Source: Rhodocyclales bacterium | Lineage (GTDB): Bacteria; Pseudomonadota; Gammaproteobacteria; Burkholderiales; Rhodocyclaceae | Direction: 5' to 3' | DNA length: 64,000 nt | Assembly: GCA_028292485.1 (NCBI GenBank) | Contig: JAQGMG010000015.1 | Coordinates: forward strand, 1 to 64,000 | Part shown: one piece after another, positions 1-64,000 of the stretch | Layout: each line of letters opens with the position of its first letter | How positions within the stretch are numbered: the first letter of the stretch is position 1 | Notes under the pieces: model-generated | Told to the model about the DNA's origin: nothing | The model's database searches: none | Seen by the model: only the letters and a program-made list of their open reading frames with translations | Position numbers and translations under genes: made by a program

Positions 1-70
1 CGAGAAAGTGGCTGCCGCGCTCGTCAAGTACGAGCTCGATCCAAACAAGCCGAACCCGATGACTGTTTGA
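1..70 (+). CDS. aceE: Pyruvate dehydrogenase E1, C-terminal end (partial)
   Basis: Only the last 22 codons are in the window. They read EKVAAALVKYELDPNKPNPMTV and stop with TGA at 68-70. This tail, and its place 25 bases before a lipoyl-domain E2 gene, match the C-terminus of the homodimeric AceE-type E1 of the pyruvate dehydrogenase complex, which decarboxylates pyruvate on thiamine diphosphate. The rest of the gene lies upstream of the window, so nothing can be said about its catalytic residues. Confidence 0.85.
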   Translation, partial: EKVAAALVKYELDPNKPNPMTV

Positions 71-95
71 TCCAGGCCGCACCAAAGGAAAACAA

Positions 96-1751
96 ATGAG
101 CCAACTCATCGAAGTCAAAGTCCCCGATATCGGCGACTTCAAGGACGTGCCGGTCATTGAAGTCCTCGTCAAAGTCGGCGACACCATCAAGGTTGACGAA
201 GCACTGGTCACGCTGGAAACGGACAAGGCCACCATGGATGTCCCCAGCCCGGCTGCAGGCGTGATCAAGGAAATGAAGGTCAAGACAGGTGACAACCTCA
301 GCGAAGGTTCGTTGATCCTGGTGTTGGAGGCGGCCGCTGTGGCAACACCGGCTGCTGCTGCGCCAGCACCTGCCGCCGCCAAGCCCGCGCCAGCAGCACC
401 TGCTGCAGCGGCCCCAGCGCCAGCGGTTGCTCCCGCTGCAGGGCCCACATCGCTGGTGGAGCTGAAGGTGCCGGATATCGGCGACTTCACCGACGTGCCT
501 GTCATCGAAATCTTTGTGAAAGTCGGCGAGACCATCGCCGCCGACGCGCCGCTGGTTGCACTCGAATCCGACAAGGCCACGATGGAAGTGCCGGCGGCGA
601 CCGGTGGTGTGGTCAAGGAAATTCGCGTCAAGGTCGGCGACCGTGTTGGCAAGGACGCTGTCATAGTTGTTGTCGAGGCGGCAGGCTCGGCACCTTCTGC
701 TCCGGCAGCTGCAGCACCTGCGCCGGTCGCAGCGCCAGCAGCAGCTCCGGCGGCCGTTGCTGCTGCGGCACCCGTCGCGGCGAAGACGTCTGCTCCGGTC
801 GCCACCGCACCTGCAGGCAAGGCCCACGCCAGTCCATCCGTGCGCCGTTTCGCGCGCGAGCTTGGTGTCGACGTGAACCTCGTTCCTGGCTCGGGACCGA
901 AGGGCCGTATCGTTGAAGAGGACATCCAGAACTTCGTCAAGGGTGTGATGGCACAAGTCGCTTCCGGCGGCTTGCAACAGACCCCGGCCGGCACGCCTGC
1001 CGGCGGCAATCTTGGTGGTCTCACCGTGCTGCCATGGCCGAAGATCGACTTCACCAAGTTCGGTCCGGTCGAGTCGAAGCCGCTGTCGCGTATCGCCAAG
1101 ATCAGTGGTGCCAACCTGCATCGCAACTGGGTCGTCATTCCGCACGTCACCAATCATGACGAATGCGATATCACCGACCTCGAAGCTTTCCGCGTGCAGA
1201 TGAACAAGGAGCTGGAAAAGAGCGGTGCCAAGCTCACCATGCTCGCGTTCATGATCAAGGCCGCAGTCGCCGCGCTCAAGCAGTTCCCCGGCTTCAATGC
1301 TTCGCTGGACGGCGAGAACATCATTCTCAAGCAGTACTACCACATCGGTTTCGCGGCTGACACGCCAAATGGCCTTGTCGTACCTGTCATCCGCGATGCT
1401 GACAAGAAAGGCGTTATCGAGATCGCCAAGGAGATGGGCGATCTCGCCAAGCTCGCGCGCGATGGCAAGCTCAAGCCCGAGCAGATGCAGGGCGGTTGTT
1501 TCTCCATCAGTTCGCTGGGCGGTATTGGTGGCACCTACTTCACGCCAATCATCAATGCGCCTGAAGTGGCCATCATGGGCGTATGCAAATCGGCTATTCG
1601 CCCGGTATGGGATGGCAAGGCCTTCGTGCCGCGCCTGATGCTGCCACTGTCGTTGTCGTGGGATCATCGCGTCATCGACGGTGCCGCTGCGGCACGCTTC
1701 AACGCCTACTTCGGCGGCGTGTTGCAGGACTTCCGTCGCGTACTGCTCTAA
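96..1751 (+). CDS. aceF: Dihydrolipoamide acetyltransferase, pyruvate dehydrogenase E2
   Basis: The E2 core transfers the acetyl group from lipoyl to CoA. The 551 aa protein has two lipoyl domains, with lipoyl-lysines in DKATMDV (about residue 44) and DKATMEV (about 160), separated by Ala/Pro-rich linkers. A peripheral-subunit binding domain follows (about 245-285, SPSVRRFARELGVD), then the acyltransferase domain ending in SLSWDHRVIDGAAA, whose His (about 524) is the family catalytic residue. An AAGGAAAAC ribosome site precedes the ATG. It lies 25 bases after aceE and is clearly in the same operon. Two lipoyl domains are within the normal range for proteobacterial E2. Confidence 0.97.
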   Translation: MSQLIEVKVPDIGDFKDVPVIEVLVKVGDTIKVDEALVTLETDKATMDVPSPAAGVIKEMKVKTGDNLSEGSLILVLEAAAVATPAAAAPAPAAAKPAPAAPAAAAPAPAVAPAAGPTSLVELKVPDIGDFTDVPVIEIFVKVGETIAADAPLVALESDKATMEVPAATGGVVKEIRVKVGDRVGKDAVIVVVEAAGSAPSAPAAAAPAPVAAPAAAPAAVAAAAPVAAKTSAPVATAPAGKAHASPSVRRFARELGVDVNLVPGSGPKGRIVEEDIQNFVKGVMAQVASGGLQQTPAGTPAGGNLGGLTVLPWPKIDFTKFGPVESKPLSRIAKISGANLHRNWVVIPHVTNHDECDITDLEAFRVQMNKELEKSGAKLTMLAFMIKAAVAALKQFPGFNASLDGENIILKQYYHIGFAADTPNGLVVPVIRDADKKGVIEIAKEMGDLAKLARDGKLKPEQMQGGCFSISSLGGIGGTYFTPIINAPEVAIMGVCKSAIRPVWDGKAFVPRLMLPLSLSWDHRVIDGAAAARFNAYFGGVLQDFRRVLL

Positions 1752-1760
1752 AGCGGACAA

Positions 1761-1795
1761 CGTGTGCATGGCGGCGAATTGCCGCCATGCACACG
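1761..1795 (+). other. Perfect 15-bp hairpin between aceF and BPH gene
   Basis: CGTGTGCATGGCGGC and its exact reverse complement flank the loop GAATT, starting ten bases after the aceF stop. No T-run follows, so it is not a classical intrinsic terminator. It could protect the 3' end of aceEF mRNA or lower read-through into the next gene. It ends 23 bases before the next ATG. Confidence 0.6.
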
Positions 1796-1818
1796 GTTCC
1801 CGATCAGACTGATCCGAG

Positions 1819-2391
1819 ATGACCACACTTACAGTCGTTCGCAAAAACGGTGCTGTCGCGATTGCCGCCGACGGTCTGACGACCTTCGGCGATACGCGCC
1901 TGCCTGCGGATTACAAGCGCGATCATGACAAGATCCTGTATCTCGCAGATTCGTGGATCGGGGTGTGCGGCAGTTCGGCGCATCACCTGGTGCTGGTCAG
2001 TGCGTTTCGCGAATTGGGTGACGTGCATTTGCGCAGCCGTGCGGAAGTGTTCGATACGTTCCGCCGCCTGCATCCTGTGCTCAAGGAGCACGCCTTCCTC
2101 AACCCCAAGGAAGATGACGACGATCCGTACGAGTCCTCGCAGATCACCTGCCTGATCGCCAATGCCACCGGCATTTACGGCGTGTATTCGTATCGCGAGG
2201 TATTTGCCTACGACCGTTTCTGGTCGGCAGGCTCGGGCCGCAATTTTGCCTTGGGCGCGATGTTCGCGGCCTATAACGCGCAATTGTCGGCAGAAGATGT
2301 GGCGCGCATCGGGGTGCGCGCCGGTATGGAGTTCGACACCTCATCGGCCGGTCCGATCAATGCGTATTCGGTGCCGTTGCAAGAGCCTTAA
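1819..2391 (+). CDS. BPH-type proteasome-like Ntn hydrolase (HslV relative)
   Basis: This 190 aa protein has the proteasome beta/HslV fold signature. Met is followed by Thr-Thr, so removal of Met would expose a catalytic N-terminal Thr1. VRKNGAVAIAADGLTTFGDT aligns with the HslV start VRRNGHVVIAGDG, giving Asp17. The lysine in HDKILYLADSWIGVCGSS fits the conserved Lys33 position of proteasomes after a short insertion. A distinct betaproteobacterial family of this kind (BPH) is known. Such proteins are often misannotated. There is no hslU-like ATPase nearby. It sits between aceF and lpdA on the same strand, which suggests co-transcription with pyruvate dehydrogenase genes. The substrate is unknown. 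Confidence 0.8.
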   Translation: MTTLTVVRKNGAVAIAADGLTTFGDTRLPADYKRDHDKILYLADSWIGVCGSSAHHLVLVSAFRELGDVHLRSRAEVFDTFRRLHPVLKEHAFLNPKEDDDDPYESSQITCLIANATGIYGVYSYREVFAYDRFWSAGSGRNFALGAMFAAYNAQLSAEDVARIGVRAGMEFDTSSAGPINAYSVPLQEP

Positions 2392-2477
2392 AAGAGTCAG
2401 TCAGATTGCAGCATCGCGACAGTGCCGAGCCAAGTCATTCGTCATGTCGTGGCCAAGTGAAAAAACAAGGAAAAACC

Positions 2478-4280
2478 ATGAGCCAACTCGTTGAAGTGAA
2501 AGTCCCGGATATCGGTGATTTCAAGGATGTGCCGGTCATCGAAGTGTTCGTCAAGGTCGGCGACACGATCAAGCTGGACGACCCCATCGCAGCGCTCGAA
2601 TCCGACAAGGCCACGATGGAAGTACCTTCTACCGCTGCTGGCGTGATCAAGGAAGTGCTGGTCAAGGAAGGGCAACGCGTTGGCGAAGGCGCTGTGCTGC
2701 TGAAGGTTGAAGCGGCCGATGCCACCGCGCCGGCTGTTTCCGCGCCCGCCGCCCTCTCCCCCAGCCCCACTCCCGCAAGCGGGCGAGGGGAGCCTCAAGT
2801 GGCTGCGCCAGCTATAAAGCCGGGCAGCTACACCGGCAAGGCAGATATCGAATGCGACATGCTGGTGCTTGGCGCCGGCCCTGGTGGTTATTCTGCGGCT
2901 TTCCGCTCGGCCGATCTTGGCATGAAGACAGTCATGGTGGAGCGCTATGCAACCCTGGGCGGCGTCTGTCTGAATGTCGGTTGCATTCCATCCAAGGCTT
3001 TGTTGCACGTTGCAGCGGTAATGGATGAGGCATCGCACTTTGCTGACGTGGGCGTGGCTTTCGCGGCGCCGCAGATCGATCTCGATCAGCTGCGCAAGCA
3101 CAAGGAAAAAGTCGTTGGCAAGCTCACCACCGGCCTGACGGGCATGGCCAAGATGCGCAAGGTCGAGGTCGTTCGTGGTTACGGTAGTTTCCTCGATGCC
3201 AATCACATTGAAGTTGAGCTCACCACTGGCGAAACGGGCCAGGTGCGCACCGGCGAGAAAAAAGTTGTCAAGTTCCAGAAGGCCATCATCGCGGCGGGTT
3301 CGCAGGCCGTGAAGCTGCCTTTCTTCCCCGAAGATCCGCGCATTGTCGACTCGACCGGCGCGCTTGAGCTGCGCCAGATTCCCAAGCGTATGCTGGTCGT
3401 CGGCGGCGGCATCATCGGTCTGGAAATGGCAACGGTATATTCTTCGCTAGGCGCACGCATCGATGTCGTCGAGATGATGGATGGACTCATGGCCGGCGCC
3501 GACAAGGATCTGGTCAAGGTATGGGAGAAGCAGAATACTCACCGCTTCGACAAGATCATGTTGAAGACCAAGACCATTGGCGCCGAGGCACGCGAAGACG
3601 GCATCCTCGTCAAGTTCGAAGCCGAAGGTGGTCAGGTTGAAGAGCAGAAGTATGACCTCGTGCTGGTTGCGGTTGGCCGCAGCCCGAACGGCAAGAAGAT
3701 CAGTGCTGACAAAGCCGGTGTGGCCGTCACCGATCGCGGATTCATCGACGTCGACAAGCAACAGCGCACCAATGTGCCGAATATCTTCGCGATCGGCGAC
3801 ATCGTCGGTCAGCCGATGCTGGCACACAAGGGTGTGCACGAAGGCCATGTTGCGGCTGAAGCGGCGCACGGCGAGAAGGTCTTCTTCGACGCCAAGCTCA
3901 TTCCATCCGTGGCTTACACCGAGCCGGAGGTGGCCTGGGCTGGCGTTACCGAAGCCGAAGCCAAGGCCAAGGGCATCAAGATCGGCGTCGGCAAATTCCC
4001 GTGGGCAGCTTCCGGCCGTGCGATTGCCAACGGTTGCGAATACGGTTTTACCAAGCTGATTTTCGATGAGGAGACGCATCGCATCATCGGCGGCGCCATC
4101 GTCGGGCCGAACGCTGGCGACATGATCGGCGAAGTCGCCCTGGCCATCGAGATGGGTTGTGATGCCATGGATATCGGCAAGACGATCCATCCGCATCCGA
4201 CGCTTGGCGAGTCCATCGGTATGGCGGCGGAGGTGTATGAAGGAACGTGTACCGATTTGCCACCGGTGAAGAAGAAGTAA
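2478..4280 (+). CDS. lpdA: Dihydrolipoamide dehydrogenase with N-terminal lipoyl domain (E3)
   Basis: E3 reoxidises dihydrolipoamide using FAD and NAD. I start at the ATG at 2478, preceded by AAGGAAAAACC; the longer open frame from 2406 has no support. The 600 aa protein has a lipoyl domain (lysine about 44, ESDKATMEV), a linker at about 80-125, then the flavoprotein: FAD motif GAGPGG, redox-active CLNVGC, NAD motif GGGIIGLE and the C-terminal HPHPT active-site loop. A fused lipoyl domain is common in betaproteobacterial LpdA. The linker contains SPSPTPASGRGEP, encoded by an in-frame palindromic repeat (2752-2794). It closes the aceE-aceF-BPH-lpdA operon. Confidence 0.95.
   Translation: MSQLVEVKVPDIGDFKDVPVIEVFVKVGDTIKLDDPIAALESDKATMEVPSTAAGVIKEVLVKEGQRVGEGAVLLKVEAADATAPAVSAPAALSPSPTPASGRGEPQVAAPAIKPGSYTGKADIECDMLVLGAGPGGYSAAFRSADLGMKTVMVERYATLGGVCLNVGCIPSKALLHVAAVMDEASHFADVGVAFAAPQIDLDQLRKHKEKVVGKLTTGLTGMAKMRKVEVVRGYGSFLDANHIEVELTTGETGQVRTGEKKVVKFQKAIIAAGSQAVKLPFFPEDPRIVDSTGALELRQIPKRMLVVGGGIIGLEMATVYSSLGARIDVVEMMDGLMAGADKDLVKVWEKQNTHRFDKIMLKTKTIGAEAREDGILVKFEAEGGQVEEQKYDLVLVAVGRSPNGKKISADKAGVAVTDRGFIDVDKQQRTNVPNIFAIGDIVGQPMLAHKGVHEGHVAAEAAHGEKVFFDAKLIPSVAYTEPEVAWAGVTEAEAKAKGIKIGVGKFPWAASGRAIANGCEYGFTKLIFDEETHRIIGGAIVGPNAGDMIGEVALAIEMGCDAMDIGKTIHPHPTLGESIGMAAEVYEGTCTDLPPVKKK
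2752..2794 (+). repeat. Palindromic repeat inside the lpdA linker
   Basis: CCCTCTCCCCCAGCCCCACT CCCGCAAGCGGG CGAGGGGAG is an imperfect palindrome built round CCCGCAAGCGGG. On the minus strand it would encode LPSPACGSGAGGEGG, the hallmark of a dispersed repeat family also present in leuS (54853-54956) here. It keeps the lpdA frame open and lies in the flexible linker, where an insertion would be tolerated. Confidence 0.65.
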
Positions 4281-4295
4281 ACGAGGACACCATGC

Positions 4296-4380
4296 ACCGT
4301 CATTCCCGCGAAAGCGGGAATCCACTCAGTGGCACAGACCTCACGTAGAAGTGGATTCCCGCTTTCGCGGGAATGACGGT
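4296..4380 (+). repeat. Paired dRS3-like inverted repeat, copy 1
   Basis: Two ATTCCC-GCGAAAGC-GGGAAT units in opposite orientation (ACCGTCATTCCCGCG... and ...CGCGGGAATGACGGT) enclose a spacer of about 30 bases. The unit matches the neisserial dRS3 consensus ATTCCC-N8-GGGAAT. The element starts 16 bases after the lpdA stop. Its spacer CAGTGGCACAGACCTCACGTAGA is nearly the same as that of copy 4 (38663-38743). Confidence 0.9.
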
Positions 4381-4421
4381 AAGAGAGTATTTGCTCTCGA
4401 TGTGAGTTTCAGTTGATCTAC

Positions 4422-4451
4422 AAAAAGGGCTGCCTGCGGGCGGCCCTTTTT
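4422..4451 (+). terminator. Rho-independent terminator after lpdA
   Basis: AAAAAGGGCTGCC TGC GGGCGGCCCTTTTT forms a GC-rich stem followed by five Ts. It ends the pyruvate dehydrogenase operon, so the cluster starting at 4767 probably has its own promoter. Confidence 0.85.
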
Positions 4452-4766
4452 CATTGTTGTGACAGGTTTCTTGTCATTGTCATTTCAATTGATGCCAACG
4501 GCATGTGGGTCGTTCTTTACCCGCCTTATGCCCCTTAGGGCGAGGTCACTGCCCAGTCGGGCGGGCCACGGCAAGAATTTTTCCGCAGCGCACTAGACTC
4601 CGCAACATCAGGTCTGAAGCCATTCTCCGACGACCTAGATATTGCTCTTGCTTGAAAGCGTGTTGTCCCTTGTTCTGAAGTAGAGGCCAACAGAATTTTC
4701 GATGCAAGCATGAAAATGCTTTATCCGTTGCGCCCTGTCGCGTGACATTTTCTTGGGAGTACGAAA
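4452..4766 (+). other. Intergenic region upstream of the IOR/FAS cluster
   Basis: About 315 bases without a supported gene. Open frames on the minus strand here (4546-4947, 4635-4910) lack family features and run into the next gene. The region must hold the promoter of the 17-kb cluster, but I see no confident -35/-10 pair. A ribosome site GGGAG lies seven bases before the GTG at 4767. Confidence 0.5.
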
Positions 4767-5468
4767 GTGAACATCTCCTTTCGCCGGTCGAACGGCCACA
4801 GTGACGCAAGTGAAATTTCCGCGCTGATCGCAGGTACGGGTGGGCTGGGTGTGGTTGGTCTGACACGCCTTGTCGCCGATTGCCTCGGTTCGCGCTTTCA
4901 GTGTGTGCATACAGAAGAGACGCGCGGCATCGCTCAGCGACGCGCACCGGTTCGTGCGATTGTCAGGGCAGGGCGCGTTGTCCGCTCGGCGCGCCTTCCG
5001 GACGGTCTGGTAGATGTGCTGCTTGCCGTCGAGGCGGCAGAAGCGCTGCGCGCTACCTCACATGTCGCGGAAGGCACGGTCTGCGTGCTGGCCGATCTGC
5101 TGATTCCCTCTTCCGGCGCCATGTCAGGCGCAACATCCATCGTCTCGGTGCCACGCGTTGCGGCAGCGCTGGAGGCGCGCGGCGCCCAGGTATTGGTCGT
5201 GCCGGTAGCGCAATGGCTACGTCGCGAGCGCCTGCCGGAAATGCTCAGCTCGACAGCGGTCTTCGGCGCAGCGTCGCAATTGCTTGGTTGCTCGCTCGAA
5301 CAAACCGAAGCATTCCTGGCGCGCCAACTTGGCAAGCGCATGTGGGAACAGAACTGGGAGGCAATGCATATCGGATATGCCGCAGCAAGCGCCGCGTGTC
5401 TGCTGGCCGAAGCACGCGCCGTTGCCAATGTCGGGCGCGATGCCGATCTTGATCTCGTGGCCGCCTGA
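4767..5468 (+). CDS. Indolepyruvate/2-oxoacid:ferredoxin oxidoreductase beta-like subunit
   Basis: The 233 aa product resembles IorB, the gamma-domain subunit of 2-oxoacid:ferredoxin oxidoreductases, which helps bind CoA. The glycine-rich start (LIAGTGGLGVVGLTRLVADC), the motif VHTEETRGIAQRRAPVRAIV and the region of AVEAAEALRATSHV fit this family. Translation starts at GTG (4767) with a good GGGAG site. Its catalytic partner, the iorA-like gene, is not adjacent but lies one gene downstream, with an acyltransferase-like gene between them. That arrangement suggests the enzyme serves acyl-ACP synthesis. The substrate cannot be read from the sequence; aryl- or branched-chain pyruvates are likely. 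Confidence 0.8.
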   Translation: MNISFRRSNGHSDASEISALIAGTGGLGVVGLTRLVADCLGSRFQCVHTEETRGIAQRRAPVRAIVRAGRVVRSARLPDGLVDVLLAVEAAEALRATSHVAEGTVCVLADLLIPSSGAMSGATSIVSVPRVAAALEARGAQVLVVPVAQWLRRERLPEMLSSTAVFGAASQLLGCSLEQTEAFLARQLGKRMWEQNWEAMHIGYAAASAACLLAEARAVANVGRDADLDLVAA

Positions 5469-5475
5469 GAACCCC

Positions 5476-6384
5476 ATGCGCAGCAATTCAGAAAACTCTT
5501 CGGAAAACGCCATGCGTGTTGTGACATTCCCCGGCCTCGGTGCAGCGTATCCACAGATGCTTGAAAAGTATCTCGCAGCCTATCCAGAAGACAGCGCACT
5601 CGTGCAAGGCTGGCGTGCACGTACCGAACTGGTCGAAGGCTCTGCCGAGTTCATGGCCGAGCTGCATGCCCAGGCCGAGATTCACGCGCTCAATCTGCTG
5701 TGGTGGCGCCGCGAAGGTGCGGCATTGAAGGTCGACGCGGTATGCGGTCACAGCCTTGGTTACTACGCGGCGCTCGTTGCGGCTGGCGTGATCAACGAAG
5801 AGACTTCATTCGGTCTGCTGATAGCAGTCCTGCACACCCTGTGGCCCGCCTTCACGGACAACACACAACACATCCATGTACTCACCACGCGGCATGCGAC
5901 GAATCTCGCTGCGCTCGCTGAACGCCATGACATGGAGCTGATCGCAGAAAACAACAGCATGCAGGGTGTGCTGTATGGATCGACCGCAGCGTGGGATTCG
6001 CTGACAAGTGATATGGGCGACGACATGCTGAGAGGTGTGTCGCTACCGACACGGGTGCCCTTCCACTCCGAGGCAGTAAAGCCACTCGCGAAAGCATTGC
6101 ACAGCGCAGTGCAGGCTGTGACCGACGAGCCAGGGGCATGCAGTTTGCCCTTGTGGTCACACATTGATGCAGCGCCTGTCGCAGACGGCGAGCAGGCTTT
6201 GGCATTGGTGGCATCGCAGCCATATCGTGCAGTGCGCTGGGCGCAGCTCGTGAAGACGGTATGCGAACGTGGTGTCAAGGAATTCATCGAGGTCGGCCCC
6301 AACCGTGTGCTGACGCAGATTGCACGCCTGAGCGTGCCGCATGTCGAAGCACGCTTTGTAGACCACCTGCGGCGTCAAGGGTAA
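5476..6384 (+). CDS. FabD-like acyltransferase, probably not malonyl-specific
   Basis: A 302 aa protein of the malonyl-CoA:ACP transacylase fold. The nucleophile motif GHSLGYY (Ser about 93) and a catalytic-type His in VPFHSEAV are present. Two FabD residues differ: the oxyanion-hole FPGQGSQ reads FPGLGAAY, and the arginine that binds the malonyl carboxylate (MRG in E. coli FabD) is replaced by hydrophobic residues in SFGLLIAVLHTLW. I infer transfer or hydrolysis of a non-carboxylated acyl group, plausibly the starter from the oxidoreductase. Start could also be the ATG at 5512. It lies 7 bases after the iorB-like gene and 5 before the iorA-like gene. Confidence 0.75.
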   Translation: MRSNSENSSENAMRVVTFPGLGAAYPQMLEKYLAAYPEDSALVQGWRARTELVEGSAEFMAELHAQAEIHALNLLWWRREGAALKVDAVCGHSLGYYAALVAAGVINEETSFGLLIAVLHTLWPAFTDNTQHIHVLTTRHATNLAALAERHDMELIAENNSMQGVLYGSTAAWDSLTSDMGDDMLRGVSLPTRVPFHSEAVKPLAKALHSAVQAVTDEPGACSLPLWSHIDAAPVADGEQALALVASQPYRAVRWAQLVKTVCERGVKEFIEVGPNRVLTQIARLSVPHVEARFVDHLRRQG

Positions 6385-6389
6385 TCAAG

Positions 6390-8354
6390 ATGACAACGAA
6401 ACAAATGTCCGGCTGCGAAGCTGCTGCACAAGGCGCCTGGGAAGCTGGCGTCAGCGTGGTTTCTTCCTATCCTGGCTCGCCCGTAACCTCGATCGTCGAT
6501 GCGTTTGCGAAGCTCGAAGACGTAAAGGTTACCTGGGCGACCAACGAAAAAGTGGCTCTGGAAATTGCTGCCGGCGTGGCTTACTCCGGCGCACGAGCGC
6601 TGTCGGTAATGAAGCACGTCGGCATGAATGTGGCAGCCGATGCGCTATTCAATCTTGCCTACACCGGTGTGCGTGGCGCGCTGGTCATCATCGTCGGTGA
6701 TGATCCCGGCGCGACGTGTTCGCAGAACGAACAGGACTCGCGCATGCTGGCCTACGCCGCCAATCTGCCGGTGCTGGAGCCTTCGGATTGCCAGGATGCG
6801 CTCGCATTTACGCGCATGGCGTTCGACATCAGCGAGCGCTACGACATACCTGTCATCGTGCGCATGACGACGCAGCTCTGCTACGGCTCACAGAAGGTCG
6901 TGGTGTCGGAGCGCAACGAACACATCATGGAAGGCGGTTTTGCCGGCCCGGTCGAGAAGTTCCTGTTGCTGCCGAACTTCGTACCCAATCGGCATCGTGC
7001 CTTGATCAATGCCAATGCACGCATCGCCATTGGCAGCGAAATAGCTTCCCTTTACGAAGAGCATTGGCCTGAGCATCGCGCCGAGCGCTACCCGATGGGT
7101 CTCATTTGCGCCGGTGCAACTTTCGCCGCAGTGCGCGAGCACTTTGAAGGTCAACTGCCGATCCTGCGCGTGGGTTGCTCCAATCCGCTGGCAGAGAATC
7201 GCATCCTCGCATTTGCAGAGCGCTGCGAAGAGATTGTGGTTACCGAAGAGTGTTCGCATTTTCTCGCCGACCGGATCCGCGCACTGGGCATCAAGGTGCG
7301 TTCGTATGGCGAGATGACGCAGGTCGGCGCCTTTAGCGTGGCGTCGCTGGCCAGCGTCGGTTTGCAACTGTCCGTGCGTCAGAATTCCCATGTGCCGCGC
7401 AGACCCATTTCAAAATTTCCGATTGCATTGGTCGCTGAGTCGCAAGCCGTGCCCGCCCTGTCTGCAGCATTCGAAACAGGAGGCCTGACGCCGCCGAATC
7501 GTCCACCAGGTTTTTGTGCAGGTTGCTCGCACGTCGGCATCTTCGACGTGCTGCGCGATCGCAAGTTGTATGTGGTCGGCGACATCGGTTGCTACACGCT
7601 TGGGGGCGCCAAGCCTTTTGGCGCGCTGCATTCCAACCTGTGCATGGCGGCGAGTATCGGTGTGCTGCAAGGTTACCTGCTGGCGCAGCCGGATCGCGAA
7701 GCGGAGGTACTGGCCGTCATTGGTGACTCGACCTTCTTCCACTCCGGCATTCCCTCATTGATCACGGCCGTGACGCAGGGCCATCGCGGCACCTTGCTGA
7801 TTCTCGACAACGCCGGCACGGCGATGACGGGCTTCCAGCAGACGGCGCTCAACCTGAGCAACGAGCGTTGGCGCGATCTGTTGATGGCACTCGGTGTCAC
7901 CAACTTCGAAGTGATACCCGCTCTGGATATCGGCATCATCAACAAGACGCTCGACGACATGCAACAGCGCGAAGGCTTCAAGGTCATCGTGCTCAAGGGC
8001 GAGTGCGTGCAGTCGCGGCCACGCAAGGGGCCAACCAGCTATCGCTACACGATTATTGAAGATGCATGTACCGCCTGCGGTATCTGCGCGCAACGCACCA
8101 ACTGCCCGAGTTTCTCGCTGACCGAATCACTCAGCGGCGCGCCGAAGATGCAGATCGGCAACGAGTGCATCGGTTGCGGCCTGTGCTCGCAGACCTGCCC
8201 CGAGAACGCCATTATCCCGCGCACCGTCAAGACTGGTTTTACGCCGGTCGACAAGGTGCTCGGCCGCGTGCGCTGGCATCGCATCATCGAATTCATACAT
8301 AGCCGCCCCGCGCTGCGGCGACTGGCATCACGCTTCGAGCGCGAGCTTTTTTGA
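6390..8354 (+). CDS. Indolepyruvate/2-oxoacid:ferredoxin oxidoreductase alpha-like subunit
   Basis: The 654 aa protein matches IorA, which oxidatively decarboxylates arylpyruvates to acyl-CoA on thiamine diphosphate and passes electrons to ferredoxin. Seen in order: the pyrimidine-binding domain (SSYPGSPVTSIVDAF), a central domain, the cofactor domain (GDIGCYTLGG; GDSTFFHSGIPSLI...LDNAGTAMTG) and two C-terminal 4Fe-4S sites (CTACGICAQRTNCP and CIGCGLCSQTCP). All cofactor motifs appear intact. A basic tail of about 45 residues follows the second cluster. The ATG at 6390 is used because the longer frame overlaps the previous gene. Its place between an acyltransferase and an ACP gene is unusual for IorA. 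Confidence 0.88.
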   Translation: MTTKQMSGCEAAAQGAWEAGVSVVSSYPGSPVTSIVDAFAKLEDVKVTWATNEKVALEIAAGVAYSGARALSVMKHVGMNVAADALFNLAYTGVRGALVIIVGDDPGATCSQNEQDSRMLAYAANLPVLEPSDCQDALAFTRMAFDISERYDIPVIVRMTTQLCYGSQKVVVSERNEHIMEGGFAGPVEKFLLLPNFVPNRHRALINANARIAIGSEIASLYEEHWPEHRAERYPMGLICAGATFAAVREHFEGQLPILRVGCSNPLAENRILAFAERCEEIVVTEECSHFLADRIRALGIKVRSYGEMTQVGAFSVASLASVGLQLSVRQNSHVPRRPISKFPIALVAESQAVPALSAAFETGGLTPPNRPPGFCAGCSHVGIFDVLRDRKLYVVGDIGCYTLGGAKPFGALHSNLCMAASIGVLQGYLLAQPDREAEVLAVIGDSTFFHSGIPSLITAVTQGHRGTLLILDNAGTAMTGFQQTALNLSNERWRDLLMALGVTNFEVIPALDIGIINKTLDDMQQREGFKVIVLKGECVQSRPRKGPTSYRYTIIEDACTACGICAQRTNCPSFSLTESLSGAPKMQIGNECIGCGLCSQTCPENAIIPRTVKTGFTPVDKVLGRVRWHRIIEFIHSRPALRRLASRFERELF

Positions 8355-8414
8355 CCTGCGCGAATCTGTATCCAAACGCAATTTTTCAACTGACTTTTTA
8401 AACGGGAGTGAATC

Positions 8415-8690
8415 ATGGAACTGGACCAAATCAAGCAAGAGATCAAGAAGATCTTCGAAGAGCGCCTCAACATCAATGTCGCCAAATTCAACGTTGACGA
8501 CGACGCAGGCCTGTTCGCCGACGACGGCTGGGGCATCGACTCGGTCGATGTCATCGACCTGGTGCTCGGCATCGAGAAGACCTTCGGCATTCGCCTGGCG
8601 CAAGACGCCGAAGTGCAAAAGCATTTCGCCAGCGTCAACACCCTGGCGGCATATCTGAAAACGCGTCAGGCAGAAATGTCTGCCGCCTGA
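8415..8690 (+). CDS. Acyl carrier protein
   Basis: The 91 aa acidic protein has the phosphopantetheine attachment motif GWGIDSVDVIDLV, with Ser in DSV (usually DSL). Helix 2 and the overall length fit a type II ACP. GGGAG precedes the ATG at a good distance. It would carry the growing chain for the ketosynthase encoded 16 bases downstream. The insertion ADDGWG before the motif and the DSV variant show that it is a dedicated ACP rather than the housekeeping AcpP. Confidence 0.92.
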   Translation: MELDQIKQEIKKIFEERLNINVAKFNVDDDAGLFADDGWGIDSVDVIDLVLGIEKTFGIRLAQDAEVQKHFASVNTLAAYLKTRQAEMSAA

Positions 8691-8706
8691 TCGAGAAAGA
8701 ACAGCC

Positions 8707-9918
8707 ATGAAATCGCGTGTCGTCATCACCGGGCTGGGCGTCGTCAGCCCGGTCGGGCAGGGAATCGTGTCCTTCGAGACAGCCTTGCGTTCGGGCATCT
8801 CGGGTATCCGTCAGAACCGCTGGCACGATACGGCAGAGGCCCGTTCGCAACTCGTCGGTCAGATCGATCCCTTCGAGCCGCCAAGCCAGCTCAGCCGTGA
8901 AGAGCGCAAGCACCTTTCACGTGCCGATCAGTACGCGCTGGCAGCAACGATCGAGGCCCTGGCGCACACGCGTTTCGACCCCGCTTCGGTGGGGGGCGAG
9001 CGCGTTGGCGTGGTGCTCGGCAGTGGCGGCGGCGTGGCCAATTCCGAAGCCTATGTCGAGCATGCCTACAAGGAAACTGTGGGCCGTCCCTCGACCTTGC
9101 TGTCGGTGAGCCCGGACAGTGCCGGCGCGGCGATTGCTCGCCACTTCGGCCTGCACGGCCCGCGCAGCAGCATCATGACGGCATGTTCATCGGGCGCCAC
9201 GGCTATCGGCTATGCGGCAGATTTCATCCAGTGCGGGTTTGCCGATGTCATGCTGGCGGGTGGCACCGAATCGTTGTCACATGTCACCTTCAGCGGCTTC
9301 AATGCACTCAAGGCGCTGGCGACGGGGCGCAATCGCCCCTTCGATCTGCGTCGCGACGGCATCGTGCTCGGTGAAGGTGCTGCGATCCTTGTGCTGGAGT
9401 CTTACGAACACGCCATGGCGCGCGGCGCACGCATCCTCGCCGAGCTGGCAGGCTACGGCATCAGCTCCGACGCCAACCACATCACCGCACCTCATCCTGA
9501 AGGCGACGGCATGGCACGTGCCATGGAGCAGGCCATTTCACGAGCCGGTGTGAGTCTGGATGCCATCGGCTACATCAACGCGCACGGCACGGGCACGGCG
9601 CTCAACGACAAGTCGGAGACGATGGCCATTCACCGCGTTTTCGGTGAGCACGCCAAGTCCACGGCGGTGAGCAGCATCAAACCGATGATCGGTCACACGC
9701 TGTCGGCTGCGGGCGCCATCGAATCGGTCGCGACGATCCTCGGTCTGCGCGGCCAGTTCCTGCCGCCGACCCTCAATTACGAAGAGCCCGATCCTGAGTG
9801 CGATCTGGACTATGTGCCGAACGTCGCGCGCAACGCGAGCTTCCAGTACGCCATGAAGAACTCGCTGGCCTTCGGCGGCAACAACACTTCACTGATATTC
9901 AAACGCCATGAGTCTTGA
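8707..9918 (+). CDS. Beta-ketoacyl-ACP synthase (FabF-like, active KS)
   Basis: A 403 aa KAS II/type II PKS ketosynthase that condenses acyl chains with malonyl-ACP. The complete Cys-His-His triad is visible: TACSSG (Cys about 160), NAHGTGT (His about 293) and KPMIGHTLSAAG (His about 330). The C-terminal NSLAFGGNN is also canonical. Its gene overlaps the ketoreductase gene by 11 bases. A second KS-like gene at 11569 has lost the same three residues, so the two probably form a KS/chain-length-factor heterodimer. Confidence 0.93.
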   Translation: MKSRVVITGLGVVSPVGQGIVSFETALRSGISGIRQNRWHDTAEARSQLVGQIDPFEPPSQLSREERKHLSRADQYALAATIEALAHTRFDPASVGGERVGVVLGSGGGVANSEAYVEHAYKETVGRPSTLLSVSPDSAGAAIARHFGLHGPRSSIMTACSSGATAIGYAADFIQCGFADVMLAGGTESLSHVTFSGFNALKALATGRNRPFDLRRDGIVLGEGAAILVLESYEHAMARGARILAELAGYGISSDANHITAPHPEGDGMARAMEQAISRAGVSLDAIGYINAHGTGTALNDKSETMAIHRVFGEHAKSTAVSSIKPMIGHTLSAAGAIESVATILGLRGQFLPPTLNYEEPDPECDLDYVPNVARNASFQYAMKNSLAFGGNNTSLIFKRHES

Positions 9919-10669
9919 TACGTCCATCCAGCTGGAGCGCCCTGTCGCGCTCGTTACCGGCGCCTCACGCGGCATCGGCCGCGCCATCGCATTTTCGCTC
10001 GCTATCAGCGGCTACCGCGTCATCGTCAACTACCGCAGCAATGCCGAGCAGGCCGATTCGCTGTGCAGCGAAATTGCGGCTGCCGGTGGCGAAGCCGTCG
10101 CCCTGCAAGGCGATGTGGCCAAGGCCGCCGATGTCGAAGCGATGAACGCCTGGCTCACTCGCGAAAACATCTACGTCGATGTACTCGTCAACAATGCCGG
10201 CGTCCTGCGCGACAACGTGTTCGTGATGATGAGCGATGCGCAATGGGACGAGGTGATCGACACCAATCTCAAGGGCGTCTTCCTGATGAGCCGCGCCATT
10301 GTGCGCGGCATGATCGAGAAGCGTCGCGGCAAGATCATCAACGTCGTCTCCATCAGTGGCCTCGTCGGCACACCGGCACAAGCCAACTACGCGGCTTCCA
10401 AGGGCGGCGTGATTGCGATGACGCGCTCACTGGCCAAGGAACTCGCACGCTACGGCATCACAGTGAATTGCGTTGCCCCCGGCTTCGTCGAGACCGACAT
10501 GCTCGGCGAGATGAACGAACGCCAGCTTACCGAGATGCTCAAGCTGGTGCCGATGAAGCGCGCAGCGAAGCCGGAAGAGGTTGCCAACCTGGTGCAGTTC
10601 ATTGCATCGGGTGCGTGCTCCTATATGACCGGCCAGACGCTGGTGATCGATGGTGGCCTCAGTGTCTGA
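9908..10669 (+). CDS. 3-oxoacyl-ACP reductase (FabG-like SDR)
   Basis: The 253 aa SDR has the NADPH motif TGASRGIGRAIAF, NNAG, the catalytic Ser in VVSISG and the Tyr-Lys pair in YAASKGG, plus the FabG-like end SYMTGQTLVIDGG. It should reduce the beta-keto group made by the KS. The ATG overlaps the KS stop, which points to translational coupling. A dRS3-like repeat begins about ten bases after its stop. Confidence 0.93.
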   Translation: MSLDTSIQLERPVALVTGASRGIGRAIAFSLAISGYRVIVNYRSNAEQADSLCSEIAAAGGEAVALQGDVAKAADVEAMNAWLTRENIYVDVLVNNAGVLRDNVFVMMSDAQWDEVIDTNLKGVFLMSRAIVRGMIEKRRGKIINVVSISGLVGTPAQANYAASKGGVIAMTRSLAKELARYGITVNCVAPGFVETDMLGEMNERQLTEMLKLVPMKRAAKPEEVANLVQFIASGACSYMTGQTLVIDGGLSV

Positions 10670-11576
10670 ACCTCAAATTCGTCGTTCCCGCGAAAGCGGG
10701 AATCCACTTGTACGCGAAGAAGCAGCGCTTTCCAGTGAAGTGGATTCCCGCTTTCGCGGGAATGACGGGATTGCGGAGAGGTCCCCCAAAGAAATCAGTC
10801 CACACGTCGCCATTACACCGCTTGGCTTCGGCACGCGCCTCACCCTGCGGGTGGGTTGCGTGTTGCTCGAGGACGCAGGTCATCGTGTCCTCGTCGATCC
10901 GGGCCACTTCGATTCGAAGGCCGAGCTGCTGCAAGCCTTGAAGCAACACGCTGGTCTGACGCTGGCCGATATCGACACGGTGTTCTTCACGCACCTGCAT
11001 TTCGATCACTACAACGATCTCGATTTCTCCGAGGTCGGCGAAGTTCTGATCAGCGATGAAGAGATGATTTTCATCGACGCCTCCGCTCAGGCAGGCGAGG
11101 GTGGCGATGAAAGCTATCGTAATTTCCTGAATATGCATTACGAATTCGTGGCGCCGGTGTTCATGCGGCAGTTCATGCGCCTGTATCGCGATGCGCGCTA
11201 CGACTTCGAAAACGTCAGCTTTGCCAGCACGATGCGACGCGTGCGTGCCGGTGAAAACGTCACGCCGAATGTACGCATCGTCGCACTACCGGGTCACTCG
11301 CCGGGCCTGCTGGGACTGGTGTGCGACACGCGCTGGGGCAACACGCTGATTGCTGGCGATGCAGTGCTGTCACGCGAAGACATGTGTAGCCCGGAGGGTG
11401 AGGCGCACCTGATCTGGCATCGCAAGGAACAACTGTTGCAGACGCGCGACGCCTGCATGAAATTCGACGCAATCGTGCCGGGCCACGGGCCGTGGTTCTG
11501 CCCCGCGACGGCACGGGTGCTGGGTGAAAACAATGAAATACGCAATGAAACAGAGTTGGAGATAAATCATGGATGA
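10650..11576 (+). CDS. Metallo-beta-lactamase-fold hydrolase (possible thioesterase)
   Basis: A 308 aa frame. The domain starts at about VAITPLGFGTRLTLRVG and has the zinc motif THLHFDHYND, then LPGHSPGLLG, IAGDAVL and a C-terminal GHGPW. Such enzymes can act as thioesterases or cyclases in polyketide pathways; the role here is inferred. No ATG lies between the repeat at 10680-10768 and the domain. The start must be the ATG at 10650, overlapping the reductase gene and translating the whole repeat (RRSRESGNP...VDSRFRGNDG), or a GTG at 10740 inside it. The stop overlaps the next ATG by eight bases. Confidence 0.85.
   Translation: MVASVSEPQIRRSRESGNPLVREEAALSSEVDSRFRGNDGIAERSPKEISPHVAITPLGFGTRLTLRVGCVLLEDAGHRVLVDPGHFDSKAELLQALKQHAGLTLADIDTVFFTHLHFDHYNDLDFSEVGEVLISDEEMIFIDASAQAGEGGDESYRNFLNMHYEFVAPVFMRQFMRLYRDARYDFENVSFASTMRRVRAGENVTPNVRIVALPGHSPGLLGLVCDTRWGNTLIAGDAVLSREDMCSPEGEAHLIWHRKEQLLQTRDACMKFDAIVPGHGPWFCPATARVLGENNEIRNETELEINHG
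10680..10768 (+). repeat. Paired dRS3-like inverted repeat, copy 2, inside an open frame
   Basis: CGTCGTTCCCGCGAAAGCGGGAATCCACTT and AAGTGGATTCCCGCTTTCGCGGGAATGACGG form the two arms, with a spacer unlike the other copies. The left arm has one change (GTTCCC). The element lies between the reductase stop and the metallo-hydrolase domain and is open in the hydrolase frame. Confidence 0.88.
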
Positions 11577-12753
11577 TGCAGTCGTAGTAACCGGTTTTGG
11601 CATGGTGTCGTCGCTGGGTAGCGACGTGACACAAATCCTGGCGCGCATGGATGCTGGCGAGTACGCCTGCGAGACGCGCGAAGTGCGTGGCCGCGAAGTG
11701 CCTGCGGCGATGGTGCGCGAGTTCGAGGCGACGGACTACATCGCTGAGAAGAAAGTGCGGCGCATGGACAACGTCAATTGCTACGCGATCGCCGCGGCGA
11801 CGCGTGCGCTCGATGATGCAGGCATTGTCGAGGCCGACAAGCCAGGCTGTGGCGTAATCGTCGGCACGGGCTTCGCGGGCTTTGCCAGCGTGGTCGAACA
11901 CCAGGGAGCCTACTTGCGCGATGGCATGCGCATGCTTACCCCCTTCCATTTTCCGAACACGGTTTTCAATGCGACTGCCGGTATGGTCGCCATCGAGCTG
12001 GGTCTCAACGGCCCGAACTCGACTGTCGTCGGTTACGACGTCAGCGGTGAATACGCACTGACCTATGCCTGGATGCTGCTGCGCCAGGGCATGGCCGAGC
12101 GCATCGTCGTGATCGGTGCCGACGATCTGTGTCCTGCGTTGCTTGAAGGCCTGCATGATCTGGGTGTGCCGCGTCGCTCGGAAGCGGCCGGCACTGCACC
12201 GTTCTCGCGTCGCGCCGAAGGCCTGATGCCTTCCGAAGGCTCGGGAGCGCTGGTGCTGGAGCGTGCCGAGAGTGCCGCCCGCCGTGGTGCCCGAGTGCTC
12301 GGCCGTGTTGATTCCATTGGCATGTGGTCGTCGGCAGACAGTCTGTTTGGTTACGGTTCAGCGCAAAAGGCTATTGCTGCGTCGAGCAAGCAGGCCCTGG
12401 TGCGCGCCAGTGTCGGCATGGATGCCGTGAGCTGGGTCTCCTCGTCCGCCAACGGTCAGCGCGAACTCGACGCTGCCGAAGCACAGGCCTGGAGCCAAAG
12501 CCTGGCTGGCTCGCAACGTGTCGTGTCGTTCAAGCGCTTCTTGGGTGACTACGCATCGAGCGGCGTATCGCGCATCGGTCTGGCCCTGCACTGCGCCACG
12601 CGCGGCAAGGTGCCTGGCTTCGCCGTCGAGGATGCGTTGCCGGAGATTGCATCCTGGCTACCCGGCGCTGCGGAATCGCTGGTCGGCAATCGCGTCCTGC
12701 ATCAGGGCGTGGGCATTGGCGGCAGTGCCGTCTCTGTCGTGCTTTCGGTCTGA
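11569..12753 (+). CDS. Ketosynthase-like chain-length-factor protein (catalytically dead KS)
   Basis: The 394 aa protein has the thiolase fold of FabF-type ketosynthases (VVTGFGMVSSLG start, GIGGSAVSVVLSV end). The active-site Cys is replaced (GYDVSGE, Asp about 157), the first His motif reads SSANGQRE instead of NAHGTGT, and the second reads FLGDYASSG instead of IGHTLSAAG. All three catalytic residues are therefore absent. This is the pattern of chain-length factors in type II PKS and of the second KS in aryl polyene clusters. I infer that it pairs with the KS at 8707. Its ATG overlaps the upstream gene. Confidence 0.88.
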   Translation: MDDAVVVTGFGMVSSLGSDVTQILARMDAGEYACETREVRGREVPAAMVREFEATDYIAEKKVRRMDNVNCYAIAAATRALDDAGIVEADKPGCGVIVGTGFAGFASVVEHQGAYLRDGMRMLTPFHFPNTVFNATAGMVAIELGLNGPNSTVVGYDVSGEYALTYAWMLLRQGMAERIVVIGADDLCPALLEGLHDLGVPRRSEAAGTAPFSRRAEGLMPSEGSGALVLERAESAARRGARVLGRVDSIGMWSSADSLFGYGSAQKAIAASSKQALVRASVGMDAVSWVSSSANGQRELDAAEAQAWSQSLAGSQRVVSFKRFLGDYASSGVSRIGLALHCATRGKVPGFAVEDALPEIASWLPGAAESLVGNRVLHQGVGIGGSAVSVVLSV

Positions 12754-12763
12754 GGTAACAATC

Positions 12764-13195
12764 ATGATCCTCGGAATCGACGATATTCGGGCGCGCCTGC
12801 CGCATCGTGACCCCATCCTGCTGCCCAACGAAGTGCGTATCGAGGATGCTGGCCGCGCTGGCTGCGCACGCTTCAACCTGAGCGCCGACATACGTCTGCT
12901 CGGCAAGGAATCGCAGCGCGATCTGTCGCGCGAACTGATGCTCGAATGCGCTGCGCAGACTTTCGGCGTCGTCCTCGGCAGTGTCGACAGCGGCGTGCCG
13001 GCGGAAGACGAGCGTCACCTGTTGCTCGGTTTCAATAATGTGCGCTTCGACATGACGTGGGCCGACCTGGCCGCGCCGTTCAAGGTCGGTGTGCGTGCGC
13101 TGGAATCATCCGGCACGACGCACGTTGCGGCGTTTCGCGTCGATCAGGCGCAGTACTGCGTCGCCGAAGGCACCTTGATGGTCATGAAAGGCTGA
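12764..13195 (+). CDS. Hotdog dehydratase-like subunit A (keeps the Glu)
   Basis: A 143 aa FabZ/FabA-like hotdog protein. It begins RARLPHRDPILLPNEV, close to the FabZ start LPHRYPFLLVDRV, but lacks the GHFPG loop with the catalytic His. It keeps the helix motif RELMLECAAQ, whose Glu (about 61) matches the FabZ catalytic acid. The longer frame from 12518 overlaps the previous gene, so I use the ATG at 12764 with TGAGGTAA upstream. Together with the next gene it may form one heterodimeric 3-hydroxyacyl-ACP dehydratase. Confidence 0.78.
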   Translation: MILGIDDIRARLPHRDPILLPNEVRIEDAGRAGCARFNLSADIRLLGKESQRDLSRELMLECAAQTFGVVLGSVDSGVPAEDERHLLLGFNNVRFDMTWADLAAPFKVGVRALESSGTTHVAAFRVDQAQYCVAEGTLMVMKG

Positions 13196-13196
13196 C

Positions 13197-13553
13197 GTGG
13201 AAAACTTGCCGAATAGCATCCTGGAGAATCCCGTGAAACTGAACAGAGAATTTCTCATCGACGCGAACGAGCCGGTTTTTGCCGGTCACTTCCCGACCTA
13301 TCCTATCCTGCCCGGCGTCATGTTGCTGTCTCTCGCGCGTTCGGCGATGAGCGATCATTTCGGCCGCCCCGTGCAGCTCAGCGAAGTGCGTCGTCAGCGC
13401 TTCTCCAAGCCCGTGCTGCCCGGCATGCGCGTTGCAATCGACCTGCAGCTGACACCCTGCGCAGGCGGTGTCGAAGCCACTGCGCGCTGGACCGATGCAA
13501 GCGATGGTTCGGCATTGGCGCGCGCTGAACTCGTCATGTCTTCGGCAGCATGA
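13197..13553 (+). CDS. Hotdog dehydratase-like subunit B (keeps the His)
   Basis: A hotdog protein of 118 aa from GTG 13197, or 106 aa from GTG 13233, which also has a GGAG site seven bases before it. It contains FAGHFPTYPILPGVMLL, the FabZ His loop (His about 31), but the following helix reads LLSLARSA where FabZ has IIEAMAQA, so the catalytic Glu is Ser. It complements subunit A, which has Glu but no His. The gene starts one base after the stop of subunit A. Confidence 0.78.
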   Translation: MENLPNSILENPVKLNREFLIDANEPVFAGHFPTYPILPGVMLLSLARSAMSDHFGRPVQLSEVRRQRFSKPVLPGMRVAIDLQLTPCAGGVEATARWTDASDGSALARAELVMSSAA

Positions 13554-13574
13554 GCGAGCGGAAAGTTGAGCGAT

Positions 13575-15113
13575 ATGACTAACCGTAAATTCACACGTCG
13601 CGATTGTCTGCGTTTTGCTGTGGGCGGTGCGGTGACGCTGCCTTTCGCGCAAAGCGTGTGGGGCGCGCGTGCGCAAGCCGTGTTACCACAGCTACCGAAG
13701 AGCTTCGACGAGATCGATCACTTCGATGTCACGCATCGCGTGCGCGACGGTTGGCAGGCTTCGATACCGGAGCCGACTTCTTCGTGCGAAGTGGCCATCG
13801 TCGGCGGCGGCATTTCCGCGCTGACCGCTGCGTGGCGGCTTGCCGATCGCAAGGTCATGCTGCTCGAGAAGGAAGGCGAGACCGGCGGCAATTCGCGTGG
13901 CCGCGAATTCGAAGGCTGCCGTTACGCGCTTGGCGCCTTCATGAATCAGGGGCCGATGGCACCTTTCGAAGACTTCTTCCGCGAGCTGAATGTGCCGCTG
14001 GTGGAAGTGCATGGCAATCAGCACGCCTGGGCGGGCAACGGTCGCCTGGTGCGCGATCCGCTCGGTCAGGGGCTCGGCCGTTTGCCCTTTGCCCGCACTG
14101 AGGTCAAGGCGCTGGAGAAGGCAACGCAGTTGCTCGCCAGTTATGCCAAACCAAAGGAAGGAATTTTTTTCCCACGCGCCGACAATACCGAATCCATCCG
14201 CGCGCTCGACCGTAACACCATGTGGGCCGAGTACCAACGGCTTGGCCTCGGTGCGCAAGGTAAACAGTTTTTCGATGCGTTGATCAGCGCCCGCGTCGGC
14301 GATTCAGGAGAAATGCTTTCGGCATGGATGGGCAGCTACCTGCTGTCGTCTGCCGTGGCACGCAACTACACCGCGCCGGGCGGCCACGCAGTGTTCTCGG
14401 AGGTGCTGCGCAGCCGCATTCCGGCCAGCTCGGTGCGCACCAGCTTTACCGTCATTCGTGTCGCCCAGCAATCCAGCGATAAGGTCTGGATTACCGGGGT
14501 GCGCGGAGGAGCAGGTAGTGAGGGCCAGCTTGAAACCATCGAGGCCGACACGGCCATCATGGGCGTGCCCAAGTTCTACTGCATGCACATGGTCGAGGGC
14601 CTGCGTCAGGCGCGTCCGAATGCCTTGACGCAATATACCTATAACGCATACCTCGTGGCGCAAGTGTTCCTGCGCGAGCGCATCGACGTGCCTTTCGAGA
14701 CCTGTGCGCCAAACAATTTCACGCGTTTCATCGTGGCGCCCGACCAGTTGCCTGGCAATGCAAGGCGCGATGGTGGCGGGCTCCTGACCATCTACATTCC
14801 CTACCCGCGCGTTGCAGGCAGGGCAATGCTTTACGCGGCTGACGTCAAGGCGCTTGGCGAGCAGATCGTGCGCGACATCGAGAGTGTCTATCCCGCAGCG
14901 CGCGGCAAGGTCGAGGCCGTCAAGCTGCATCGCTGGGGGCACCCGATGCTGACCACGCGACCCGGCATGGACGATGCGCTGGAAAAGGTGCGCGAGAGTT
15001 TTGGTCGTGTGGCTTTTGCACACAGCGACAGCTTTGGCGTGACCGGGCTTTACTCCGCGATCTGGACCGGCATGGATGCCGAGGCGGAAGCGCGTGCGAT
15101 TTTGATGAGTTGA
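13575..15113 (+). CDS. Tat-exported FAD-dependent amine-oxidase-like oxidoreductase
   Basis: A 512 aa flavoprotein. The N-terminus carries a twin-arginine signal (RKFTRRDCLRFAVGG, then a hydrophobic stretch ending near WGARAQA), so it is probably folded with FAD in the cytoplasm and exported. The FAD site is AIVGGGISALTAAWRL...LLEKEGETGGNSRG, typical of the flavin amine oxidase/phytoene desaturase superfamily; the C-terminal SDSFGVTGLYSAIWTG fits the closing FAD contact. A TTG at 13566 is an alternative start, but the ATG at 13575 has a better-placed GAAAG. It may oxidise or desaturate the cluster product in the periplasm. Confidence 0.82.
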   Translation: MTNRKFTRRDCLRFAVGGAVTLPFAQSVWGARAQAVLPQLPKSFDEIDHFDVTHRVRDGWQASIPEPTSSCEVAIVGGGISALTAAWRLADRKVMLLEKEGETGGNSRGREFEGCRYALGAFMNQGPMAPFEDFFRELNVPLVEVHGNQHAWAGNGRLVRDPLGQGLGRLPFARTEVKALEKATQLLASYAKPKEGIFFPRADNTESIRALDRNTMWAEYQRLGLGAQGKQFFDALISARVGDSGEMLSAWMGSYLLSSAVARNYTAPGGHAVFSEVLRSRIPASSVRTSFTVIRVAQQSSDKVWITGVRGGAGSEGQLETIEADTAIMGVPKFYCMHMVEGLRQARPNALTQYTYNAYLVAQVFLRERIDVPFETCAPNNFTRFIVAPDQLPGNARRDGGGLLTIYIPYPRVAGRAMLYAADVKALGEQIVRDIESVYPAARGKVEAVKLHRWGHPMLTTRPGMDDALEKVRESFGRVAFAHSDSFGVTGLYSAIWTGMDAEAEARAILMS

Positions 15114-15129
15114 TGAAGAACGCTCAATA

Positions 15130-15219
15130 ACCGTCATTCCCGCGAAAGCGGGAATCCACTTCTACGTGATGAGTGAACTTGTGCCGTGAGGTGGATTCCC
15201 GCTTTCGCGGGAATGACGG
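15130..15219 (+). repeat. Paired dRS3-like inverted repeat, copy 3
   Basis: ACCGTCATTCCCGCGAAAGC... and ...GCTTTCGCGGGAATGACGG flank a spacer whose reverse complement shares CACGTAGAAGTGG with copy 1, so this copy is inverted relative to copies 1 and 4. It fills most of the gap between the flavoenzyme and TPR-like genes. A short palindrome GTTGGGCACCCAAC follows at 15224-15237. Confidence 0.88.
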
Positions 15220-15260
15220 AAAAGTTGGGCACCCAACCAAATTTTGTAGTGGAGAAAACC

Positions 15261-15863
15261 ATGAAAGTCCTGAAGAAAACATTTCTCGCCGCCGCGCTGA
15301 TCGTGGCACTGGCGGGCGTTGCGCAAGCAAAGGAACCCTGGGAGTTGAATGCGAAGGAATCACGCGTCGCGCTCGGCCCTGTCACAGCACAACTGGCGAA
15401 AACTCCCGACAACGTCGAAGCACTCAAGACCTCCGGCATCCTGTTGCAGCAGATTGCGCGCAGCGATGCCAAGCGTGAAGACGTGGAGCAGGCCGAACGT
15501 AATCTGAAGCGTGCCAAGGAGCTTGCGCCGGCCGACCAGGAAATCGCTGCATGGCTCGGCAGCGTGACGACGATGAAGGCGCTGTTCGAAACCGATCCCG
15601 GCCGCCAGACCTTGTGGGTCAAGGTCGGCACCAAGCTGATGGATGCGGCCGTGCAAGGCGCGCCCAACAACCTCGTGGTGCGCCTGGTGCGTGCCAACAA
15701 CAGCGTCGAGCTGCCGCCTTTCCTGCGTCGCGCCCGTTTCGGCGTGGAGGATTTCGCCTACTACCTCGATGCCTGCGCCAGGCAGACCTGCTCACCCACA
15801 CAGGTCGAAGAAGCAAAACAGAAACTCAAGCAGGCGCAGCAGCTCGTTGCGCAGGCGCAGTGA
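15261..15863 (+). CDS. Exported TPR-like protein
   Basis: A 200 aa protein with a Sec signal peptide (MKVLKKTFLAAALIVALAGVAQA). The mature part is helical with TPR-like spacing (NVEALKTSGILLQQIARSD, AERNLKRAKELAPADQEIAAWLGS) and ends in a charged coiled stretch EEAKQKLKQAQQLVAQAQ. The ATG at 15261 has TGGAG before it; the longer frame would translate the upstream repeat. It has no enzymatic motif. In this operon it could be a periplasmic scaffold for export. Confidence 0.75.
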   Translation: MKVLKKTFLAAALIVALAGVAQAKEPWELNAKESRVALGPVTAQLAKTPDNVEALKTSGILLQQIARSDAKREDVEQAERNLKRAKELAPADQEIAAWLGSVTTMKALFETDPGRQTLWVKVGTKLMDAAVQGAPNNLVVRLVRANNSVELPPFLRRARFGVEDFAYYLDACARQTCSPTQVEEAKQKLKQAQQLVAQAQ

Positions 15864-15876
15864 GGGCTTACAGACG

Positions 15877-16677
15877 ATGCTGAACTGGTTCAGAAAAACA
15901 CGTACTAGCGCACTGCTCGATCCACGCGATACAGACCTGGCGCCACGCGTGCTGGTGCTCGGTGCCAGCGGCGCGATCGGTTACGCGATTGCCGAGACCT
16001 TTGCGCGGCAGGGTGCCTCGCTGGCCTTGCATGCCAACCGCAACACCAAGGTGCAGGGCAAGTTGATCGAACGTTGTGCCGAGCTGGGTGCCATCGGTTT
16101 GTGCGGCGTGCAGGGCGATCTGGCCGACCCCGAACGTACACGCCAGATCGTCAATGAAGCTGCGACGACGCTGGGTGGCCTGGACGTATTGGTCATTGCT
16201 GTCGGCCATGCCGACGATCAGCCCTTGCTGATGACGGAGCCCGGCGCAATGGAAGCTGCCTTGCAATCCAACCTTGCGCCGGTGGTCAATGCCTGCGAAG
16301 CGTTTCGTGCCTTGCGTGCAGGGTGGATGGGCGGTGCAGTCGTCGTCGTGTCCTCGATAACCGGCCGCGTCGGTCAGCCAATGCGCATGGCATACGGTGC
16401 TTCCAAGGCAGCGGTCGAAGGTTATGTGCGCAGTTTTGCGCGCGAAGTCGCAGCCAGCGGCCTGACGGCCAACTGCGTCGCGCCGCAGGTGATCGAAGGC
16501 GGCCTGGCGGATCTCATGAAGGCACGCGTACGCTCGCTGCTGCTTGCCAACACGCCACTGGCACGAGCCTGCGAGGCTGACGACGTGGCAGGCGCGGCGC
16601 TGTATCTCGCTTCAGAGGGCGCACGGTACGTGACGGGTACTTCGCTGAACGTGACGGGAGGGCTGGTCACATGGTGA
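15877..16677 (+). CDS. SDR oxidoreductase (active-type)
   Basis: A 266 aa short-chain dehydrogenase. It keeps the nucleotide motif GASGAIGYAIAETFA, the Ser in VVVSSITG and the Tyr-Lys pair in YGASKAAVEGYV, with the FabG-like end VTGTSLNVTGG. It could be a second ketoreductase or act on the released product. The frame is overlapped for 7 bases by the next gene, a degenerate SDR, and the two may form a heteromer. Confidence 0.88.
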   Translation: MLNWFRKTRTSALLDPRDTDLAPRVLVLGASGAIGYAIAETFARQGASLALHANRNTKVQGKLIERCAELGAIGLCGVQGDLADPERTRQIVNEAATTLGGLDVLVIAVGHADDQPLLMTEPGAMEAALQSNLAPVVNACEAFRALRAGWMGGAVVVVSSITGRVGQPMRMAYGASKAAVEGYVRSFAREVAASGLTANCVAPQVIEGGLADLMKARVRSLLLANTPLARACEADDVAGAALYLASEGARYVTGTSLNVTGGLVTW

Positions 16678-17288
16678 GCAATTTATCGACGAATGTCTCG
16701 ATGAATGAATCAGGGGGCGTCTGGCTGCGTGGCGAGATGCCGGACACTCTGAAAGATGCCCTTCAGTCTGCAGGGCTCGCACTAACGGGCAGCGGCGAAT
16801 CCGAAACCTTGCAGGCAATGGTTTACTGCGCACCAATGACGGCAAACGAGGTGGGCGGTCAACATATCGTCGCCCATGTTGCGGCAGTGCTCGAAGATTT
16901 TGCAGCAAGTGCCCGCGTCGCAGCCAAGACGCTGGCAGCAAAGGGCGGCGGTCAGATCGTTGTGGTGTGCGACATCATCGCGCATTGCGGCAGGGCAGGT
17001 CACCCGGCGCGCAGTGCGGCGGATGCGGCACTACTGGGCGCCAGCAAGTGCCTGGCGAAAGAGCTGGGTCGCTACAAGGTGGATGTGAATGTCATCTGTC
17101 ATGGTGCGCAACCCGAGCTGGGTTCGTCACTGGAACTGTCGGGCGCCGAGCGCAAGCTCTTCGACATGATGGGTCTGGGGGCACCGGGCACGCCGGCCAT
17201 GCTAGCCACCAATATCGCGCACCTGGCGCGTGGTGCTCACGGCATGACAGGGCAGGTGATCAATGTGGATAACGGAATGGTGATGTGA
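16671..17288 (+). CDS. Degenerate SDR-like protein
   Basis: A 205 aa protein related to SDRs in its second half (LLGASKCLAKELGRYKVDVNVICHG and GMTGQVINVDNGMVM match the FabG helix and C-terminus). It lacks the N-terminal TGxxxGIG nucleotide motif. The segment aligned with YxxxK carries no Tyr (HPARSAADAALLGASK). It is therefore unlikely to be a working reductase by itself. Its start overlaps the active SDR gene and its stop overlaps the ABC ATPase gene, so it is translated as part of the operon. Confidence 0.75.
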   Translation: MVSNLSTNVSMNESGGVWLRGEMPDTLKDALQSAGLALTGSGESETLQAMVYCAPMTANEVGGQHIVAHVAAVLEDFAASARVAAKTLAAKGGGQIVVVCDIIAHCGRAGHPARSAADAALLGASKCLAKELGRYKVDVNVICHGAQPELGSSLELSGAERKLFDMMGLGAPGTPAMLATNIAHLARGAHGMTGQVINVDNGMVM

Positions 17289-18037
17289 TGAGCATGATCG
17301 AAGCGCGTGGCGTGCATAAGAGTTACCAGATGGGCAGCACCGAGGTGCACGCCTTGCGCGGTGTCGACATCGACGTGGCCGAGGGCGAGTGCGTGTTTCT
17401 TGGTGGCCCGTCGGGCAGCGGCAAGTCGACCTTGCTGCATCTGGTAGGGGGTCTGGATCGTGTATCGGCAGGCTCGGTGAAGATTCGCGGCTTCGAAGTC
17501 GGGGCACTGCATGGCAAGACCAATGACGCAGAACTCGCCGATTTTCGTTGCCGCAATATCGGCTTCGTCTTCCAGAGTTTCAATCTGCTGCCGGTACTGA
17601 CGGTGGCGGAGAACGTGGAATATCCGCTGATGCTCGCCGGTGCTTCCGACAAGGCCAGGCGCGTTACGCGCATGCTCGAAGAAGTCGGCCTTGCCGAACT
17701 TGCGAAGCATTTCCCCAACGAACTTTCTGGCGGCCAGCGTCAGCGTGTAGCGATTGCACGTGCGCTGGTGCATCAGCCATCGCTGCTGATCGCCGACGAG
17801 CCGACTGCCAATCTCGATTCGCAGACAGGTGATCGCGTCATCGAGCTGATGCTGGCGCTGTCGCGCAAGCAGGGCTCATCGGTCGTGATCTGCACACACG
17901 ACCCGGCCTTGCTGGCACGTGCGCCACGCCGTGTGCTGCTGCGCGATGGTTGCATCGAAAGTGACGAAACGATCGAGAGCAATCGGACGATCAGGACAGA
18001 GAGCCACGCCAGCGCCGCTGCCGCTGTGGCTGCATGA
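17288..18037 (+). CDS. ABC transporter ATP-binding protein (LolD/MacB type)
   Basis: A 249 aa ATPase with Walker A GGPSGSGKST, Q-loop FVFQSFNLLPVLTV, signature LSGGQRQRVAIARAL, Walker B LLIADEPTANLD and switch His in CTHD. These motifs and the length fit the LolD/MacB/FtsE group, which drives FtsX-type permeases rather than classical importers. The ATG overlaps the previous stop (GTGATGTGATG). A GTG at 17285 is possible. The C-terminus has an extra Ser/Thr/Ala-rich tail. Confidence 0.92.
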   Translation: MSMIEARGVHKSYQMGSTEVHALRGVDIDVAEGECVFLGGPSGSGKSTLLHLVGGLDRVSAGSVKIRGFEVGALHGKTNDAELADFRCRNIGFVFQSFNLLPVLTVAENVEYPLMLAGASDKARRVTRMLEEVGLAELAKHFPNELSGGQRQRVAIARALVHQPSLLIADEPTANLDSQTGDRVIELMLALSRKQGSSVVICTHDPALLARAPRRVLLRDGCIESDETIESNRTIRTESHASAAAAVAA

Positions 18038-18071
18038 GAACAGTGATGAAAACGGCAATAAGGACCCTGCG

Positions 18072-19298
18072 ATGTTTGAACTGAAAGTAGGCTGGCGCAA
18101 CATCCTGCGCCACAGGCGGCGGTCGCTGGTGACCCTGCTCGCGGTGGTGACCGGCGTGGTCAGCATCATTCTCTTCGGTGGCTTCGTGCAGGCCAACTAC
18201 GAAGGGCTGCGTGAGTCGGTGATCCGCAGCCAGTATGGTCACTTGCAGGTGTACCAGGAAGGCTATGAAGCGAAGCATCGCAGCACGCCCGAGAAGGTGC
18301 GCCTGTCGAAGCAGGAGTCGGAAAAAATCGTCTCCATCATGGAGCGCGACCCGCACTTCATTGCTGCTTCGCGCCGCATCGAATTCACTGGTTTGCTTGG
18401 TAACGAAAAGCAGAGTCAGGCCGCCGTGATCCGTGCGGTCGACCCGGATGCGGAGTCGCTGATCAACTCTGCGCTGACCATCATCGACGGCAACGATCTC
18501 GACTCGAGCGATGCCGAGGGCGTGTTGCTCGGCGAGGGATTGGCGCAATCGCTGAATGCAAAGACAGGTGACTCGCTGACGCTGGTCTCCGCCACGGTTG
18601 GCGGTGCAATGAATGCCGTCGATGTGCGTGTGCAGGGCATCTTCCGCAGCTTTGCCAAGGAGTACGACGACCGCGCCATGATGATGCCATTGTCACAAGC
18701 ACAACGCGTGCTCGGCACCGACGCGGTCGACATGGTCGTGCTGCTCATCGACGACACCTCGAAACTCAAGGGCGTGAAAGCCGCGCTGGGCGCATCGCTC
18801 AAGCAGGCGGGCTTGCATACCGAGATGCAGACCTGGGACCAGTTGGCGAGCTTCTATCACCGCGTGGTCGAGCTCTACGACGGCATCTTCCTGTTCGTCA
18901 TCATCGTCATCGCCGTGGTCGTGCTGTTCGGTATTACCAACACCATGATGATTGCCGTGATGGAGCGCACCGCCGAGATCGGCACGCTGCGCGCCATCGG
19001 TACGCGTCAGACCGGCATCGTCAAGCAGTTCGTGGTGGAAGGGCTGGTGTTGGCTGCACTCAGCAGTGTGGTGGGTGTGCTCATCGGCGTCGCCCTGTCG
19101 CGCGGTATCACGGGTCTCGAGGTCATGATGCCACCGCCGCCTGGCTCATCGCGTGGCTACCCGTTGCGCATCGCGCTGGTGCCTTGGGTGTGGATGGTCA
19201 GTGCGTTCGGTGTGTGGGCAATTGCTGCCCTCGCTACGCTGTTCCCGGCCATCAATGCCTCGCGTAAATCGATCGTCGACGCGCTGCGTCACGTCTAA
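18072..19298 (+). CDS. ABC transporter permease, FtsX/MacB/LolC-type
   Basis: A 408 aa permease. An N-terminal membrane helix follows the basic patch WRNILRHRRRSLVTLLAVV, then a large periplasmic MacB-like domain (about 45-270) and three C-terminal helices (IFLFVIIVIAVVVLFGITNTMM; LVLAALSSVVGVLIGVAL; VWMVSAFGVWAIAALATLF), with the family motif MERTAEIGTLRAIGTR. The ATG at 18072 has AAGGA eight bases upstream; the longer frame reads into the ATPase gene. With the ATPase it should extract a lipid or lipoprotein from the inner membrane. Confidence 0.9.
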   Translation: MFELKVGWRNILRHRRRSLVTLLAVVTGVVSIILFGGFVQANYEGLRESVIRSQYGHLQVYQEGYEAKHRSTPEKVRLSKQESEKIVSIMERDPHFIAASRRIEFTGLLGNEKQSQAAVIRAVDPDAESLINSALTIIDGNDLDSSDAEGVLLGEGLAQSLNAKTGDSLTLVSATVGGAMNAVDVRVQGIFRSFAKEYDDRAMMMPLSQAQRVLGTDAVDMVVLLIDDTSKLKGVKAALGASLKQAGLHTEMQTWDQLASFYHRVVELYDGIFLFVIIVIAVVVLFGITNTMMIAVMERTAEIGTLRAIGTRQTGIVKQFVVEGLVLAALSSVVGVLIGVALSRGITGLEVMMPPPPGSSRGYPLRIALVPWVWMVSAFGVWAIAALATLFPAINASRKSIVDALRHV

Positions 19299-19313
19299 GT
19301 CGGAGAAATGAAT

Positions 19314-20060
19314 ATGTTGAAGATCACTTCCGCATTGCTATGTGCAGTGCTGTCCGTATCGGTGTTCGCTGCCAGCGATGCCGATGACATTCTCGCCAAG
19401 GCTGACGGCTACCGTAATTTCAAGGGCAAGCCCTTCAGTTTCGACCTGCAACTGATCAACAAGGAAGAGGGCGAAGCCGACAAGAGTTTCTCGCTGCGCG
19501 CCGAAGTACAGAATTCGCATCGCTCGCTCGTCACCTACGCCGAGCCCGCTGCAGATCGCGGCAAGGCCCTGCTGATGGATGGCAACAACCTGTGGTTCTC
19601 GTCGCCAGGCACCAGCCGTCCGCTGCGCATCACGCCGCAACAGCGCCTGATTGGCGAAGCCTCCAACGGTGACGTGGCGAGCACGGATTTCACCGGCGAT
19701 TACACGCCCGGCCTGCAAGGCAACGAAACGGTGGATGGCGTGCCATGCCGCAAGCTTGAACTCGTCGCCAAACCCGATACGCTGGCGGCATATGCCAGGC
19801 TGACGCTATGGGTGAAGGAGTCGAACAGCCAGCCGGTGAAGGCGGAGTTCTTCGGCCCGTCCGGCAAGTTGCTCAAGACAGCCTACTACCGCCGCTATGC
19901 CAGCGTGGCGCAAGCCGGTGGCGCACAGCAACTCGTCGAGCTCGAAATCGTCAATGCCATCAACGCCGGCAAACGCACGGTGATGAAGTACGCCAATTTC
20001 TCGCTTGGCGAAATTCCTGATTCGCATTTCAGCACCGCTTACCTGGCACGATTGAGATGA
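19314..20060 (+). CDS. LolA-like outer-membrane lipid/lipoprotein-sorting protein
   Basis: A 248 aa exported protein (signal MLKITSALLCAVLSVSVFA). The family of LolA-like 'outer membrane lipoprotein-sorting' proteins is suggested by the start ADDILAKADGYRNFKGKPFSFDLQL, the pattern LLMDGNNLWFSSPGTSRPLRI, DYTPGLQGNETVDGVPCRKLEL and LTLWVKESNSQPVKAEFF. The ATG at 19314 is preferred over 19308 because GGAG lies eight bases before it. Such proteins are typically next to lipid-exporting permeases, as here. It could carry a hydrophobic product across the periplasm. Confidence 0.82.
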   Translation: MLKITSALLCAVLSVSVFAASDADDILAKADGYRNFKGKPFSFDLQLINKEEGEADKSFSLRAEVQNSHRSLVTYAEPAADRGKALLMDGNNLWFSSPGTSRPLRITPQQRLIGEASNGDVASTDFTGDYTPGLQGNETVDGVPCRKLELVAKPDTLAAYARLTLWVKESNSQPVKAEFFGPSGKLLKTAYYRRYASVAQAGGAQQLVELEIVNAINAGKRTVMKYANFSLGEIPDSHFSTAYLARLR

Positions 20061-21358
20061 GTAAGGCGTCGCTCTGCGTGCTTGCAGCGGGTGTACTTGC
20101 CGTCAGCGCGCAGCCTGTCGGCGCAGCAGAAGGTGGCGATCTGCGCTGGTCGGCCGAAGCCTTCGGGCAGCGCGACGAAGCACGCGAACGTACGCTATTC
20201 AACCCTGACGGCAGCCTGCTCGACGGAGGCCGCAATGTTGCCGGGCTCGCCACACATGGCACAGGCCGTTGGGACTGGTCGACGGTGGCAGCCAAACTCG
20301 ATGGCTGGCTTGAAGTGCGCCATGCGGCAGGCGGCAACGATAGTGTGCGCGGCACCTTGTCGGAAGCTTCGCTAGCCTGGACGCCGCGCGACGGGCATAC
20401 GCTGTCGGGCGGGCTCGGCAGCTTTCGCTGGGGCACAGCTTACATCTGGAATCCATCGAACCCGCTCGGCGACAGCGAGTTGAATAACGCCAGCCGCGCG
20501 CGCAACTATCATCGCGATGGCGATCGCTTCGCCTCCTACGAGGCGGTCGCCGGCAAGACGACTTACACACTGGCAGCCGTTGAGCTGACACAACGCGATG
20601 CCTTGCTGGGCATGCGAAACGATCGCGACCGACAGCAGAACGAACGCTGGCTCGCAGCGCGCGTGCAACAGGTGTTCGACGCCAGCGACGCATCGCTGGT
20701 CTTTGCTTTGCGTGAAAACGAGCGCTTTCTCGGTCTAAGCACTTCGCATACGGTAGGCAACGCGCTCGAGCTGCATGGTGAACTCGGTACGCGCTCGCAA
20801 CGGCGCTTCACGACGTGGCGTTCCATCACAGTCGGCCCGCCGTCGACAGCGCAATTGCCGGTGTGGGATCGCAACGATGATGGCGCACGCCAGAAGTGGA
20901 CGACATCTGCCGTGCTCGGCGGGCAATACACCTGGGAAGACGGCGCCAATCTGATCGTCGAATATCTGCACGACGGCAATGGGCTCAACGACCACGAGTA
21001 CGACGCACTGCGAAATGCGGCCAGTGACGCCAGCAGCTTGCGCACTAACCCGGCGTTTGCCGACGCCGCCAATGGTTTCCTGCTGCAGGCCAATCGCTAC
21101 ACCGGCCGCATGCGTCGCAACTACGCCTTTGTGCGCCTCGCCAAGGATGGGCTGCTGACCAACACCGACGTTCAGACCTTCGTGCGGCGAGGACTGGACG
21201 ACGATTCGTGGGTGTATGGCTGGTTGCTGCGCTGGCAGGCCAGCGAGCATGGCTCATTCGCCTTGAGCGGCGAGCATCTGCGCGGCTCTGCCGATAGCGA
21301 GGCCTTGCTGGTGCCGGTGCGCAATCGTTATCAGGTTTCGTTCAAGTACGATTTTTAA
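20057..21358 (+). CDS. Outer-membrane beta-barrel protein
   Basis: A 433 aa protein with a signal peptide ending near VGAAEG and many alternating amphipathic strands. The last strand RYQVSFKYDF ends in Phe, the outer-membrane assembly signal. Tyr, Trp and Arg are abundant and there are no cysteines in the mature part. I recognise no precise family; barrels of this kind often accompany LolA-like proteins and lipid permeases. The ATG overlaps the upstream stop, so it is coupled to the LolA-like gene and probably acts in the same export path. Confidence 0.75.
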   Translation: MSKASLCVLAAGVLAVSAQPVGAAEGGDLRWSAEAFGQRDEARERTLFNPDGSLLDGGRNVAGLATHGTGRWDWSTVAAKLDGWLEVRHAAGGNDSVRGTLSEASLAWTPRDGHTLSGGLGSFRWGTAYIWNPSNPLGDSELNNASRARNYHRDGDRFASYEAVAGKTTYTLAAVELTQRDALLGMRNDRDRQQNERWLAARVQQVFDASDASLVFALRENERFLGLSTSHTVGNALELHGELGTRSQRRFTTWRSITVGPPSTAQLPVWDRNDDGARQKWTTSAVLGGQYTWEDGANLIVEYLHDGNGLNDHEYDALRNAASDASSLRTNPAFADAANGFLLQANRYTGRMRRNYAFVRLAKDGLLTNTDVQTFVRRGLDDDSWVYGWLLRWQASEHGSFALSGEHLRGSADSEALLVPVRNRYQVSFKYDF

Positions 21359-21394
21359 GGGAATTACATCGTTCCGTTTTTGAAAGGAAGCATC

Positions 21395-22078
21395 ATGAAG
21401 AAACTCATGAAGAAACAATGCCAGCTATTGATGTGTGTGTTGATGTCCGTATCCCTTGCCGCGTGTGCGCGGGATTTTCCGGTCAGCCCGCTGACTGCGG
21501 ATGAGCAGAAATCGGAAGTGGAATTGCGCGGGATAGATGACAGCGACGCGCAGCTTGCACTGGCAAGCATGTACGTGTTGCACAATCGCATCGATGATGC
21601 GGATGGCATTCTCACTGGCCTGGCGGTAAAGGATGGCAAGAATCCGCGCGTGCTGGCCTGGAAGGCTGCCAATGACTGCAAGAAAGTGGGGCGTCGCGGG
21701 CCATGGTTGATGGGCTTCGACAAGCTGTATCTGGTGCGTGGCTGCCTGGCGGATCTGGATGCTTCGCTGGCCGTGGCGCCGGATGATTTCGTTGTGCAGA
21801 TGGTGCAGATGACGACGGCGGCGGACGTGGACATGTTCGGCTCGCTCGAGCGCGCTGCTGCCACGCGTGACCGTGTCGACGCCATGCTGAAGAAGCAGCC
21901 CGATGCCCTGCCTGCCGACACGCACGCGCAGTTCCAGGTGGTGGCAGCAACGATAGACCGCAAGCAGGGTCAGAAAGACAAGGCGGTCGCACGCCTCGCG
22001 CTGGCTGCGCCGCTGGTCAAGACAGAAAGCACGCGCAATCAGTTCGTGCGTGAGCAGGAGTTGTTGGCGACGCGCTGA
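21395..22078 (+). CDS. Outer-membrane lipoprotein, TPR-like
   Basis: A 227 aa lipoprotein. The signal peptide ends in the lipobox LAAC (SVSLAACARDF), and Arg after Cys-Ala gives no inner-membrane retention Asp at +2. The mature part is helical with two weak TPR-like units (DAQLALASMYVLHNRIDDADGIL and KQGQKDKAVARLALAAPL). AAAGGA lies six bases before the ATG at 21395. It is the last gene of the cluster and may support the beta-barrel. Its function is otherwise unknown. Confidence 0.78.
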   Translation: MKKLMKKQCQLLMCVLMSVSLAACARDFPVSPLTADEQKSEVELRGIDDSDAQLALASMYVLHNRIDDADGILTGLAVKDGKNPRVLAWKAANDCKKVGRRGPWLMGFDKLYLVRGCLADLDASLAVAPDDFVVQMVQMTTAADVDMFGSLERAAATRDRVDAMLKKQPDALPADTHAQFQVVAATIDRKQGQKDKAVARLALAAPLVKTESTRNQFVREQELLATR

Positions 22079-22101
22079 GAATTTACTCAGCCGACATTCA
22101 C

Positions 22102-23304
22102 TCAGCCGACAGGCAGGGCGCCGCTCGCTGCAGCGTGCAGTACAGTTTCGAATTCGCTGACTACTGCATCCCAGGTGATCGCCGAGACCCGGCGGTGCGC
22201 CGCTTCGCGACATGCGGCCAGCAATTGCCTGTCGCCCGCAAGGCGGCATGCTGCTTCGATAAAAGCGTTTTCGTCTTCCGGCGTGACGCAGACACCGTCG
22301 ACGTTCGAGGTGATCAGTTCGGCCGCTGCGGCCTCGCAATAGGCGACGACACCGAGGCCGCTGGCCATGGCTTCCGGTACGACATTGCCATAAGTCTCGG
22401 TCAGGCTCGGGAACAGGAACAGATCTGCGCTGGCGTAGTGGGCAGCCAGTTCTTCACCGTGCCGTGCGCCGGCGAAAACCTGATCGGGATGGCGACGCTC
22501 AAGCATGGCGCGCGAGGGTCCATCGCCTACCCAGACCATGCGTGCATCGGGATGCTGCGCCAGGATTGCATCAAAGGCGCGCACCGCCAGCTTGAGATTT
22601 TTCTCCGGCGCAAGGCGGCCGACATTCGTCACGACAAGACTGTCATCAGACGCGCCCCATTGCGTGCGCAATGCAGCGCTGCGTTTGCCCGGGTGAAACA
22701 GTACGGTGTCGACACCGCGCCCCAGTATCCGGGCACCTGGCACCCGGGCACGCGTCAGGCTGTCGACGAGTATGCGCGTCGGTGCCATGGTGCTCAGCGT
22801 GCGACGGTGGAAGCCTTGCAGCCAGGCACTGACAATGGGGCCGACGAGGCGTGCATTGTAGTGTTTGCTGTAGCCGTCGAAATGCGTGTGATAGCTCGAC
22901 GTGATGGGCAGCTTGAGCGCATGCGCCTGTCGTAGCGCCGACCAGCCCAGCGGGCCCTCGGTGACGATGTGCACGACGTCTGGGCGCGCTTCCTGCCATA
23001 ACTTGCGCAGTTGCCTATTGGCAGGCAGGCCGAACTGCAGACCCTTGTAGCCGGGCAGCGGCAAGCCGCGCACCAGTACGTCACTGCCTGGATCGGCCGC
23101 ATCATGCTTCTGGCGTGGCCGTATGACCTGCACGTGATGACCGCTCTGCCGCAAGCCCGCCACGAGGCGTGACACTGTCATGGCGACACCATTGACTTCG
23201 GGCGACCAGGTCTCCGTGACGAGTGCAACGCGTAGCGGGCTTATCGGCAGGCCGGGCTTCACATCCGCTTTCACATCAGCTCTCCCATGAGCACACAGGT
23301 CCAT
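22102..23304 (-). CDS. GT4-family glycosyltransferase
   Basis: A 400 aa retaining glycosyltransferase. The N-terminal domain has VTETWSPEVNGVAMTVSRLV, and the C-terminal domain has NVGRLAPEKNLKLAVRAF and FPSLTETYGNVVPEAMASGLGVVAY, the E-x7-E motif of GT4. It resembles enzymes that glycosylate diacylglycerol or phosphatidylinositol-type lipids, such as SqdX-like and mannosyltransferase relatives. Its start overlaps dgkA by 34 bases. It converges on the IOR/FAS cluster with a 23-base gap. Sugar donor and acceptor are not determined. Confidence 0.85.
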   Translation of the reverse strand: MDLCAHGRADVKADVKPGLPISPLRVALVTETWSPEVNGVAMTVSRLVAGLRQSGHHVQVIRPRQKHDAADPGSDVLVRGLPLPGYKGLQFGLPANRQLRKLWQEARPDVVHIVTEGPLGWSALRQAHALKLPITSSYHTHFDGYSKHYNARLVGPIVSAWLQGFHRRTLSTMAPTRILVDSLTRARVPGARILGRGVDTVLFHPGKRSAALRTQWGASDDSLVVTNVGRLAPEKNLKLAVRAFDAILAQHPDARMVWVGDGPSRAMLERRHPDQVFAGARHGEELAAHYASADLFLFPSLTETYGNVVPEAMASGLGVVAYCEAAAAELITSNVDGVCVTPEDENAFIEAACRLAGDRQLLAACREAAHRRVSAITWDAVVSEFETVLHAAASGALPVG

Positions 23305-23648
23305 ACGGCGAACACGTTGAGCAGGGCCATCAAGACGGCGGCACTGCCGATGTCCTTGGCGCGCTTGGAGAGCAGGTGCTTCTCCAGGCCGACACGGTCC
23401 ACGGTTGCTTCGACAGCAGAGTTGAGAAGTTCGACGATCAGCACCAGCAGCACGCTACCTATCATCAAGGCGTGGGCAACACCGGATACCGGCACGAAGA
23501 CGGCAATGGGAATGAGGATCAGCGCCAGCAGGACTTCCTGTCTGAACGCGTCTTCAAGTCGGTAGGCGTCGCCCAGTCCAGCAATCGAATAGTGCAAGGC
23601 ATTCCAGAGTCTTGTCAGACCGGTCTTGCCTTTGAAGGGGCTTTCCAT
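23271..23648 (-). CDS. dgkA: Diacylglycerol kinase
   Basis: A 125 aa integral membrane kinase that returns diacylglycerol to phosphatidic acid. The diagnostic active-site segment VELLNSAVEATVDRVG and the following KRAKDIGSAAVLMAL are intact, with three predicted membrane helices and an N-terminal amphipathic helix (LTRLWNALHYSIAGL). I begin at the ATG at 23648, giving the normal family length; the longer frame in the track is a shadow of the glycosyltransferase gene. The 3' end of the next glycosyltransferase overlaps it by 34 bases. Confidence 0.93.
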   Translation of the reverse strand: MESPFKGKTGLTRLWNALHYSIAGLGDAYRLEDAFRQEVLLALILIPIAVFVPVSGVAHALMIGSVLLVLIVELLNSAVEATVDRVGLEKHLLSKRAKDIGSAAVLMALLNVFAVWTCVLMGELM

Positions 23649-24820
23649 GAATTCTCCATGACAGTGCTGTGTGAAAGAAGCGAACGATACAGCGCTGCCA
23701 GTTTCCCCGTAAGTGCTACGTCGGACCACTCGGCTGCCCAGGCAATGCCTTGTTCGCGCATCCGGGAGCGTAGCTCGGTATTGCCGATCACCTTGCATAG
23801 CGCTGCGGCAAATGCCTGCACATCGTCGGCCGGGGCAATGGCACCGGAAGCAGATGTGAGGATGTCGCGCGTACCCATCTCGGCCAGCGCGACGACGGGC
23901 AGGCCGGCGGCCATGGCTTCGAGCAACACCAGTCCCTGCGTCTCGGTGCGCGAAGCGAAGACGAAGACATCGGCTGCCGCATAGCAATCGGGTAATTCGG
24001 TGACGCGATCGAGGTAGCCGATGAAGCGTACGGAATCGGCGAGCTGCACGGCATGCACACGATCGCGCAGATGCTCGAGTGCTGGGCCTTCGCCAGCGAT
24101 CAACAGGAGCAGACGTGGACACTCCTTGAGCGCATGACGCAAGGCGTCGATGAGAAAATCGATGTTTTTCTCGTGCGCCGCGCGACCAACGAACAGGGCG
24201 ACGGGACGGTCTTCATCGATTTGATAGTGCGTGCGAAAACGGGCGCGATCACCACTGCTGAAACGGCTCAGCGGAATGCCAGTCGGCAGCACATGCAGCG
24301 GCCGGGTAATGCCATAGGCATTGAGGCGCTCGGCCATCGGCGAGGAAGGCACGATGATGGCATCGAGTGCGTTGCATTGCTTGCGCGAGATCATGCGTGC
24401 CAGCCCGCGCAGCCATGATGAAGGAATGCCGCGCGTGTAGTGGTGCAGATATTCCTCGAACAGGGTGTGATAGCTAGATACGATCGGCCGGCCGGTAGCG
24501 CGTGCCACGGCGACGCCGGCCATGTGCGCGGAGAACGGTGTCTGCACATGGATGATGTCGCAATCCTTCGCCGCCTCCAGCGCTTCGCGCCTGAAGTCGC
24601 GCGGCAGCACGAAGCGATCTTCGCGATCCATCGGCACACTCCACGAGCGCAGACGCGTCACGCCTTGTTCCGGGCTACCTTCTTTTTCACCGTCGTAGCG
24701 TGGCGTGATCAGCCTGCTTTCGATGCCGACTGCATCGAGCTGCTGGCGGTAGGTCTGGATTGCAGTAGAAACACCATTGACACGCGGGAAGTACACATCT
24801 GAAATCATCAACACGCGCAT
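23615..24820 (-). CDS. GT4-family glycosyltransferase (lipid glycosylation type)
   Basis: A 401 aa glycosyltransferase that begins MRVLMISDVYFPRVNGVSTAI, the start typical of GT4 lipid glycosyltransferases. It has SSYHTLFEEYLHHY in the acceptor domain, and FVGRAAHEKNIDFLIDAL and FASRTETQGLVLLEAMAAGLPVVAL in the donor domain. It shares architecture with the enzyme at 22102 but is clearly a different protein. Its ATG abuts the stop of the LpxH-like gene at 24820, so the two are translationally coupled. Confidence 0.87.
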   Translation of the reverse strand: MRVLMISDVYFPRVNGVSTAIQTYRQQLDAVGIESRLITPRYDGEKEGSPEQGVTRLRSWSVPMDREDRFVLPRDFRREALEAAKDCDIIHVQTPFSAHMAGVAVARATGRPIVSSYHTLFEEYLHHYTRGIPSSWLRGLARMISRKQCNALDAIIVPSSPMAERLNAYGITRPLHVLPTGIPLSRFSSGDRARFRTHYQIDEDRPVALFVGRAAHEKNIDFLIDALRHALKECPRLLLLIAGEGPALEHLRDRVHAVQLADSVRFIGYLDRVTELPDCYAAADVFVFASRTETQGLVLLEAMAAGLPVVALAEMGTRDILTSASGAIAPADDVQAFAAALCKVIGNTELRSRMREQGIAWAAEWSDVALTGKLAALYRSLLSHSTVMENSWKAPSKARPV

Positions 24821-25647
24821 CAGGTTTCTCCGACGAGCGCTTCGGCTCGCTCAATCTGTACTTCAGCAGTCGTCCAGTTCACCAGTTCGAGGCGACCGTC
24901 CATGTGTTCCACGATGCCCGTACAACTGTCGACCCAGTCACCGCAGTTCACGTAGGTGAGGCTTCGCTTGTCGTCACCCATTTCACGAATGGCTGCCCAG
25001 TGGATATGGCCGCAGATGACGCCGTCCAGGCCGCGGGTACGTGCGTCGTGCATGACGCTTTCTTCGAAATCGAAAATGAATTGCAGTGCCGTCTTGATCT
25101 TGCGTTTGGCATATCCTGCCAGCGACCAGTAGCCCGACACGCCAAGCTGGCGGCGCAGCCACGACAGCCAGATATTGATGCGCACGAGTACGTTGTATGA
25201 AACGTCGCCAAGCACTGCCACCCACTTGTGGTAACGCGTCACCTGGTCGTATTCGTCGCCATGCACCAGCAGAAAGCGTTTGCCGTCCGCCATCTCGTGC
25301 ACCCATTCGCGCTCGACGCGCACATCACCGAAGCTGGTGCCGCAATAGGCACGCAGGGCTTCGTCGTGATTGCCGGGGATGAAGATTATGCGTTCGCCAT
25401 GGCGCGCGCGCCGCAGCAGTTTCTGCACCACGGTGTTTTGCGCGCTGGTCCAGTGAATGGAGCGCTTCATGGCCCAGAAGTCGATGATGTCGCCGATCAG
25501 AAAGAGGTTGTCGGCAGGATGTTCACGCAGAAAATCCAGGAGACGGTCGGCCTGACAGGCGCGGGTGCCGAGGTGGATATCCGAAAGGAATACAGTCCGT
25601 ACGCGGGGCATGCGGCGCATTTTGCGCAGCCTTTGTTGCAGTGGCAT
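24820..25647 (-). CDS. LpxH-like UDP-2,3-diacylglucosamine pyrophosphatase family metallophosphoesterase
   Basis: A 275 aa calcineurin-like phosphoesterase. Metal motifs are visible in order: DIHLG, GDIIDFW, GNHDE, a His in LVHGDEYD, and GHIH followed by NCGDWVD. This arrangement is that of the LpxH2-like group, which is longer than the E. coli LpxH and whose substrates are less certain. It is the first gene of a four-gene operon with two glycosyltransferases and DgkA, so a role in membrane glycolipid metabolism is likely. The start could be any of several Met in the first 13 residues. Confidence 0.85.
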   Translation of the reverse strand: MPLQQRLRKMRRMPRVRTVFLSDIHLGTRACQADRLLDFLREHPADNLFLIGDIIDFWAMKRSIHWTSAQNTVVQKLLRRARHGERIIFIPGNHDEALRAYCGTSFGDVRVEREWVHEMADGKRFLLVHGDEYDQVTRYHKWVAVLGDVSYNVLVRINIWLSWLRRQLGVSGYWSLAGYAKRKIKTALQFIFDFEESVMHDARTRGLDGVICGHIHWAAIREMGDDKRSLTYVNCGDWVDSCTGIVEHMDGRLELVNWTTAEVQIERAEALVGET

Positions 25648-25971
25648 GACGTGTCATGAAGCACGTTCACAATTCTGAACGGATGTCTGACAGATGCTTG
25701 AGGTATGAAAAAGGATTACGCAGGACAAAACCCGTTGCCGTGACGGGCCGCTGTAGTCGGTACCAGCGCGCGCCATGACCTGGAAGATGCCTATCCCAGC
25801 CCGGCAGAGAAAGGTTAAGATTGTCCGGACATTGGTATGCGGCAAGGTTCATGGCCGCTGGGCAGACGCGGCGTGCCAGGCACGGCGTATGCACGAGCTC
25901 CTGCAAGCTCATCACAAGTTCATGAGTTCATAAGTTCATATTCCCCCTAGAGATTTCACACGGAGTTGGTC
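25648..25971 (+). promoter_or_regulatory. Divergent intergenic region, with inverted and tandem repeats
   Basis: This 324-base region separates the LpxH-like operon from the thiolase gene and must hold both promoters. Near the left end GTTCACAATTCTGAAC (about 25665-25681) has 5-base inverted arms. At 25917-25940 the 8-mer AGTTCAT(G/A) is repeated three times without gaps, 32 bases before the thiolase ATG. Both look like regulator-binding sites. I see no supported gene; the small frames here have no family features. Confidence 0.5.
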
Positions 25972-27147
25972 ATGGAAAAAATCGTCATCGTCGCCGCAGC
26001 GCGTACCGCCGTCGGCAAATTCGGCGGAGGGCTCGCCAAGGTTCCTGCCGCGGAGCTTGGCGCAACCGTCATTCGCGGTCTGTTGTCCCGGACGGGCCTG
26101 GCAGGCGATCAGATCAGCGATGTACTCCTCGGCCAGGTACTGACCGCAGGCGTCGGCCAGAACCCTGCGCGCCAGGCCGTTATCCGTGCCGGTTTGCCTG
26201 ACGGCGTGCCCGGCATGACCATCAATATGGTATGCGGCTCCGGCCTGCGCGCCGTCATGCTGGCTGCGCAGGCCGTGCGCAGCGGCGATGCGGAAATCGT
26301 CATTGCCGGCGGACAGGAAAACATGTCGGCCAGCCCGCACGTACTCAACGGTTCGCGCGACGGCTTCCGCATGGGCGATGCAAAACTCATCGACACGATG
26401 GTCAATGATGGCCTGTGGGATTCTTTCAACCAATATCACATGGGTGTCACGGCCGAGAATCTTGCCAAAAAGTACAGCATCTCGCGTGAAGAGCAGGACG
26501 CTTTCTCCGCGCTGTCGCAGCAGAAGGCAGAAGCTGCGCAGAAGGCCGGCAAGTTCAAGGACGAGATCGTTCCGGTGATCATCTCCAGCCGCAAGGGTGA
26601 GGTGGTGTTCGATGCGGACGAGTACCCAAAATACGGCACCACGGCGGAATCGCTTGCAGCGCTCAAGCCAGCCTTCGACAAGGCGGGCACGGTGACGGCG
26701 GGTAACGCATCCGGCCTCAACGACGGCGCTGCTGCAGTAATGGTCATGAGCGAGTCGAAGGCGCGCGAGCTGGGCCTGCCGATCCTGGCGGTTATTGCTT
26801 CGTATGCAACGGCCGGCGTCGATCCAGCCATCATGGGCATCGGCCCGGCACCCGCATCGCGCCGCGCCTTGCAGAAGGCGGGCTGGACGGTGGATACGCC
26901 CGATCTGATCGAAGCCAATGAGGCATTCGCTGCACAGGCCATCTCGGTCAATAAGGAGATGGAGTGGGATACGAGCAAGATCAACGTCAACGGCGGCGCG
27001 ATTGCGCTGGGTCACCCGATCGGAGCTTCGGGTTGCCGCATTCTGGTGACCTTGCTGCATGAGATGCAGCGTCGCGATGCGAAGAAGGGCTTTGCGACGC
27101 TGTGTATCGGCGGAGGGATGGGAGTAGCCCTGGCCGTCGAGCGTTAA
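25972..27147 (+). CDS. Acetyl-CoA acetyltransferase (thiolase)
   Basis: A 391 aa biosynthetic-type thiolase (PhaA/AtoB family) that joins or cleaves acetoacetyl-CoA. The acylated Cys lies in [12 protein letters not shown] (about 88), the His region in [10 protein letters not shown] and [11 protein letters not shown], with the second Cys in [13 protein letters not shown] precedes the ATG at 25972 by six bases; the TTG at 25966 is too close. No phaB or phaC lies next to it, so the pathway (PHA, ketone-body or isoprenoid) is not settled by context. Confidence 0.93.
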
Positions 27148-27149
27148 TC

Positions 27150-27280
27150 CGAACGCGCGGCGAGGGGGCTGCGCGGGCGCCTGCCTGCGTTGGCTCGCTC
27201 GCCGTGCTTGAGCACTGCTCTGCGCGAGCCGCCTTGCCAGACACCCGCTCGCTCCCCTCGCCTCACGTTCTACGTTCGGT
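27150..27280 (+). repeat. Imperfect inverted repeat, CTCGCCGT...GCCGCCTTG family, copy A
   Basis: Downstream of the thiolase, CGAACGCGCGGCGAGGGG and CTCCCCTCGCCTCACGTTC form outer arms. The interior CTCGCTCGCCGTGCTTGAGCAC...GCCGCCTTGCCAG...CCGCTCGCTC matches the interior of the repeat beside the tRNA (39048-39161). The element could act as a bidirectional terminator. Confidence 0.5.
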
Positions 27281-27295
27281 AAGGCTCTGGGAATC

Positions 27296-27670
27296 ATGCC
27301 AATACAGTTACTGCGCCGAGCCATCGATCTAATCGGCCACGAGCCAATAGAGAGTGAGCTGGTTAAAATGAAGCTCTTGGATGATGCAGCGTTCCAAACC
27401 GTGAGGGTTCGACATCTGGCTAGGCGTCCTACGCCAGCAAGGTCCGACAACGCAGGTGTCACTTTGGTGATCTCGCTGTTTGGTGCTCCAACGTGTCTTC
27501 TTCTAGGCTTAATCGAGGGCAACAAAGCAATGATGGCCTCGTCAATCTTTTGGTTGATCGTTGGCCTTATCTTTTTCTTCTACTTGACCTTCGTTGCGGG
27601 ATATTGGCGCGAGCACCGGGCCATCATTTCTGAAGAGTTGCGACGTTATGGACGCGCTTCGTTCGGATGA
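27296..27670 (+). CDS. Small predicted membrane protein, unknown function
   Basis: A 124 aa frame with two strong hydrophobic segments (VTLVISLFGAPTCLLLGLI and SSIFWLIVGLIFFFYLTFVAGYW) between basic, soluble ends. The positive charges at RHLARRPTPAR and WREHRAIISEELRRYGR suggest cytoplasmic termini. I recognise no family. Codon use looks less GC-rich than in the neighbours, which may mean acquisition from elsewhere. The ribosome site is weak (CTGGGAATC). Confidence 0.5.
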   Translation: MPIQLLRRAIDLIGHEPIESELVKMKLLDDAAFQTVRVRHLARRPTPARSDNAGVTLVISLFGAPTCLLLGLIEGNKAMMASSIFWLIVGLIFFFYLTFVAGYWREHRAIISEELRRYGRASFG

Positions 27671-27714
27671 TTTTTTTGGCCTAAATCTTTGGCCATTGGC
27701 ACTCGCTGAATGTT

Positions 27715-28143
27715 CTATCCAGCAGTTGGCTGGTTGAACAAGCCGCCCAAGGCGCTCAGGCCTTGCTCCAGCAGGTCGTGCGAGCCGCCCGTAGAGCCAT
27801 TCGGCGTCATCTTGTCGATCAGCTGAGGCAGCATCTGCGCAAGGCCTCCGGAGACCTGATCGGTAGGCAGACCGAGTTTTCCAGCAATGTCTGCGATGGT
27901 TCCATGTCCGAGTGCGTCGGCAATCTGGGAGCCTTCAACCGGCAGGTTATCGCCGGTGCCGATCCAGGATGAGATCTGTTCGCTGAGGCCGGCTGAGTTG
28001 AATTTCTCGAGCAGTCCGGCGACGCCGCCGTGCTGCTGCAACAGGTTGCCAGCGATCTGGATCAGGGGGTTTTGTCCCTCTTGTGCGCCGCCGTTGCCCA
28101 GCGCTTGTAGTGCCTGCCCTGCCAAATCACCAAACAGACTCAT
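27715..28143 (-). CDS. YidB-family protein (DUF937)
   Basis: A 142 aa soluble protein starting MSLFGDLAGQALQALG. The helical core NLLQQHGGVAGLLEKFNSAGLSEQISSWIGTG...ISGDQI-like region (LPVEGSQIADALG) and the Gly-rich C-terminus LPQLIDKMTPNGSTGG are characteristic of the YidB/DUF937 family, whose role is unknown. It is transcribed divergently from rpiA across a short gap. Confidence 0.82.
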   Translation of the reverse strand: MSLFGDLAGQALQALGNGGAQEGQNPLIQIAGNLLQQHGGVAGLLEKFNSAGLSEQISSWIGTGDNLPVEGSQIADALGHGTIADIAGKLGLPTDQVSGGLAQMLPQLIDKMTPNGSTGGSHDLLEQGLSALGGLFNQPTAG

Positions 28144-28238
28144 GACGTTCTCCCATATCTGGTCGCCCCGCCGCAGATGCGATCGTACGGGCTGCTTCCT
28201 CTACAATGCCAGCATGCCACAAGCGGGTTGAAACGAAT

Positions 28239-28913
28239 ATGAGTGCCGCAATGACGCAGGATGAATTGAAGAAATCGGTCGCCACTGCAGCTCTGGCTTA
28301 CGTGCCGGAGGGGCAGGTGATCGGCGTGGGAACCGGATCGACGGCCAATTTTTTCATCGATGGTCTGGCGCAGATGCGCGGGCGTATTCGTGGTGCGGTG
28401 GCCAGTTCCGAAGCGAGCGCTGCACGCTTGCGGGCGCACGGTATTGAATTGTTCGAGCTGAATGATCTGACGGAATTGCCTGTCTACGTTGATGGCGCCG
28501 ACGAGATAGATCACCGCCTTTGCATGATCAAGGGCGGCGGCGCTGCGCTGACACGCGAAAAAATCGTGGCCGCTGTGGCCCAACGCTTCGTATGCATTTG
28601 TGATGAGAGCAAGCTGGTGACAACCCTGGGACGCTTTCCTTTGCCTGTCGAGGTCATCCCGATGGCAAGTGCACAGGTCATGCGCGCGCTGGCGGCACTC
28701 GGCGGGCAGCCGAGGTTGCGCGCCGGTGTCGTGACGGACAATGGCAACTGCATTGTCGATGTTGCCGGTCTGCAGATTGATGCGCCCGAGGAGTTCGAGG
28801 CACGCGTCAATGGCATCGTCGGGGTAGTCACCAACGGTATCTTTGCCCGGCGTCCGGCAGACGTTCTTTTGCTGGCAACGGCGCAAGGCGTTCGAACATT
28901 GTCACGCAACTGA
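28239..28913 (+). CDS. rpiA: Ribose-5-phosphate isomerase A
   Basis: Interconverts ribose-5-phosphate and ribulose-5-phosphate in the pentose phosphate pathway. The 224 aa product has [19 protein letters not shown], the catalytic loop YVDGADEID and [11 protein letters not shown] with the active-site Glu region, all canonical. I use the ATG at 28239; another ATG at 28251 is possible. Length is normal for the family. Confidence 0.95.
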
Positions 28914-29013
28914 AATATTCTGTTCACGCGGCAAGCGCACACTATGTGTTTTTCGCGCGCGGCTGCTGCATCAGGACGGCGTACGCCAACACGCAAACAA
29001 AGGAGATGTACCC

Positions 29014-29721
29014 ATGACAGATCACACCGTCCGCCAGTATGACGTTGAACTAGAAAGTATCCGGACGCGTGTGCTCCAGATGGGCGGGTACGTCGAGTTG
29101 CAGGTGGTCAAGGCGCTCGAAGGTCTGCTCGGCGGTGATGCGGCGATCATTGATCGTGTCATCGACAACGATCATCGCGTCAACGAGCTTGAAGTGGAGC
29201 TCGATGAGGCCTGCGCCAACATCATTGCCAAACGTCAGCCCGCTGCCAGCGATTTGCGGTCGATCCTCACGGTCTCAAAAGTTGTAACCGACCTGGAGCG
29301 TGTCGGTGACGAGGCGAAGAAAATCGCCAAGGTTGCCAGGTCGATTCACATGCCGGACGCCATCGCCACAACGCCACGAGTGCAGTTGCAACACCTTGGC
29401 AATCTGGCGATCGAGTTGCTGCGCAAATCGCTCGATTCGATGGCGCGCCTGGATCTGAACGCGGCGGCAGACGTCGTGACGCAGGACAAGGAAGTGGATG
29501 GCGAATTCAAATCGGTGATGCGTCAGCTCATCACTTTCATGATGGAAGACCCGCGCACCATTTCGCGCAGCATCGACATCCTGTTCGCGGCCAAGTCACT
29601 CGAACGCATCGGCGACCACGCCAAGAATGTCTCGCAACATGTCGTGTTTCTGGTCCGCGGGCGCGATGTGCGGCACGTAGGCATCGAAGAAATTCAACGC
29701 GAGGTTGCTGGCGGCGCCTGA
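29014..29721 (+). CDS. phoU: Phosphate signalling/transport accessory protein PhoU
   Basis: A 235 aa all-helical protein made of two similar three-helix halves, each with the PhoU metal motif (VVTDLERVGDEAKKIAKVA and AAKSLERIGDHAKNVSQHV). PhoU restrains the PhoR/PhoB response and the Pst transporter. A strong AAGGAG lies nine bases before the ATG at 29014. No pst or phoB/R gene is next to it here; it stands alone between rpiA and a convergent kinase gene. Confidence 0.95.
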   Translation: MTDHTVRQYDVELESIRTRVLQMGGYVELQVVKALEGLLGGDAAIIDRVIDNDHRVNELEVELDEACANIIAKRQPAASDLRSILTVSKVVTDLERVGDEAKKIAKVARSIHMPDAIATTPRVQLQHLGNLAIELLRKSLDSMARLDLNAAADVVTQDKEVDGEFKSVMRQLITFMMEDPRTISRSIDILFAAKSLERIGDHAKNVSQHVVFLVRGRDVRHVGIEEIQREVAGGA

Positions 29722-29766
29722 GCTGTTCAGCTGGATACCTGGTTGGATAGGCGCGGGAGTGCAGCG

Positions 29767-32700
29767 TTACGCGCGCATCTGGGCCAGCTCGTTTTCCAGG
29801 GCGGTCTTGAGTTCATATAGCAGCGCCACCAATTGCGTGCCCAGTTCGGCAAACACGCCTTGTCTTCCCTGCTCAGCTGCGTTTTCGAGGGCGAGCGCGG
29901 TTGCTACCGCACGTGCCGCACCGAAATTGCCGACGGCGCCTTTGACGGCGTGAGCCGTTTCTCGCACGGCCTTGTTATCGGTGCTGCTGACGGCCTCCTG
30001 CAGACGCGCCTGCATTTCTTCAAAACCGTTCAGGAAAATGTCGATGACTTCGTGCATGAGTGCTTCGTCGTCACCGATCTGCGCGAGCATCCATGAGCGA
30101 TCAAAACAGGTACCTGGCGCCGATTCGGTTTGTGTCATTGAGTTTTCAACCTCCATCGTGGAAATCGTTCCCGAAGGCGACAACACCCTCAGCAATTCAG
30201 CACGCAGCGCGTTCGCCAGAACGGGTTTGGTGACATAGCCGTCCATGCCTGCCGCGAAGCAACGCTCGCGGTCGCCATGCAGGGCGTGCGCCGTCATGGC
30301 GATGACGGGCAGGCGCGGCAGCCCGTTCTGCTGCTCGTGGACACGGATCAGGCCGCATGCTTCAAGGCCGCCCATGACAGGCATTTGCAAATCCATGAGA
30401 ACGGCATCAAGGGCTGGCGCATGTGGCGGGGGATTGATGAGACGGTCGATACATTGCTGACCGTCAGAGACGAGCTCCACTGTGTGCCCCATGTTGGCGA
30501 GCATGCGTATTGCCAGGGTCTGATTGACGGCGTTGTCTTCAGCCAGCAGCAGCTTCAGTGGGCTCAGGCTTTGCGGCGCGCGGAGCAGGGCCATGCTGGC
30601 TGCCTGTTCCTCTTCGCTGGCCAGATCGAGCTCGGCGGTAAAGAAAAAGGTGCTACCACTGCCCGATTCGCTATCGACCCAGATGTGACCGCCCATGCCG
30701 GCAACCAGGCGCTTGCATATGGCCAGGCCAAGGCCGGTGCCGCCATAGCGGCGGGTAGTAGAGGTATCGGCTTGAGAGAAGCTCTCGAAGATCAGGTCCA
30801 GCTTGTCTGCCGCAATGCCTATGCCGCTGTCATGCACAGAAAAGCATAGCTCGGCGCTTGTGTCAGAGTCTGCATCGAGGGATACGTCGAGATCAACCGA
30901 GCCGGTTTCGGTGAACTTGATGGCGTTGGAGAGCAGGTTCAGCAATACCTGGCGCAGACGATGCGGATCACCGCACACGATGTCCGGAATGCGCACGTCC
31001 ACTTCGCAATTGAGCTGCAGTGCCTTGCTTTCGGCCCGCGGGCTCAAGGTCGAGACAGCGCTGCTGACACACTCTCGCAAGCTGAACGGAATGCGTTCGA
31101 AAGTCATGCGGCCCGCTTCTATTTTTGAAAAATCCAGCACGTCGTCGATGATGTTGAGAAGCGAGTCGGCCGACTGCTTCACGAGCATCATGAATTCACG
31201 TTGCTGCGTGTCGAGCTGAGTGTCGAGCACCAGTTGCGTCATGCCGATCACCGCATTCATTGGTGTGCGGATTTCGTGGCTCATGTTCGCCAGAAAATCG
31301 CTTTTCGCTTGGTTGGCGATTTCTGCGGCGTCGCGTGCTTCGAGCACTGCCTGTTCCACCGCCTTGCGATCCGAGATGTCGGTAATCGAGCCGACGATGC
31401 CGGCGATATTGTCATTGGCATCGGCGAACAGGGATTTGTTGTACAGCACATCGATCTCGCGGCCGTCGCGCGACAGCAGTCGACGCTCGAAACTTTGCGT
31501 TGAGCCCGGCTCATTCAGCAGGGCTTCGTCGTGCTGGTGATGCCATGCCGCTTCAGTCGCGTCATCGACCAGATCGAAAGCGGTCTTGCCGATCCATGCT
31601 TCGCGCTTGATGGCGAATATGCGCTCGAATGCCTTGTTGAACGTTATGTATCGACCCACACGGTCCTTGACGTATACGGCGTTCGGGATGCTGTCGATCA
31701 GCCGCTCGACGAAGCGCAGTTGTTCCTTCACCGCCCGCTCGGCCTGCAGACGCGCCGTCACATCGTTGACCGAGCCGGTATAGCCAAGGAACTTTCCGTC
31801 GTCGTCACGTCGTGCGCGTGCAAACACTTCCAGCGTGCGTATCCCGCCGTCCTTGGCAAGATAGCGAAACTGGTTCCGCAGAAATTCCATCTCACCCTTG
31901 AACAGAGGTTTGAAGGCGGCGGCAATGCGTGGTTTTTCGTCATCGAGGGTGAAGTCCAGCACCGAGCGGCCCAGCCCTTCCGCGACTTCATATTGCGTGA
32001 TGTCCGTCCAGGCCGGATTCAGATAGGTCCAGCGCAGGTCCTGATCTGTTTCAAAAACAAGCTCCGAAAGGCCTTCCACGACGGTGCGGAAATGCGCGGC
32101 GCTGCGTCCGAGTTCCTGCTGTTGATACTCGAGGCGCAATGATGCCCAGTTGAGCGCATCAACCAGGCTATCGATATCGGCAACGCCCGAGTCGGCCGCC
32201 ATGACGCTGCCACGGTCGTTGTCGAGCCTTGCTGCAAATGCCGTAGCGCTATGCAGTTTCTGCATCGGGCGCCGCAGGAACAGTGCAAAGCTGATGGTGG
32301 CAAGCACGCTGACCAGGATGCCCGACCACACGCTGTCGAGATAGAAGCGGCGGCGTGCTCCTTCCGCCGCTGCGAGCGAGAAACGCGCATGCATCCAGCC
32401 GAGCTCGAACTCTGCGCCAACCGGCACCCAGATATCGAGCGTCTTGTGACGTTGGGCCGAGGTGGCATTGCTGGGAATGACAGAGAACACGCGCTGCGCT
32501 GGCACGGTCAACTTGAACACGGGCTTGCTGGAATCTACCTTGTCCTCGCGTGAGGCTGCACTGGACAACAGAATCCCGGCAGGGTCGGTGAGATCAATCT
32601 GCTCGAGCCCGGGATAGCGGGTGGCCTGCTTCATGATGGTATTGAGCTGCCACACCTCCCCGGTGGTCAGGGCCTGCTCCGATGAAGCCGCAAGCCCCGT

Positions 32701-32874
32701 GGTGAGCGAGCTGGCCTGCTCGGTCATCGTGCGCTCGATCAGCGCGTATTGCTCGTTGGCCGTGTAGAAGGTGTAGAGCACGATGAAGCTGGCGAACAGC
32801 AAGCTGAAGACGGCCGCCAGTTGATAGTGCAGCTTGCGTGGAAAAAGCGAACGCAGATTTGGAGCTGAGCGCAT
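29767..32874 (-). CDS. Hybrid sensor histidine kinase (PAS-PAS-HisKA-HATPase-REC-Hpt)
   Basis: A 1035 aa membrane sensor. Two membrane helices (about 17-38 and 184-203) bound a periplasmic sensing domain. Two PAS domains follow (about 265-385 and 395-510), then HisKA with [14 protein letters not shown], the ATPase domain ([24 protein letters not shown]), a receiver ([17 protein letters not shown]) and a C-terminal Hpt domain with [12 protein letters not shown]. All phospho-acceptor residues are present, so a full phosphorelay is possible. It lies 24 bases after the HD-GYP regulator gene, its probable partner. The signal is unknown. Confidence 0.92.
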
Positions 32875-32898
32875 CGGCAGATCGGTTTCCGGTCCAGG

Positions 32899-33930
32899 CT
32901 AGTCTTGATAGTGCGCCCGGATGGCCAGTATCTCTTCCCAGGCGCCGAGAAATTCATCGATGCATCGTGGGTCGAAATGGCTTCCCCGGCCTTGCAGCAG
33001 GAAGTTGCGGGCATGCTCCAGCGACCAGGCTGGCTTGTAGGGCCGCTGTGAGGTAAGCGCATCGAACACGTCGGCAACGGCGACAATGCGCCCGACGAGA
33101 GGAATCTGCTTGCCTACGAGGCCGTTGGGGTAACCGCTGCCATCATATTTTTCGTGATGCGATACGGCAATCTGTGCTGCCATCTTCAGAACTGGCGACG
33201 ACGAGTCCTTGAGGATTTCGTGGCCGATCTGCGCATGCTGTCGCATGATCTCCAGCTCGTCAGGCGTCAATTTGCCGCGTTTGAGCAGGATGTAGTCCGG
33301 CGTACCAAGCTTGCCGACATCATGCATCGGGGCTGCCATCAATAGGGTGTCCTGTTCATGCTGCGACATGCCGACGCATCTGGCGATGAGCACGGAGTAG
33401 CGCGCCATGCGCACGATGTGGGCGCCTGTCTCCGGGTCGCGGAATTCCGCGGCGCGGGCGAGTCGCATGACAGTTTCATGCTCCCTGTCATGGACTTCCT
33501 TTACCGCATGCTGGACCGCCAGATCCAGTTCGTCGGCACGGCGATTGATTGCCGCGATGCTGGCCTGCAGGCGCAGCATATTGCGAACGCGTGGATTGAA
33601 TTCATTCTTGTCGATCGGCTTGATCAGGAAATCAGTGGCGCCCGCTTCCAGCGCGGCATAGCGCACTTCGCGTTCTGCCGCGGCAGTCACCATCAGTATT
33701 GGCTGGTCCTTCAGGCGCTCTTCGAGACGGCAGCGGCGGATGAAATCGAGGCCATCCATTTCCGGCATCATGTAGTCGACAATGATGAGGTCGGGCGTAT
33801 TGGCAATGCACCAGGAAAGCCCCTGCCGAGGATCGGAAAACGTGAAGCACTCATGATCGCCAAGGCGACGCACCAGGCTCTTCATGAGAACCAGATTGAC
33901 CGGCGTATCCTCGATTATGGCAATGATCAT
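32899..33930 (-). CDS. Response regulator with HD-GYP phosphodiesterase domain
   Basis: A 343 aa protein: receiver domain (about 1-125; IIEDTPVN, IIVDYMMPEMDG with the phospho-Asp, IKP) followed by an HD-GYP domain with HDVGKLG, HHEKYDGSGYPNGL and VADVFDALTSQRPYK. HD-GYP enzymes degrade cyclic di-GMP, so this is a two-component output that lowers that messenger. I start at ATG 33930 (MIIAIIEDT); the track's longer frame adds 35 residues with no receiver features. It is the first gene of an operon with the hybrid kinase. Confidence 0.92.
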   Translation of the reverse strand: MIIAIIEDTPVNLVLMKSLVRRLGDHECFTFSDPRQGLSWCIANTPDLIIVDYMMPEMDGLDFIRRCRLEERLKDQPILMVTAAAEREVRYAALEAGATDFLIKPIDKNEFNPRVRNMLRLQASIAAINRRADELDLAVQHAVKEVHDREHETVMRLARAAEFRDPETGAHIVRMARYSVLIARCVGMSQHEQDTLLMAAPMHDVGKLGTPDYILLKRGKLTPDELEIMRQHAQIGHEILKDSSSPVLKMAAQIAVSHHEKYDGSGYPNGLVGKQIPLVGRIVAVADVFDALTSQRPYKPAWSLEHARNFLLQGRGSHFDPRCIDEFLGAWEEILAIRAHYQD

Positions 33931-34350
33931 TGATGGACTATCTTTTCTGCATGCCAACAGGGGCTGCCACGCCCTGCACGAAACCGCTTGGCACATCGCG
34001 TCGTAAGACTTTGTGAATCCATAGCGCCTCGCCAAAAGTTATCAGTAATGACACCGTTAATCCTTGGCATGGTGTACATCGGCTATCGGCAAGCAGTGAG
34101 AAACCTGAAGCTGAGCAATTATCGGTGCGCGGCGCGACAGGTTTTGTGCATTCATTCATGACCGCAAAATAATTGTGCACTGCACATCGCTTTTTTTTTG
34201 GAATTAGGGAAAACTCGTACGTCAAATTTGGCAGCGCTGGAAAACTGTACACAGTTCGGCGCTGAGGGCCTTCATGAGCATGAAGGCTCATCCAGGTGTG
34301 ATCTTGTGCAAGAAATGCGGAAAGTGTCGCAGCGCAAGGCTGAATGCGGC

Positions 34351-34380
34351 TTGTGCGGGCATCCATGTGGCTTGTATGAT
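34351..34380 (+). promoter_or_regulatory. Candidate sigma-70 promoter of the peptide ABC operon
   Basis: TTGTGC (-35-like) is followed after 18 bases by TATGAT, a five-of-six match to the -10 consensus. It lies about 290 bases before the first permease gene and 100 bases before the short leader-like frame. The -35 match is weak. Confidence 0.4.
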
Positions 34381-34483
34381 CAGCGCCGCTGACTGTAGTA
34401 GCATTCGGCGGCCTTAAAAATAACGACGTTTCCAGCTGTCCGGATTCGTCGAACGGAGGCTTGTATTACAACCTTAGGAGGAA

Positions 34484-34507
34484 ATGATGAGGTCCAAACC
34501 CATCTAG
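34484..34507 (+). other. Seven-codon leader-like frame with perfect Shine-Dalgarno
   Basis: TTAGGAGGAA precedes ATGATGAGGTCCAAACCCATCTAG, which would encode MMRSKPI and stop. The strong ribosome site and the N-terminus, like that of an exported protein, sit where the substrate-binding protein gene of a peptide transporter normally begins. It may be the remnant of a deleted binding-protein gene or a leader peptide. Confidence 0.4.
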
Positions 34508-34667
34508 GCGGGCTGATCAAACTTCACACAAGAGTGCTACCAGACTGGACCAATCGGCCCGGTACTGCGGCACCAATGGCTCTCAATTTGCCATGCGTTA
34601 ACCCGGCCCCAGGAAGTAACTCATTCCAGGCTCCCTTTTTGTAGCGGTTTTCAAAGCGAGATTCACC

Positions 34668-35654
34668 GTGCTTTCCTACATACTCCGACGTCTGTTGTCG
34701 GCGATACCGTTCTTGTTCATGGTGTCGTTGACTGTGTTTGTGCTCATTCAATTGCCTCCGGGCGATTTTGTAGATAGCTGGGCAGCCGCCCAGTCGGCTT
34801 CTGGCGAAGTCGTCGATATGGCGACGATGATTGACATGCGCCATCGCTACGGCCTGGATCAAAACATCCTGGTTCAATATTTCCACTGGATCGTCGGCAT
34901 CATGCAGGGTGACTTTGGCTACTCCTTCGAATGGAATAGCCCGGTTTCTGCCCTGATCGGTGAGCGCATGAATCTCACGCTGATCCTGTCTGTGGGCACG
35001 CTGTTCCTGACCTGGGGGCTGGCCCTTCCAATCGGTATTTATACGGCCGTGCGCCGTTACTCGATTGGCGACTATTTCTTCACCTTCATCGGGTTCATCG
35101 GCTTGGCAGTGCCTCACTTCCTGATCGCGCTGGTGCTCATGTATCTGTCGGTCAAGTACTGGGCGCTCGATGTTACCGGGCTGTTCTCTTCGGAATACGC
35201 CACTGCGCCATGGTCATGGGGGCGCGTCCAGGATCTGTTGAATCACCTGTGGATACCGATGATCATCCTTGGCCTTGGTTCGACGGCGAGTCTGATCCGT
35301 ATCATGCGCGCCAATCTGATCGATCAGCTGTACATGCCCTACGTCGTAACCGCACGTGCCAAGGGTCTGTCTGAAGTCCGCCTGCTTTTGAAGTACCCGG
35401 TGCGCATTGCGCTCAATCCCTTCGTCAGCACGATCGGCATGATCTTGCCGCAGCTGGTGTCCGGCGCCGTGATCATGTCCATCGTGTTGAATTTGCCAAC
35501 AGCCGGTCCGCTGCTTTATCAGTCTTTGCTATCCCAGGATATTTATCTGTCGGGCGCATTCTTGCTGCTACTGAGCATGATGACCGTGGTCGGTACGCTG
35601 ATCTCGGACATTCTTCTGGTTATCCTTGACCCACGCATCAGGTTGGAACAATGA
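34668..35654 (+). CDS. Peptide-type ABC transporter permease (OppB/DppB family)
   Basis: A 328 aa inner-membrane permease with the N-terminal MLSYILRRLLSAIPFLFMVSLTVF and six predicted helices. The EAA loop reads YVVTARAKGLSEVRLLLKYPVRIALNP, as in OppB/DppB/YejB proteins. It starts with GTG at 34668. The stop overlaps the ATG of the next permease. The expected binding-protein gene is missing upstream. Confidence 0.93.
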   Translation: MLSYILRRLLSAIPFLFMVSLTVFVLIQLPPGDFVDSWAAAQSASGEVVDMATMIDMRHRYGLDQNILVQYFHWIVGIMQGDFGYSFEWNSPVSALIGERMNLTLILSVGTLFLTWGLALPIGIYTAVRRYSIGDYFFTFIGFIGLAVPHFLIALVLMYLSVKYWALDVTGLFSSEYATAPWSWGRVQDLLNHLWIPMIILGLGSTASLIRIMRANLIDQLYMPYVVTARAKGLSEVRLLLKYPVRIALNPFVSTIGMILPQLVSGAVIMSIVLNLPTAGPLLYQSLLSQDIYLSGAFLLLLSMMTVVGTLISDILLVILDPRIRLEQ

Positions 35655-36820
35655 GCGAATCAAATACACCGACGGCACCGGCCGTCCAAGTCAATATGGC
35701 CAACCTGCGAGGCGGCATCGAATACGCCTCGCAATGGACCCTGATGTGGCTGCGCTTCAAGAAACACAAGGTCGCACTTGTCAGCATGTACATCGTGCTG
35801 GCCTTGTATCTGATGGCAGTTTTTGCCGAATTTCTGGCGCCTTTTGATCCCGAAGTTGCGTTGCGCAACGAAGGCGATTACAAGGCCAAGGCTTACCATC
35901 CACCGCAGGGAATCCATCTTTTCGACACTACTGGCGGCGGCATAAGCTTCAGCCCGTATGTCGAAGTGCTCAAGGAAAAGGTCGATCCCGAAAGTCTGAA
36001 GAAGATATATGTTGCCGATGCCGAGAAGAAAATTCCGGTGTCATTCTTCGTGCATGGCTTCGAGTACAAATTCCTGGGCCTGTTCAAGACCGACATCCAC
36101 TTCTTCGGCCCCAAGAAGCACGGTGAAGTGTTTTACCTGTTCGGCTCGGATCGCAACGGCCGCGACATGTTCAGCCGGGTGATCTATGGCGGACGCTTCA
36201 CGCTGTCTCTGGGTCTTATCGGCGTCTTGTTATCGGTCGTTTTCGGTATCTTTCTGGGCGGCATTTCCGGCTATTACGGCGGCAGGATCGACTGGGTTGT
36301 CCAGCGCCTGGTGGAATTCATCATTTCGCTGCCAACCATCCCGATCTGGCTGGCAATGGCCGCAGCGTTGCCCAAGGAATGGCCGCCGCAATATCAGTAC
36401 ATGGCAGTTACCGTCATCATTTCGTTGATCGGCTGGACGCAGTTGGCGCGAGTCGTGCGCGGGCGCTTGCTGTCAATGCGCGGCGACGTCTTCGTTGTGG
36501 CAGCCCAGCTAGATGGCTGTAGTGAAGGGCGCGTTATTTTCCGCCACATGTTGCCATCGCTGGCTTCGCACATCATCGCTGCGGTGACACTGTCCATTCC
36601 GCTGATGGTCGTGGCCGAGACGTCTCTGTCGTTCCTTGGTCTTGGTTTGCAGCCGCCAGCCATCAGCTGGGGCGTGTTGCTCAAGGAAGCGCAGAACATC
36701 CGCTCGATTGCAGTGGCGCCTTGGCTCTTCATCCCCGGGGGTGCGGTCGTGATTGCCGTGCTGGCTTTGAACTTCATGGGTGATGGTCTGCGCGACGCTG
36801 CTGACCCTTACTCGCACTGA
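35651..36820 (+). CDS. Peptide-type ABC transporter permease (OppC/DppC family)
   Basis: A 389 aa permease. One N-terminal helix (VALVSMYIVLALYLMAVFAEF) is followed by a periplasmic insert of about 130 residues (about 65-180), longer than in DppC, and then the five-helix core with FGSDRNGRDMFSRVIYGGR and the EAA loop FVVAAQLDGCSEGRVIFRHMLPSL. The ATG overlaps the OppB-like stop (ATGA). It forms the transmembrane pore with that protein. Confidence 0.93.
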   Translation: MSESNTPTAPAVQVNMANLRGGIEYASQWTLMWLRFKKHKVALVSMYIVLALYLMAVFAEFLAPFDPEVALRNEGDYKAKAYHPPQGIHLFDTTGGGISFSPYVEVLKEKVDPESLKKIYVADAEKKIPVSFFVHGFEYKFLGLFKTDIHFFGPKKHGEVFYLFGSDRNGRDMFSRVIYGGRFTLSLGLIGVLLSVVFGIFLGGISGYYGGRIDWVVQRLVEFIISLPTIPIWLAMAAALPKEWPPQYQYMAVTVIISLIGWTQLARVVRGRLLSMRGDVFVVAAQLDGCSEGRVIFRHMLPSLASHIIAAVTLSIPLMVVAETSLSFLGLGLQPPAISWGVLLKEAQNIRSIAVAPWLFIPGGAVVIAVLALNFMGDGLRDAADPYSH

Positions 36821-36833
36821 TGGCCTTACGAAC

Positions 36834-38579
36834 ATGGTTGATAACGTGAATACCTCATCCAATGACATCATTCTCGACGTCCGTAATCTGAAGACCTACT
36901 TCGGTACGGGCGAGAAGGCAGTGCGCGCGGTTGACGATGTCAGTTTCCAGATGCAGCGCGGCAAGACTCTTTGCATCGTTGGCGAATCCGGTTCCGGCAA
37001 GACGGTGGCGGCACGCTCCATCCTGCAGATCGTCGATCCTCCGGGCCGTATCATGGGCGGTCAGATGCTCTACAACGCTACGGGCGAGCCCGGCTGTTCG
37101 ACTATCGATCTCGCCACGCTGCACCCGCGTGGCAAGGAAATCCGCGGCATTCGTGGCCATGACATCGCCATGATCTTCCAGGAGCCGATGACCTCGCTGT
37201 CGCCAATTCACACGATCGGCAATCAGATATGTGAATCGATTCTGTTGCATCAGAACGTCGACAAGGCAGAAGCACGTGCGCGTGCGATCGAGTTGCTGCG
37301 TCGCGTAGAGATTCCTAATCCTGGCGTTGCCATCGACAAGTACACCTTCGAGTATTCGGGCGGCATGCGCCAACGCGCCATGATTGCCATGGCGCTGGCC
37401 TGCAACCCGAAGATCCTGATTGCCGATGAGCCAACAACGGCGCTGGACGTGACGACGCAAGCCGAAATTCTTGCGCTCATCAAGGAATTGCAGCTGTCGT
37501 ACGGTATGGCTGTGTTGTTCATCACGCACGATATGGGTGTGGTGGCAGAGATCGCTGATGAAATCGGCGTCATGCTGAACGGCAAGATGCTGGAGTTCGG
37601 ACCTTCGGAACAGATCTTCTATTCGTCGCAGAACGAGTACACGGGCCGCCTGATTGATTCTGTGCGCAAGCTGGAAACTTCGGCACGTCGCGCGCGCAAG
37701 AGCACTGTTTCCGATCGCAAGCTGCTGGAAGTGCGTGGGGTCTCGAAGATATATCCAGGTCGCAAGACTTTCCTCGGTGGCAGCAAAGCGGCGGCACCGT
37801 TCAAGGCACTCGATAACGTTTCCATTGACCTGTACGAAGGTGAAAACCTCGGCATTGTGGGCGAATCGGGCTCGGGCAAAACGACGCTCGGTAACTGCCT
37901 GATACGCGTGCTGAGCTTGACCGACGGTGAAGTACTCTACCGCATGGGTGACGGCCAGATAGTCGATCTGGCGAAGTCCAGCAAGAAAGAACTGCGCGGC
38001 GTTCATCGCGAAGTGCGCATGGTTTTCCAGGATCCGTTTGCGTCCCTGAACCCGCGTATGACGATCGGCCAGATTGTTGGCGAGCCCTTGCTGGTTAACG
38101 GCATTGCAAAGGGTAACGAGCTGCGTAACCGTGTGGCCGACTTGCTGGCGATTGTTGGCATGCCGCCCGCAGCCATGGAGCGCTATCCCCACGCCTTCTC
38201 TGGCGGTCAGCGGCAACGTATCGGTATCGCCCGCGCACTGGCTCTGAATCCGCGCCTGATCATTGCTGATGAAGCAACATCGGCGCTCGACGTGACATTG
38301 CGTTCGCAGATTCTCGATCTTCTGCTTGATCTGCAGGACAAGCTCAACCTGAGCTTCATCCTGATCTCCCATGACATTGGCGTGATCCGTTACTTCTGTG
38401 ACCGGGTAGCTGTCATGTACAAGGGGCAGATCGTCGAAACTGGCCTCGCGGACAAGATCTGCGGCGCGCCGGAGCATCCCTATACCAAGGCACTTATTTC
38501 TGCGGTACCGGGCACGCATCCGCGCGACAAGCGCATCGTCAATCGTCATCGTTATACGATTGATGGCAAAGCTGCTTGA
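36834..38579 (+). CDS. Peptide-type ABC transporter, fused double ATP-binding protein (OppDF/YejF-like)
   Basis: A 581 aa protein with two ATPase domains in one chain, as in YejF and GsiA. Domain 1 has GESGSGKTVAARS, YSGGMRQRAMIAMAL and ILIADEPTTALD; domain 2 (from about residue 300) has GESGSGKTTLGN, FSGGQRQRIGIARAL and LIIADEATSALD. Both carry switch His residues (THD, SHD). Walker B of domain 2 reads DEAT, as is usual in OppF-like domains. I use the ATG at 36834, 13 bases after the OppC-like gene. Confidence 0.94.
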   Translation: MVDNVNTSSNDIILDVRNLKTYFGTGEKAVRAVDDVSFQMQRGKTLCIVGESGSGKTVAARSILQIVDPPGRIMGGQMLYNATGEPGCSTIDLATLHPRGKEIRGIRGHDIAMIFQEPMTSLSPIHTIGNQICESILLHQNVDKAEARARAIELLRRVEIPNPGVAIDKYTFEYSGGMRQRAMIAMALACNPKILIADEPTTALDVTTQAEILALIKELQLSYGMAVLFITHDMGVVAEIADEIGVMLNGKMLEFGPSEQIFYSSQNEYTGRLIDSVRKLETSARRARKSTVSDRKLLEVRGVSKIYPGRKTFLGGSKAAAPFKALDNVSIDLYEGENLGIVGESGSGKTTLGNCLIRVLSLTDGEVLYRMGDGQIVDLAKSSKKELRGVHREVRMVFQDPFASLNPRMTIGQIVGEPLLVNGIAKGNELRNRVADLLAIVGMPPAAMERYPHAFSGGQRQRIGIARALALNPRLIIADEATSALDVTLRSQILDLLLDLQDKLNLSFILISHDIGVIRYFCDRVAVMYKGQIVETGLADKICGAPEHPYTKALISAVPGTHPRDKRIVNRHRYTIDGKAA

Positions 38580-38596
38580 TCTAAGTCAGCACTTGA

Positions 38597-38626
38597 AAAG
38601 GCCGCAGTCTCTGCGGCCTTTTTTTT
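38597..38626 (+). terminator. Rho-independent terminator of the peptide ABC operon
   Basis: AAAAGGCCGCAG TCT CTGCGGCCTTTTTTTT is a 9-bp GC-rich stem with eight Ts, 18 bases after the stop of the ATPase gene. Confidence 0.92.
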
Positions 38627-38809
38627 GGGAACTACATACTTAACTTGCAGCGCTCCAATTTTCGTCATTCCCGCGAAAGCGGGAATCCACTCCCTGGCAC
38701 AGACTTCACGTAGATGTGGATTCCCGCTTTCGCGAGAATGACTTGTCTTTTGGCAGAAATCGAATTTCCAAACGTGATTTGCCACTCTGCAAGTCAAGTA
38801 CGTAATTCC
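38627..38809 (+). mobile_element. MITE-like element with a dRS3 pair nested inside
   Basis: GGGAACTACATACTTAACTTGCAG and CTGCAAGTCAAGTACGTAATTCC are terminal inverted repeats (20 of 23 bases match). The element is flanked on both sides by CC-(T)7-8-GG, which looks like a duplicated T-rich target inside the terminator. There is no transposase gene. A paired dRS3 unit occupies its centre. Confidence 0.5.
38663..38743 (+). repeat. Paired dRS3-like inverted repeat, copy 4
   Basis: CGTCATTCCCGCGAAAGCGGGAATCCAC and GTGGATTCCCGCTTTCGCGAGAATGAC form the arms; the right arm has one change (GAGAAT). The spacer TCCCTGGCACAGACTTCACGTAGA is almost that of copy 1. Confidence 0.9.
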
Positions 38810-38919
38810 TTTTTTTGGCAAAACTCTTTGTTAAGTGTGTGTAGATAGCCGTGAGCAGGAGCGTGGTAACGCTCGGGGTGATGTTCTATTCGAAAGCACT
38901 CGGGGCTCTGCAGGCAAAG

Positions 38920-38943
38920 AAAAACCCGCATGTTGCGGGTTTT
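38920..38943 (-). terminator. Terminator downstream of the tRNA gene
   Basis: AAAAACCCGCATGTTGCGGGTTTT is a symmetric stem with A- and T-runs, so it can work in both directions. On the minus strand it lies just after the tRNA gene. Confidence 0.75.
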
Positions 38944-38968
38944 AAATTACAGCCATGTTGCCTGAAAG

Positions 38969-39047
<79 letters not shown>

Positions 39048-39161
39048 AAATGCCCGCGACACCGTGGCCGCGGTCCGCTAACTGCGACTCGCCGTACTGA
39101 GTACGGTCCCGCTCGCCGCCTTGTCAGCGGACCGCTCGCTCACGGTCTCACAGGCATTTTT
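39048..39161 (-). repeat. Imperfect inverted repeat between rpoD and the tRNA gene, copy B
   Basis: AAATGCCCGCGACACCGTGG-CCGCGGTCCGCT pairs with AGCGGACCGCTCGCTCACGGTCTCACAGGCATTTTT. The interior CTCGCCGTACTGAGTACGG...GCCGCCTTGTCAG resembles copy A at 27150-27280. Lying right after the rpoD stop, it may also end rpoD transcription. Confidence 0.65.
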
Positions 39162-39167
39162 GAACGG

Positions 39168-41132
39168 TTAGCCCTCTCCGTCGAGAAAGCTGCGTAGCTT
39201 CTCTGAACGACTTGGGTGGCGCAGCTTGCGCAGCGCCTTGGCTTCTATCTGGCGAATGCGTTCGCGCGTGACGTCGAATTGCTTGCCGACTTCTTCAAGC
39301 GTGTGGTCGGTGTTCATTTCGATGCCGAAACGCATGCGCAGGACCTTGGCTTCGCGCGGTGTGAGCGAGTCCAGGATTTCCTTGGTGGTGTCCTTCAGAG
39401 AAGAGTACAGCGCGGCATCGCCAGGCGACAGCGTTGCGGTGTCTTCGATGAAGTCGCCAAGGTGCGAGTCGTCGTCGTCGCCGATCGGCGTTTCCATGGA
39501 GATCGGCTCTTTGCTGATCTTCAAGATTTTGCGGATCTTGTCTTCCGGCATTTCCATCTTGATTGCCAGCGTTGCGGGATCCGGTTCTGCACCGGTTTCC
39601 TGCAAGATCTGACGCGAGATGCGGTTCATCTTGTTGATCGTTTCGATCATGTGAACCGGGATACGGATCGTGCGTGCCTGATCGGCAATCGAACGTGTGA
39701 TTGCCTGCCGAATCCACCAGGTTGCGTAGGTCGAGAACTTGTAGCCGCGACGATATTCGAACTTGTCGACCGCCTTCATCAAACCGATATTGCCTTCCTG
39801 GATCAGATCGAGGAACTGCAGACCGCGGTTGGTGTATTTCTTGGCGATCGAGATCACGAGACGCAGATTGGCCTCGGTCATTTCACGCTTGGCGCGGCGC
39901 ATCTTGGCTTCGCCGGTGGACATCTGCTTGTTGATGTCCTTGAGTTCTTTCAGCGAAATCTGGATGCGGTCTTGCAGGTCGATGAGCTTTTGTTGCTCTT
40001 CGAGAATGGCAGGCTGCATGCGCATCATGGTGGTGACGTTGCCGGCACCGCTGGCGATCTCGGTCTTCAGCCAGTCCATGTTGGTCTCGTTGCCTGGAAA
40101 GACCTTGATGAAGTGCTGGCGCGACATGCCTGAGCGGTCGACGCAAAGCTCGAGAATCTTGCGCTCATGCTTGCGTACGTCTTCCACCATGTGACGCACT
40201 GAGTCGCACAGGTTTTCGGTCACACGTGCCGTGAAGCGGATGTTCAGCAGTTCGGCACAGATCAGATCGTGTGTCTTCTGATAAGTCTTGTCCTGCGTGC
40301 CCTTCTTGGTGAGTGCCGTGATCATCTTGCCGTACAGGCCCTTGATGATTTCAAAGCGTTCCAGAGCGTCGATCTTCAGCTGCAGAAGCGATGCCGACAG
40401 GGCGCCAGCGCCACCGTCGTCTTCCTCTTCTTCGCCTTCTTCCTCGGCTTCTTCTTCGACTTCTTCCGGCTCAGGCTCGGGCGCTTCAACCGCATTCGGG
40501 TCGATCAGGCCGTCGATGAGTTCATCGATGCGCATCTCTTCGCGAGACACCTTGTCGGACATCGCCAGGATTTCTGCAATCGTGGTCGGGCAGGCAGAGA
40601 TTGCCATGACCATGTGTTTGAGGCCATCTTCGATACGCTTGGCGATTTCGATTTCGCCCTCGCGCGTCAGCAGCTCGACGGTGCCCATTTCGCGCATGTA
40701 CATGCGCACCGGATCGGTCGTGCGACCGAACTCGGAATCGACCGTAGACAGCGCCTGTTCGGCTTCGGCCTCGACTTCTTCGTCGACAACGGCCGCAGCG
40801 ACGCCATCCGTCAGCAACAGATCTTCGGCTGCCGGCGCTTCATCGAAGACCTTGATGCCCATGTCATTGAACGTCGAGATGATCGATTCGATCTGCTCGG
40901 CGTCGACCATTTCGTCGGGAAGGTGATCGTTGACCTCGGCGTACGTCAGGTAGCCACGGTCCTTGCCCAGCGCAATGAGTGTCTTGAGGCGGGTGCGGCG
41001 GACTTCTGCGTCGTCACCACTAGCAACGAGGTCTGCGGCAATGCGCAGTTCTTTCTTCTCTTTCGCTTTCGACGTTTTTGCTTTGGGAATAGCTTTGGTG
41101 GCTACTGTGGCGGAGGTTTTTTCCTTGGCCAT
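39168..41132 (-). CDS. rpoD: RNA polymerase primary sigma factor (sigma-70)
   Basis: A 654 aa housekeeping sigma factor. Region 1.1 comes after a Lys-rich N-terminus, followed by an acidic, low-complexity non-conserved region ([20 protein letters not shown]). Region 2 has [36 protein letters not shown], region 3 [19 protein letters not shown], and region 4 ends with [21 protein letters not shown], the -35-binding helix. It is the last gene of the rpsU-yqeY-dnaG-rpoD operon. Confidence 0.98.
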
Positions 41133-41221
41133 GCGGGTCCTCTGGGCGTGCGCTCAGGTCAAGTCTGAGTATTGGGGTCTCAGTACGATTGAGGGTGAGC
41201 AGGGAAACAGATAAGTATATG

Positions 41222-42982
41222 TTAGACAGGGGGTTTCTGTCCAGACTTGAGCGTTTGTTTATGTTGCTGAAGCTCTATTAGTCGGCGCATTTCCTCAGAA
41301 TTCAAGGGGCCAACAGCAGAGCGTTGCGTAAGTGCTTTGATCTCCTGATCCACCGCATTGCGGCGAAGTGTGCGAAAAGTGTCCGCGAATACGTCTGCCG
41401 CATCTTCCTCGCCCACATGCTCCTCATCAGATGTCGTGAGCAGGTCGGCGATAAGATTGCGACGCCCTGCATCCGCCTGGCTCTCAAACAAGGCACTCAG
41501 CGATATGACTGTGCCGGATTGAGCGCGTTCGCGGAGTAATTCCAGCACTTCGCGTTCCGTGTCATCGGGTATCAACAAGACGACGTCTTCGGGCACTTGA
41601 ACGCATAGTTCAGGCCGTGCGCACAACAGGCGGAGTAGCTGGCGCGTCAATGTCACAACGCTTTGGCGCTCCAGCCTGCGTGGAGCGGGGCGGCCCTTCT
41701 TGCCCGGCTCCATGCCGAGCGCGCGTTCAACTTCGGCAACGTCCATTTCAGCAAGGTCGGCCAGCGATCGCACTGTTTGCGCGCGGAGGATGGGGGCTGA
41801 CATCCGCGGCACCCAATCCTTGGCTTCAAAGACCAGGCGGGCGCGTCCTTCGGCAGTCGATAAATCGAGATCGCTACGCAGCTCACGCAACAGAAAATCG
41901 GTGAGCGGTGTTGCCTCGTTGAGTGCGCGTTGAAACGCGATCAGGCCTTCCTCGCGGATATAGCTGTCCGGGTCATGCTCGGCAGACAGGAAGAGAAAGC
42001 GCACGGCACGGTCATCAGCAAGATGCTCGATGCTCGCCTCCAGCGCCCGGCGCGCTGCCTTGCGTCCCGCCTTGTCACCGTCGAAGCAGAACACCACACG
42101 CTCGGCCTGGCGAAACAGTTTCTGGATGTGCGTCGCCGTGGTGGCTGTGCCCAGCGTGGCTACTGCGGCACCAAAGCCGAACTGCGCCAGCGCGACAACG
42201 TCCATGTAGCCTTCAGTGACAACCACGGTATTGCTTTCGCGAATCGACTGCCGCGCCTGATGCAAACCGTAAAGTTCACGTCCTTTCTCGAACAAGGGCG
42301 TTTCAGGCGAATTGAGATATTTGGGCTCACCCTGACCCAGCACGCGACCGCCGAAACCGATGATGTTGCCGCGCTGATCGTGAATCGGAAACATCACGCG
42401 ATCACGGAATCGGTCGTAGCGTCGCCCCGCATCGTTGGTGATGACGAGACCTCCTTCGACGAGAGCGGGCTGCTCGTACTGCTCGCCAAAGACGCTGCGT
42501 AGCCCCTGCCAGCCTTCGGGCGCATAGCCAATGCCATAGCGTGCCGCGATTTCGCCGGTAAGGCCACGGCTCTTCAGGTAGTCGATGGCTTTCGGCGATC
42601 CCTTGAGTTGCTCGCGGTAAAACCTGGCCGCGCGCGCGGTTATTTCCAGTAGAGACTGGCTTTGTGCCTGCCTTGCCGGATCGGGACGATCTTCCTCGGG
42701 TACCTGCAAGCCAACTTGCTGCGCGAGTTCCTTGATGGCATCGGGAAAAGAAACGCCTGCGTACTCCATGAGAAAGCCGATGGCTGTGCCATGTGCGCCG
42801 CAGCCGAAGCAGTGATAGAACTGCTTGGTCGGGCTGACAGTGAAGCTCGGTGATTTCTCGTTATGAAACGGGCAACAGGCAGAGTAATTCGCACCGCCTT
42901 TTTTCAGCGGCACGTGGCGCTCTATCAGGTCGACGATATCGACCCGCGCCAGAACGTCCTGGACGAATGACTCCGGAATCAT
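41222..42982 (-). CDS. dnaG: DNA primase
   Basis: Makes RNA primers at the replication fork. The 586 aa protein has the N-terminal zinc finger (CPFHNEKSPSFTV...FYHCFGCGAHG), the polymerase domain with YLNSPETPLFEKGRELYGL, the Toprim motifs VVTEGYMDVVALAQFG and CFDGDKAGRKAA, and a C-terminal helicase-binding region. It lies 89 bases upstream of rpoD on the same strand. Length is normal. Confidence 0.97.
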   Translation of the reverse strand: MIPESFVQDVLARVDIVDLIERHVPLKKGGANYSACCPFHNEKSPSFTVSPTKQFYHCFGCGAHGTAIGFLMEYAGVSFPDAIKELAQQVGLQVPEEDRPDPARQAQSQSLLEITARAARFYREQLKGSPKAIDYLKSRGLTGEIAARYGIGYAPEGWQGLRSVFGEQYEQPALVEGGLVITNDAGRRYDRFRDRVMFPIHDQRGNIIGFGGRVLGQGEPKYLNSPETPLFEKGRELYGLHQARQSIRESNTVVVTEGYMDVVALAQFGFGAAVATLGTATTATHIQKLFRQAERVVFCFDGDKAGRKAARRALEASIEHLADDRAVRFLFLSAEHDPDSYIREEGLIAFQRALNEATPLTDFLLRELRSDLDLSTAEGRARLVFEAKDWVPRMSAPILRAQTVRSLADLAEMDVAEVERALGMEPGKKGRPAPRRLERQSVVTLTRQLLRLLCARPELCVQVPEDVVLLIPDDTEREVLELLRERAQSGTVISLSALFESQADAGRRNLIADLLTTSDEEHVGEEDAADVFADTFRTLRRNAVDQEIKALTQRSAVGPLNSEEMRRLIELQQHKQTLKSGQKPPV

Positions 42983-43012
42983 TCCCGCGCGGCCCCGTTT
43001 TTAGCTCTGTTG

Positions 43013-43459
43013 TTACTTGGCGAGAGCGGCTTTGATCTTGGCGGAGACCTGCGCCATGTCGGCACGGCCGGCAAGGCGTGGCTTCAATGCCGCCATCATT
43101 TTGCCCATGTCGGCCGGGACGGATGCACCCGTTTCTGCGATGGCGGCTTGCACGGCTGCGTCAATCTCGGCTTCCGACAGACCGGCTGGCATGTAGGCCG
43201 ACAGCACTTCGATTTCCTGGCGCTCGATGGCCGCCAGGTCTTCGCGCTTGGCGGCTTCGTATTGCGTCACCGAGTCGCGGCGTTGCTTGAGCAGCTTATC
43301 GATAATGACGACGGTCATCGCGTCATCCACCACGATGCGTTCGTCGACTTCCTTTTGTTTGATCGCGGCGAGCAACAAGCGAATGGCGGACAGGCGCACC
43401 GTTTCCTTGGCGCGCATGGCTGTCTTCATGTCTTCGGTGATGCGTTCTTTGAGGGACAT
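43013..43459 (-). CDS. GatB/YqeY domain protein
   Basis: A 148 aa protein of the YqeY family, related to the C-terminal tRNA-binding helical domain of GatB. Typical segments are MSLKERITEDMKTAMRAKETVRLSAIRLLLAAIKQKEVDE and the end PADMGKMMAALKPRLAGRADMAQVSAKIKAAL. The ATG at 43459 follows GAGGGAC; the upstream extension in the track is not supported. Between rpsU and dnaG it is a standard member of this operon in betaproteobacteria; its exact role is unknown. Confidence 0.93.
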   Translation of the reverse strand: MSLKERITEDMKTAMRAKETVRLSAIRLLLAAIKQKEVDERIVVDDAMTVVIIDKLLKQRRDSVTQYEAAKREDLAAIERQEIEVLSAYMPAGLSEAEIDAAVQAAIAETGASVPADMGKMMAALKPRLAGRADMAQVSAKIKAALAK

Positions 43460-43519
43460 GGCGAATTTCCAGGTGATCAACACGAAAGTGACAACTAAGT
43501 AGAGGCGCTCTAAACAACA

Positions 43520-43549
43520 AAACCCGGCCGCCCAAAGGGCGCCGGGTCT
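43520..43549 (-). terminator. Hairpin with T-run between rpsU and yqeY
   Basis: On the minus strand ACCCGGCGCCC TTTG GGGCGGCCGGGTTTTGTTG forms a strong stem followed by Ts. It would reduce read-through from the highly expressed rpsU into yqeY-dnaG-rpoD, like the known attenuator in the E. coli rpsU-dnaG gap. Confidence 0.75.
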
Positions 43550-43589
43550 TGCATAAAGCTAGTGCTGCCGCGCCTTGAGGCGCAGGCAA

Positions 43590-43802
43590 TCAGTACAGCT
43601 TCGGCGGCAGAGTCTGGCTGCGCAGGCGCTTGTGCAGGCGCTTCACGGCAGCAGCCTTCTTGCGCTTGCGCTCGGAAGTCGGCTTTTCGTAGAACTCACG
43701 TGCGCGGAGGTCGGTCAGCACGCCGGACTTTTCGATCGTGCGCTTGAAGCGGCGGATGGCAACTTCAAACGGTTCGTTTTCTTTGAGACGTACACCAGGC
43801 AT
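43590..43802 (-). CDS. rpsU: 30S ribosomal protein S21
   Basis: A 70 aa basic protein, [29 protein letters not shown]..., with the S21 signature [23 protein letters not shown] and a C-terminus [14 protein letters not shown]21 acts in translation initiation. It heads the macromolecular synthesis operon and is divergent from tsaD across 133 bases. Confidence 0.98.
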
Positions 43803-43830
43803 TCGTCAGGTTCCTTGCTGGGTTGCTTGT

Positions 43831-43850
43831 CGGAAACATCATGATTTCCG
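43831..43850 (+). promoter_or_regulatory. Palindrome in the rpsU/tsaD promoter region
   Basis: CGGAAACATCATGATTTCCG has perfect 6-base arms (CGGAAA/TTTCCG) and lies between the two divergent genes. It could be an operator, but no partner regulator is evident. Confidence 0.3.
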
Positions 43851-43935
43851 AAGAGTCGGCGATGTTACTACGTCCTTCCCGGTTTTCCAAGTCCACCGGG
43901 AAAGATCGGACACGTAGTGTTGTAGACTGCCGGCC

Positions 43936-44970
43936 ATGAGCCCGCAAGATCTTGTTTTAGGCATTGAAACCTCCTGCGACGAAACCGGCATTGGCCTTTA
44001 CGATCTCGCCCGGCGTCGTCTGGTGGCGCATCGGGTATTTTCGCAGATCGACATGCACGCTGCCTATGGTGGCGTGGTGCCCGAGCTTGCTTCGCGCGAT
44101 CACGTGCGCCGTATCGTGCCGCTGATTCGCGAGACGCTTGGTGCGGCACAAGCTGAGTTGAGTGATCTTGTCGCCGTCGGTTACACGACCGGGCCGGGAC
44201 TGGCTGGCGCCCTGCTTGTTGGTGCAAGCATCGCGGAAGCATTGGCGATGGCATTGGGCATCCCGGCCATCCCCGTGCACCACCTTGAAGGTCATCTGCT
44301 GTCGCCGCTTTTGGCCAGCGAGCCGCCGCAATTTCCCTTTGTCGCTTTACTTGTCTCTGGCGGTCACACACAGCTCATGAGTGTCGCCGGTGTCGGCAAC
44401 TATGTGCTGCTCGGCGAAAGCGTGGATGACGCGGCAGGGGAGGCTTTCGACAAGACAGGCAAGTTGCTGGGGCTTGGCTATCCCGGCGGTCCTGCCATGG
44501 CGAAGCTCGCTGCGGGTGGTGTCGCTGGGCGTTTTCGCTTGCCGCGACCGATGCTCAAGTCGGGTGATTTGCAGTTCAGTTTCAGCGGCCTGAAGACAGC
44601 CGTGCTGACGGCCACGCAGCAACCGGACTACAGCGCGGAGCGGGCGCCGGATCTCGCCGCAGAGTTTCAGGAAGCAGTCGTCGACGTGCTGTGCGGCAAG
44701 GCGTTGGCGGCTCTCAAGCAGACTGGTCTGCAGCGCCTTGTGGTTGCCGGCGGCGTGGGCGCCAATACACGATTGCGGGAGCAACTGATCACCGCCGTGT
44801 CGCGCAGCGGTGGACGCGTGTATTTTCCGGAGCTGGAATTCTGTTCCGACAATGGTGCAATGATCGCTTTGGCTGCCGCCATGCGTATCGAGGCTGGAAT
44901 CGCTGAAGCCACGAGTAATGGCGCGTTTGCGATCCGCCCGCGGTGGCCGCTTGATCAGGCCTGCGCCTGA
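43936..44970 (+). CDS. tsaD: tRNA N6-adenosine threonylcarbamoyltransferase
   Basis: Transfers threonylcarbamoyl to A37 of ANN-decoding tRNAs with TsaB and TsaE. The 344 aa protein starts [17 protein letters not shown] and has the metal-binding HHLEGH ([11 protein letters not shown]), SGGHTQL, the signature [23 protein letters not shown] and the C-terminal [11 protein letters not shown]. All are canonical. Its 3' end overlaps the convergent plsY gene by 16 bases. Confidence 0.97.
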
Positions 44971-45608
44971 TCCTCTGCTGACGTTCTTTTCTTCCCGATT
45001 CGTCCTTCCTGTCCCGCAAGCAATTTGCCGATATTGGCCTTGTGTCGCCAGATCATGATTGCCGCCATCACGACCACGGCCCCCGTCCACGTATCGTTGC
45101 CGGTAAGCCAGACAGTCAGGAAAGGTGCCGCTATCGCCGCGCTGAGTGCGGCAAGCGAGGAGTATCGCGTGACAAATGCGACGAGCAGCCATACAGCGAT
45201 TGTTGCCGCGCCTAACGGGAGGTAAATGCCGAAGAGAACACCTGCCGCAGTGGCAACACCTTTGCCACCGCGAAACCGCAGGAATACCGAAAACACATGT
45301 CCGAGGAAGACAGCAATGGCGATACCGGCGAGTGCCTGCGCGGAGAAGCCAAGCACCGGCACCAACGCCTTGGCGAGCGCTACGACAAACAGGCCTTTGG
45401 CGGCATCGCCCAACAGGGTCAGGATGGCAGCCAGCTTGTTGCCGCTGCGCAGTACGTTGGTGGCCCCCGGATTGCCGGAGCCGTAGCTGCGTGGGTCGTT
45501 CAAGCCCATGGCTTTGGAAACAATGACGGCAAACGGCAAGGAGCCGATGAGGAAGGCGGCCAGCAGGCTTAGAATGGTGGCCGCCGGCGTAGCAAGAGAA
45601 GTGATCAT
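44955..45608 (-). CDS. plsY: Acyl-phosphate:glycerol-3-phosphate acyltransferase
   Basis: Makes lysophosphatidic acid from acyl-phosphate. The 217 aa membrane protein has the three PlsY loops: [15 protein letters not shown] ([12 protein letters not shown]), [23 protein letters not shown] and a third loop at TRYSSLAAL. The start ATG at 45608 gives a normal length; 14 extra residues in the track are unlikely. It converges on tsaD and diverges from folB. Confidence 0.95.
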
Positions 45609-45703
45609 TATGTTTATGTCATCATGTTCTGGTGGCGGTCCGGCAAGCATTGGCGGGACCAGGGAATGACGGTCTGACAGCCTAAAACACGGGGAAAGAA
45701 AGC

Positions 45704-46096
45704 ATGGATTTCATTTTTGTCGAAGGCCTTCAGCTGGATGCGCGAGTGGGCATTTATCCGCGCGAAAAGGCCGCGCCCCAAACTATCGAGATCAATCTGA
45801 GCTTCGGTATGCCCGGTGCGGCTGCAGAGCGTGATCATATCGCCGATACCATCGACTACGACAAAGTCGTCACGCGCATCCGCGAATTATTGCTGGCTCA
45901 ACATTTCAATTTGCTGGAAACGCTGGGAGAGTTTCTCGTCAAGATAGTCCTTGATGAGTTTGGCGCACCTTGGGCACGTATATCGGTTGCGAAACTCGGC
46001 GTGGTGCAAGACGTGCGCCGTGTCGGCGTTTATATCGAACGCGCCCGCGACGGATTCAGTACTCCACCATGGACCGCTGGCAGCAACCCCATTTGA
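45704..46096 (+). CDS. folB: Dihydroneopterin aldolase
   Basis: A folate-pathway enzyme of 130 aa. It starts [26 protein letters not shown], and has the substrate-binding segment [30 protein letters not shown] with the catalytic-site Glu. The C-terminal [11 protein letters not shown] matches the family. GGGGAAAG lies close before the ATG. It is followed by a shared terminator with the convergent H-NS-like gene. Confidence 0.94.
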
Positions 46097-46146
46097 GTTT
46101 GAATTGAACTATGTCGAAAGACATAAGCTGGCATTGGCAACAGAAT

Positions 46147-46185
46147 AAAAAAGCCGCGCAAGTTTGACCTTGCGCGGCTTTTTTT
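46147..46185 (+). terminator. Bidirectional terminator between folB and the H-NS-like gene
   Basis: AAAAAAGCCGCGCAAG TTTGAC CTTGCGCGGCTTTTTTT is a perfect 10-bp or longer stem with A- and T-runs on its two sides, so it serves both convergent genes. Confidence 0.92.
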
Positions 46186-46198
46186 GCCCACGGATTTT

Positions 46199-46546
46199 CT
46201 AGATCAACAGATCGGTGATCGACTTGCCCGAAGCGACATAGCCAGCTACCCACAGCGGCTGGCGGCCGCGGCCGGTCCATGTCTGCGCAGCGTCGGCGGG
46301 GTTGCGGTACTTTGGCGCGACCTTGCCCTTGCTGCCACGTGTCTTTTTCGGCGCCGCTTTGCGTGCAACCTTGGGCTCTTTCTTGGCACCAAGCAATTCG
46401 CTAAGTGGCACGCCAGCTTCGGCGGCAAGTTTCTGTACTTTCTTGAGCAGATCGCGTTTTGAATTCACCGAGCGGCGTGCGATTTCCGCTTCAATGCGGG
46501 TCTTCTGACGTTTGAGTTCAGTAAGCGAAAGCTTGTTCAGTTCCAT
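46199..46546 (-). CDS. H-NS-family nucleoid protein
   Basis: A 115 aa DNA-binding protein. The N-terminal coiled coil (LNKLSLTELKRQKTRIEAEIARRS) is for oligomerisation, an Ala/Lys-rich linker follows, and the C-terminal motif KYRNPADAAQTWTGRGRQPLWV is the AT-hook-like loop of H-NS/MvaT-type silencers of betaproteobacteria. It differs from many by a C-terminal extension GYVASGKSITDLLI. It stands alone, with its own upstream AT-rich region of about 180 bases. Confidence 0.93.
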   Translation of the reverse strand: MELNKLSLTELKRQKTRIEAEIARRSVNSKRDLLKKVQKLAAEAGVPLSELLGAKKEPKVARKAAPKKTRGSKGKVAPKYRNPADAAQTWTGRGRQPLWVAGYVASGKSITDLLI

Positions 46547-46725
46547 GTCATTCCTCGTCCGGATTAATTTGTGCCAGGAGATAAAATATTTTGAATGCTA
46601 GCCCTACCGTAGGGGATCAATGCTAATTGGCGCATCTTTTTTTGCGCATTGTCGAACAAATATCTTCAAAACGCAAAGTATTCTCTGAGGAGCACTATTT
46701 TGCCGCCAGGTATTAAAGCGTGTGC
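46547..46725 (-). promoter_or_regulatory. AT-rich upstream region of the H-NS-like gene
   Basis: This stretch is visibly AT-richer than the surroundings (for example ATAAAATATTTTGAATG, a palindrome-like ATAAAATATTTT). H-NS proteins often repress their own AT-rich promoters, so autoregulation is plausible. No gene is seen here. Confidence 0.4.
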
Positions 46726-47646
46726 TTATCCGCGTGGGTGATGTTGGGCGTGGAGTTTTTTCAGACGCTCACTTGCGACATGTGTATATATTTGTGTCGT
46801 GGATATGTCGGAATGACCCAATAGCAGCTGTACGACGCGCAGATCGGCGCCGTGATTGAGCAAGTGCGTGGCAAAGGCGTGACGTAGCGTGTGCGGCGAT
46901 ATATTGGCGGGGCTAATCCCGGCCTGAATGGCGTGGCGCTTCACAATTTGCCAGAACATCTGTCGACTCATGGCATTGCCGAAACGATTCAGGAAAACGG
47001 CTTCACAGGGTTTATTCAAAAGGACGACGCGCGCTGTCGTCAGATAGCGGTTGATCCACTCGATCGCCCATTCTCCGAGTGGTACCAAGCGCTCCTTGCT
47101 GCCTTTGCCGATCACGCGCACCAGGCCGGATTGCAAGTCCATTTCAAATATCTTGAGCTCGACGAGCTCCGAGACTCGCAGGCCGGTCGCATATATCGTT
47201 TCAAACATCGCACGATCCCGCAGGCCTTGCGGCGTATTGATATCCGGTGCGGCAAGCAATGCCTCCACCTGCACTTCGCTGAGGATTTTGGGGAATCTCT
47301 GTGGCGCGATCGGAGAATCGGTCTGTACCGTCGGGTCCAGCGCTATCCGATTCTCGGCCAGCTGCATGCGATAGAAACGGCGCAGTGCTGCCAGCATCCT
47401 GCGCTGCGTCGTGGCGCGCCTGGTACTGCTTAATTCGCCGAGATACCGGGCGATGTCAGCACTGCCGGCATCAAGTAGTGAGCGTTGTCGCTGCGCGAGC
47501 CAGGTTGCAAATAACGAGATGTCAGACCGATAAGCATCAAGTGTATTTTTTGATAATCCGTCCTGCAGCCAAAGCGTATCGGCAAATTCATCAATATTGG
47601 CAGAATCGATTAATGATAATTGCAAATGTTCGACAGCTTTATTCAC
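46726..47646 (-). CDS. xerD: Tyrosine recombinase XerD
   Basis: A 306 aa site-specific recombinase that resolves chromosome dimers at dif with XerC. Catalytic residues are visible: Arg in ATGLRVSELVEL, Lys in GKGSKERLVPL, HxxR in HTLRHAFATHLLNHG, His in LLGHSDISTTQIYTHV with the Tyr nucleophile. The N-terminal SAM-like domain begins at about DEFADTLWLQDGLSKNTLDAYRSD. I use the GTG at 47646, which overlaps the ogt stop (GTGA) and has AAGGTG upstream; the 46 extra residues in the track are ogt sequence. No integrative element surrounds it. Confidence 0.94.
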   Translation of the reverse strand: MNKAVEHLQLSLIDSANIDEFADTLWLQDGLSKNTLDAYRSDISLFATWLAQRQRSLLDAGSADIARYLGELSSTRRATTQRRMLAALRRFYRMQLAENRIALDPTVQTDSPIAPQRFPKILSEVQVEALLAAPDINTPQGLRDRAMFETIYATGLRVSELVELKIFEMDLQSGLVRVIGKGSKERLVPLGEWAIEWINRYLTTARVVLLNKPCEAVFLNRFGNAMSRQMFWQIVKRHAIQAGISPANISPHTLRHAFATHLLNHGADLRVVQLLLGHSDISTTQIYTHVASERLKKLHAQHHPRG

Positions 47647-48194
47647 AAGACACCTTCGTGCCTGAGTAACCAGCGCTTTGTTTCCAGCAGCCAGCCGTCG
47701 CTGGCATTGGCGAAACCGCCTAGTCCGGTTTTGGCAACGACGCGATGACAAGGCACGATAATTGGAAAGGGATTTGCGCCGCAAGCTTGTCCGATCGCGC
47801 GCGGCGTACCGCCAGCTTCACGACTCAATTCACCGTACGTTCGAATTTCGCCGAAAGGAATACTGGCAATCGCTTGCCACGTACGGCGCTGGAAAGGTGT
47901 GCCCTGCGGTGCCAATGCGAATTCGAACTGATATGCGGGATTTGTGAGCCAGTGCATCAATGCCTGCTCGACTGATTTCACGAGATCGACATGCGCCCCT
48001 GTCGCAGCCATCAGTGGCGTGTCCGGCGCCAGGAAGGTGAGCGCGCTGAGATGCATTGCCGCATCTGCACTAATGCCCAGCCGACAGCAGGGCAGCGGCA
48101 ATATGGCAGCGTAATTGGCGGCGGGCGTGGAGCGGGGAATGGTAGACAAAGGCTGCTGGCTGCAATAAGGCTGCAATTGTAAGAGGCGTGGCAA
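47643..48194 (-). CDS. ogt: Methylated-DNA--protein-cysteine methyltransferase
   Basis: Removes methyl groups from O6-methylguanine. The 183 aa protein has GTPFQRRTWQAIASIPFGEIRTYGELSREAG and the active-site PCHRVVAKTGLGGFA, with the acceptor Cys. The start appears to be TTG at 48194, directly after the stop of the upstream gene (TGATTG) with AAGAG before it; an ATG at about residue 47 is an alternative that would shorten the N-terminal domain. Confidence 0.92.
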   Translation of the reverse strand: MPRLLQLQPYCSQQPLSTIPRSTPAANYAAILPLPCCRLGISADAAMHLSALTFLAPDTPLMAATGAHVDLVKSVEQALMHWLTNPAYQFEFALAPQGTPFQRRTWQAIASIPFGEIRTYGELSREAGGTPRAIGQACGANPFPIIVPCHRVVAKTGLGGFANASDGWLLETKRWLLRHEGVL

Positions 48195-48791
48195 TCAGCT
48201 CTTGCCCGAAAGTTTTTCCTTGATATCAGCTTGTACAGGGGAATTGCCAAGCCAGATGCGTAGCAGCGCCTGGTAAAAATCTTCGCCCGCAATATCGCTG
48301 CCTTTTTGCTCGCTGCCAAGCATCAGGCGCGTGCCGCTTGCAGGCAAATAGTCGAGGCGAATCACGGTTTTTTCGGGCGCTTTGCCGATTGATAGCATGA
48401 CGGCGCGAAAGCGTTCGATGCGTGCCGCGAGTTTGCTCAGCTCCGCTTCGGTCTGATTGGCGCTCAGCGCTTCCAGGAAAGCATCGGCGAGTTGTTCGGC
48501 GGTCAATTCGCGCAAGGTGACGATCTGGATGCGGCGTGGGCCTTTGCTCGCCAGCACTGCGTCGGCGCCCTCAGCTCTTTGCGGCAGGTACAGGCCGATG
48601 GCGTAGACCTTGAAGAACAGCTTGGTGCGCACACCGGCGCCGTTGAGTTGCAGCTCACTGCCAGCAAGGCTCGTCTTGTCGTCGAAATACGTGCCAGCGA
48701 TATCGAGTGCACGGGCCGGTAACGCGCTGACAAGGGTCAGGAGCAGCGCTAGCAGCACGTAGACGAAGGGGCGTGGAACGATGGAATTCAT
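48195..48791 (-). CDS. Exported chalcone-isomerase-like protein
   Basis: A 198 aa protein with a Sec signal (VYVLLALLLTLVSALPARA). The mature part matches the bacterial chalcone-isomerase-like family: IAGTYFDDKTSLAGSELQLNGAGVRTKLFFKVYAIGLYLPQ is its hallmark. These proteins are not flavonoid enzymes in bacteria and their role is unknown. AGGAGG lies five bases before the ATG at 48791. Confidence 0.85.
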   Translation of the reverse strand: MNSIVPRPFVYVLLALLLTLVSALPARALDIAGTYFDDKTSLAGSELQLNGAGVRTKLFFKVYAIGLYLPQRAEGADAVLASKGPRRIQIVTLRELTAEQLADAFLEALSANQTEAELSKLAARIERFRAVMLSIGKAPEKTVIRLDYLPASGTRLMLGSEQKGSDIAGEDFYQALLRIWLGNSPVQADIKEKLSGKS

Positions 48792-48891
48792 GAGACCTCC
48801 TGTACGCGTCCGCATCAAGACGCCTGGTCCATTGTTCGGTAAAGTGCTCCGGCTGCCAAGTCGCGACAGACCCTATGAATCGGACCGGGCG

Positions 48892-49110
48892 TCAGGGCGC
48901 TGCCCAGCAGTTGAAGATGCCGACGCACAGCAAGGCAATGCCGGTCCACCACATGATGCCGCCAGGGGACCGCATGTATTGGTGCGCTTCGGTGAAGGGC
49001 GCGAAGGTGAAGAAGGCGTAACCCTCTTTGCGGAAAAAACTCCACGCCGTGAGGGGTAGCGCCAGCCCGACAATGACAAGTACGATGCCGAGAGTTTGCG
49101 TATCGATCAT
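48892..49110 (-). CDS. Small inner-membrane protein
   Basis: A 72 aa protein with two membrane segments (LGIVLVIVGLALPLTAWSFF and GGIMWWTGIALLCVGIFNCW) joined by a short loop FRKEGYAFFTFAPFTEAHQYMRSP. It starts at ATG 49110, 11 bases after proA, and lies in the proA-ogt-xerD gene row. I do not recognise a family. Two-helix topology and context are all that can be said. Confidence 0.65.
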   Translation of the reverse strand: MIDTQTLGIVLVIVGLALPLTAWSFFRKEGYAFFTFAPFTEAHQYMRSPGGIMWWTGIALLCVGIFNCWAAP

Positions 49111-49121
49111 TTTTCTTCGCT

Positions 49122-50399
49122 CTATTTGCGAACTTCGCCGTTGCCGAACACGATCCATTTCTGCGAAGTCAGGCCTTCGAGCCCGACCGGACCGCGCGCG
49201 TGGATCTTGTCTGTGGAAATGCCGATCTCGGCACCGAGGCCGTATTCAAAACCATCGGCAAAGCGTGTCGAGGCATTCACCATGACCGACGCGGAATCCA
49301 CCTCGCGCAGGAAGCGCATGGTCTTGGTGTAGTTCTCGGTGACGATGGCGTCGGTGTGTTGCGAGCTGTAGGTGTTGATGTGTTCGATGGCCGCATCGAT
49401 GCCGTCGACGATTTTCACGGCGATGATCGGAGCGAGGTATTCCTCGAACCAGTCCTGTTCCGTCGCCGCTTGCAGTTTGTCCTGCGCAATGCCCGCTTCG
49501 CGCAGAATGGCCAGAGACGCCTCGCAGGCGCGCATTTGCACGCCCTTGTCGGCCAGCATCTTGCCGATAGCGGGCAGAAACTGTTTGGCGACGCTGCGCG
49601 CGATCAGCAGCGATTCGGCGGTATTGCAGGTGCCATAGCGTTGGGTTTTCGAGTTCTCGACGATGGGAATGACCTTGGCTGCGTCGGCATCGTCGTCGAT
49701 GTAAACGTGGCAGTTGCCGTCGAGATGCTTGATGACAGGAACGCGCGCATCCTTGCTGATGCGCTCGATCAGCCCTCTGCCGCCGCGTGGCACGATGACA
49801 TCGACATACTGCGGCATGGTGATGAGTTCGCCGACGGCCGCACGGTCGGTCGTTTCGATGACCTGTACCGCTGTCTCCGGCAAGCCGGCGCTAGCAAGGC
49901 CGGCACGCACGCAGGCGGCGATGGCCTGGTTGCAATGCAGCGCTTCCTTGCCACCACGCAGGATGGCGGCATTGCCGCTCTTCAGGCACAAACCGGCAGC
50001 ATCGGCCGTCACGTTGGGGCGAGCCTCATAGATGATGCCGATCACGCCAAGCGGCACGCGCATATGCCCGACCTGGATGCCCGAAGGACGACGTTTTACA
50101 TTGGTGATCTCGCCGACCGGGTCGGGCAGGGCGGCGATCTGCTCGAGACCTTGCGCCATGCTCTCGACGCCCTTGGCGGTTAGCGTCAGGCGATCGATGA
50201 GGGCGGCTTCGAGACCGTCGGCACGCGCCTGGGCGAGATCGAGTTCGTTGGCGGCGAGCAGCTCTGCCTGATGCGCGCGAATCTGCGCGGCCATGGCTAG
50301 AAGGGCGCGGTCTTTCGCGTCGGTCGAGGCGGCCGCGATCAGACGCGATGCTGCACGCGCCTGCTTGCCAACCTGTTCCATGTATTGCTTGATGTCCAT
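49122..50399 (-). CDS. proA: Glutamate-5-semialdehyde dehydrogenase (gamma-glutamyl phosphate reductase)
   Basis: Second enzyme of proline synthesis. The 425 aa protein has the ALDH-type fold with [30 protein letters not shown], the catalytic-Cys region [45 protein letters not shown] and the end [13 protein letters not shown], all typical of ProA. No proB gene is near. Length is normal. Confidence 0.97.
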
Positions 50400-50530
50400 G
50401 ATGACTGGTGCTTACGAGTGTTTTGCAGAATGTACTGCCTATGTGGGGCGTTGCCCGGTTTCTTCAATTAGAGCATCGCTGCGGCATGGATTCAAAGCCT
50501 TCCGTACTTTGTCATGCCGGGCTAACCCGT

Positions 50531-51280
50531 TCAGCGCAGCGAACGTTCCGCCAGATCGATCCACTCGCGATTGAGCGCCCGCACGTTTCGGGGCCAATGT
50601 TTAACGTCGGCCATGAACGCATTCAGCACCTCGCGAGCACGAGCGTCCTGCCCGATGCTGCGCAGGTATTCGCCACAGCGGCTGCGTGCTTCCGGGGTGG
50701 GGTCTTCGGCCAGGACGCGTTCGAATTGCGCAAGAGCAGCTTGCTGATCGTTACAGGCGGCGAGCGTGCGTGCATAGAGCAGCGGCAAGTCGCCCGGCAC
50801 GCGGTTCTTCTCGTGCAGCATGTAGCGCTCGATAACCGCGCGTGCTTCGAAGGCCCGGTTCTGCGCCAGCAGCGTACGCGCCAGCCCAAGGTTGAGCGTG
50901 GGGTCGAATTCGTGCAGGCCGACGGCCGCGCTCTGGTACTGCGCGATGGCTTCGTCGAAGCGATTGGCGTCGAACAGTGCGGTAGCGAGCCGGATGCGAT
51001 TGTCGGCACTGGGCGAGAGTTCGGCCGCGCGCTCCGCTTCGCGCAATGCCCGCTTCGGGTCGATCAGGCTGCGCACCGCTTTGCCTGTGACATTGACGGC
51101 GCGACTACCGCGTATTTCCGGCAGGAATTCGACGAAGAAATAAACGATGCTGCCAAGCAGGGGAAATGCAAACAGGACGAACAGCCAGGTCAGGTTTCGT
51201 CCACCGCGCAGGGCATGGATTGCGAAGAAAATCGCAACGAGAACATGGGCACCGATGCCGAGGTAGGGTACAGAGGGCAC
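50531..51280 (-). CDS. PLDc_N-like membrane domain plus TPR protein
   Basis: A 249 aa protein. The N-terminus PSVPYLGIGAHVLVAIFFAIHALRGGRNLTWLFVLFAFPLLGSIVYFFVEFLPEIR is a two-helix domain like the N-terminus of cardiolipin synthases. It is followed by TPR units (REAERAAELSPSADNRIRLATALF, AIAQYQSAAVGLHEFDPTLNLGLART, ALAQFERVLAEDPTPEARSR). I use the GTG at 51280, where the membrane domain begins; the longer frame is holA shadow. Its place after leuS-lptE-holA is conserved in betaproteobacteria, but the function is unknown. Confidence 0.82.
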   Translation of the reverse strand: MPSVPYLGIGAHVLVAIFFAIHALRGGRNLTWLFVLFAFPLLGSIVYFFVEFLPEIRGSRAVNVTGKAVRSLIDPKRALREAERAAELSPSADNRIRLATALFDANRFDEAIAQYQSAAVGLHEFDPTLNLGLARTLLAQNRAFEARAVIERYMLHEKNRVPGDLPLLYARTLAACNDQQAALAQFERVLAEDPTPEARSRCGEYLRSIGQDARAREVLNAFMADVKHWPRNVRALNREWIDLAERSLR

Positions 51281-51306
51281 TGGGTTGTTCCGTCCGGGTC
51301 TTGAAA

Positions 51307-52317
51307 TCAGGCGGCGCGAATGCGCAGCGACAGTTGCAGGAATTCGTCCCACACATCGCCTGTGGTCAGGCCCTTGACCATGCGGTCTATGCGTGCGGCA
51401 TGCATCAGTGCGGCACGTAGTGCGCCACCACGCAGCCGTTGCACCGCGCGCTTGCAGAGCGTCTGGCGTGGGCCGAAGACGCGTTCGTTCTTGAGCGCCA
51501 TGTCGACCGGTTGACCACTGTCCATGGCCGTGCGCACATTGGCCAGCGTGCGTATCTCGTTGGCGATGGCCCAAAGCACGAGCGGTGCGGCGGCGCCTTC
51601 GCCCTGCAGGCCTTCGAGCAGGCGGGCGCAGCGCGCAGCATCGCCTTCGAGCAGCGCCGTGCGCAGCTTGTCGGTGTCGTAACGCGCGACGTGCAGCACC
51701 GCGTCTTCGACCTGCTCAAGGCTCAGCGGCCCCTCGCCATAGAGCAGATCGAGCTTCTGCATTTCCTGGTGTGCGGCAAGCAGATTGCCTTCCACGTGCT
51801 CGGCAATGAACACCAGCGCATCGCGTGGCGCCGTCTGCTTCTGCCGCGCCAGACGACCCGCGATCCATTGCGGCAGTTCGGACAATTGCGGTGCGTTGCA
51901 TTCAAGCGTGACGCCGGCTTCGCTCAACGCAACAAACCAGCCGAGCTTGCGCGCAGCCCAGTCCATGTGGGGCAGGGTGATCAAGGTCACTACGCCACCG
52001 TGTGGATCTATTTCTTTGGAAAAACGTGTCAGCACCTCGCCGCCATCGCGCCCCGGCTTGCCGGTCGGAATACGCAGGTCGACGAGTTTGAGATCTCCGA
52101 ACAGCGACAGGTTGCCGCCCGCCAGCCCGAACTGGTCCCACTTGAAGCCTTGCGTGACGACCAGAACCTCGCGCTCGCTGACGCCCTTGGAACGGGCCGC
52201 TACGCGAATCGCGTCGCCTGCTTCTATCGTCAGCAGCGGTTCGTCGCCGTGCAGCACGTACAGTGGTGCAAGCTCGCGTTCGAGATGGCTGGCAAGCTGC
52301 TCGGGGCGGAGATTCAT
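51307..52317 (-). CDS. holA: DNA polymerase III delta subunit
   Basis: The clamp-loader subunit that opens the beta clamp. The 336 aa protein starts MNLRPEQLASHLERELAPLYVLHGDEPLLTIEAGDAIR, a HolA hallmark, with the later segments FSLFGDLKLVDLRIPTGKPG (NLSLFGDLKLVDLR) and the C-terminal helices ALMHAARIDRMVKGLTTGDVWDEFLQL. Its ATG overlaps the lptE stop by 4 bases. Confidence 0.95.
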   Translation of the reverse strand: MNLRPEQLASHLERELAPLYVLHGDEPLLTIEAGDAIRVAARSKGVSEREVLVVTQGFKWDQFGLAGGNLSLFGDLKLVDLRIPTGKPGRDGGEVLTRFSKEIDPHGGVVTLITLPHMDWAARKLGWFVALSEAGVTLECNAPQLSELPQWIAGRLARQKQTAPRDALVFIAEHVEGNLLAAHQEMQKLDLLYGEGPLSLEQVEDAVLHVARYDTDKLRTALLEGDAARCARLLEGLQGEGAAAPLVLWAIANEIRTLANVRTAMDSGQPVDMALKNERVFGPRQTLCKRAVQRLRGGALRAALMHAARIDRMVKGLTTGDVWDEFLQLSLRIRAA

Positions 52318-52862
52318 GGGGCAGTCGTGGGTATCCCGGACACTGCAGGCGGCGTGGCAGGCGTATTCATGCGCACTGCGGCAAGACGGCGAACGATCTG
52401 TTGCACCAGATCGCTCTGCATGTCGCGGTAAAGCAGCAGCTCTTCCTGCTCCTTGGCGAGCACGAGGCTATCGTTGAAGGTGATGTCACGCGTGATGTTG
52501 ATCTCCTGCAGCGACATCACCTCCTTGCCGGCTTTGTCGTGCAGGCGGAACTGGAAGCGCTGGCGCAACTGGTATTCGCGCACCGTACCGTCCGATCCGA
52601 GCGAGAGAATGGCTTTTTCGCGATTGTCCTGGACCACCACCATGCGCACTTCAGCCTCTTCGCGACTGTCGACGGCGTTCGTCGTACCCGAAGTCTTGAT
52701 CTGGCGTTTCAGATCGGCGGCGAGCTCCGAGTACGGGCTCATTTCGATGTAAATGGTCTTGAATGCCATCGGCTTGGGGCCGCGCAACTGGAAGCCGCAG
52801 CCTGCCACGGTAACCAGGAGCAGGCAGATGAAAAGTTGCAGCAGGCGATTTTGAACGGTCAT
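52314..52862 (-). CDS. lptE: LPS-assembly lipoprotein LptE
   Basis: A 182 aa outer-membrane lipoprotein that plugs LptD in the LPS translocon. The signal LLQLFICLLLVTVAGC has the lipobox VAGC, followed by GFQLRGPKPMAFKTIYIEMSPYSELAADLKRQI, the family start. Position between leuS and holA is conserved. The frame is complete. Confidence 0.95.
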   Translation of the reverse strand: MTVQNRLLQLFICLLLVTVAGCGFQLRGPKPMAFKTIYIEMSPYSELAADLKRQIKTSGTTNAVDSREEAEVRMVVVQDNREKAILSLGSDGTVREYQLRQRFQFRLHDKAGKEVMSLQEINITRDITFNDSLVLAKEQEELLLYRDMQSDLVQQIVRRLAAVRMNTPATPPAVSGIPTTAP

Positions 52863-52966
52863 GGGCTATGGGCGGGCGAGGTCGGCAAAGCGATCGGGAC
52901 GGCGGAATTGTACTCCGGGCAGTAACCGTCATGGCCTGCGAGGCCGACCGCTACCGCCCGGGTGCT

Positions 52967-55846
<2,880 letters not shown>

Positions 55847-58324
55847 TCAGGTTGCGAAGCACTCCTTGATGCTGGAGAGCGCGCCGCGCAGGCGCGGGTA
55901 TTCGCGTTCGAGCATCGATGTGTCGGCACGCGTTGCCGCTTCCTGCAGCTGCGCGGCGAAGTCGTGCATCTCATCCATGCCGACGACGGCGGCACTGCGG
56001 CTGATGCTGTGAAACAGGTGCGCCAGGGTGGTCAGGTCACGACTTTCCCATGCAGCTTCGAGCAGCGTGATGCGTTCGGGAATGGCCGACACGAACACGT
56101 TCATGACGCGCTCCATGAGGTCTTCGTGAGCAGGGCCGGCAAACGGCACGGTACTGGTCTGCGTGGTCGGTTCGCGTTGTGCTTCTTGCCTTGCGTCGCT
56201 TGTTGCCCGACGCGCATCGAGTACGCGGATGGTGGCTTCGAGCACCTGGTGCAATTGGCGCTCGGAGACCGGTTTGGTGACGAAATCATTCATCCCTGCG
56301 CTGAGATAAAGCTGGCGGTCTTCTTCGCTGGCGTTGGCGGTAAGCGCAACGATGGTGATCTCGGGATTGCGCACCGGCACGCCCGGCAAGCCGCCCGCGC
56401 GAATGGCCCGTGTGGCATCGGCGCCATCCATTTCCGGCATGCGTCCGTCCATGAGGACGATGTCGTAATCCTTGTTGGCCAGCGCCTGGATTGCCGCCAG
56501 CCCGGTTTCGACCATGTCGACGTCATGACCCATATGCGTCAGCTGGGTGCGCACGATGAGCTGGTTGACGGCCACGTCTTCCGCGCAGAGCACGTTGAGA
56601 CGGCGCGTGTGAGGCACCAGCGGTGCGCTCAGTTCCGGCGCTGGCGCAATGCCGGGCGGCAGCAACAGGTCGAAGCGGAACGTGGTGCCGGCCCCTTCTT
56701 CGCTGCAGACTTCGATTGTGCCGCCCATGGCTTCGACCAGCTCGCGGCAAATCGCCAGGCCCAGGCCGGTGCCGCCATAGCGGCGGGTGGTGGAGACGTC
56801 GGCCTGTTGAAACTTCTGGAACAGTCGCGGCAGGGCTTCTGCCGGGATGCCGATGCCGGTATCGGTGACGCTGAAGCCAACGCGGTATTTGTCATTGACC
56901 ACACCCAGGTCGGAGACCCGAACGACAACCGATCCCTGCTCGGTAAATTTGACAGCGTTACCCACCAGGTTCATCAATACTTGGCGGATGCGAGTCGGAT
57001 CGCCACGTACGTACTGCGGCAGTGCGGTATCGACATGCAGATCGAAGCGCAGGCTGCGGCTGGCTGCATGCGAGCGGAAAGCCTGGACGCTGTCGCGCGT
57101 CCTGGCACGCAGATCGAAGTCGATATTCTCGATCTTGAGCTGGCCGGCTTCGATTTTCGAGAAATCGAGAATGTCATTGATGATGCCAAGCAGCGACTCG
57201 GCGTTGGCCAGGCTGGTGTCAAGATAATCACGTGTCTGTTGCGACAGGTACTGGTCATGCAGGGCAAGGCGCAGCGTGCCGATGACACCGGACAGCGGTG
57301 TGCGGATTTCGTGGCTCATGCTGGCAAGAAACAGCGATTTGGCCGCGCTGGCCTGTTCGGCATTCTGCTCGGCCTGTCGCCACGCCGTGATGTCGAAATT
57401 GGCGCCGATCAATACCGGCTGGCCTTCTGCGTCGAGACAGCGCCCCTTCGAGACAATGCGATAGCGCTCCTCGCCGGTGAAGGGGTCGGGCGCGTGTTCC
57501 TCCTTGAAGACACTGGCGCCCTCCAGCACGGCACGGTCTTCTTCAACGATCATGCGTGCGAAATCCGGATCGGCCCCCAGCTCCAACGGGTCGCGGCCGA
57601 TCAGCTCGCTTGGCGGCTTCTTGCGGTTCTTGCACACGGCTTCGTTGACCATCACGAAACGGCTGTGCGCGTCCTTGACATAAACCGGTTGGGGAATGAC
57701 ATCGATGAGCCGCTGCATATAGTTCTGCACGCGTTCGCGTAGTGCCACTTCACGCTCCAGCGCCAATTGGAGGCGCTGTTCGGCGAGGCGCAGATCGGTA
57801 ATGTCGTAGTGCGCGCCGACGATGATGGGCTGGCCGCTGGCATCAACGCTGTGGCGCTTATACACATGCAGATAGCGCTGTTGTCCGTCGGGGCCCGTGG
57901 CGAAGGAGCGGATTTCCTTGAAAATGCTTTTGCCATACTTGATGACTTCTGCATCTTCTGCAGCCAGCCTGGCGGCAATCTCCGGGCGCGAAGTCACGTC
58001 CTGATAAGTCCGCCCGATGAGCGTCGCTGCCGGGTGCTGCACTTCACGCGCGAATGCCTCGTTCACCATGACATAGCGTGATTGTGCATCCTTGACATAA
58101 ATTGGCTCGGGAATCGTATCGATCAGTCGTTGCAGGAAAGCATCTGCATCGCCACTCAGGCCATGGCGTTTGAGCCGCGCTGCAGCGAATACGGATGGCA
58201 GTACCGCCGCCGCACCGGTCAACGCCAGCCCCAGCGCCTGTGACCAGTGCATGGCGAGAGCGAGCGTGCCCATACCGGCCGCAGCCAGCAAAGACCAGAG
58301 AATCTCGCGAAATCTTTTATCCAT
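55847..58324 (-). CDS. Hybrid sensor histidine kinase (PAS-PAS-HisKA-HATPase-REC-Hpt)
   Basis: An 825 aa kinase. Two N-terminal hydrophobic segments (FREILWSLLAAAGMGTLALAM and ALGLALTGAAAVLPSVFAAA) anchor it without a real periplasmic domain. Two PAS domains follow (about 60-180 and 190-310, each with IYVKDAQSRYVMVNEA-type starts), then HisKA SHEIRTPLSGVIGT, ATPase (NLVGNAVKFTE, DTGIGIP, GGTGLGL), receiver (CAEDVAVNQ, IVLMDGRMPEMDG, TKP) and an Hpt domain LFHSISRSAAVVG. In the Hpt motif the usual Lys after His-x-x is Arg. Start ATG 58324. It is divergent from uvrD and has no separate response regulator nearby. Confidence 0.92.
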   Translation of the reverse strand: MDKRFREILWSLLAAAGMGTLALAMHWSQALGLALTGAAAVLPSVFAAARLKRHGLSGDADAFLQRLIDTIPEPIYVKDAQSRYVMVNEAFAREVQHPAATLIGRTYQDVTSRPEIAARLAAEDAEVIKYGKSIFKEIRSFATGPDGQQRYLHVYKRHSVDASGQPIIVGAHYDITDLRLAEQRLQLALEREVALRERVQNYMQRLIDVIPQPVYVKDAHSRFVMVNEAVCKNRKKPPSELIGRDPLELGADPDFARMIVEEDRAVLEGASVFKEEHAPDPFTGEERYRIVSKGRCLDAEGQPVLIGANFDITAWRQAEQNAEQASAAKSLFLASMSHEIRTPLSGVIGTLRLALHDQYLSQQTRDYLDTSLANAESLLGIINDILDFSKIEAGQLKIENIDFDLRARTRDSVQAFRSHAASRSLRFDLHVDTALPQYVRGDPTRIRQVLMNLVGNAVKFTEQGSVVVRVSDLGVVNDKYRVGFSVTDTGIGIPAEALPRLFQKFQQADVSTTRRYGGTGLGLAICRELVEAMGGTIEVCSEEGAGTTFRFDLLLPPGIAPAPELSAPLVPHTRRLNVLCAEDVAVNQLIVRTQLTHMGHDVDMVETGLAAIQALANKDYDIVLMDGRMPEMDGADATRAIRAGGLPGVPVRNPEITIVALTANASEEDRQLYLSAGMNDFVTKPVSERQLHQVLEATIRVLDARRATSDARQEAQREPTTQTSTVPFAGPAHEDLMERVMNVFVSAIPERITLLEAAWESRDLTTLAHLFHSISRSAAVVGMDEMHDFAAQLQEAATRADTSMLEREYPRLRGALSSIKECFAT

Positions 58325-58468
58325 GTCGTTTCCGTTACCACCGACTGCAAAGCTGCACCGCCACGAGCGGGTCGAGCAGCTCCGCGACACCTTTTCACTA
58401 TGGCTCAAAAACGCCTCCTGGCGGCAGTCGAAGCCCTACAATACGCGCTTCTCCCCGATACACATCCC

Positions 58469-60679
58469 ATGGCCAGCCTGCTCGACAACCTCAACCCCGA
58501 ACAACTCGCCGCCGTTACGCTTCCAGCTGAATCGGCGCTCATTCTGGCAGGAGCCGGTTCCGGCAAGACGCGCGTGCTGACAACGCGACTTGCATGGCTC
58601 CTGCAGACCGGCCAGGTCACCCAGTCCGGCATTCTCGCCGTCACCTTTACCAACAAGGCTGCCAAGGAGATGCTCACGCGTCTCTCCGCAATGCTGCCGA
58701 TCAACACGCGCGGCATGTGGATCGGTACTTTCCATGGCTTGTGCAATCGTTTTCTGCGCGCGCACTATCGCGATGCTGCGCTGCCGCAGACCTTCCAGAT
58801 TCTCGATACCTCCGACCAGTTGGCGGCCATCAAGCGTCTGCTCAAAGCGCTCAATGTCGACGACGAAAAATTCCCGCCGCGCGAAATGCAGCACTTCATC
58901 AACGGCAACAAGGAAGCGGGCCACCGCGCCCATGCCGTCGAAGCCTGGGACGACTACACACGCAAACGGGTCGAACTGTACGCCGAATACGACGCGCAAT
59001 GTCAGCGCGAAGGTGTGGTTGACTTCCCCGAGCTGCTGCTGCGTTCCTATGAATTGTTGGAGCGCAACGAGCCGATTCGCCGTCACTACCAGAGCCGTTT
59101 CCGTCATCTGCTGGTCGATGAATTCCAGGATACCAACCGCTTGCAATACCTGTGGCTGAAGCTGCTTGCCGGCCATGCAAGTGATTCGCCGGCGGCCGTG
59201 TTTGCTGTCGGCGATGATGACCAGAGCATATATGGGTTTCGTGGTGCCGAGGTTGGGAATATGCGTGACTTCGAGCGCGAATTCAAGGTGCCCTGCGTCA
59301 TTCGGCTCGAACAGAACTATCGCTCGCACGGCAATATTCTCGATGCGGCCAATGCCATCATCGCCAATAACAGCAAACGTCTCGGCAAGAACCTGTGGAC
59401 CGACCAGGGCAGTGGCGAGCCGATCCGCGTCTACGAGGCCGTAGCGGATCTCGACGAAGCGCGCTGGATCGTCGAAGAGATCCAGCAACTGGTGCGCGAT
59501 GGCGCTTCGCGCAGCGATATCGCCTTGCTCTATCGCAGCAACGCGCAGTCGCGCGTGCTGGAGCATCAGCTGTTCTCGCTGGGCATTCCCTATCGCGTCT
59601 ATGGTGGCTTGCGATTCTTCGAGCGCCAGGAAATCAAGCACGCCCTGGCCTACCTACGCCTGTTGGCCAACCCCGATGACGACACCGCCTTTTCGCGTGT
59701 GGTGAACTTTCCCACGCGCGGCATCGGGGCGCGTTCGCTCGAACAGTTACAGGATGCTGCGCGCACTTATAACACCAGCTTGTATGCGACCGTTTCGCAC
59801 CTCTCTGGCAAACCGGCGCTGTCGGTTGGCTCGTTCGTGCGCCTGATCGAAGAAATGCGCCATGCCACTGAAGGCTTGCCGCTGCCAGAAATAGTGGACC
59901 ACGTCCTCGATGCGTCGGGTCTGCGTGCCCACTACAAGGCCGAGCGCGAGGGCGAGGAGCGTCTCGCCAATCTTGGCGAATTGATCAACGCTGCGACCAA
60001 TTTTGTCTATGAAGACGGCATACCGGTTGAAGGCGAAGAAGCCGTGGCCGGTGACCCGTTGTCGCGTTTCCTGTCGCACGCGTCGCTCGAGGCGGGCGAC
60101 CATCAGGCCGACGCCGGGCAGGAGGCAATCCAGCTCATGACAGTGCATGCAGCGAAGGGACTCGAGTTCGATGTGGTGTTCATGAGCGGGCTCGAAGACG
60201 GCCTGTTTCCGCACGAGAACTCCATCACTTCGCTGGAAGGTCTCGAGGAAGAGCGTCGGCTCATGTATGTCGCTGTCACGCGCGCGCGCAAACGTCTTTA
60301 TCTTTCTCTCGCACAAAGCCGCATGCTGCATGGGCAAACGCGCTACGCCATCAAGTCGCGCTTCTTCGTCGAGATTCCCGAGGCCTTGCTCAAGTGGCTG
60401 ACGCCACGCGTACAGCAGGGTTTCGGCGCAGTGCATTCACCCAATCGGAATTACGACGTACAGGACCATGCGACTTCGCGTCTCAATGCGCCACGGCAGA
60501 ACGGACGCGATCTGGGCGGTTTCCGTGTCGGGCAGGCCGTGAAGCACGCACGCTTTGGTTCGGGCGTTATCGTTGCGGCCGAAGGCAGCGGCGCAGACGC
60601 GCGCGTGCAGGTGAACTTCGGCGCCGGAGTCGGCATGAAATTGCTGGCGCTGAGTGTTGCAAAGCTCGAAGCCGAGTAG
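58469..60679 (+). CDS. uvrD: UvrD/PcrA-type DNA helicase (DNA helicase II)
   Basis: A 736 aa superfamily 1A helicase used in mismatch and excision repair. Motifs seen: Q-motif LNPEQLAAV, Walker A AGAGSGKTRVLTTR, TFTNKAAKEM, Walker B LLVDEFQDTN, GDDDQSIYGFRGA, LEQNYRSHGNILDAAN, LMTVHAAKGLEFDVVF and VAVTRARKRLYL. The C-terminal GQAVKHARFGSGVIVAAEGSG...VQVNFG is the Tudor-like domain that binds RNA polymerase in PcrA/UvrD. I choose ATG 58469 (MASLLDNLNPEQ); 58400 is an alternative. Confidence 0.95.
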   Translation: MASLLDNLNPEQLAAVTLPAESALILAGAGSGKTRVLTTRLAWLLQTGQVTQSGILAVTFTNKAAKEMLTRLSAMLPINTRGMWIGTFHGLCNRFLRAHYRDAALPQTFQILDTSDQLAAIKRLLKALNVDDEKFPPREMQHFINGNKEAGHRAHAVEAWDDYTRKRVELYAEYDAQCQREGVVDFPELLLRSYELLERNEPIRRHYQSRFRHLLVDEFQDTNRLQYLWLKLLAGHASDSPAAVFAVGDDDQSIYGFRGAEVGNMRDFEREFKVPCVIRLEQNYRSHGNILDAANAIIANNSKRLGKNLWTDQGSGEPIRVYEAVADLDEARWIVEEIQQLVRDGASRSDIALLYRSNAQSRVLEHQLFSLGIPYRVYGGLRFFERQEIKHALAYLRLLANPDDDTAFSRVVNFPTRGIGARSLEQLQDAARTYNTSLYATVSHLSGKPALSVGSFVRLIEEMRHATEGLPLPEIVDHVLDASGLRAHYKAEREGEERLANLGELINAATNFVYEDGIPVEGEEAVAGDPLSRFLSHASLEAGDHQADAGQEAIQLMTVHAAKGLEFDVVFMSGLEDGLFPHENSITSLEGLEEERRLMYVAVTRARKRLYLSLAQSRMLHGQTRYAIKSRFFVEIPEALLKWLTPRVQQGFGAVHSPNRNYDVQDHATSRLNAPRQNGRDLGGFRVGQAVKHARFGSGVIVAAEGSGADARVQVNFGAGVGMKLLALSVAKLEAE

Positions 60680-60828
60680 GGCGGAACTCCGAAGGAGGTT
60701 CCGCCAGCCGCCGCGAGGCGGCATCAAGCGTCAAAAATCATACCGTCAGTGTTATGTCAAAAGAATAATGGCGGCCTGACGGCCGGGGCAAAATCTGGAG
60801 GCGGAACCTCCTGCGGAGTTCCGCCCTA
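60677..60828 (+). repeat. Long inverted repeat between uvrD and gabD-like gene
   Basis: TAGGGCGGAACTCCGAAGGAGGTTCCGCC (60677-60705) and GGCGGAACCTCCTGCGGAGTTCCGCCCTA (60800-60828) are inverted copies, 28 of 29 bases alike. Each arm is also a hairpin. The interior has a smaller GCCGCCGCGAGGCGGC hairpin. The left arm overlaps the uvrD stop, the right arm the stop of the convergent gene. Confidence 0.85.
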
Positions 60829-62298
60829 CAACCCTGCCATGCAAAGATACTTCAACTCCAGATATTCCTCGATGCCATAGCGTGAGCCCTCGCGGCCGAA
60901 GCCCGATTGCTTGATGCCACCGAACGGCACGCTCTCATACGATATGACGCCGGTATTGATGCCGACCATGCCATATTCCAGCGCCTCCGCCACGCGCCAT
61001 ACGCGGCCGATGTCACGACTATAGAAGTACGCCGCCAGGCCAAATTCGCTGGCGTTTGCCAACGTGATTGCTTCGGCGTCGTTGCTGAATTTCATGACGG
61101 CCGCAACAGGCCCGAATGTTTCCTCGCGAGCGATCAGCATGTCCTTGGTAATGCCGGTCAGCACGGTCGGTGTGACAAAACGACCTTGCGGCGGCGTGCC
61201 GCCCGTGAGCACGCTCGCGCCCTTGTCGCGCGCATCATTGATATGCCGCATGACCTTGGCCACGCCTGCATCGTCGATCAGCGGGCCTTGCTGAACACCG
61301 GCCTCGAAGCCATTGCCCAGTTTGATCTCTCTTGTGCGCGCCACAAGCCGTTCAACGAACGCATCATGGATACCCGCCTGAACGATGAAGCGGTTGGTGC
61401 ACACGCAAGTCTGGCCAGCATTGCGGTACTTGGAAATCATCGCGCCTTCAACTGCAGCGTCGAGGTCTGCATCGTCGAATACGATGAAGGGCGCATGGCC
61501 ACCCAGCTCGAGCGCGAGCTTCTTCACTGTCGGTGCGCACTGCGCCATCAGGATGCGTCCCACCTCGGTGGAGCCCGTAAATGACAAATGTCGCACAGTC
61601 GGGCTGGCACACAGGGCTTTGCCAATCTCGACGGCGTTCTTGCCATCGCAGGTCAATACATTGAAAACGCCTGGAGGAATGCCGGCCTGTGCTGACAATT
61701 CGGCCAGCGCGAGCGCGCATAACGGTGTCTGTTCGGCCGGTTTGAGAATGATCGTGCAGCCTGCCGCCAAGGCGGGTGCGAGCTTGCGCGTCACCATGGC
61801 GATGGGAAAATTCCACGGCGTAATTGCGGCGCATACGCCAATAGCCTGCTTGATAACCACGATGCGGCGATCAATGCCTGCCGGTGGAATGACGTCGCCA
61901 TAAACGCGACGCGCTTCTTCGGCAAACCATTCGATGAACGATGCGCCGTAAGTAACTTCGCCCTGGGCTTCGGCCAGCGGTTTGCCTTGTTCTGCAGTAA
62001 GCAGTGCAGCCAGCGCGGCGCTGTTGTCGCGTATCAGTTCGAACCAGCGACGCATGATGTCAGCACGTTCGCGGGCAGGTCGATCACGCCAGCCGGGCAA
62101 AGCCCTGTTTGCCGCGGCGATGGCGTCAGACGCATGGGTTGCGCCGAGATTGCTTACGTTGCCGAGAGCCTCATTGCTGGCCGGGTCGACTACCGCAAAA
62201 CGATCTTGCGCAGCAATCCACTGGCCATTAATAAAAGCTTCAGTCTTGAAGAGTTCGCCAGCGCGGGCAACGCCGGGGTGGAGCGAGGAGTTTGGCAT
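60826..62298 (-). CDS. Succinate-semialdehyde dehydrogenase family enzyme (GabD-like)
   Basis: A 490 aa NAD(P)-dependent aldehyde dehydrogenase. The substrate channel has ITPWNFPIAMVTRKLAPALAAGCT, the NAD-binding FTGSTEVGRILM, the catalytic Glu in LELGGHAPFIVFDDADLD and the Cys in NAGQTCVCTNRF. The C-terminal GMVGINTGVISYESVPFGGIKQSGFGREGS is typical of GabD. ATG 62298 has CAGGGACG before it. No gabT or gabP is adjacent, so the natural substrate (succinate semialdehyde or a related C4-C5 aldehyde) is inferred from the family. Confidence 0.9.
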   Translation of the reverse strand: MPNSSLHPGVARAGELFKTEAFINGQWIAAQDRFAVVDPASNEALGNVSNLGATHASDAIAAANRALPGWRDRPARERADIMRRWFELIRDNSAALAALLTAEQGKPLAEAQGEVTYGASFIEWFAEEARRVYGDVIPPAGIDRRIVVIKQAIGVCAAITPWNFPIAMVTRKLAPALAAGCTIILKPAEQTPLCALALAELSAQAGIPPGVFNVLTCDGKNAVEIGKALCASPTVRHLSFTGSTEVGRILMAQCAPTVKKLALELGGHAPFIVFDDADLDAAVEGAMISKYRNAGQTCVCTNRFIVQAGIHDAFVERLVARTREIKLGNGFEAGVQQGPLIDDAGVAKVMRHINDARDKGASVLTGGTPPQGRFVTPTVLTGITKDMLIAREETFGPVAAVMKFSNDAEAITLANASEFGLAAYFYSRDIGRVWRVAEALEYGMVGINTGVISYESVPFGGIKQSGFGREGSRYGIEEYLELKYLCMAGL

Positions 62299-62405
62299 TT
62301 GGCGTCCCTGCAGGATTAGAGCAGCGCTATTTGGCAAACGCTGAATCACTACGAAACCGCAATTATTGATCCTGCCGCGACTGCCAGATTTTCAGCACCT
62401 GGAAA

Positions 62406-62434
62406 CGAAAAAAGCCGACCAAGGTCGGCTTTTC
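62406..62434 (-). terminator. Terminator downstream of the small lipoprotein gene
   Basis: GAAAAAAGCCGACC AA GGTCGGCTTTTC is a symmetric stem with A- and T-runs. On the minus strand it ends the lipoprotein transcript before gabD. Confidence 0.85.
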
Positions 62435-62450
62435 GTGCAACGCCAAAATA

Positions 62451-62651
62451 TTACTTGGCTGGTGCGGACTGATCTGCAGGAGCTGCGGATTGGTCGGCCG
62501 GAGCTGACTGATCCATAGGAGCTGCAGATTGTTCAACGGGAGCAGCGACGGGTGCCGATGCTTCAACCGCAGGGGCCGGAGCTTCTTCTGTCTTGCTGCA
62601 AGCAGCAGTTGCCAGAGCAATCAGGGCTGCAACGAGGAGAGATTGTTTCAT
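62451..62651 (-). CDS. Small Ala/Pro-rich lipoprotein
   Basis: A 66 aa protein with a signal peptide and lipobox (MKQSLLVAALIALATAAC). The mature part is low-complexity with repeats of APADQSA (APMDQSAPADQSAAPADQSAPAK), so it is likely a flexible tether or spacer at the outer membrane. ATG 62651 follows GGGAATTCAACA, a reasonable ribosome site. I recognise no specific function. The acidic-free repeat region could vary in length between strains. Confidence 0.78.
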   Translation of the reverse strand: MKQSLLVAALIALATAACSKTEEAPAPAVEASAPVAAPVEQSAAPMDQSAPADQSAAPADQSAPAK

Positions 62652-62782
62652 TGTTGAATTCCCTTGCAAAAATGTGCGGTGAGTATATTGAGCCAAAATT
62701 CAAATCGGCCCTAATAGCCGATTGCGCATTCTAACATTCAATTTCAGCAATTGGAAAGGTTGTGCATTGCAGCGGTAATTGT

Positions 62783-63916
62783 TCAATGCCCGTCCTTTAG
62801 GCGTATGAAGCCGTCTGCATACCATTCTGCCATCAGCTGCCATCCCTGATCCGACACGTCTTCCAGCTGCGTCAAAGTGCGCTCGTTGGCCAGGCGACGG
62901 AAGACGCGTGCATCGTTCGCCGGGATGACAACCACTTCGCCATTCAGGAAAAACTTGCCGGTTGCGTAGAGCATCTGGGTGCGCAAATCCAGGCGGATGC
63001 CGCCGGCCATTGCGGTACGTTTGAATGTGACAGGAGTCAGTTCTTTCTGTGGGGAATCAAAAAACACATGGGGCTTGGGCTCCGAGAGATATTGACCCAG
63101 GAATTCGGTGACGTCCCGTTGCGCCCAGCGTATGCGCGATAACATTTCTGTCACCCGCTCTGCCATTTCGTCGGGTATGCGGGCCGGTGTAGGCGTGGCG
63201 CGCAGATCCGGGTCCGCATAGAGGCCTTCCAGCGCGAGCTTTTCCTCCAGGAAGGCCAGAAATGCCGAGCTCAACTCGCGCGCCGAAGGGGCGCGAAAGC
63301 CTATCGAATAGGTCATGCATTCGCCAATCGCCACGCCGTTATGCGCGTATTTTGGCGGTAGGTAGAGCATGTCGCCAGCCTCAAGAATCCATTCCTGGGA
63401 TGGCTTGAAGTTATTGAGGATGCGTAGCGGAGCGCCTTCCACCAGCTCGAGATTTTTCTGCGCGCTGACCTGCCAGCGACGTTGGCCGAGACCCTGCAGC
63501 AAGAATACGTCGTAGGAATCGAAATGCGGTCCCACGCCTCCGCCGTCTGTGGCGTAGGAAACCATGAGATCGTCCAGGCGAGTGAAGGGTATGAAAGCGA
63601 ACTGGCGCAGTAATTCGTCCGCTTCATCAAGACATAGATTCAATCCTTGTACCAGCACTGTCCAGGCGCCCGATTTTGGAAAATCGCGCTTGCGCAGTGG
63701 TCCATTGAGCATTTGCCAGCCGCCATCTTCATGACCGCCCGAAGCACAGACGAGCCGGGATTCAACATCGTCGTCGCACGCCAACTGCTTTGTCTGGGCA
63801 GGCGTCAGCAATCCTTTGAAGCCGGGCACGGCATTGCGGATGAGCAATGGTTTCTTTTGCCAGTACTCATCCAGGAATTGTTGCGGCTTCATGCCGCCCA
63901 GTAGCGTTTCGATCAT
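62783..63916 (-). CDS. Ribosomal protein uL16 arginine hydroxylase-type oxygenase (RoxA/YcfD)
   Basis: A 377 aa JmjC-fold Fe(II)/2-oxoglutarate oxygenase. The start MIETLLGGMKPQQFLDEYWQKKPLLIRNA and the iron site GPHFDSYDVFLLQ (HxD) with distal His in PPKYAHNGVAIGEC define the YcfD/RoxA group, which hydroxylates an arginine of ribosomal protein L16. A C-terminal winged-helix region (about 280-377) is present, as in the E. coli enzyme. I start at ATG 63916; the track adds 23 residues from the divergent promoter region. Confidence 0.92.
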   Translation of the reverse strand: MIETLLGGMKPQQFLDEYWQKKPLLIRNAVPGFKGLLTPAQTKQLACDDDVESRLVCASGGHEDGGWQMLNGPLRKRDFPKSGAWTVLVQGLNLCLDEADELLRQFAFIPFTRLDDLMVSYATDGGGVGPHFDSYDVFLLQGLGQRRWQVSAQKNLELVEGAPLRILNNFKPSQEWILEAGDMLYLPPKYAHNGVAIGECMTYSIGFRAPSARELSSAFLAFLEEKLALEGLYADPDLRATPTPARIPDEMAERVTEMLSRIRWAQRDVTEFLGQYLSEPKPHVFFDSPQKELTPVTFKRTAMAGGIRLDLRTQMLYATGKFFLNGEVVVIPANDARVFRRLANERTLTQLEDVSDQGWQLMAEWYADGFIRLKDGH

Positions 63917-63989
63917 GCGTGCATTGTACACAGCTGCATCAACCGGCCGGCGACGCGTAGAATCGCAGGCTTTTTCGGAGAGCATTGCA

Positions 63990-64000
63990 ATGCCGTTGTT
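63990..64000 (+). CDS. Possible start of a divergent gene (partial)
   Basis: ATGCCGTTGTT begins 10 bases after CGGAGAG and runs off the window end. It would encode MPL. The divergent layout with the oxygenase gene supports a gene start here, but 11 bases do not identify it. Confidence 0.3.

Follow-up and report, generated by a model that had tools for sequence, protein, structure and literature searches.

A probable catalytic dyad divided between two adjacent hotdog proteins

Two adjacent genes in the 64,000-nucleotide stretch of DNA analyzed here (the window) very probably encode, as judged from their sequences, a single 3-hydroxyacyl-ACP dehydratase, a heterodimer akin to ApeP:ApeI in which two hotdog subunits share a composite catalytic dyad. 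Subunit A, ApeP-like in its predicted role, is encoded at positions 12764 to 13195 of the plus strand (143 amino acids; stop codon TGA at 13193 to 13195), and subunit B, ApeI-like in its predicted role, at 13197 to 13553 of the same strand (118 amino acids) in a different reading frame. A single base (C) separates the A stop codon from the GTG start codon of B at 13197, and AAAGG lies just 5′ of that GTG; GTG at 13233 is a possible alternative start, with which the gap would be 37 bases. FabZ uses a Glu-His dyad, and dimeric hotdog enzymes form their active sites from both subunits (PMC2698920). Glu61 of A lies in LMLECAAQ, the equivalent of the FabZ Glu helix, and the GHFP loop is absent: in the alignment, the segment opposite FabZ GHFPxxPxxPG is LLGKESQRDLSRE, which contains no His and is followed by LMLE61CAAQ. 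B has His31 in a FAGHFPTYP loop, and its LLSLARS aligns with IVEAMAQ of FabZ, which places Ser at the Glu position. Coordinates, residues, and the FabZ alignment agree with the earlier note on this DNA, which had described a Glu helix without the GHFP loop in A, FAGHFPTYP with Ser at the Glu position in B, and a one-base spacing between the two genes.

Both proteins score on FabZ models, B at 44.5 bits (E value of 1.4e-11) and A weakly, at 19.7 bits (E value of 5.8e-4); a Pfam profile search returned no match for A. The pair resembles the FabZ homodimer in its fold and Glu-His dyad, but FabZ carries both residues on each chain, hence two sites per dimer, whereas neither A nor B has His and Glu together in one chain.

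Conservation of the divided dyad

One scan of 84,980 genomes of bacteria and archaea for relatives of A yielded three, one in Derxia gummosa DSM 723 (locus L041) and the others in two MAGs, one of Proteobacteria (L042) and one of Arenicella (L043). Their A and B proteins are 34 to 46% identical to those of the window, so that the complementary pattern has been maintained despite considerable divergence. Each of the four A proteins retains the Glu and is without the His loop, and each B retains the His, with Ser, Arg, Ala, or Gly at the Glu position. Both residues are retained in the 17 FabZ homologues of the same alignment, and a split preserved in four of four clusters at this level of identity is more than chance. 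The two genes are separated by 1, 4, or 6 bases or overlap by one base, depending on the cluster. Searches of 369 genomes of the class, 200 of the order, 41 relative genomes, 399 of the phylum, and a further 40 and 74 genomes recovered only the known members of the A family; the remaining matches scored far lower, and those inspected were FabZ. A plasmid collection contained no A homologue. The genome of one MAG relative also encodes a FabZ-like hotdog that resembles B (L040, about 1398 to 1595; G303, contig 35), with 38% identity over B residues 21 to 76.

A is strongly diverged and a full FabZ is encoded elsewhere in the genome, on contig 48, as might be expected if A and B were degenerate or structural subunits and the housekeeping FabZ carried out the dehydration. 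We consider this very improbable, since in four distant clusters with 34 to 46% identity each protein retains exactly the residue missing from its partner, a pattern that simple decay would not preserve. Instead, the complementary loss in four clusters, the adjacent or overlapping genes, and the exact precedent of ApeI:ApeP argue for a heterodimer with a shared dyad, possibly the obligate one that the earlier note had proposed. We infer that A and B form an active complex, in which the catalytic His would come from B (H31) and the catalytic Glu from A (E61), paired across the interface between the two hotdogs. Each A:B dimer would then have one working site, and the second, symmetric site, with neither residue, would be dead.

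Comparison with known split and paired dehydratases

The earlier note had named aryl polyene clusters and mycobacteria as sources of heterodimeric dehydratases. The first precedent holds in full. ApeI and ApeP are described as a heterodimer with a single active site (PMC8041823), and both proteins are present, as chains A and B, in PDB entry 6QSR, known here from its chain sequences. Homologues were taken from seven genomes that carry aryl polyene genes; all seven ApeP sequences have Glu at the FabZ helix position and no GHFP loop, and all seven ApeI sequences keep the GHF loop and have D, H, S, A, or C, never Glu, at the Glu position. Given this same split, the published heterodimer, and 6QSR, A and B reproduce the arrangement of ApeP and ApeI within another kind of cluster: a Glu-only subunit without the GHFP loop is paired with a His-loop subunit without the Glu. 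The two systems are alike in placing the His loop on one small hotdog (ApeI or B) and the Glu helix on the other (ApeP or A), in their single composite site, which for A:B is a prediction, and in the KS/CLF, KR, ACP, and LolA-like export genes alongside. They differ in that A has no match to the ApeP profile (PF22817) and B falls below the cutoff of the ApeI profile (PF22818; 16.2 versus 28.5 bits). Furthermore, A and B are adjacent, whereas about 5 to 9 kb separate the genes for ApeI and ApeP in the six genomes with both on one contig. Aryl polyene clusters also encode an ApeH-type AMP-ligase (acyl-ACP synthetase) and an ApeR-type second active ketosynthase, neither of which was found among the genes at 4767 to 22078 of the window. 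The mechanism of the predicted split dehydratase is already known in kind, and the cluster that carries it appears to be undescribed in the literature searched. Another small ApeI-like hotdog is encoded in the window genome (L039, 3315 to 3719, minus strand; about 44.3 to 44.7 kb of G000 contig 1); it has Asp at the Glu position (GHFPGRPIVPGALLVDLA) and adjoins an AMP-ligase, a LolA-like protein, and an acyltransferase. No match to ApeP (PF22817) was found anywhere in that genome.

The mycobacterial precedent stands for the heterodimer and fails for the split dyad. HadAB is, like the predicted A:B pair, a heterodimeric hotdog 3-hydroxyacyl-ACP dehydratase, but its catalytic His41 and Asp36 are both on HadB (PMC4491049), whereas in the window His is found in B only and Glu in A only. 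HadAB was therefore ruled out as a precedent for the divided site.

We modeled the pair of the Proteobacteria MAG (L042) in place of the window pair. Since the L042 A and B genes share one frame, they were folded as a single chain through the A stop codon, read as Gly (translation table 25), a modeling device that implies no claim of readthrough. With a shallow seven-row alignment (A7) as input, the linked chain reached a pTM of 0.74 and a mean pLDDT of 75. Hotdog strands and helices were mostly confident in both halves, and the active-site loop of B was of low confidence, with residues 182 to 193 below 50. The DH domains of type I PKS/FAS are double hotdogs whose two halves pair to form a single site, one half contributing the His and the other the acid; there the halves belong to one chain, whereas A and B are two proteins. 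A Foldseek search with the L042 model matched double-hotdog proteins along the chain, at high rmsd (about 5 to 12 Å); the top TM score among the matches listed was for the DH-domain model of 2CF2 (TMq of 0.71). The model would fit an A:B pair of the FabA/FabZ type, whose active site is built from both subunits (PMC2698920).

Origin of the split

In a maximum-likelihood tree of 40 hotdog sequences, the best topology joined B with ApeI (support of 96/94) and A with ApeP (74/75). After removal of the active-site columns and the N-terminal part, these groupings had support of 94/87 and 71/44, respectively. The trees favor one origin of the A/B and ApeP/ApeI splits. A separate duplication of a FabZ ancestor, which would make the A/B split independent of that in ApeP/ApeI and which concerns origin rather than function, is the less likely reading given these best trees. 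It is nonetheless in keeping with the HMM results, by which A is nearest to FabZ and has no score on the ApeP model, and with topology tests that did not reject A grouped with FabZ (p-AU of 0.24, and 0.33 without the active-site columns and N-terminal part) or B grouped with FabZ (p-AU of 0.058 and 0.14, respectively).

A conserved biosynthesis and export cluster

A and B belong to a set of 19 genes at 4767 to 22078, all on the plus strand, that are strictly collinear in all four clusters; the genes flanking the window cluster are not common to the others. The first conserved gene (4767 to 5468) encodes a beta-like subunit of an indolepyruvate-type 2-oxoacid:ferredoxin oxidoreductase (PF01558; models of the indolepyruvate enzyme's beta subunit score below their cutoffs), and the alpha-like subunit is encoded at 6390 to 8354 (TIGR03336, 471 bits, below the 651-bit equivalog cutoff). 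Between them lies a FabD/MdcH-type acyltransferase with a GHSLG motif (5545 to 6384). These are followed by an acyl carrier protein with Ser in GIDSVD (8415 to 8690; PF00550), a FabF-type ketosynthase in which alignment identified the Cys (TACSSG) and two His motifs (8707 to 9918; NCBIfam fabF, 441 bits), a FabG-type ketoreductase (9908 to 10669; TIGR01830, 298.1 bits, just above the cutoff of 297.75), and a metallo-beta-lactamase-fold hydrolase, possibly a thioesterase, present in all four clusters (10794 to 11576; PF00753). Immediately upstream of A is a chain-length-factor-like ketosynthase homologue (11569 to 12753; PF00109), whose active-site Cys is replaced in an alignment of the four homologues (region GYDVSGE).

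Downstream of B are an FAD amine-oxidase-like protein (13566 to 15113; PF01593) with an N-terminal twin-arginine motif, also N-terminal in the relatives, and a conserved protein that appears to carry a signal peptide and has a weak TPR-like match (15261 to 15863; 44 to 58% identity in three of three relatives). An SDR reductase that keeps the YxxxK motif (15880 to 16677) is followed by an SDR paralogue shorter than the SDR model (16671 to 17288), which is without this motif in each of the four clusters and looks inactive. The remaining genes encode a LolD-like ABC transporter ATPase (17285 to 18037; PF00005), a LolC/E-like FtsX-type permease (18069 to 19298), a LolA-like outer-membrane lipoprotein-sorting protein (19308 to 20060; PF17131), a putative outer-membrane beta-barrel protein ending in F, with no family match (20057 to 21358), and, as the last conserved gene, a probable lipoprotein with repeat-like helices (21395 to 22078); the latter two are conserved in three of three relatives. 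In the three paralogue pairs of the cluster (KS/CLF, A/B, and the two SDRs), catalytic residues have been lost from one partner or divided between the two. Start codons were inferred for the acyltransferase, the alpha-like subunit, the metallo-hydrolase, the protein at 15261 to 15863, and the final lipoprotein. The intergenic DNA 5′ of the cluster and inside it holds three pairs of REP/REPIN-like palindromes (GTCATTCCCGCGAAAGCGGGAATCCACT; 4296 to 4380, 10671 to 10776, and 15131 to 15219 of the window), which cause false extensions of neighboring open reading frames.

With KS, CLF, KR, and ACP genes adjoining A/B, the cluster encodes together the components of a highly reducing type II PKS, its DH being the predicted A:B pair, which would act within such a PKS/FAS-like cycle. 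Since no clear enoyl reductase was recognized in the cluster, the expected product would be a polyene or an otherwise unsaturated acyl chain. Hotdog enzymes are functionally diverse, and AmcE, a FabA/FabZ-like hotdog that belongs to a type II PKS-like pathway, acts as a decarboxylase though it keeps the His (PMC10698177); B matches the AmcE model weakly (16 bits). An A:B heterodimer that catalyzes another acyl-ACP reaction, such as isomerization, decarboxylation, or thioester hydrolysis, in place of plain dehydration is nevertheless improbable, as the full FabZ-type Glu/His pair is retained across the two chains and the KS and KR of the cluster would need a dehydratase, no other one being recognized in the cluster.

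With A:B as this dehydratase, a route can be proposed in which the 2-oxoacid:ferredoxin oxidoreductase would convert a 2-oxoacid into an acyl-CoA starter, the acyltransferase would load the ACP, and KS/CLF, KR, and A:B would build an unsaturated chain. The metallo-hydrolase might then release the chain, and the Lol-type system might carry it to the outer membrane. Tentatively, the cluster may represent a class of highly reducing type II PKS that has yet to be described. Primed with 2-oxoacid-derived acyl units through the indolepyruvate-type ferredoxin oxidoreductase, it would make an outer-membrane pigment or lipid and export it by a Lol-type system of its own, and its dehydratase may have been split independently of ApeI/ApeP.

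The cluster is known from only four sampled species, which belong to different families of distantly related Pseudomonadota. No members were found in the one other genome of the window genus (92% complete), in the other sampled families of the order, or in the families and orders to which the relatives belong. This patchy distribution suggests that the cluster has spread horizontally. No published description of the 19-gene cluster was found in the literature searched, and it is apparently a rare, undescribed cluster for the biosynthesis and export of a lipid or pigment. The division of one dehydratase in the manner of ApeI/ApeP would extend beyond aryl polyene clusters, in sequences that escape the curated ApeI and ApeP profiles. 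The cluster is rare and self-contained, comprising both biosynthesis and export, and its product could be identified in cultured Derxia gummosa DSM 723.
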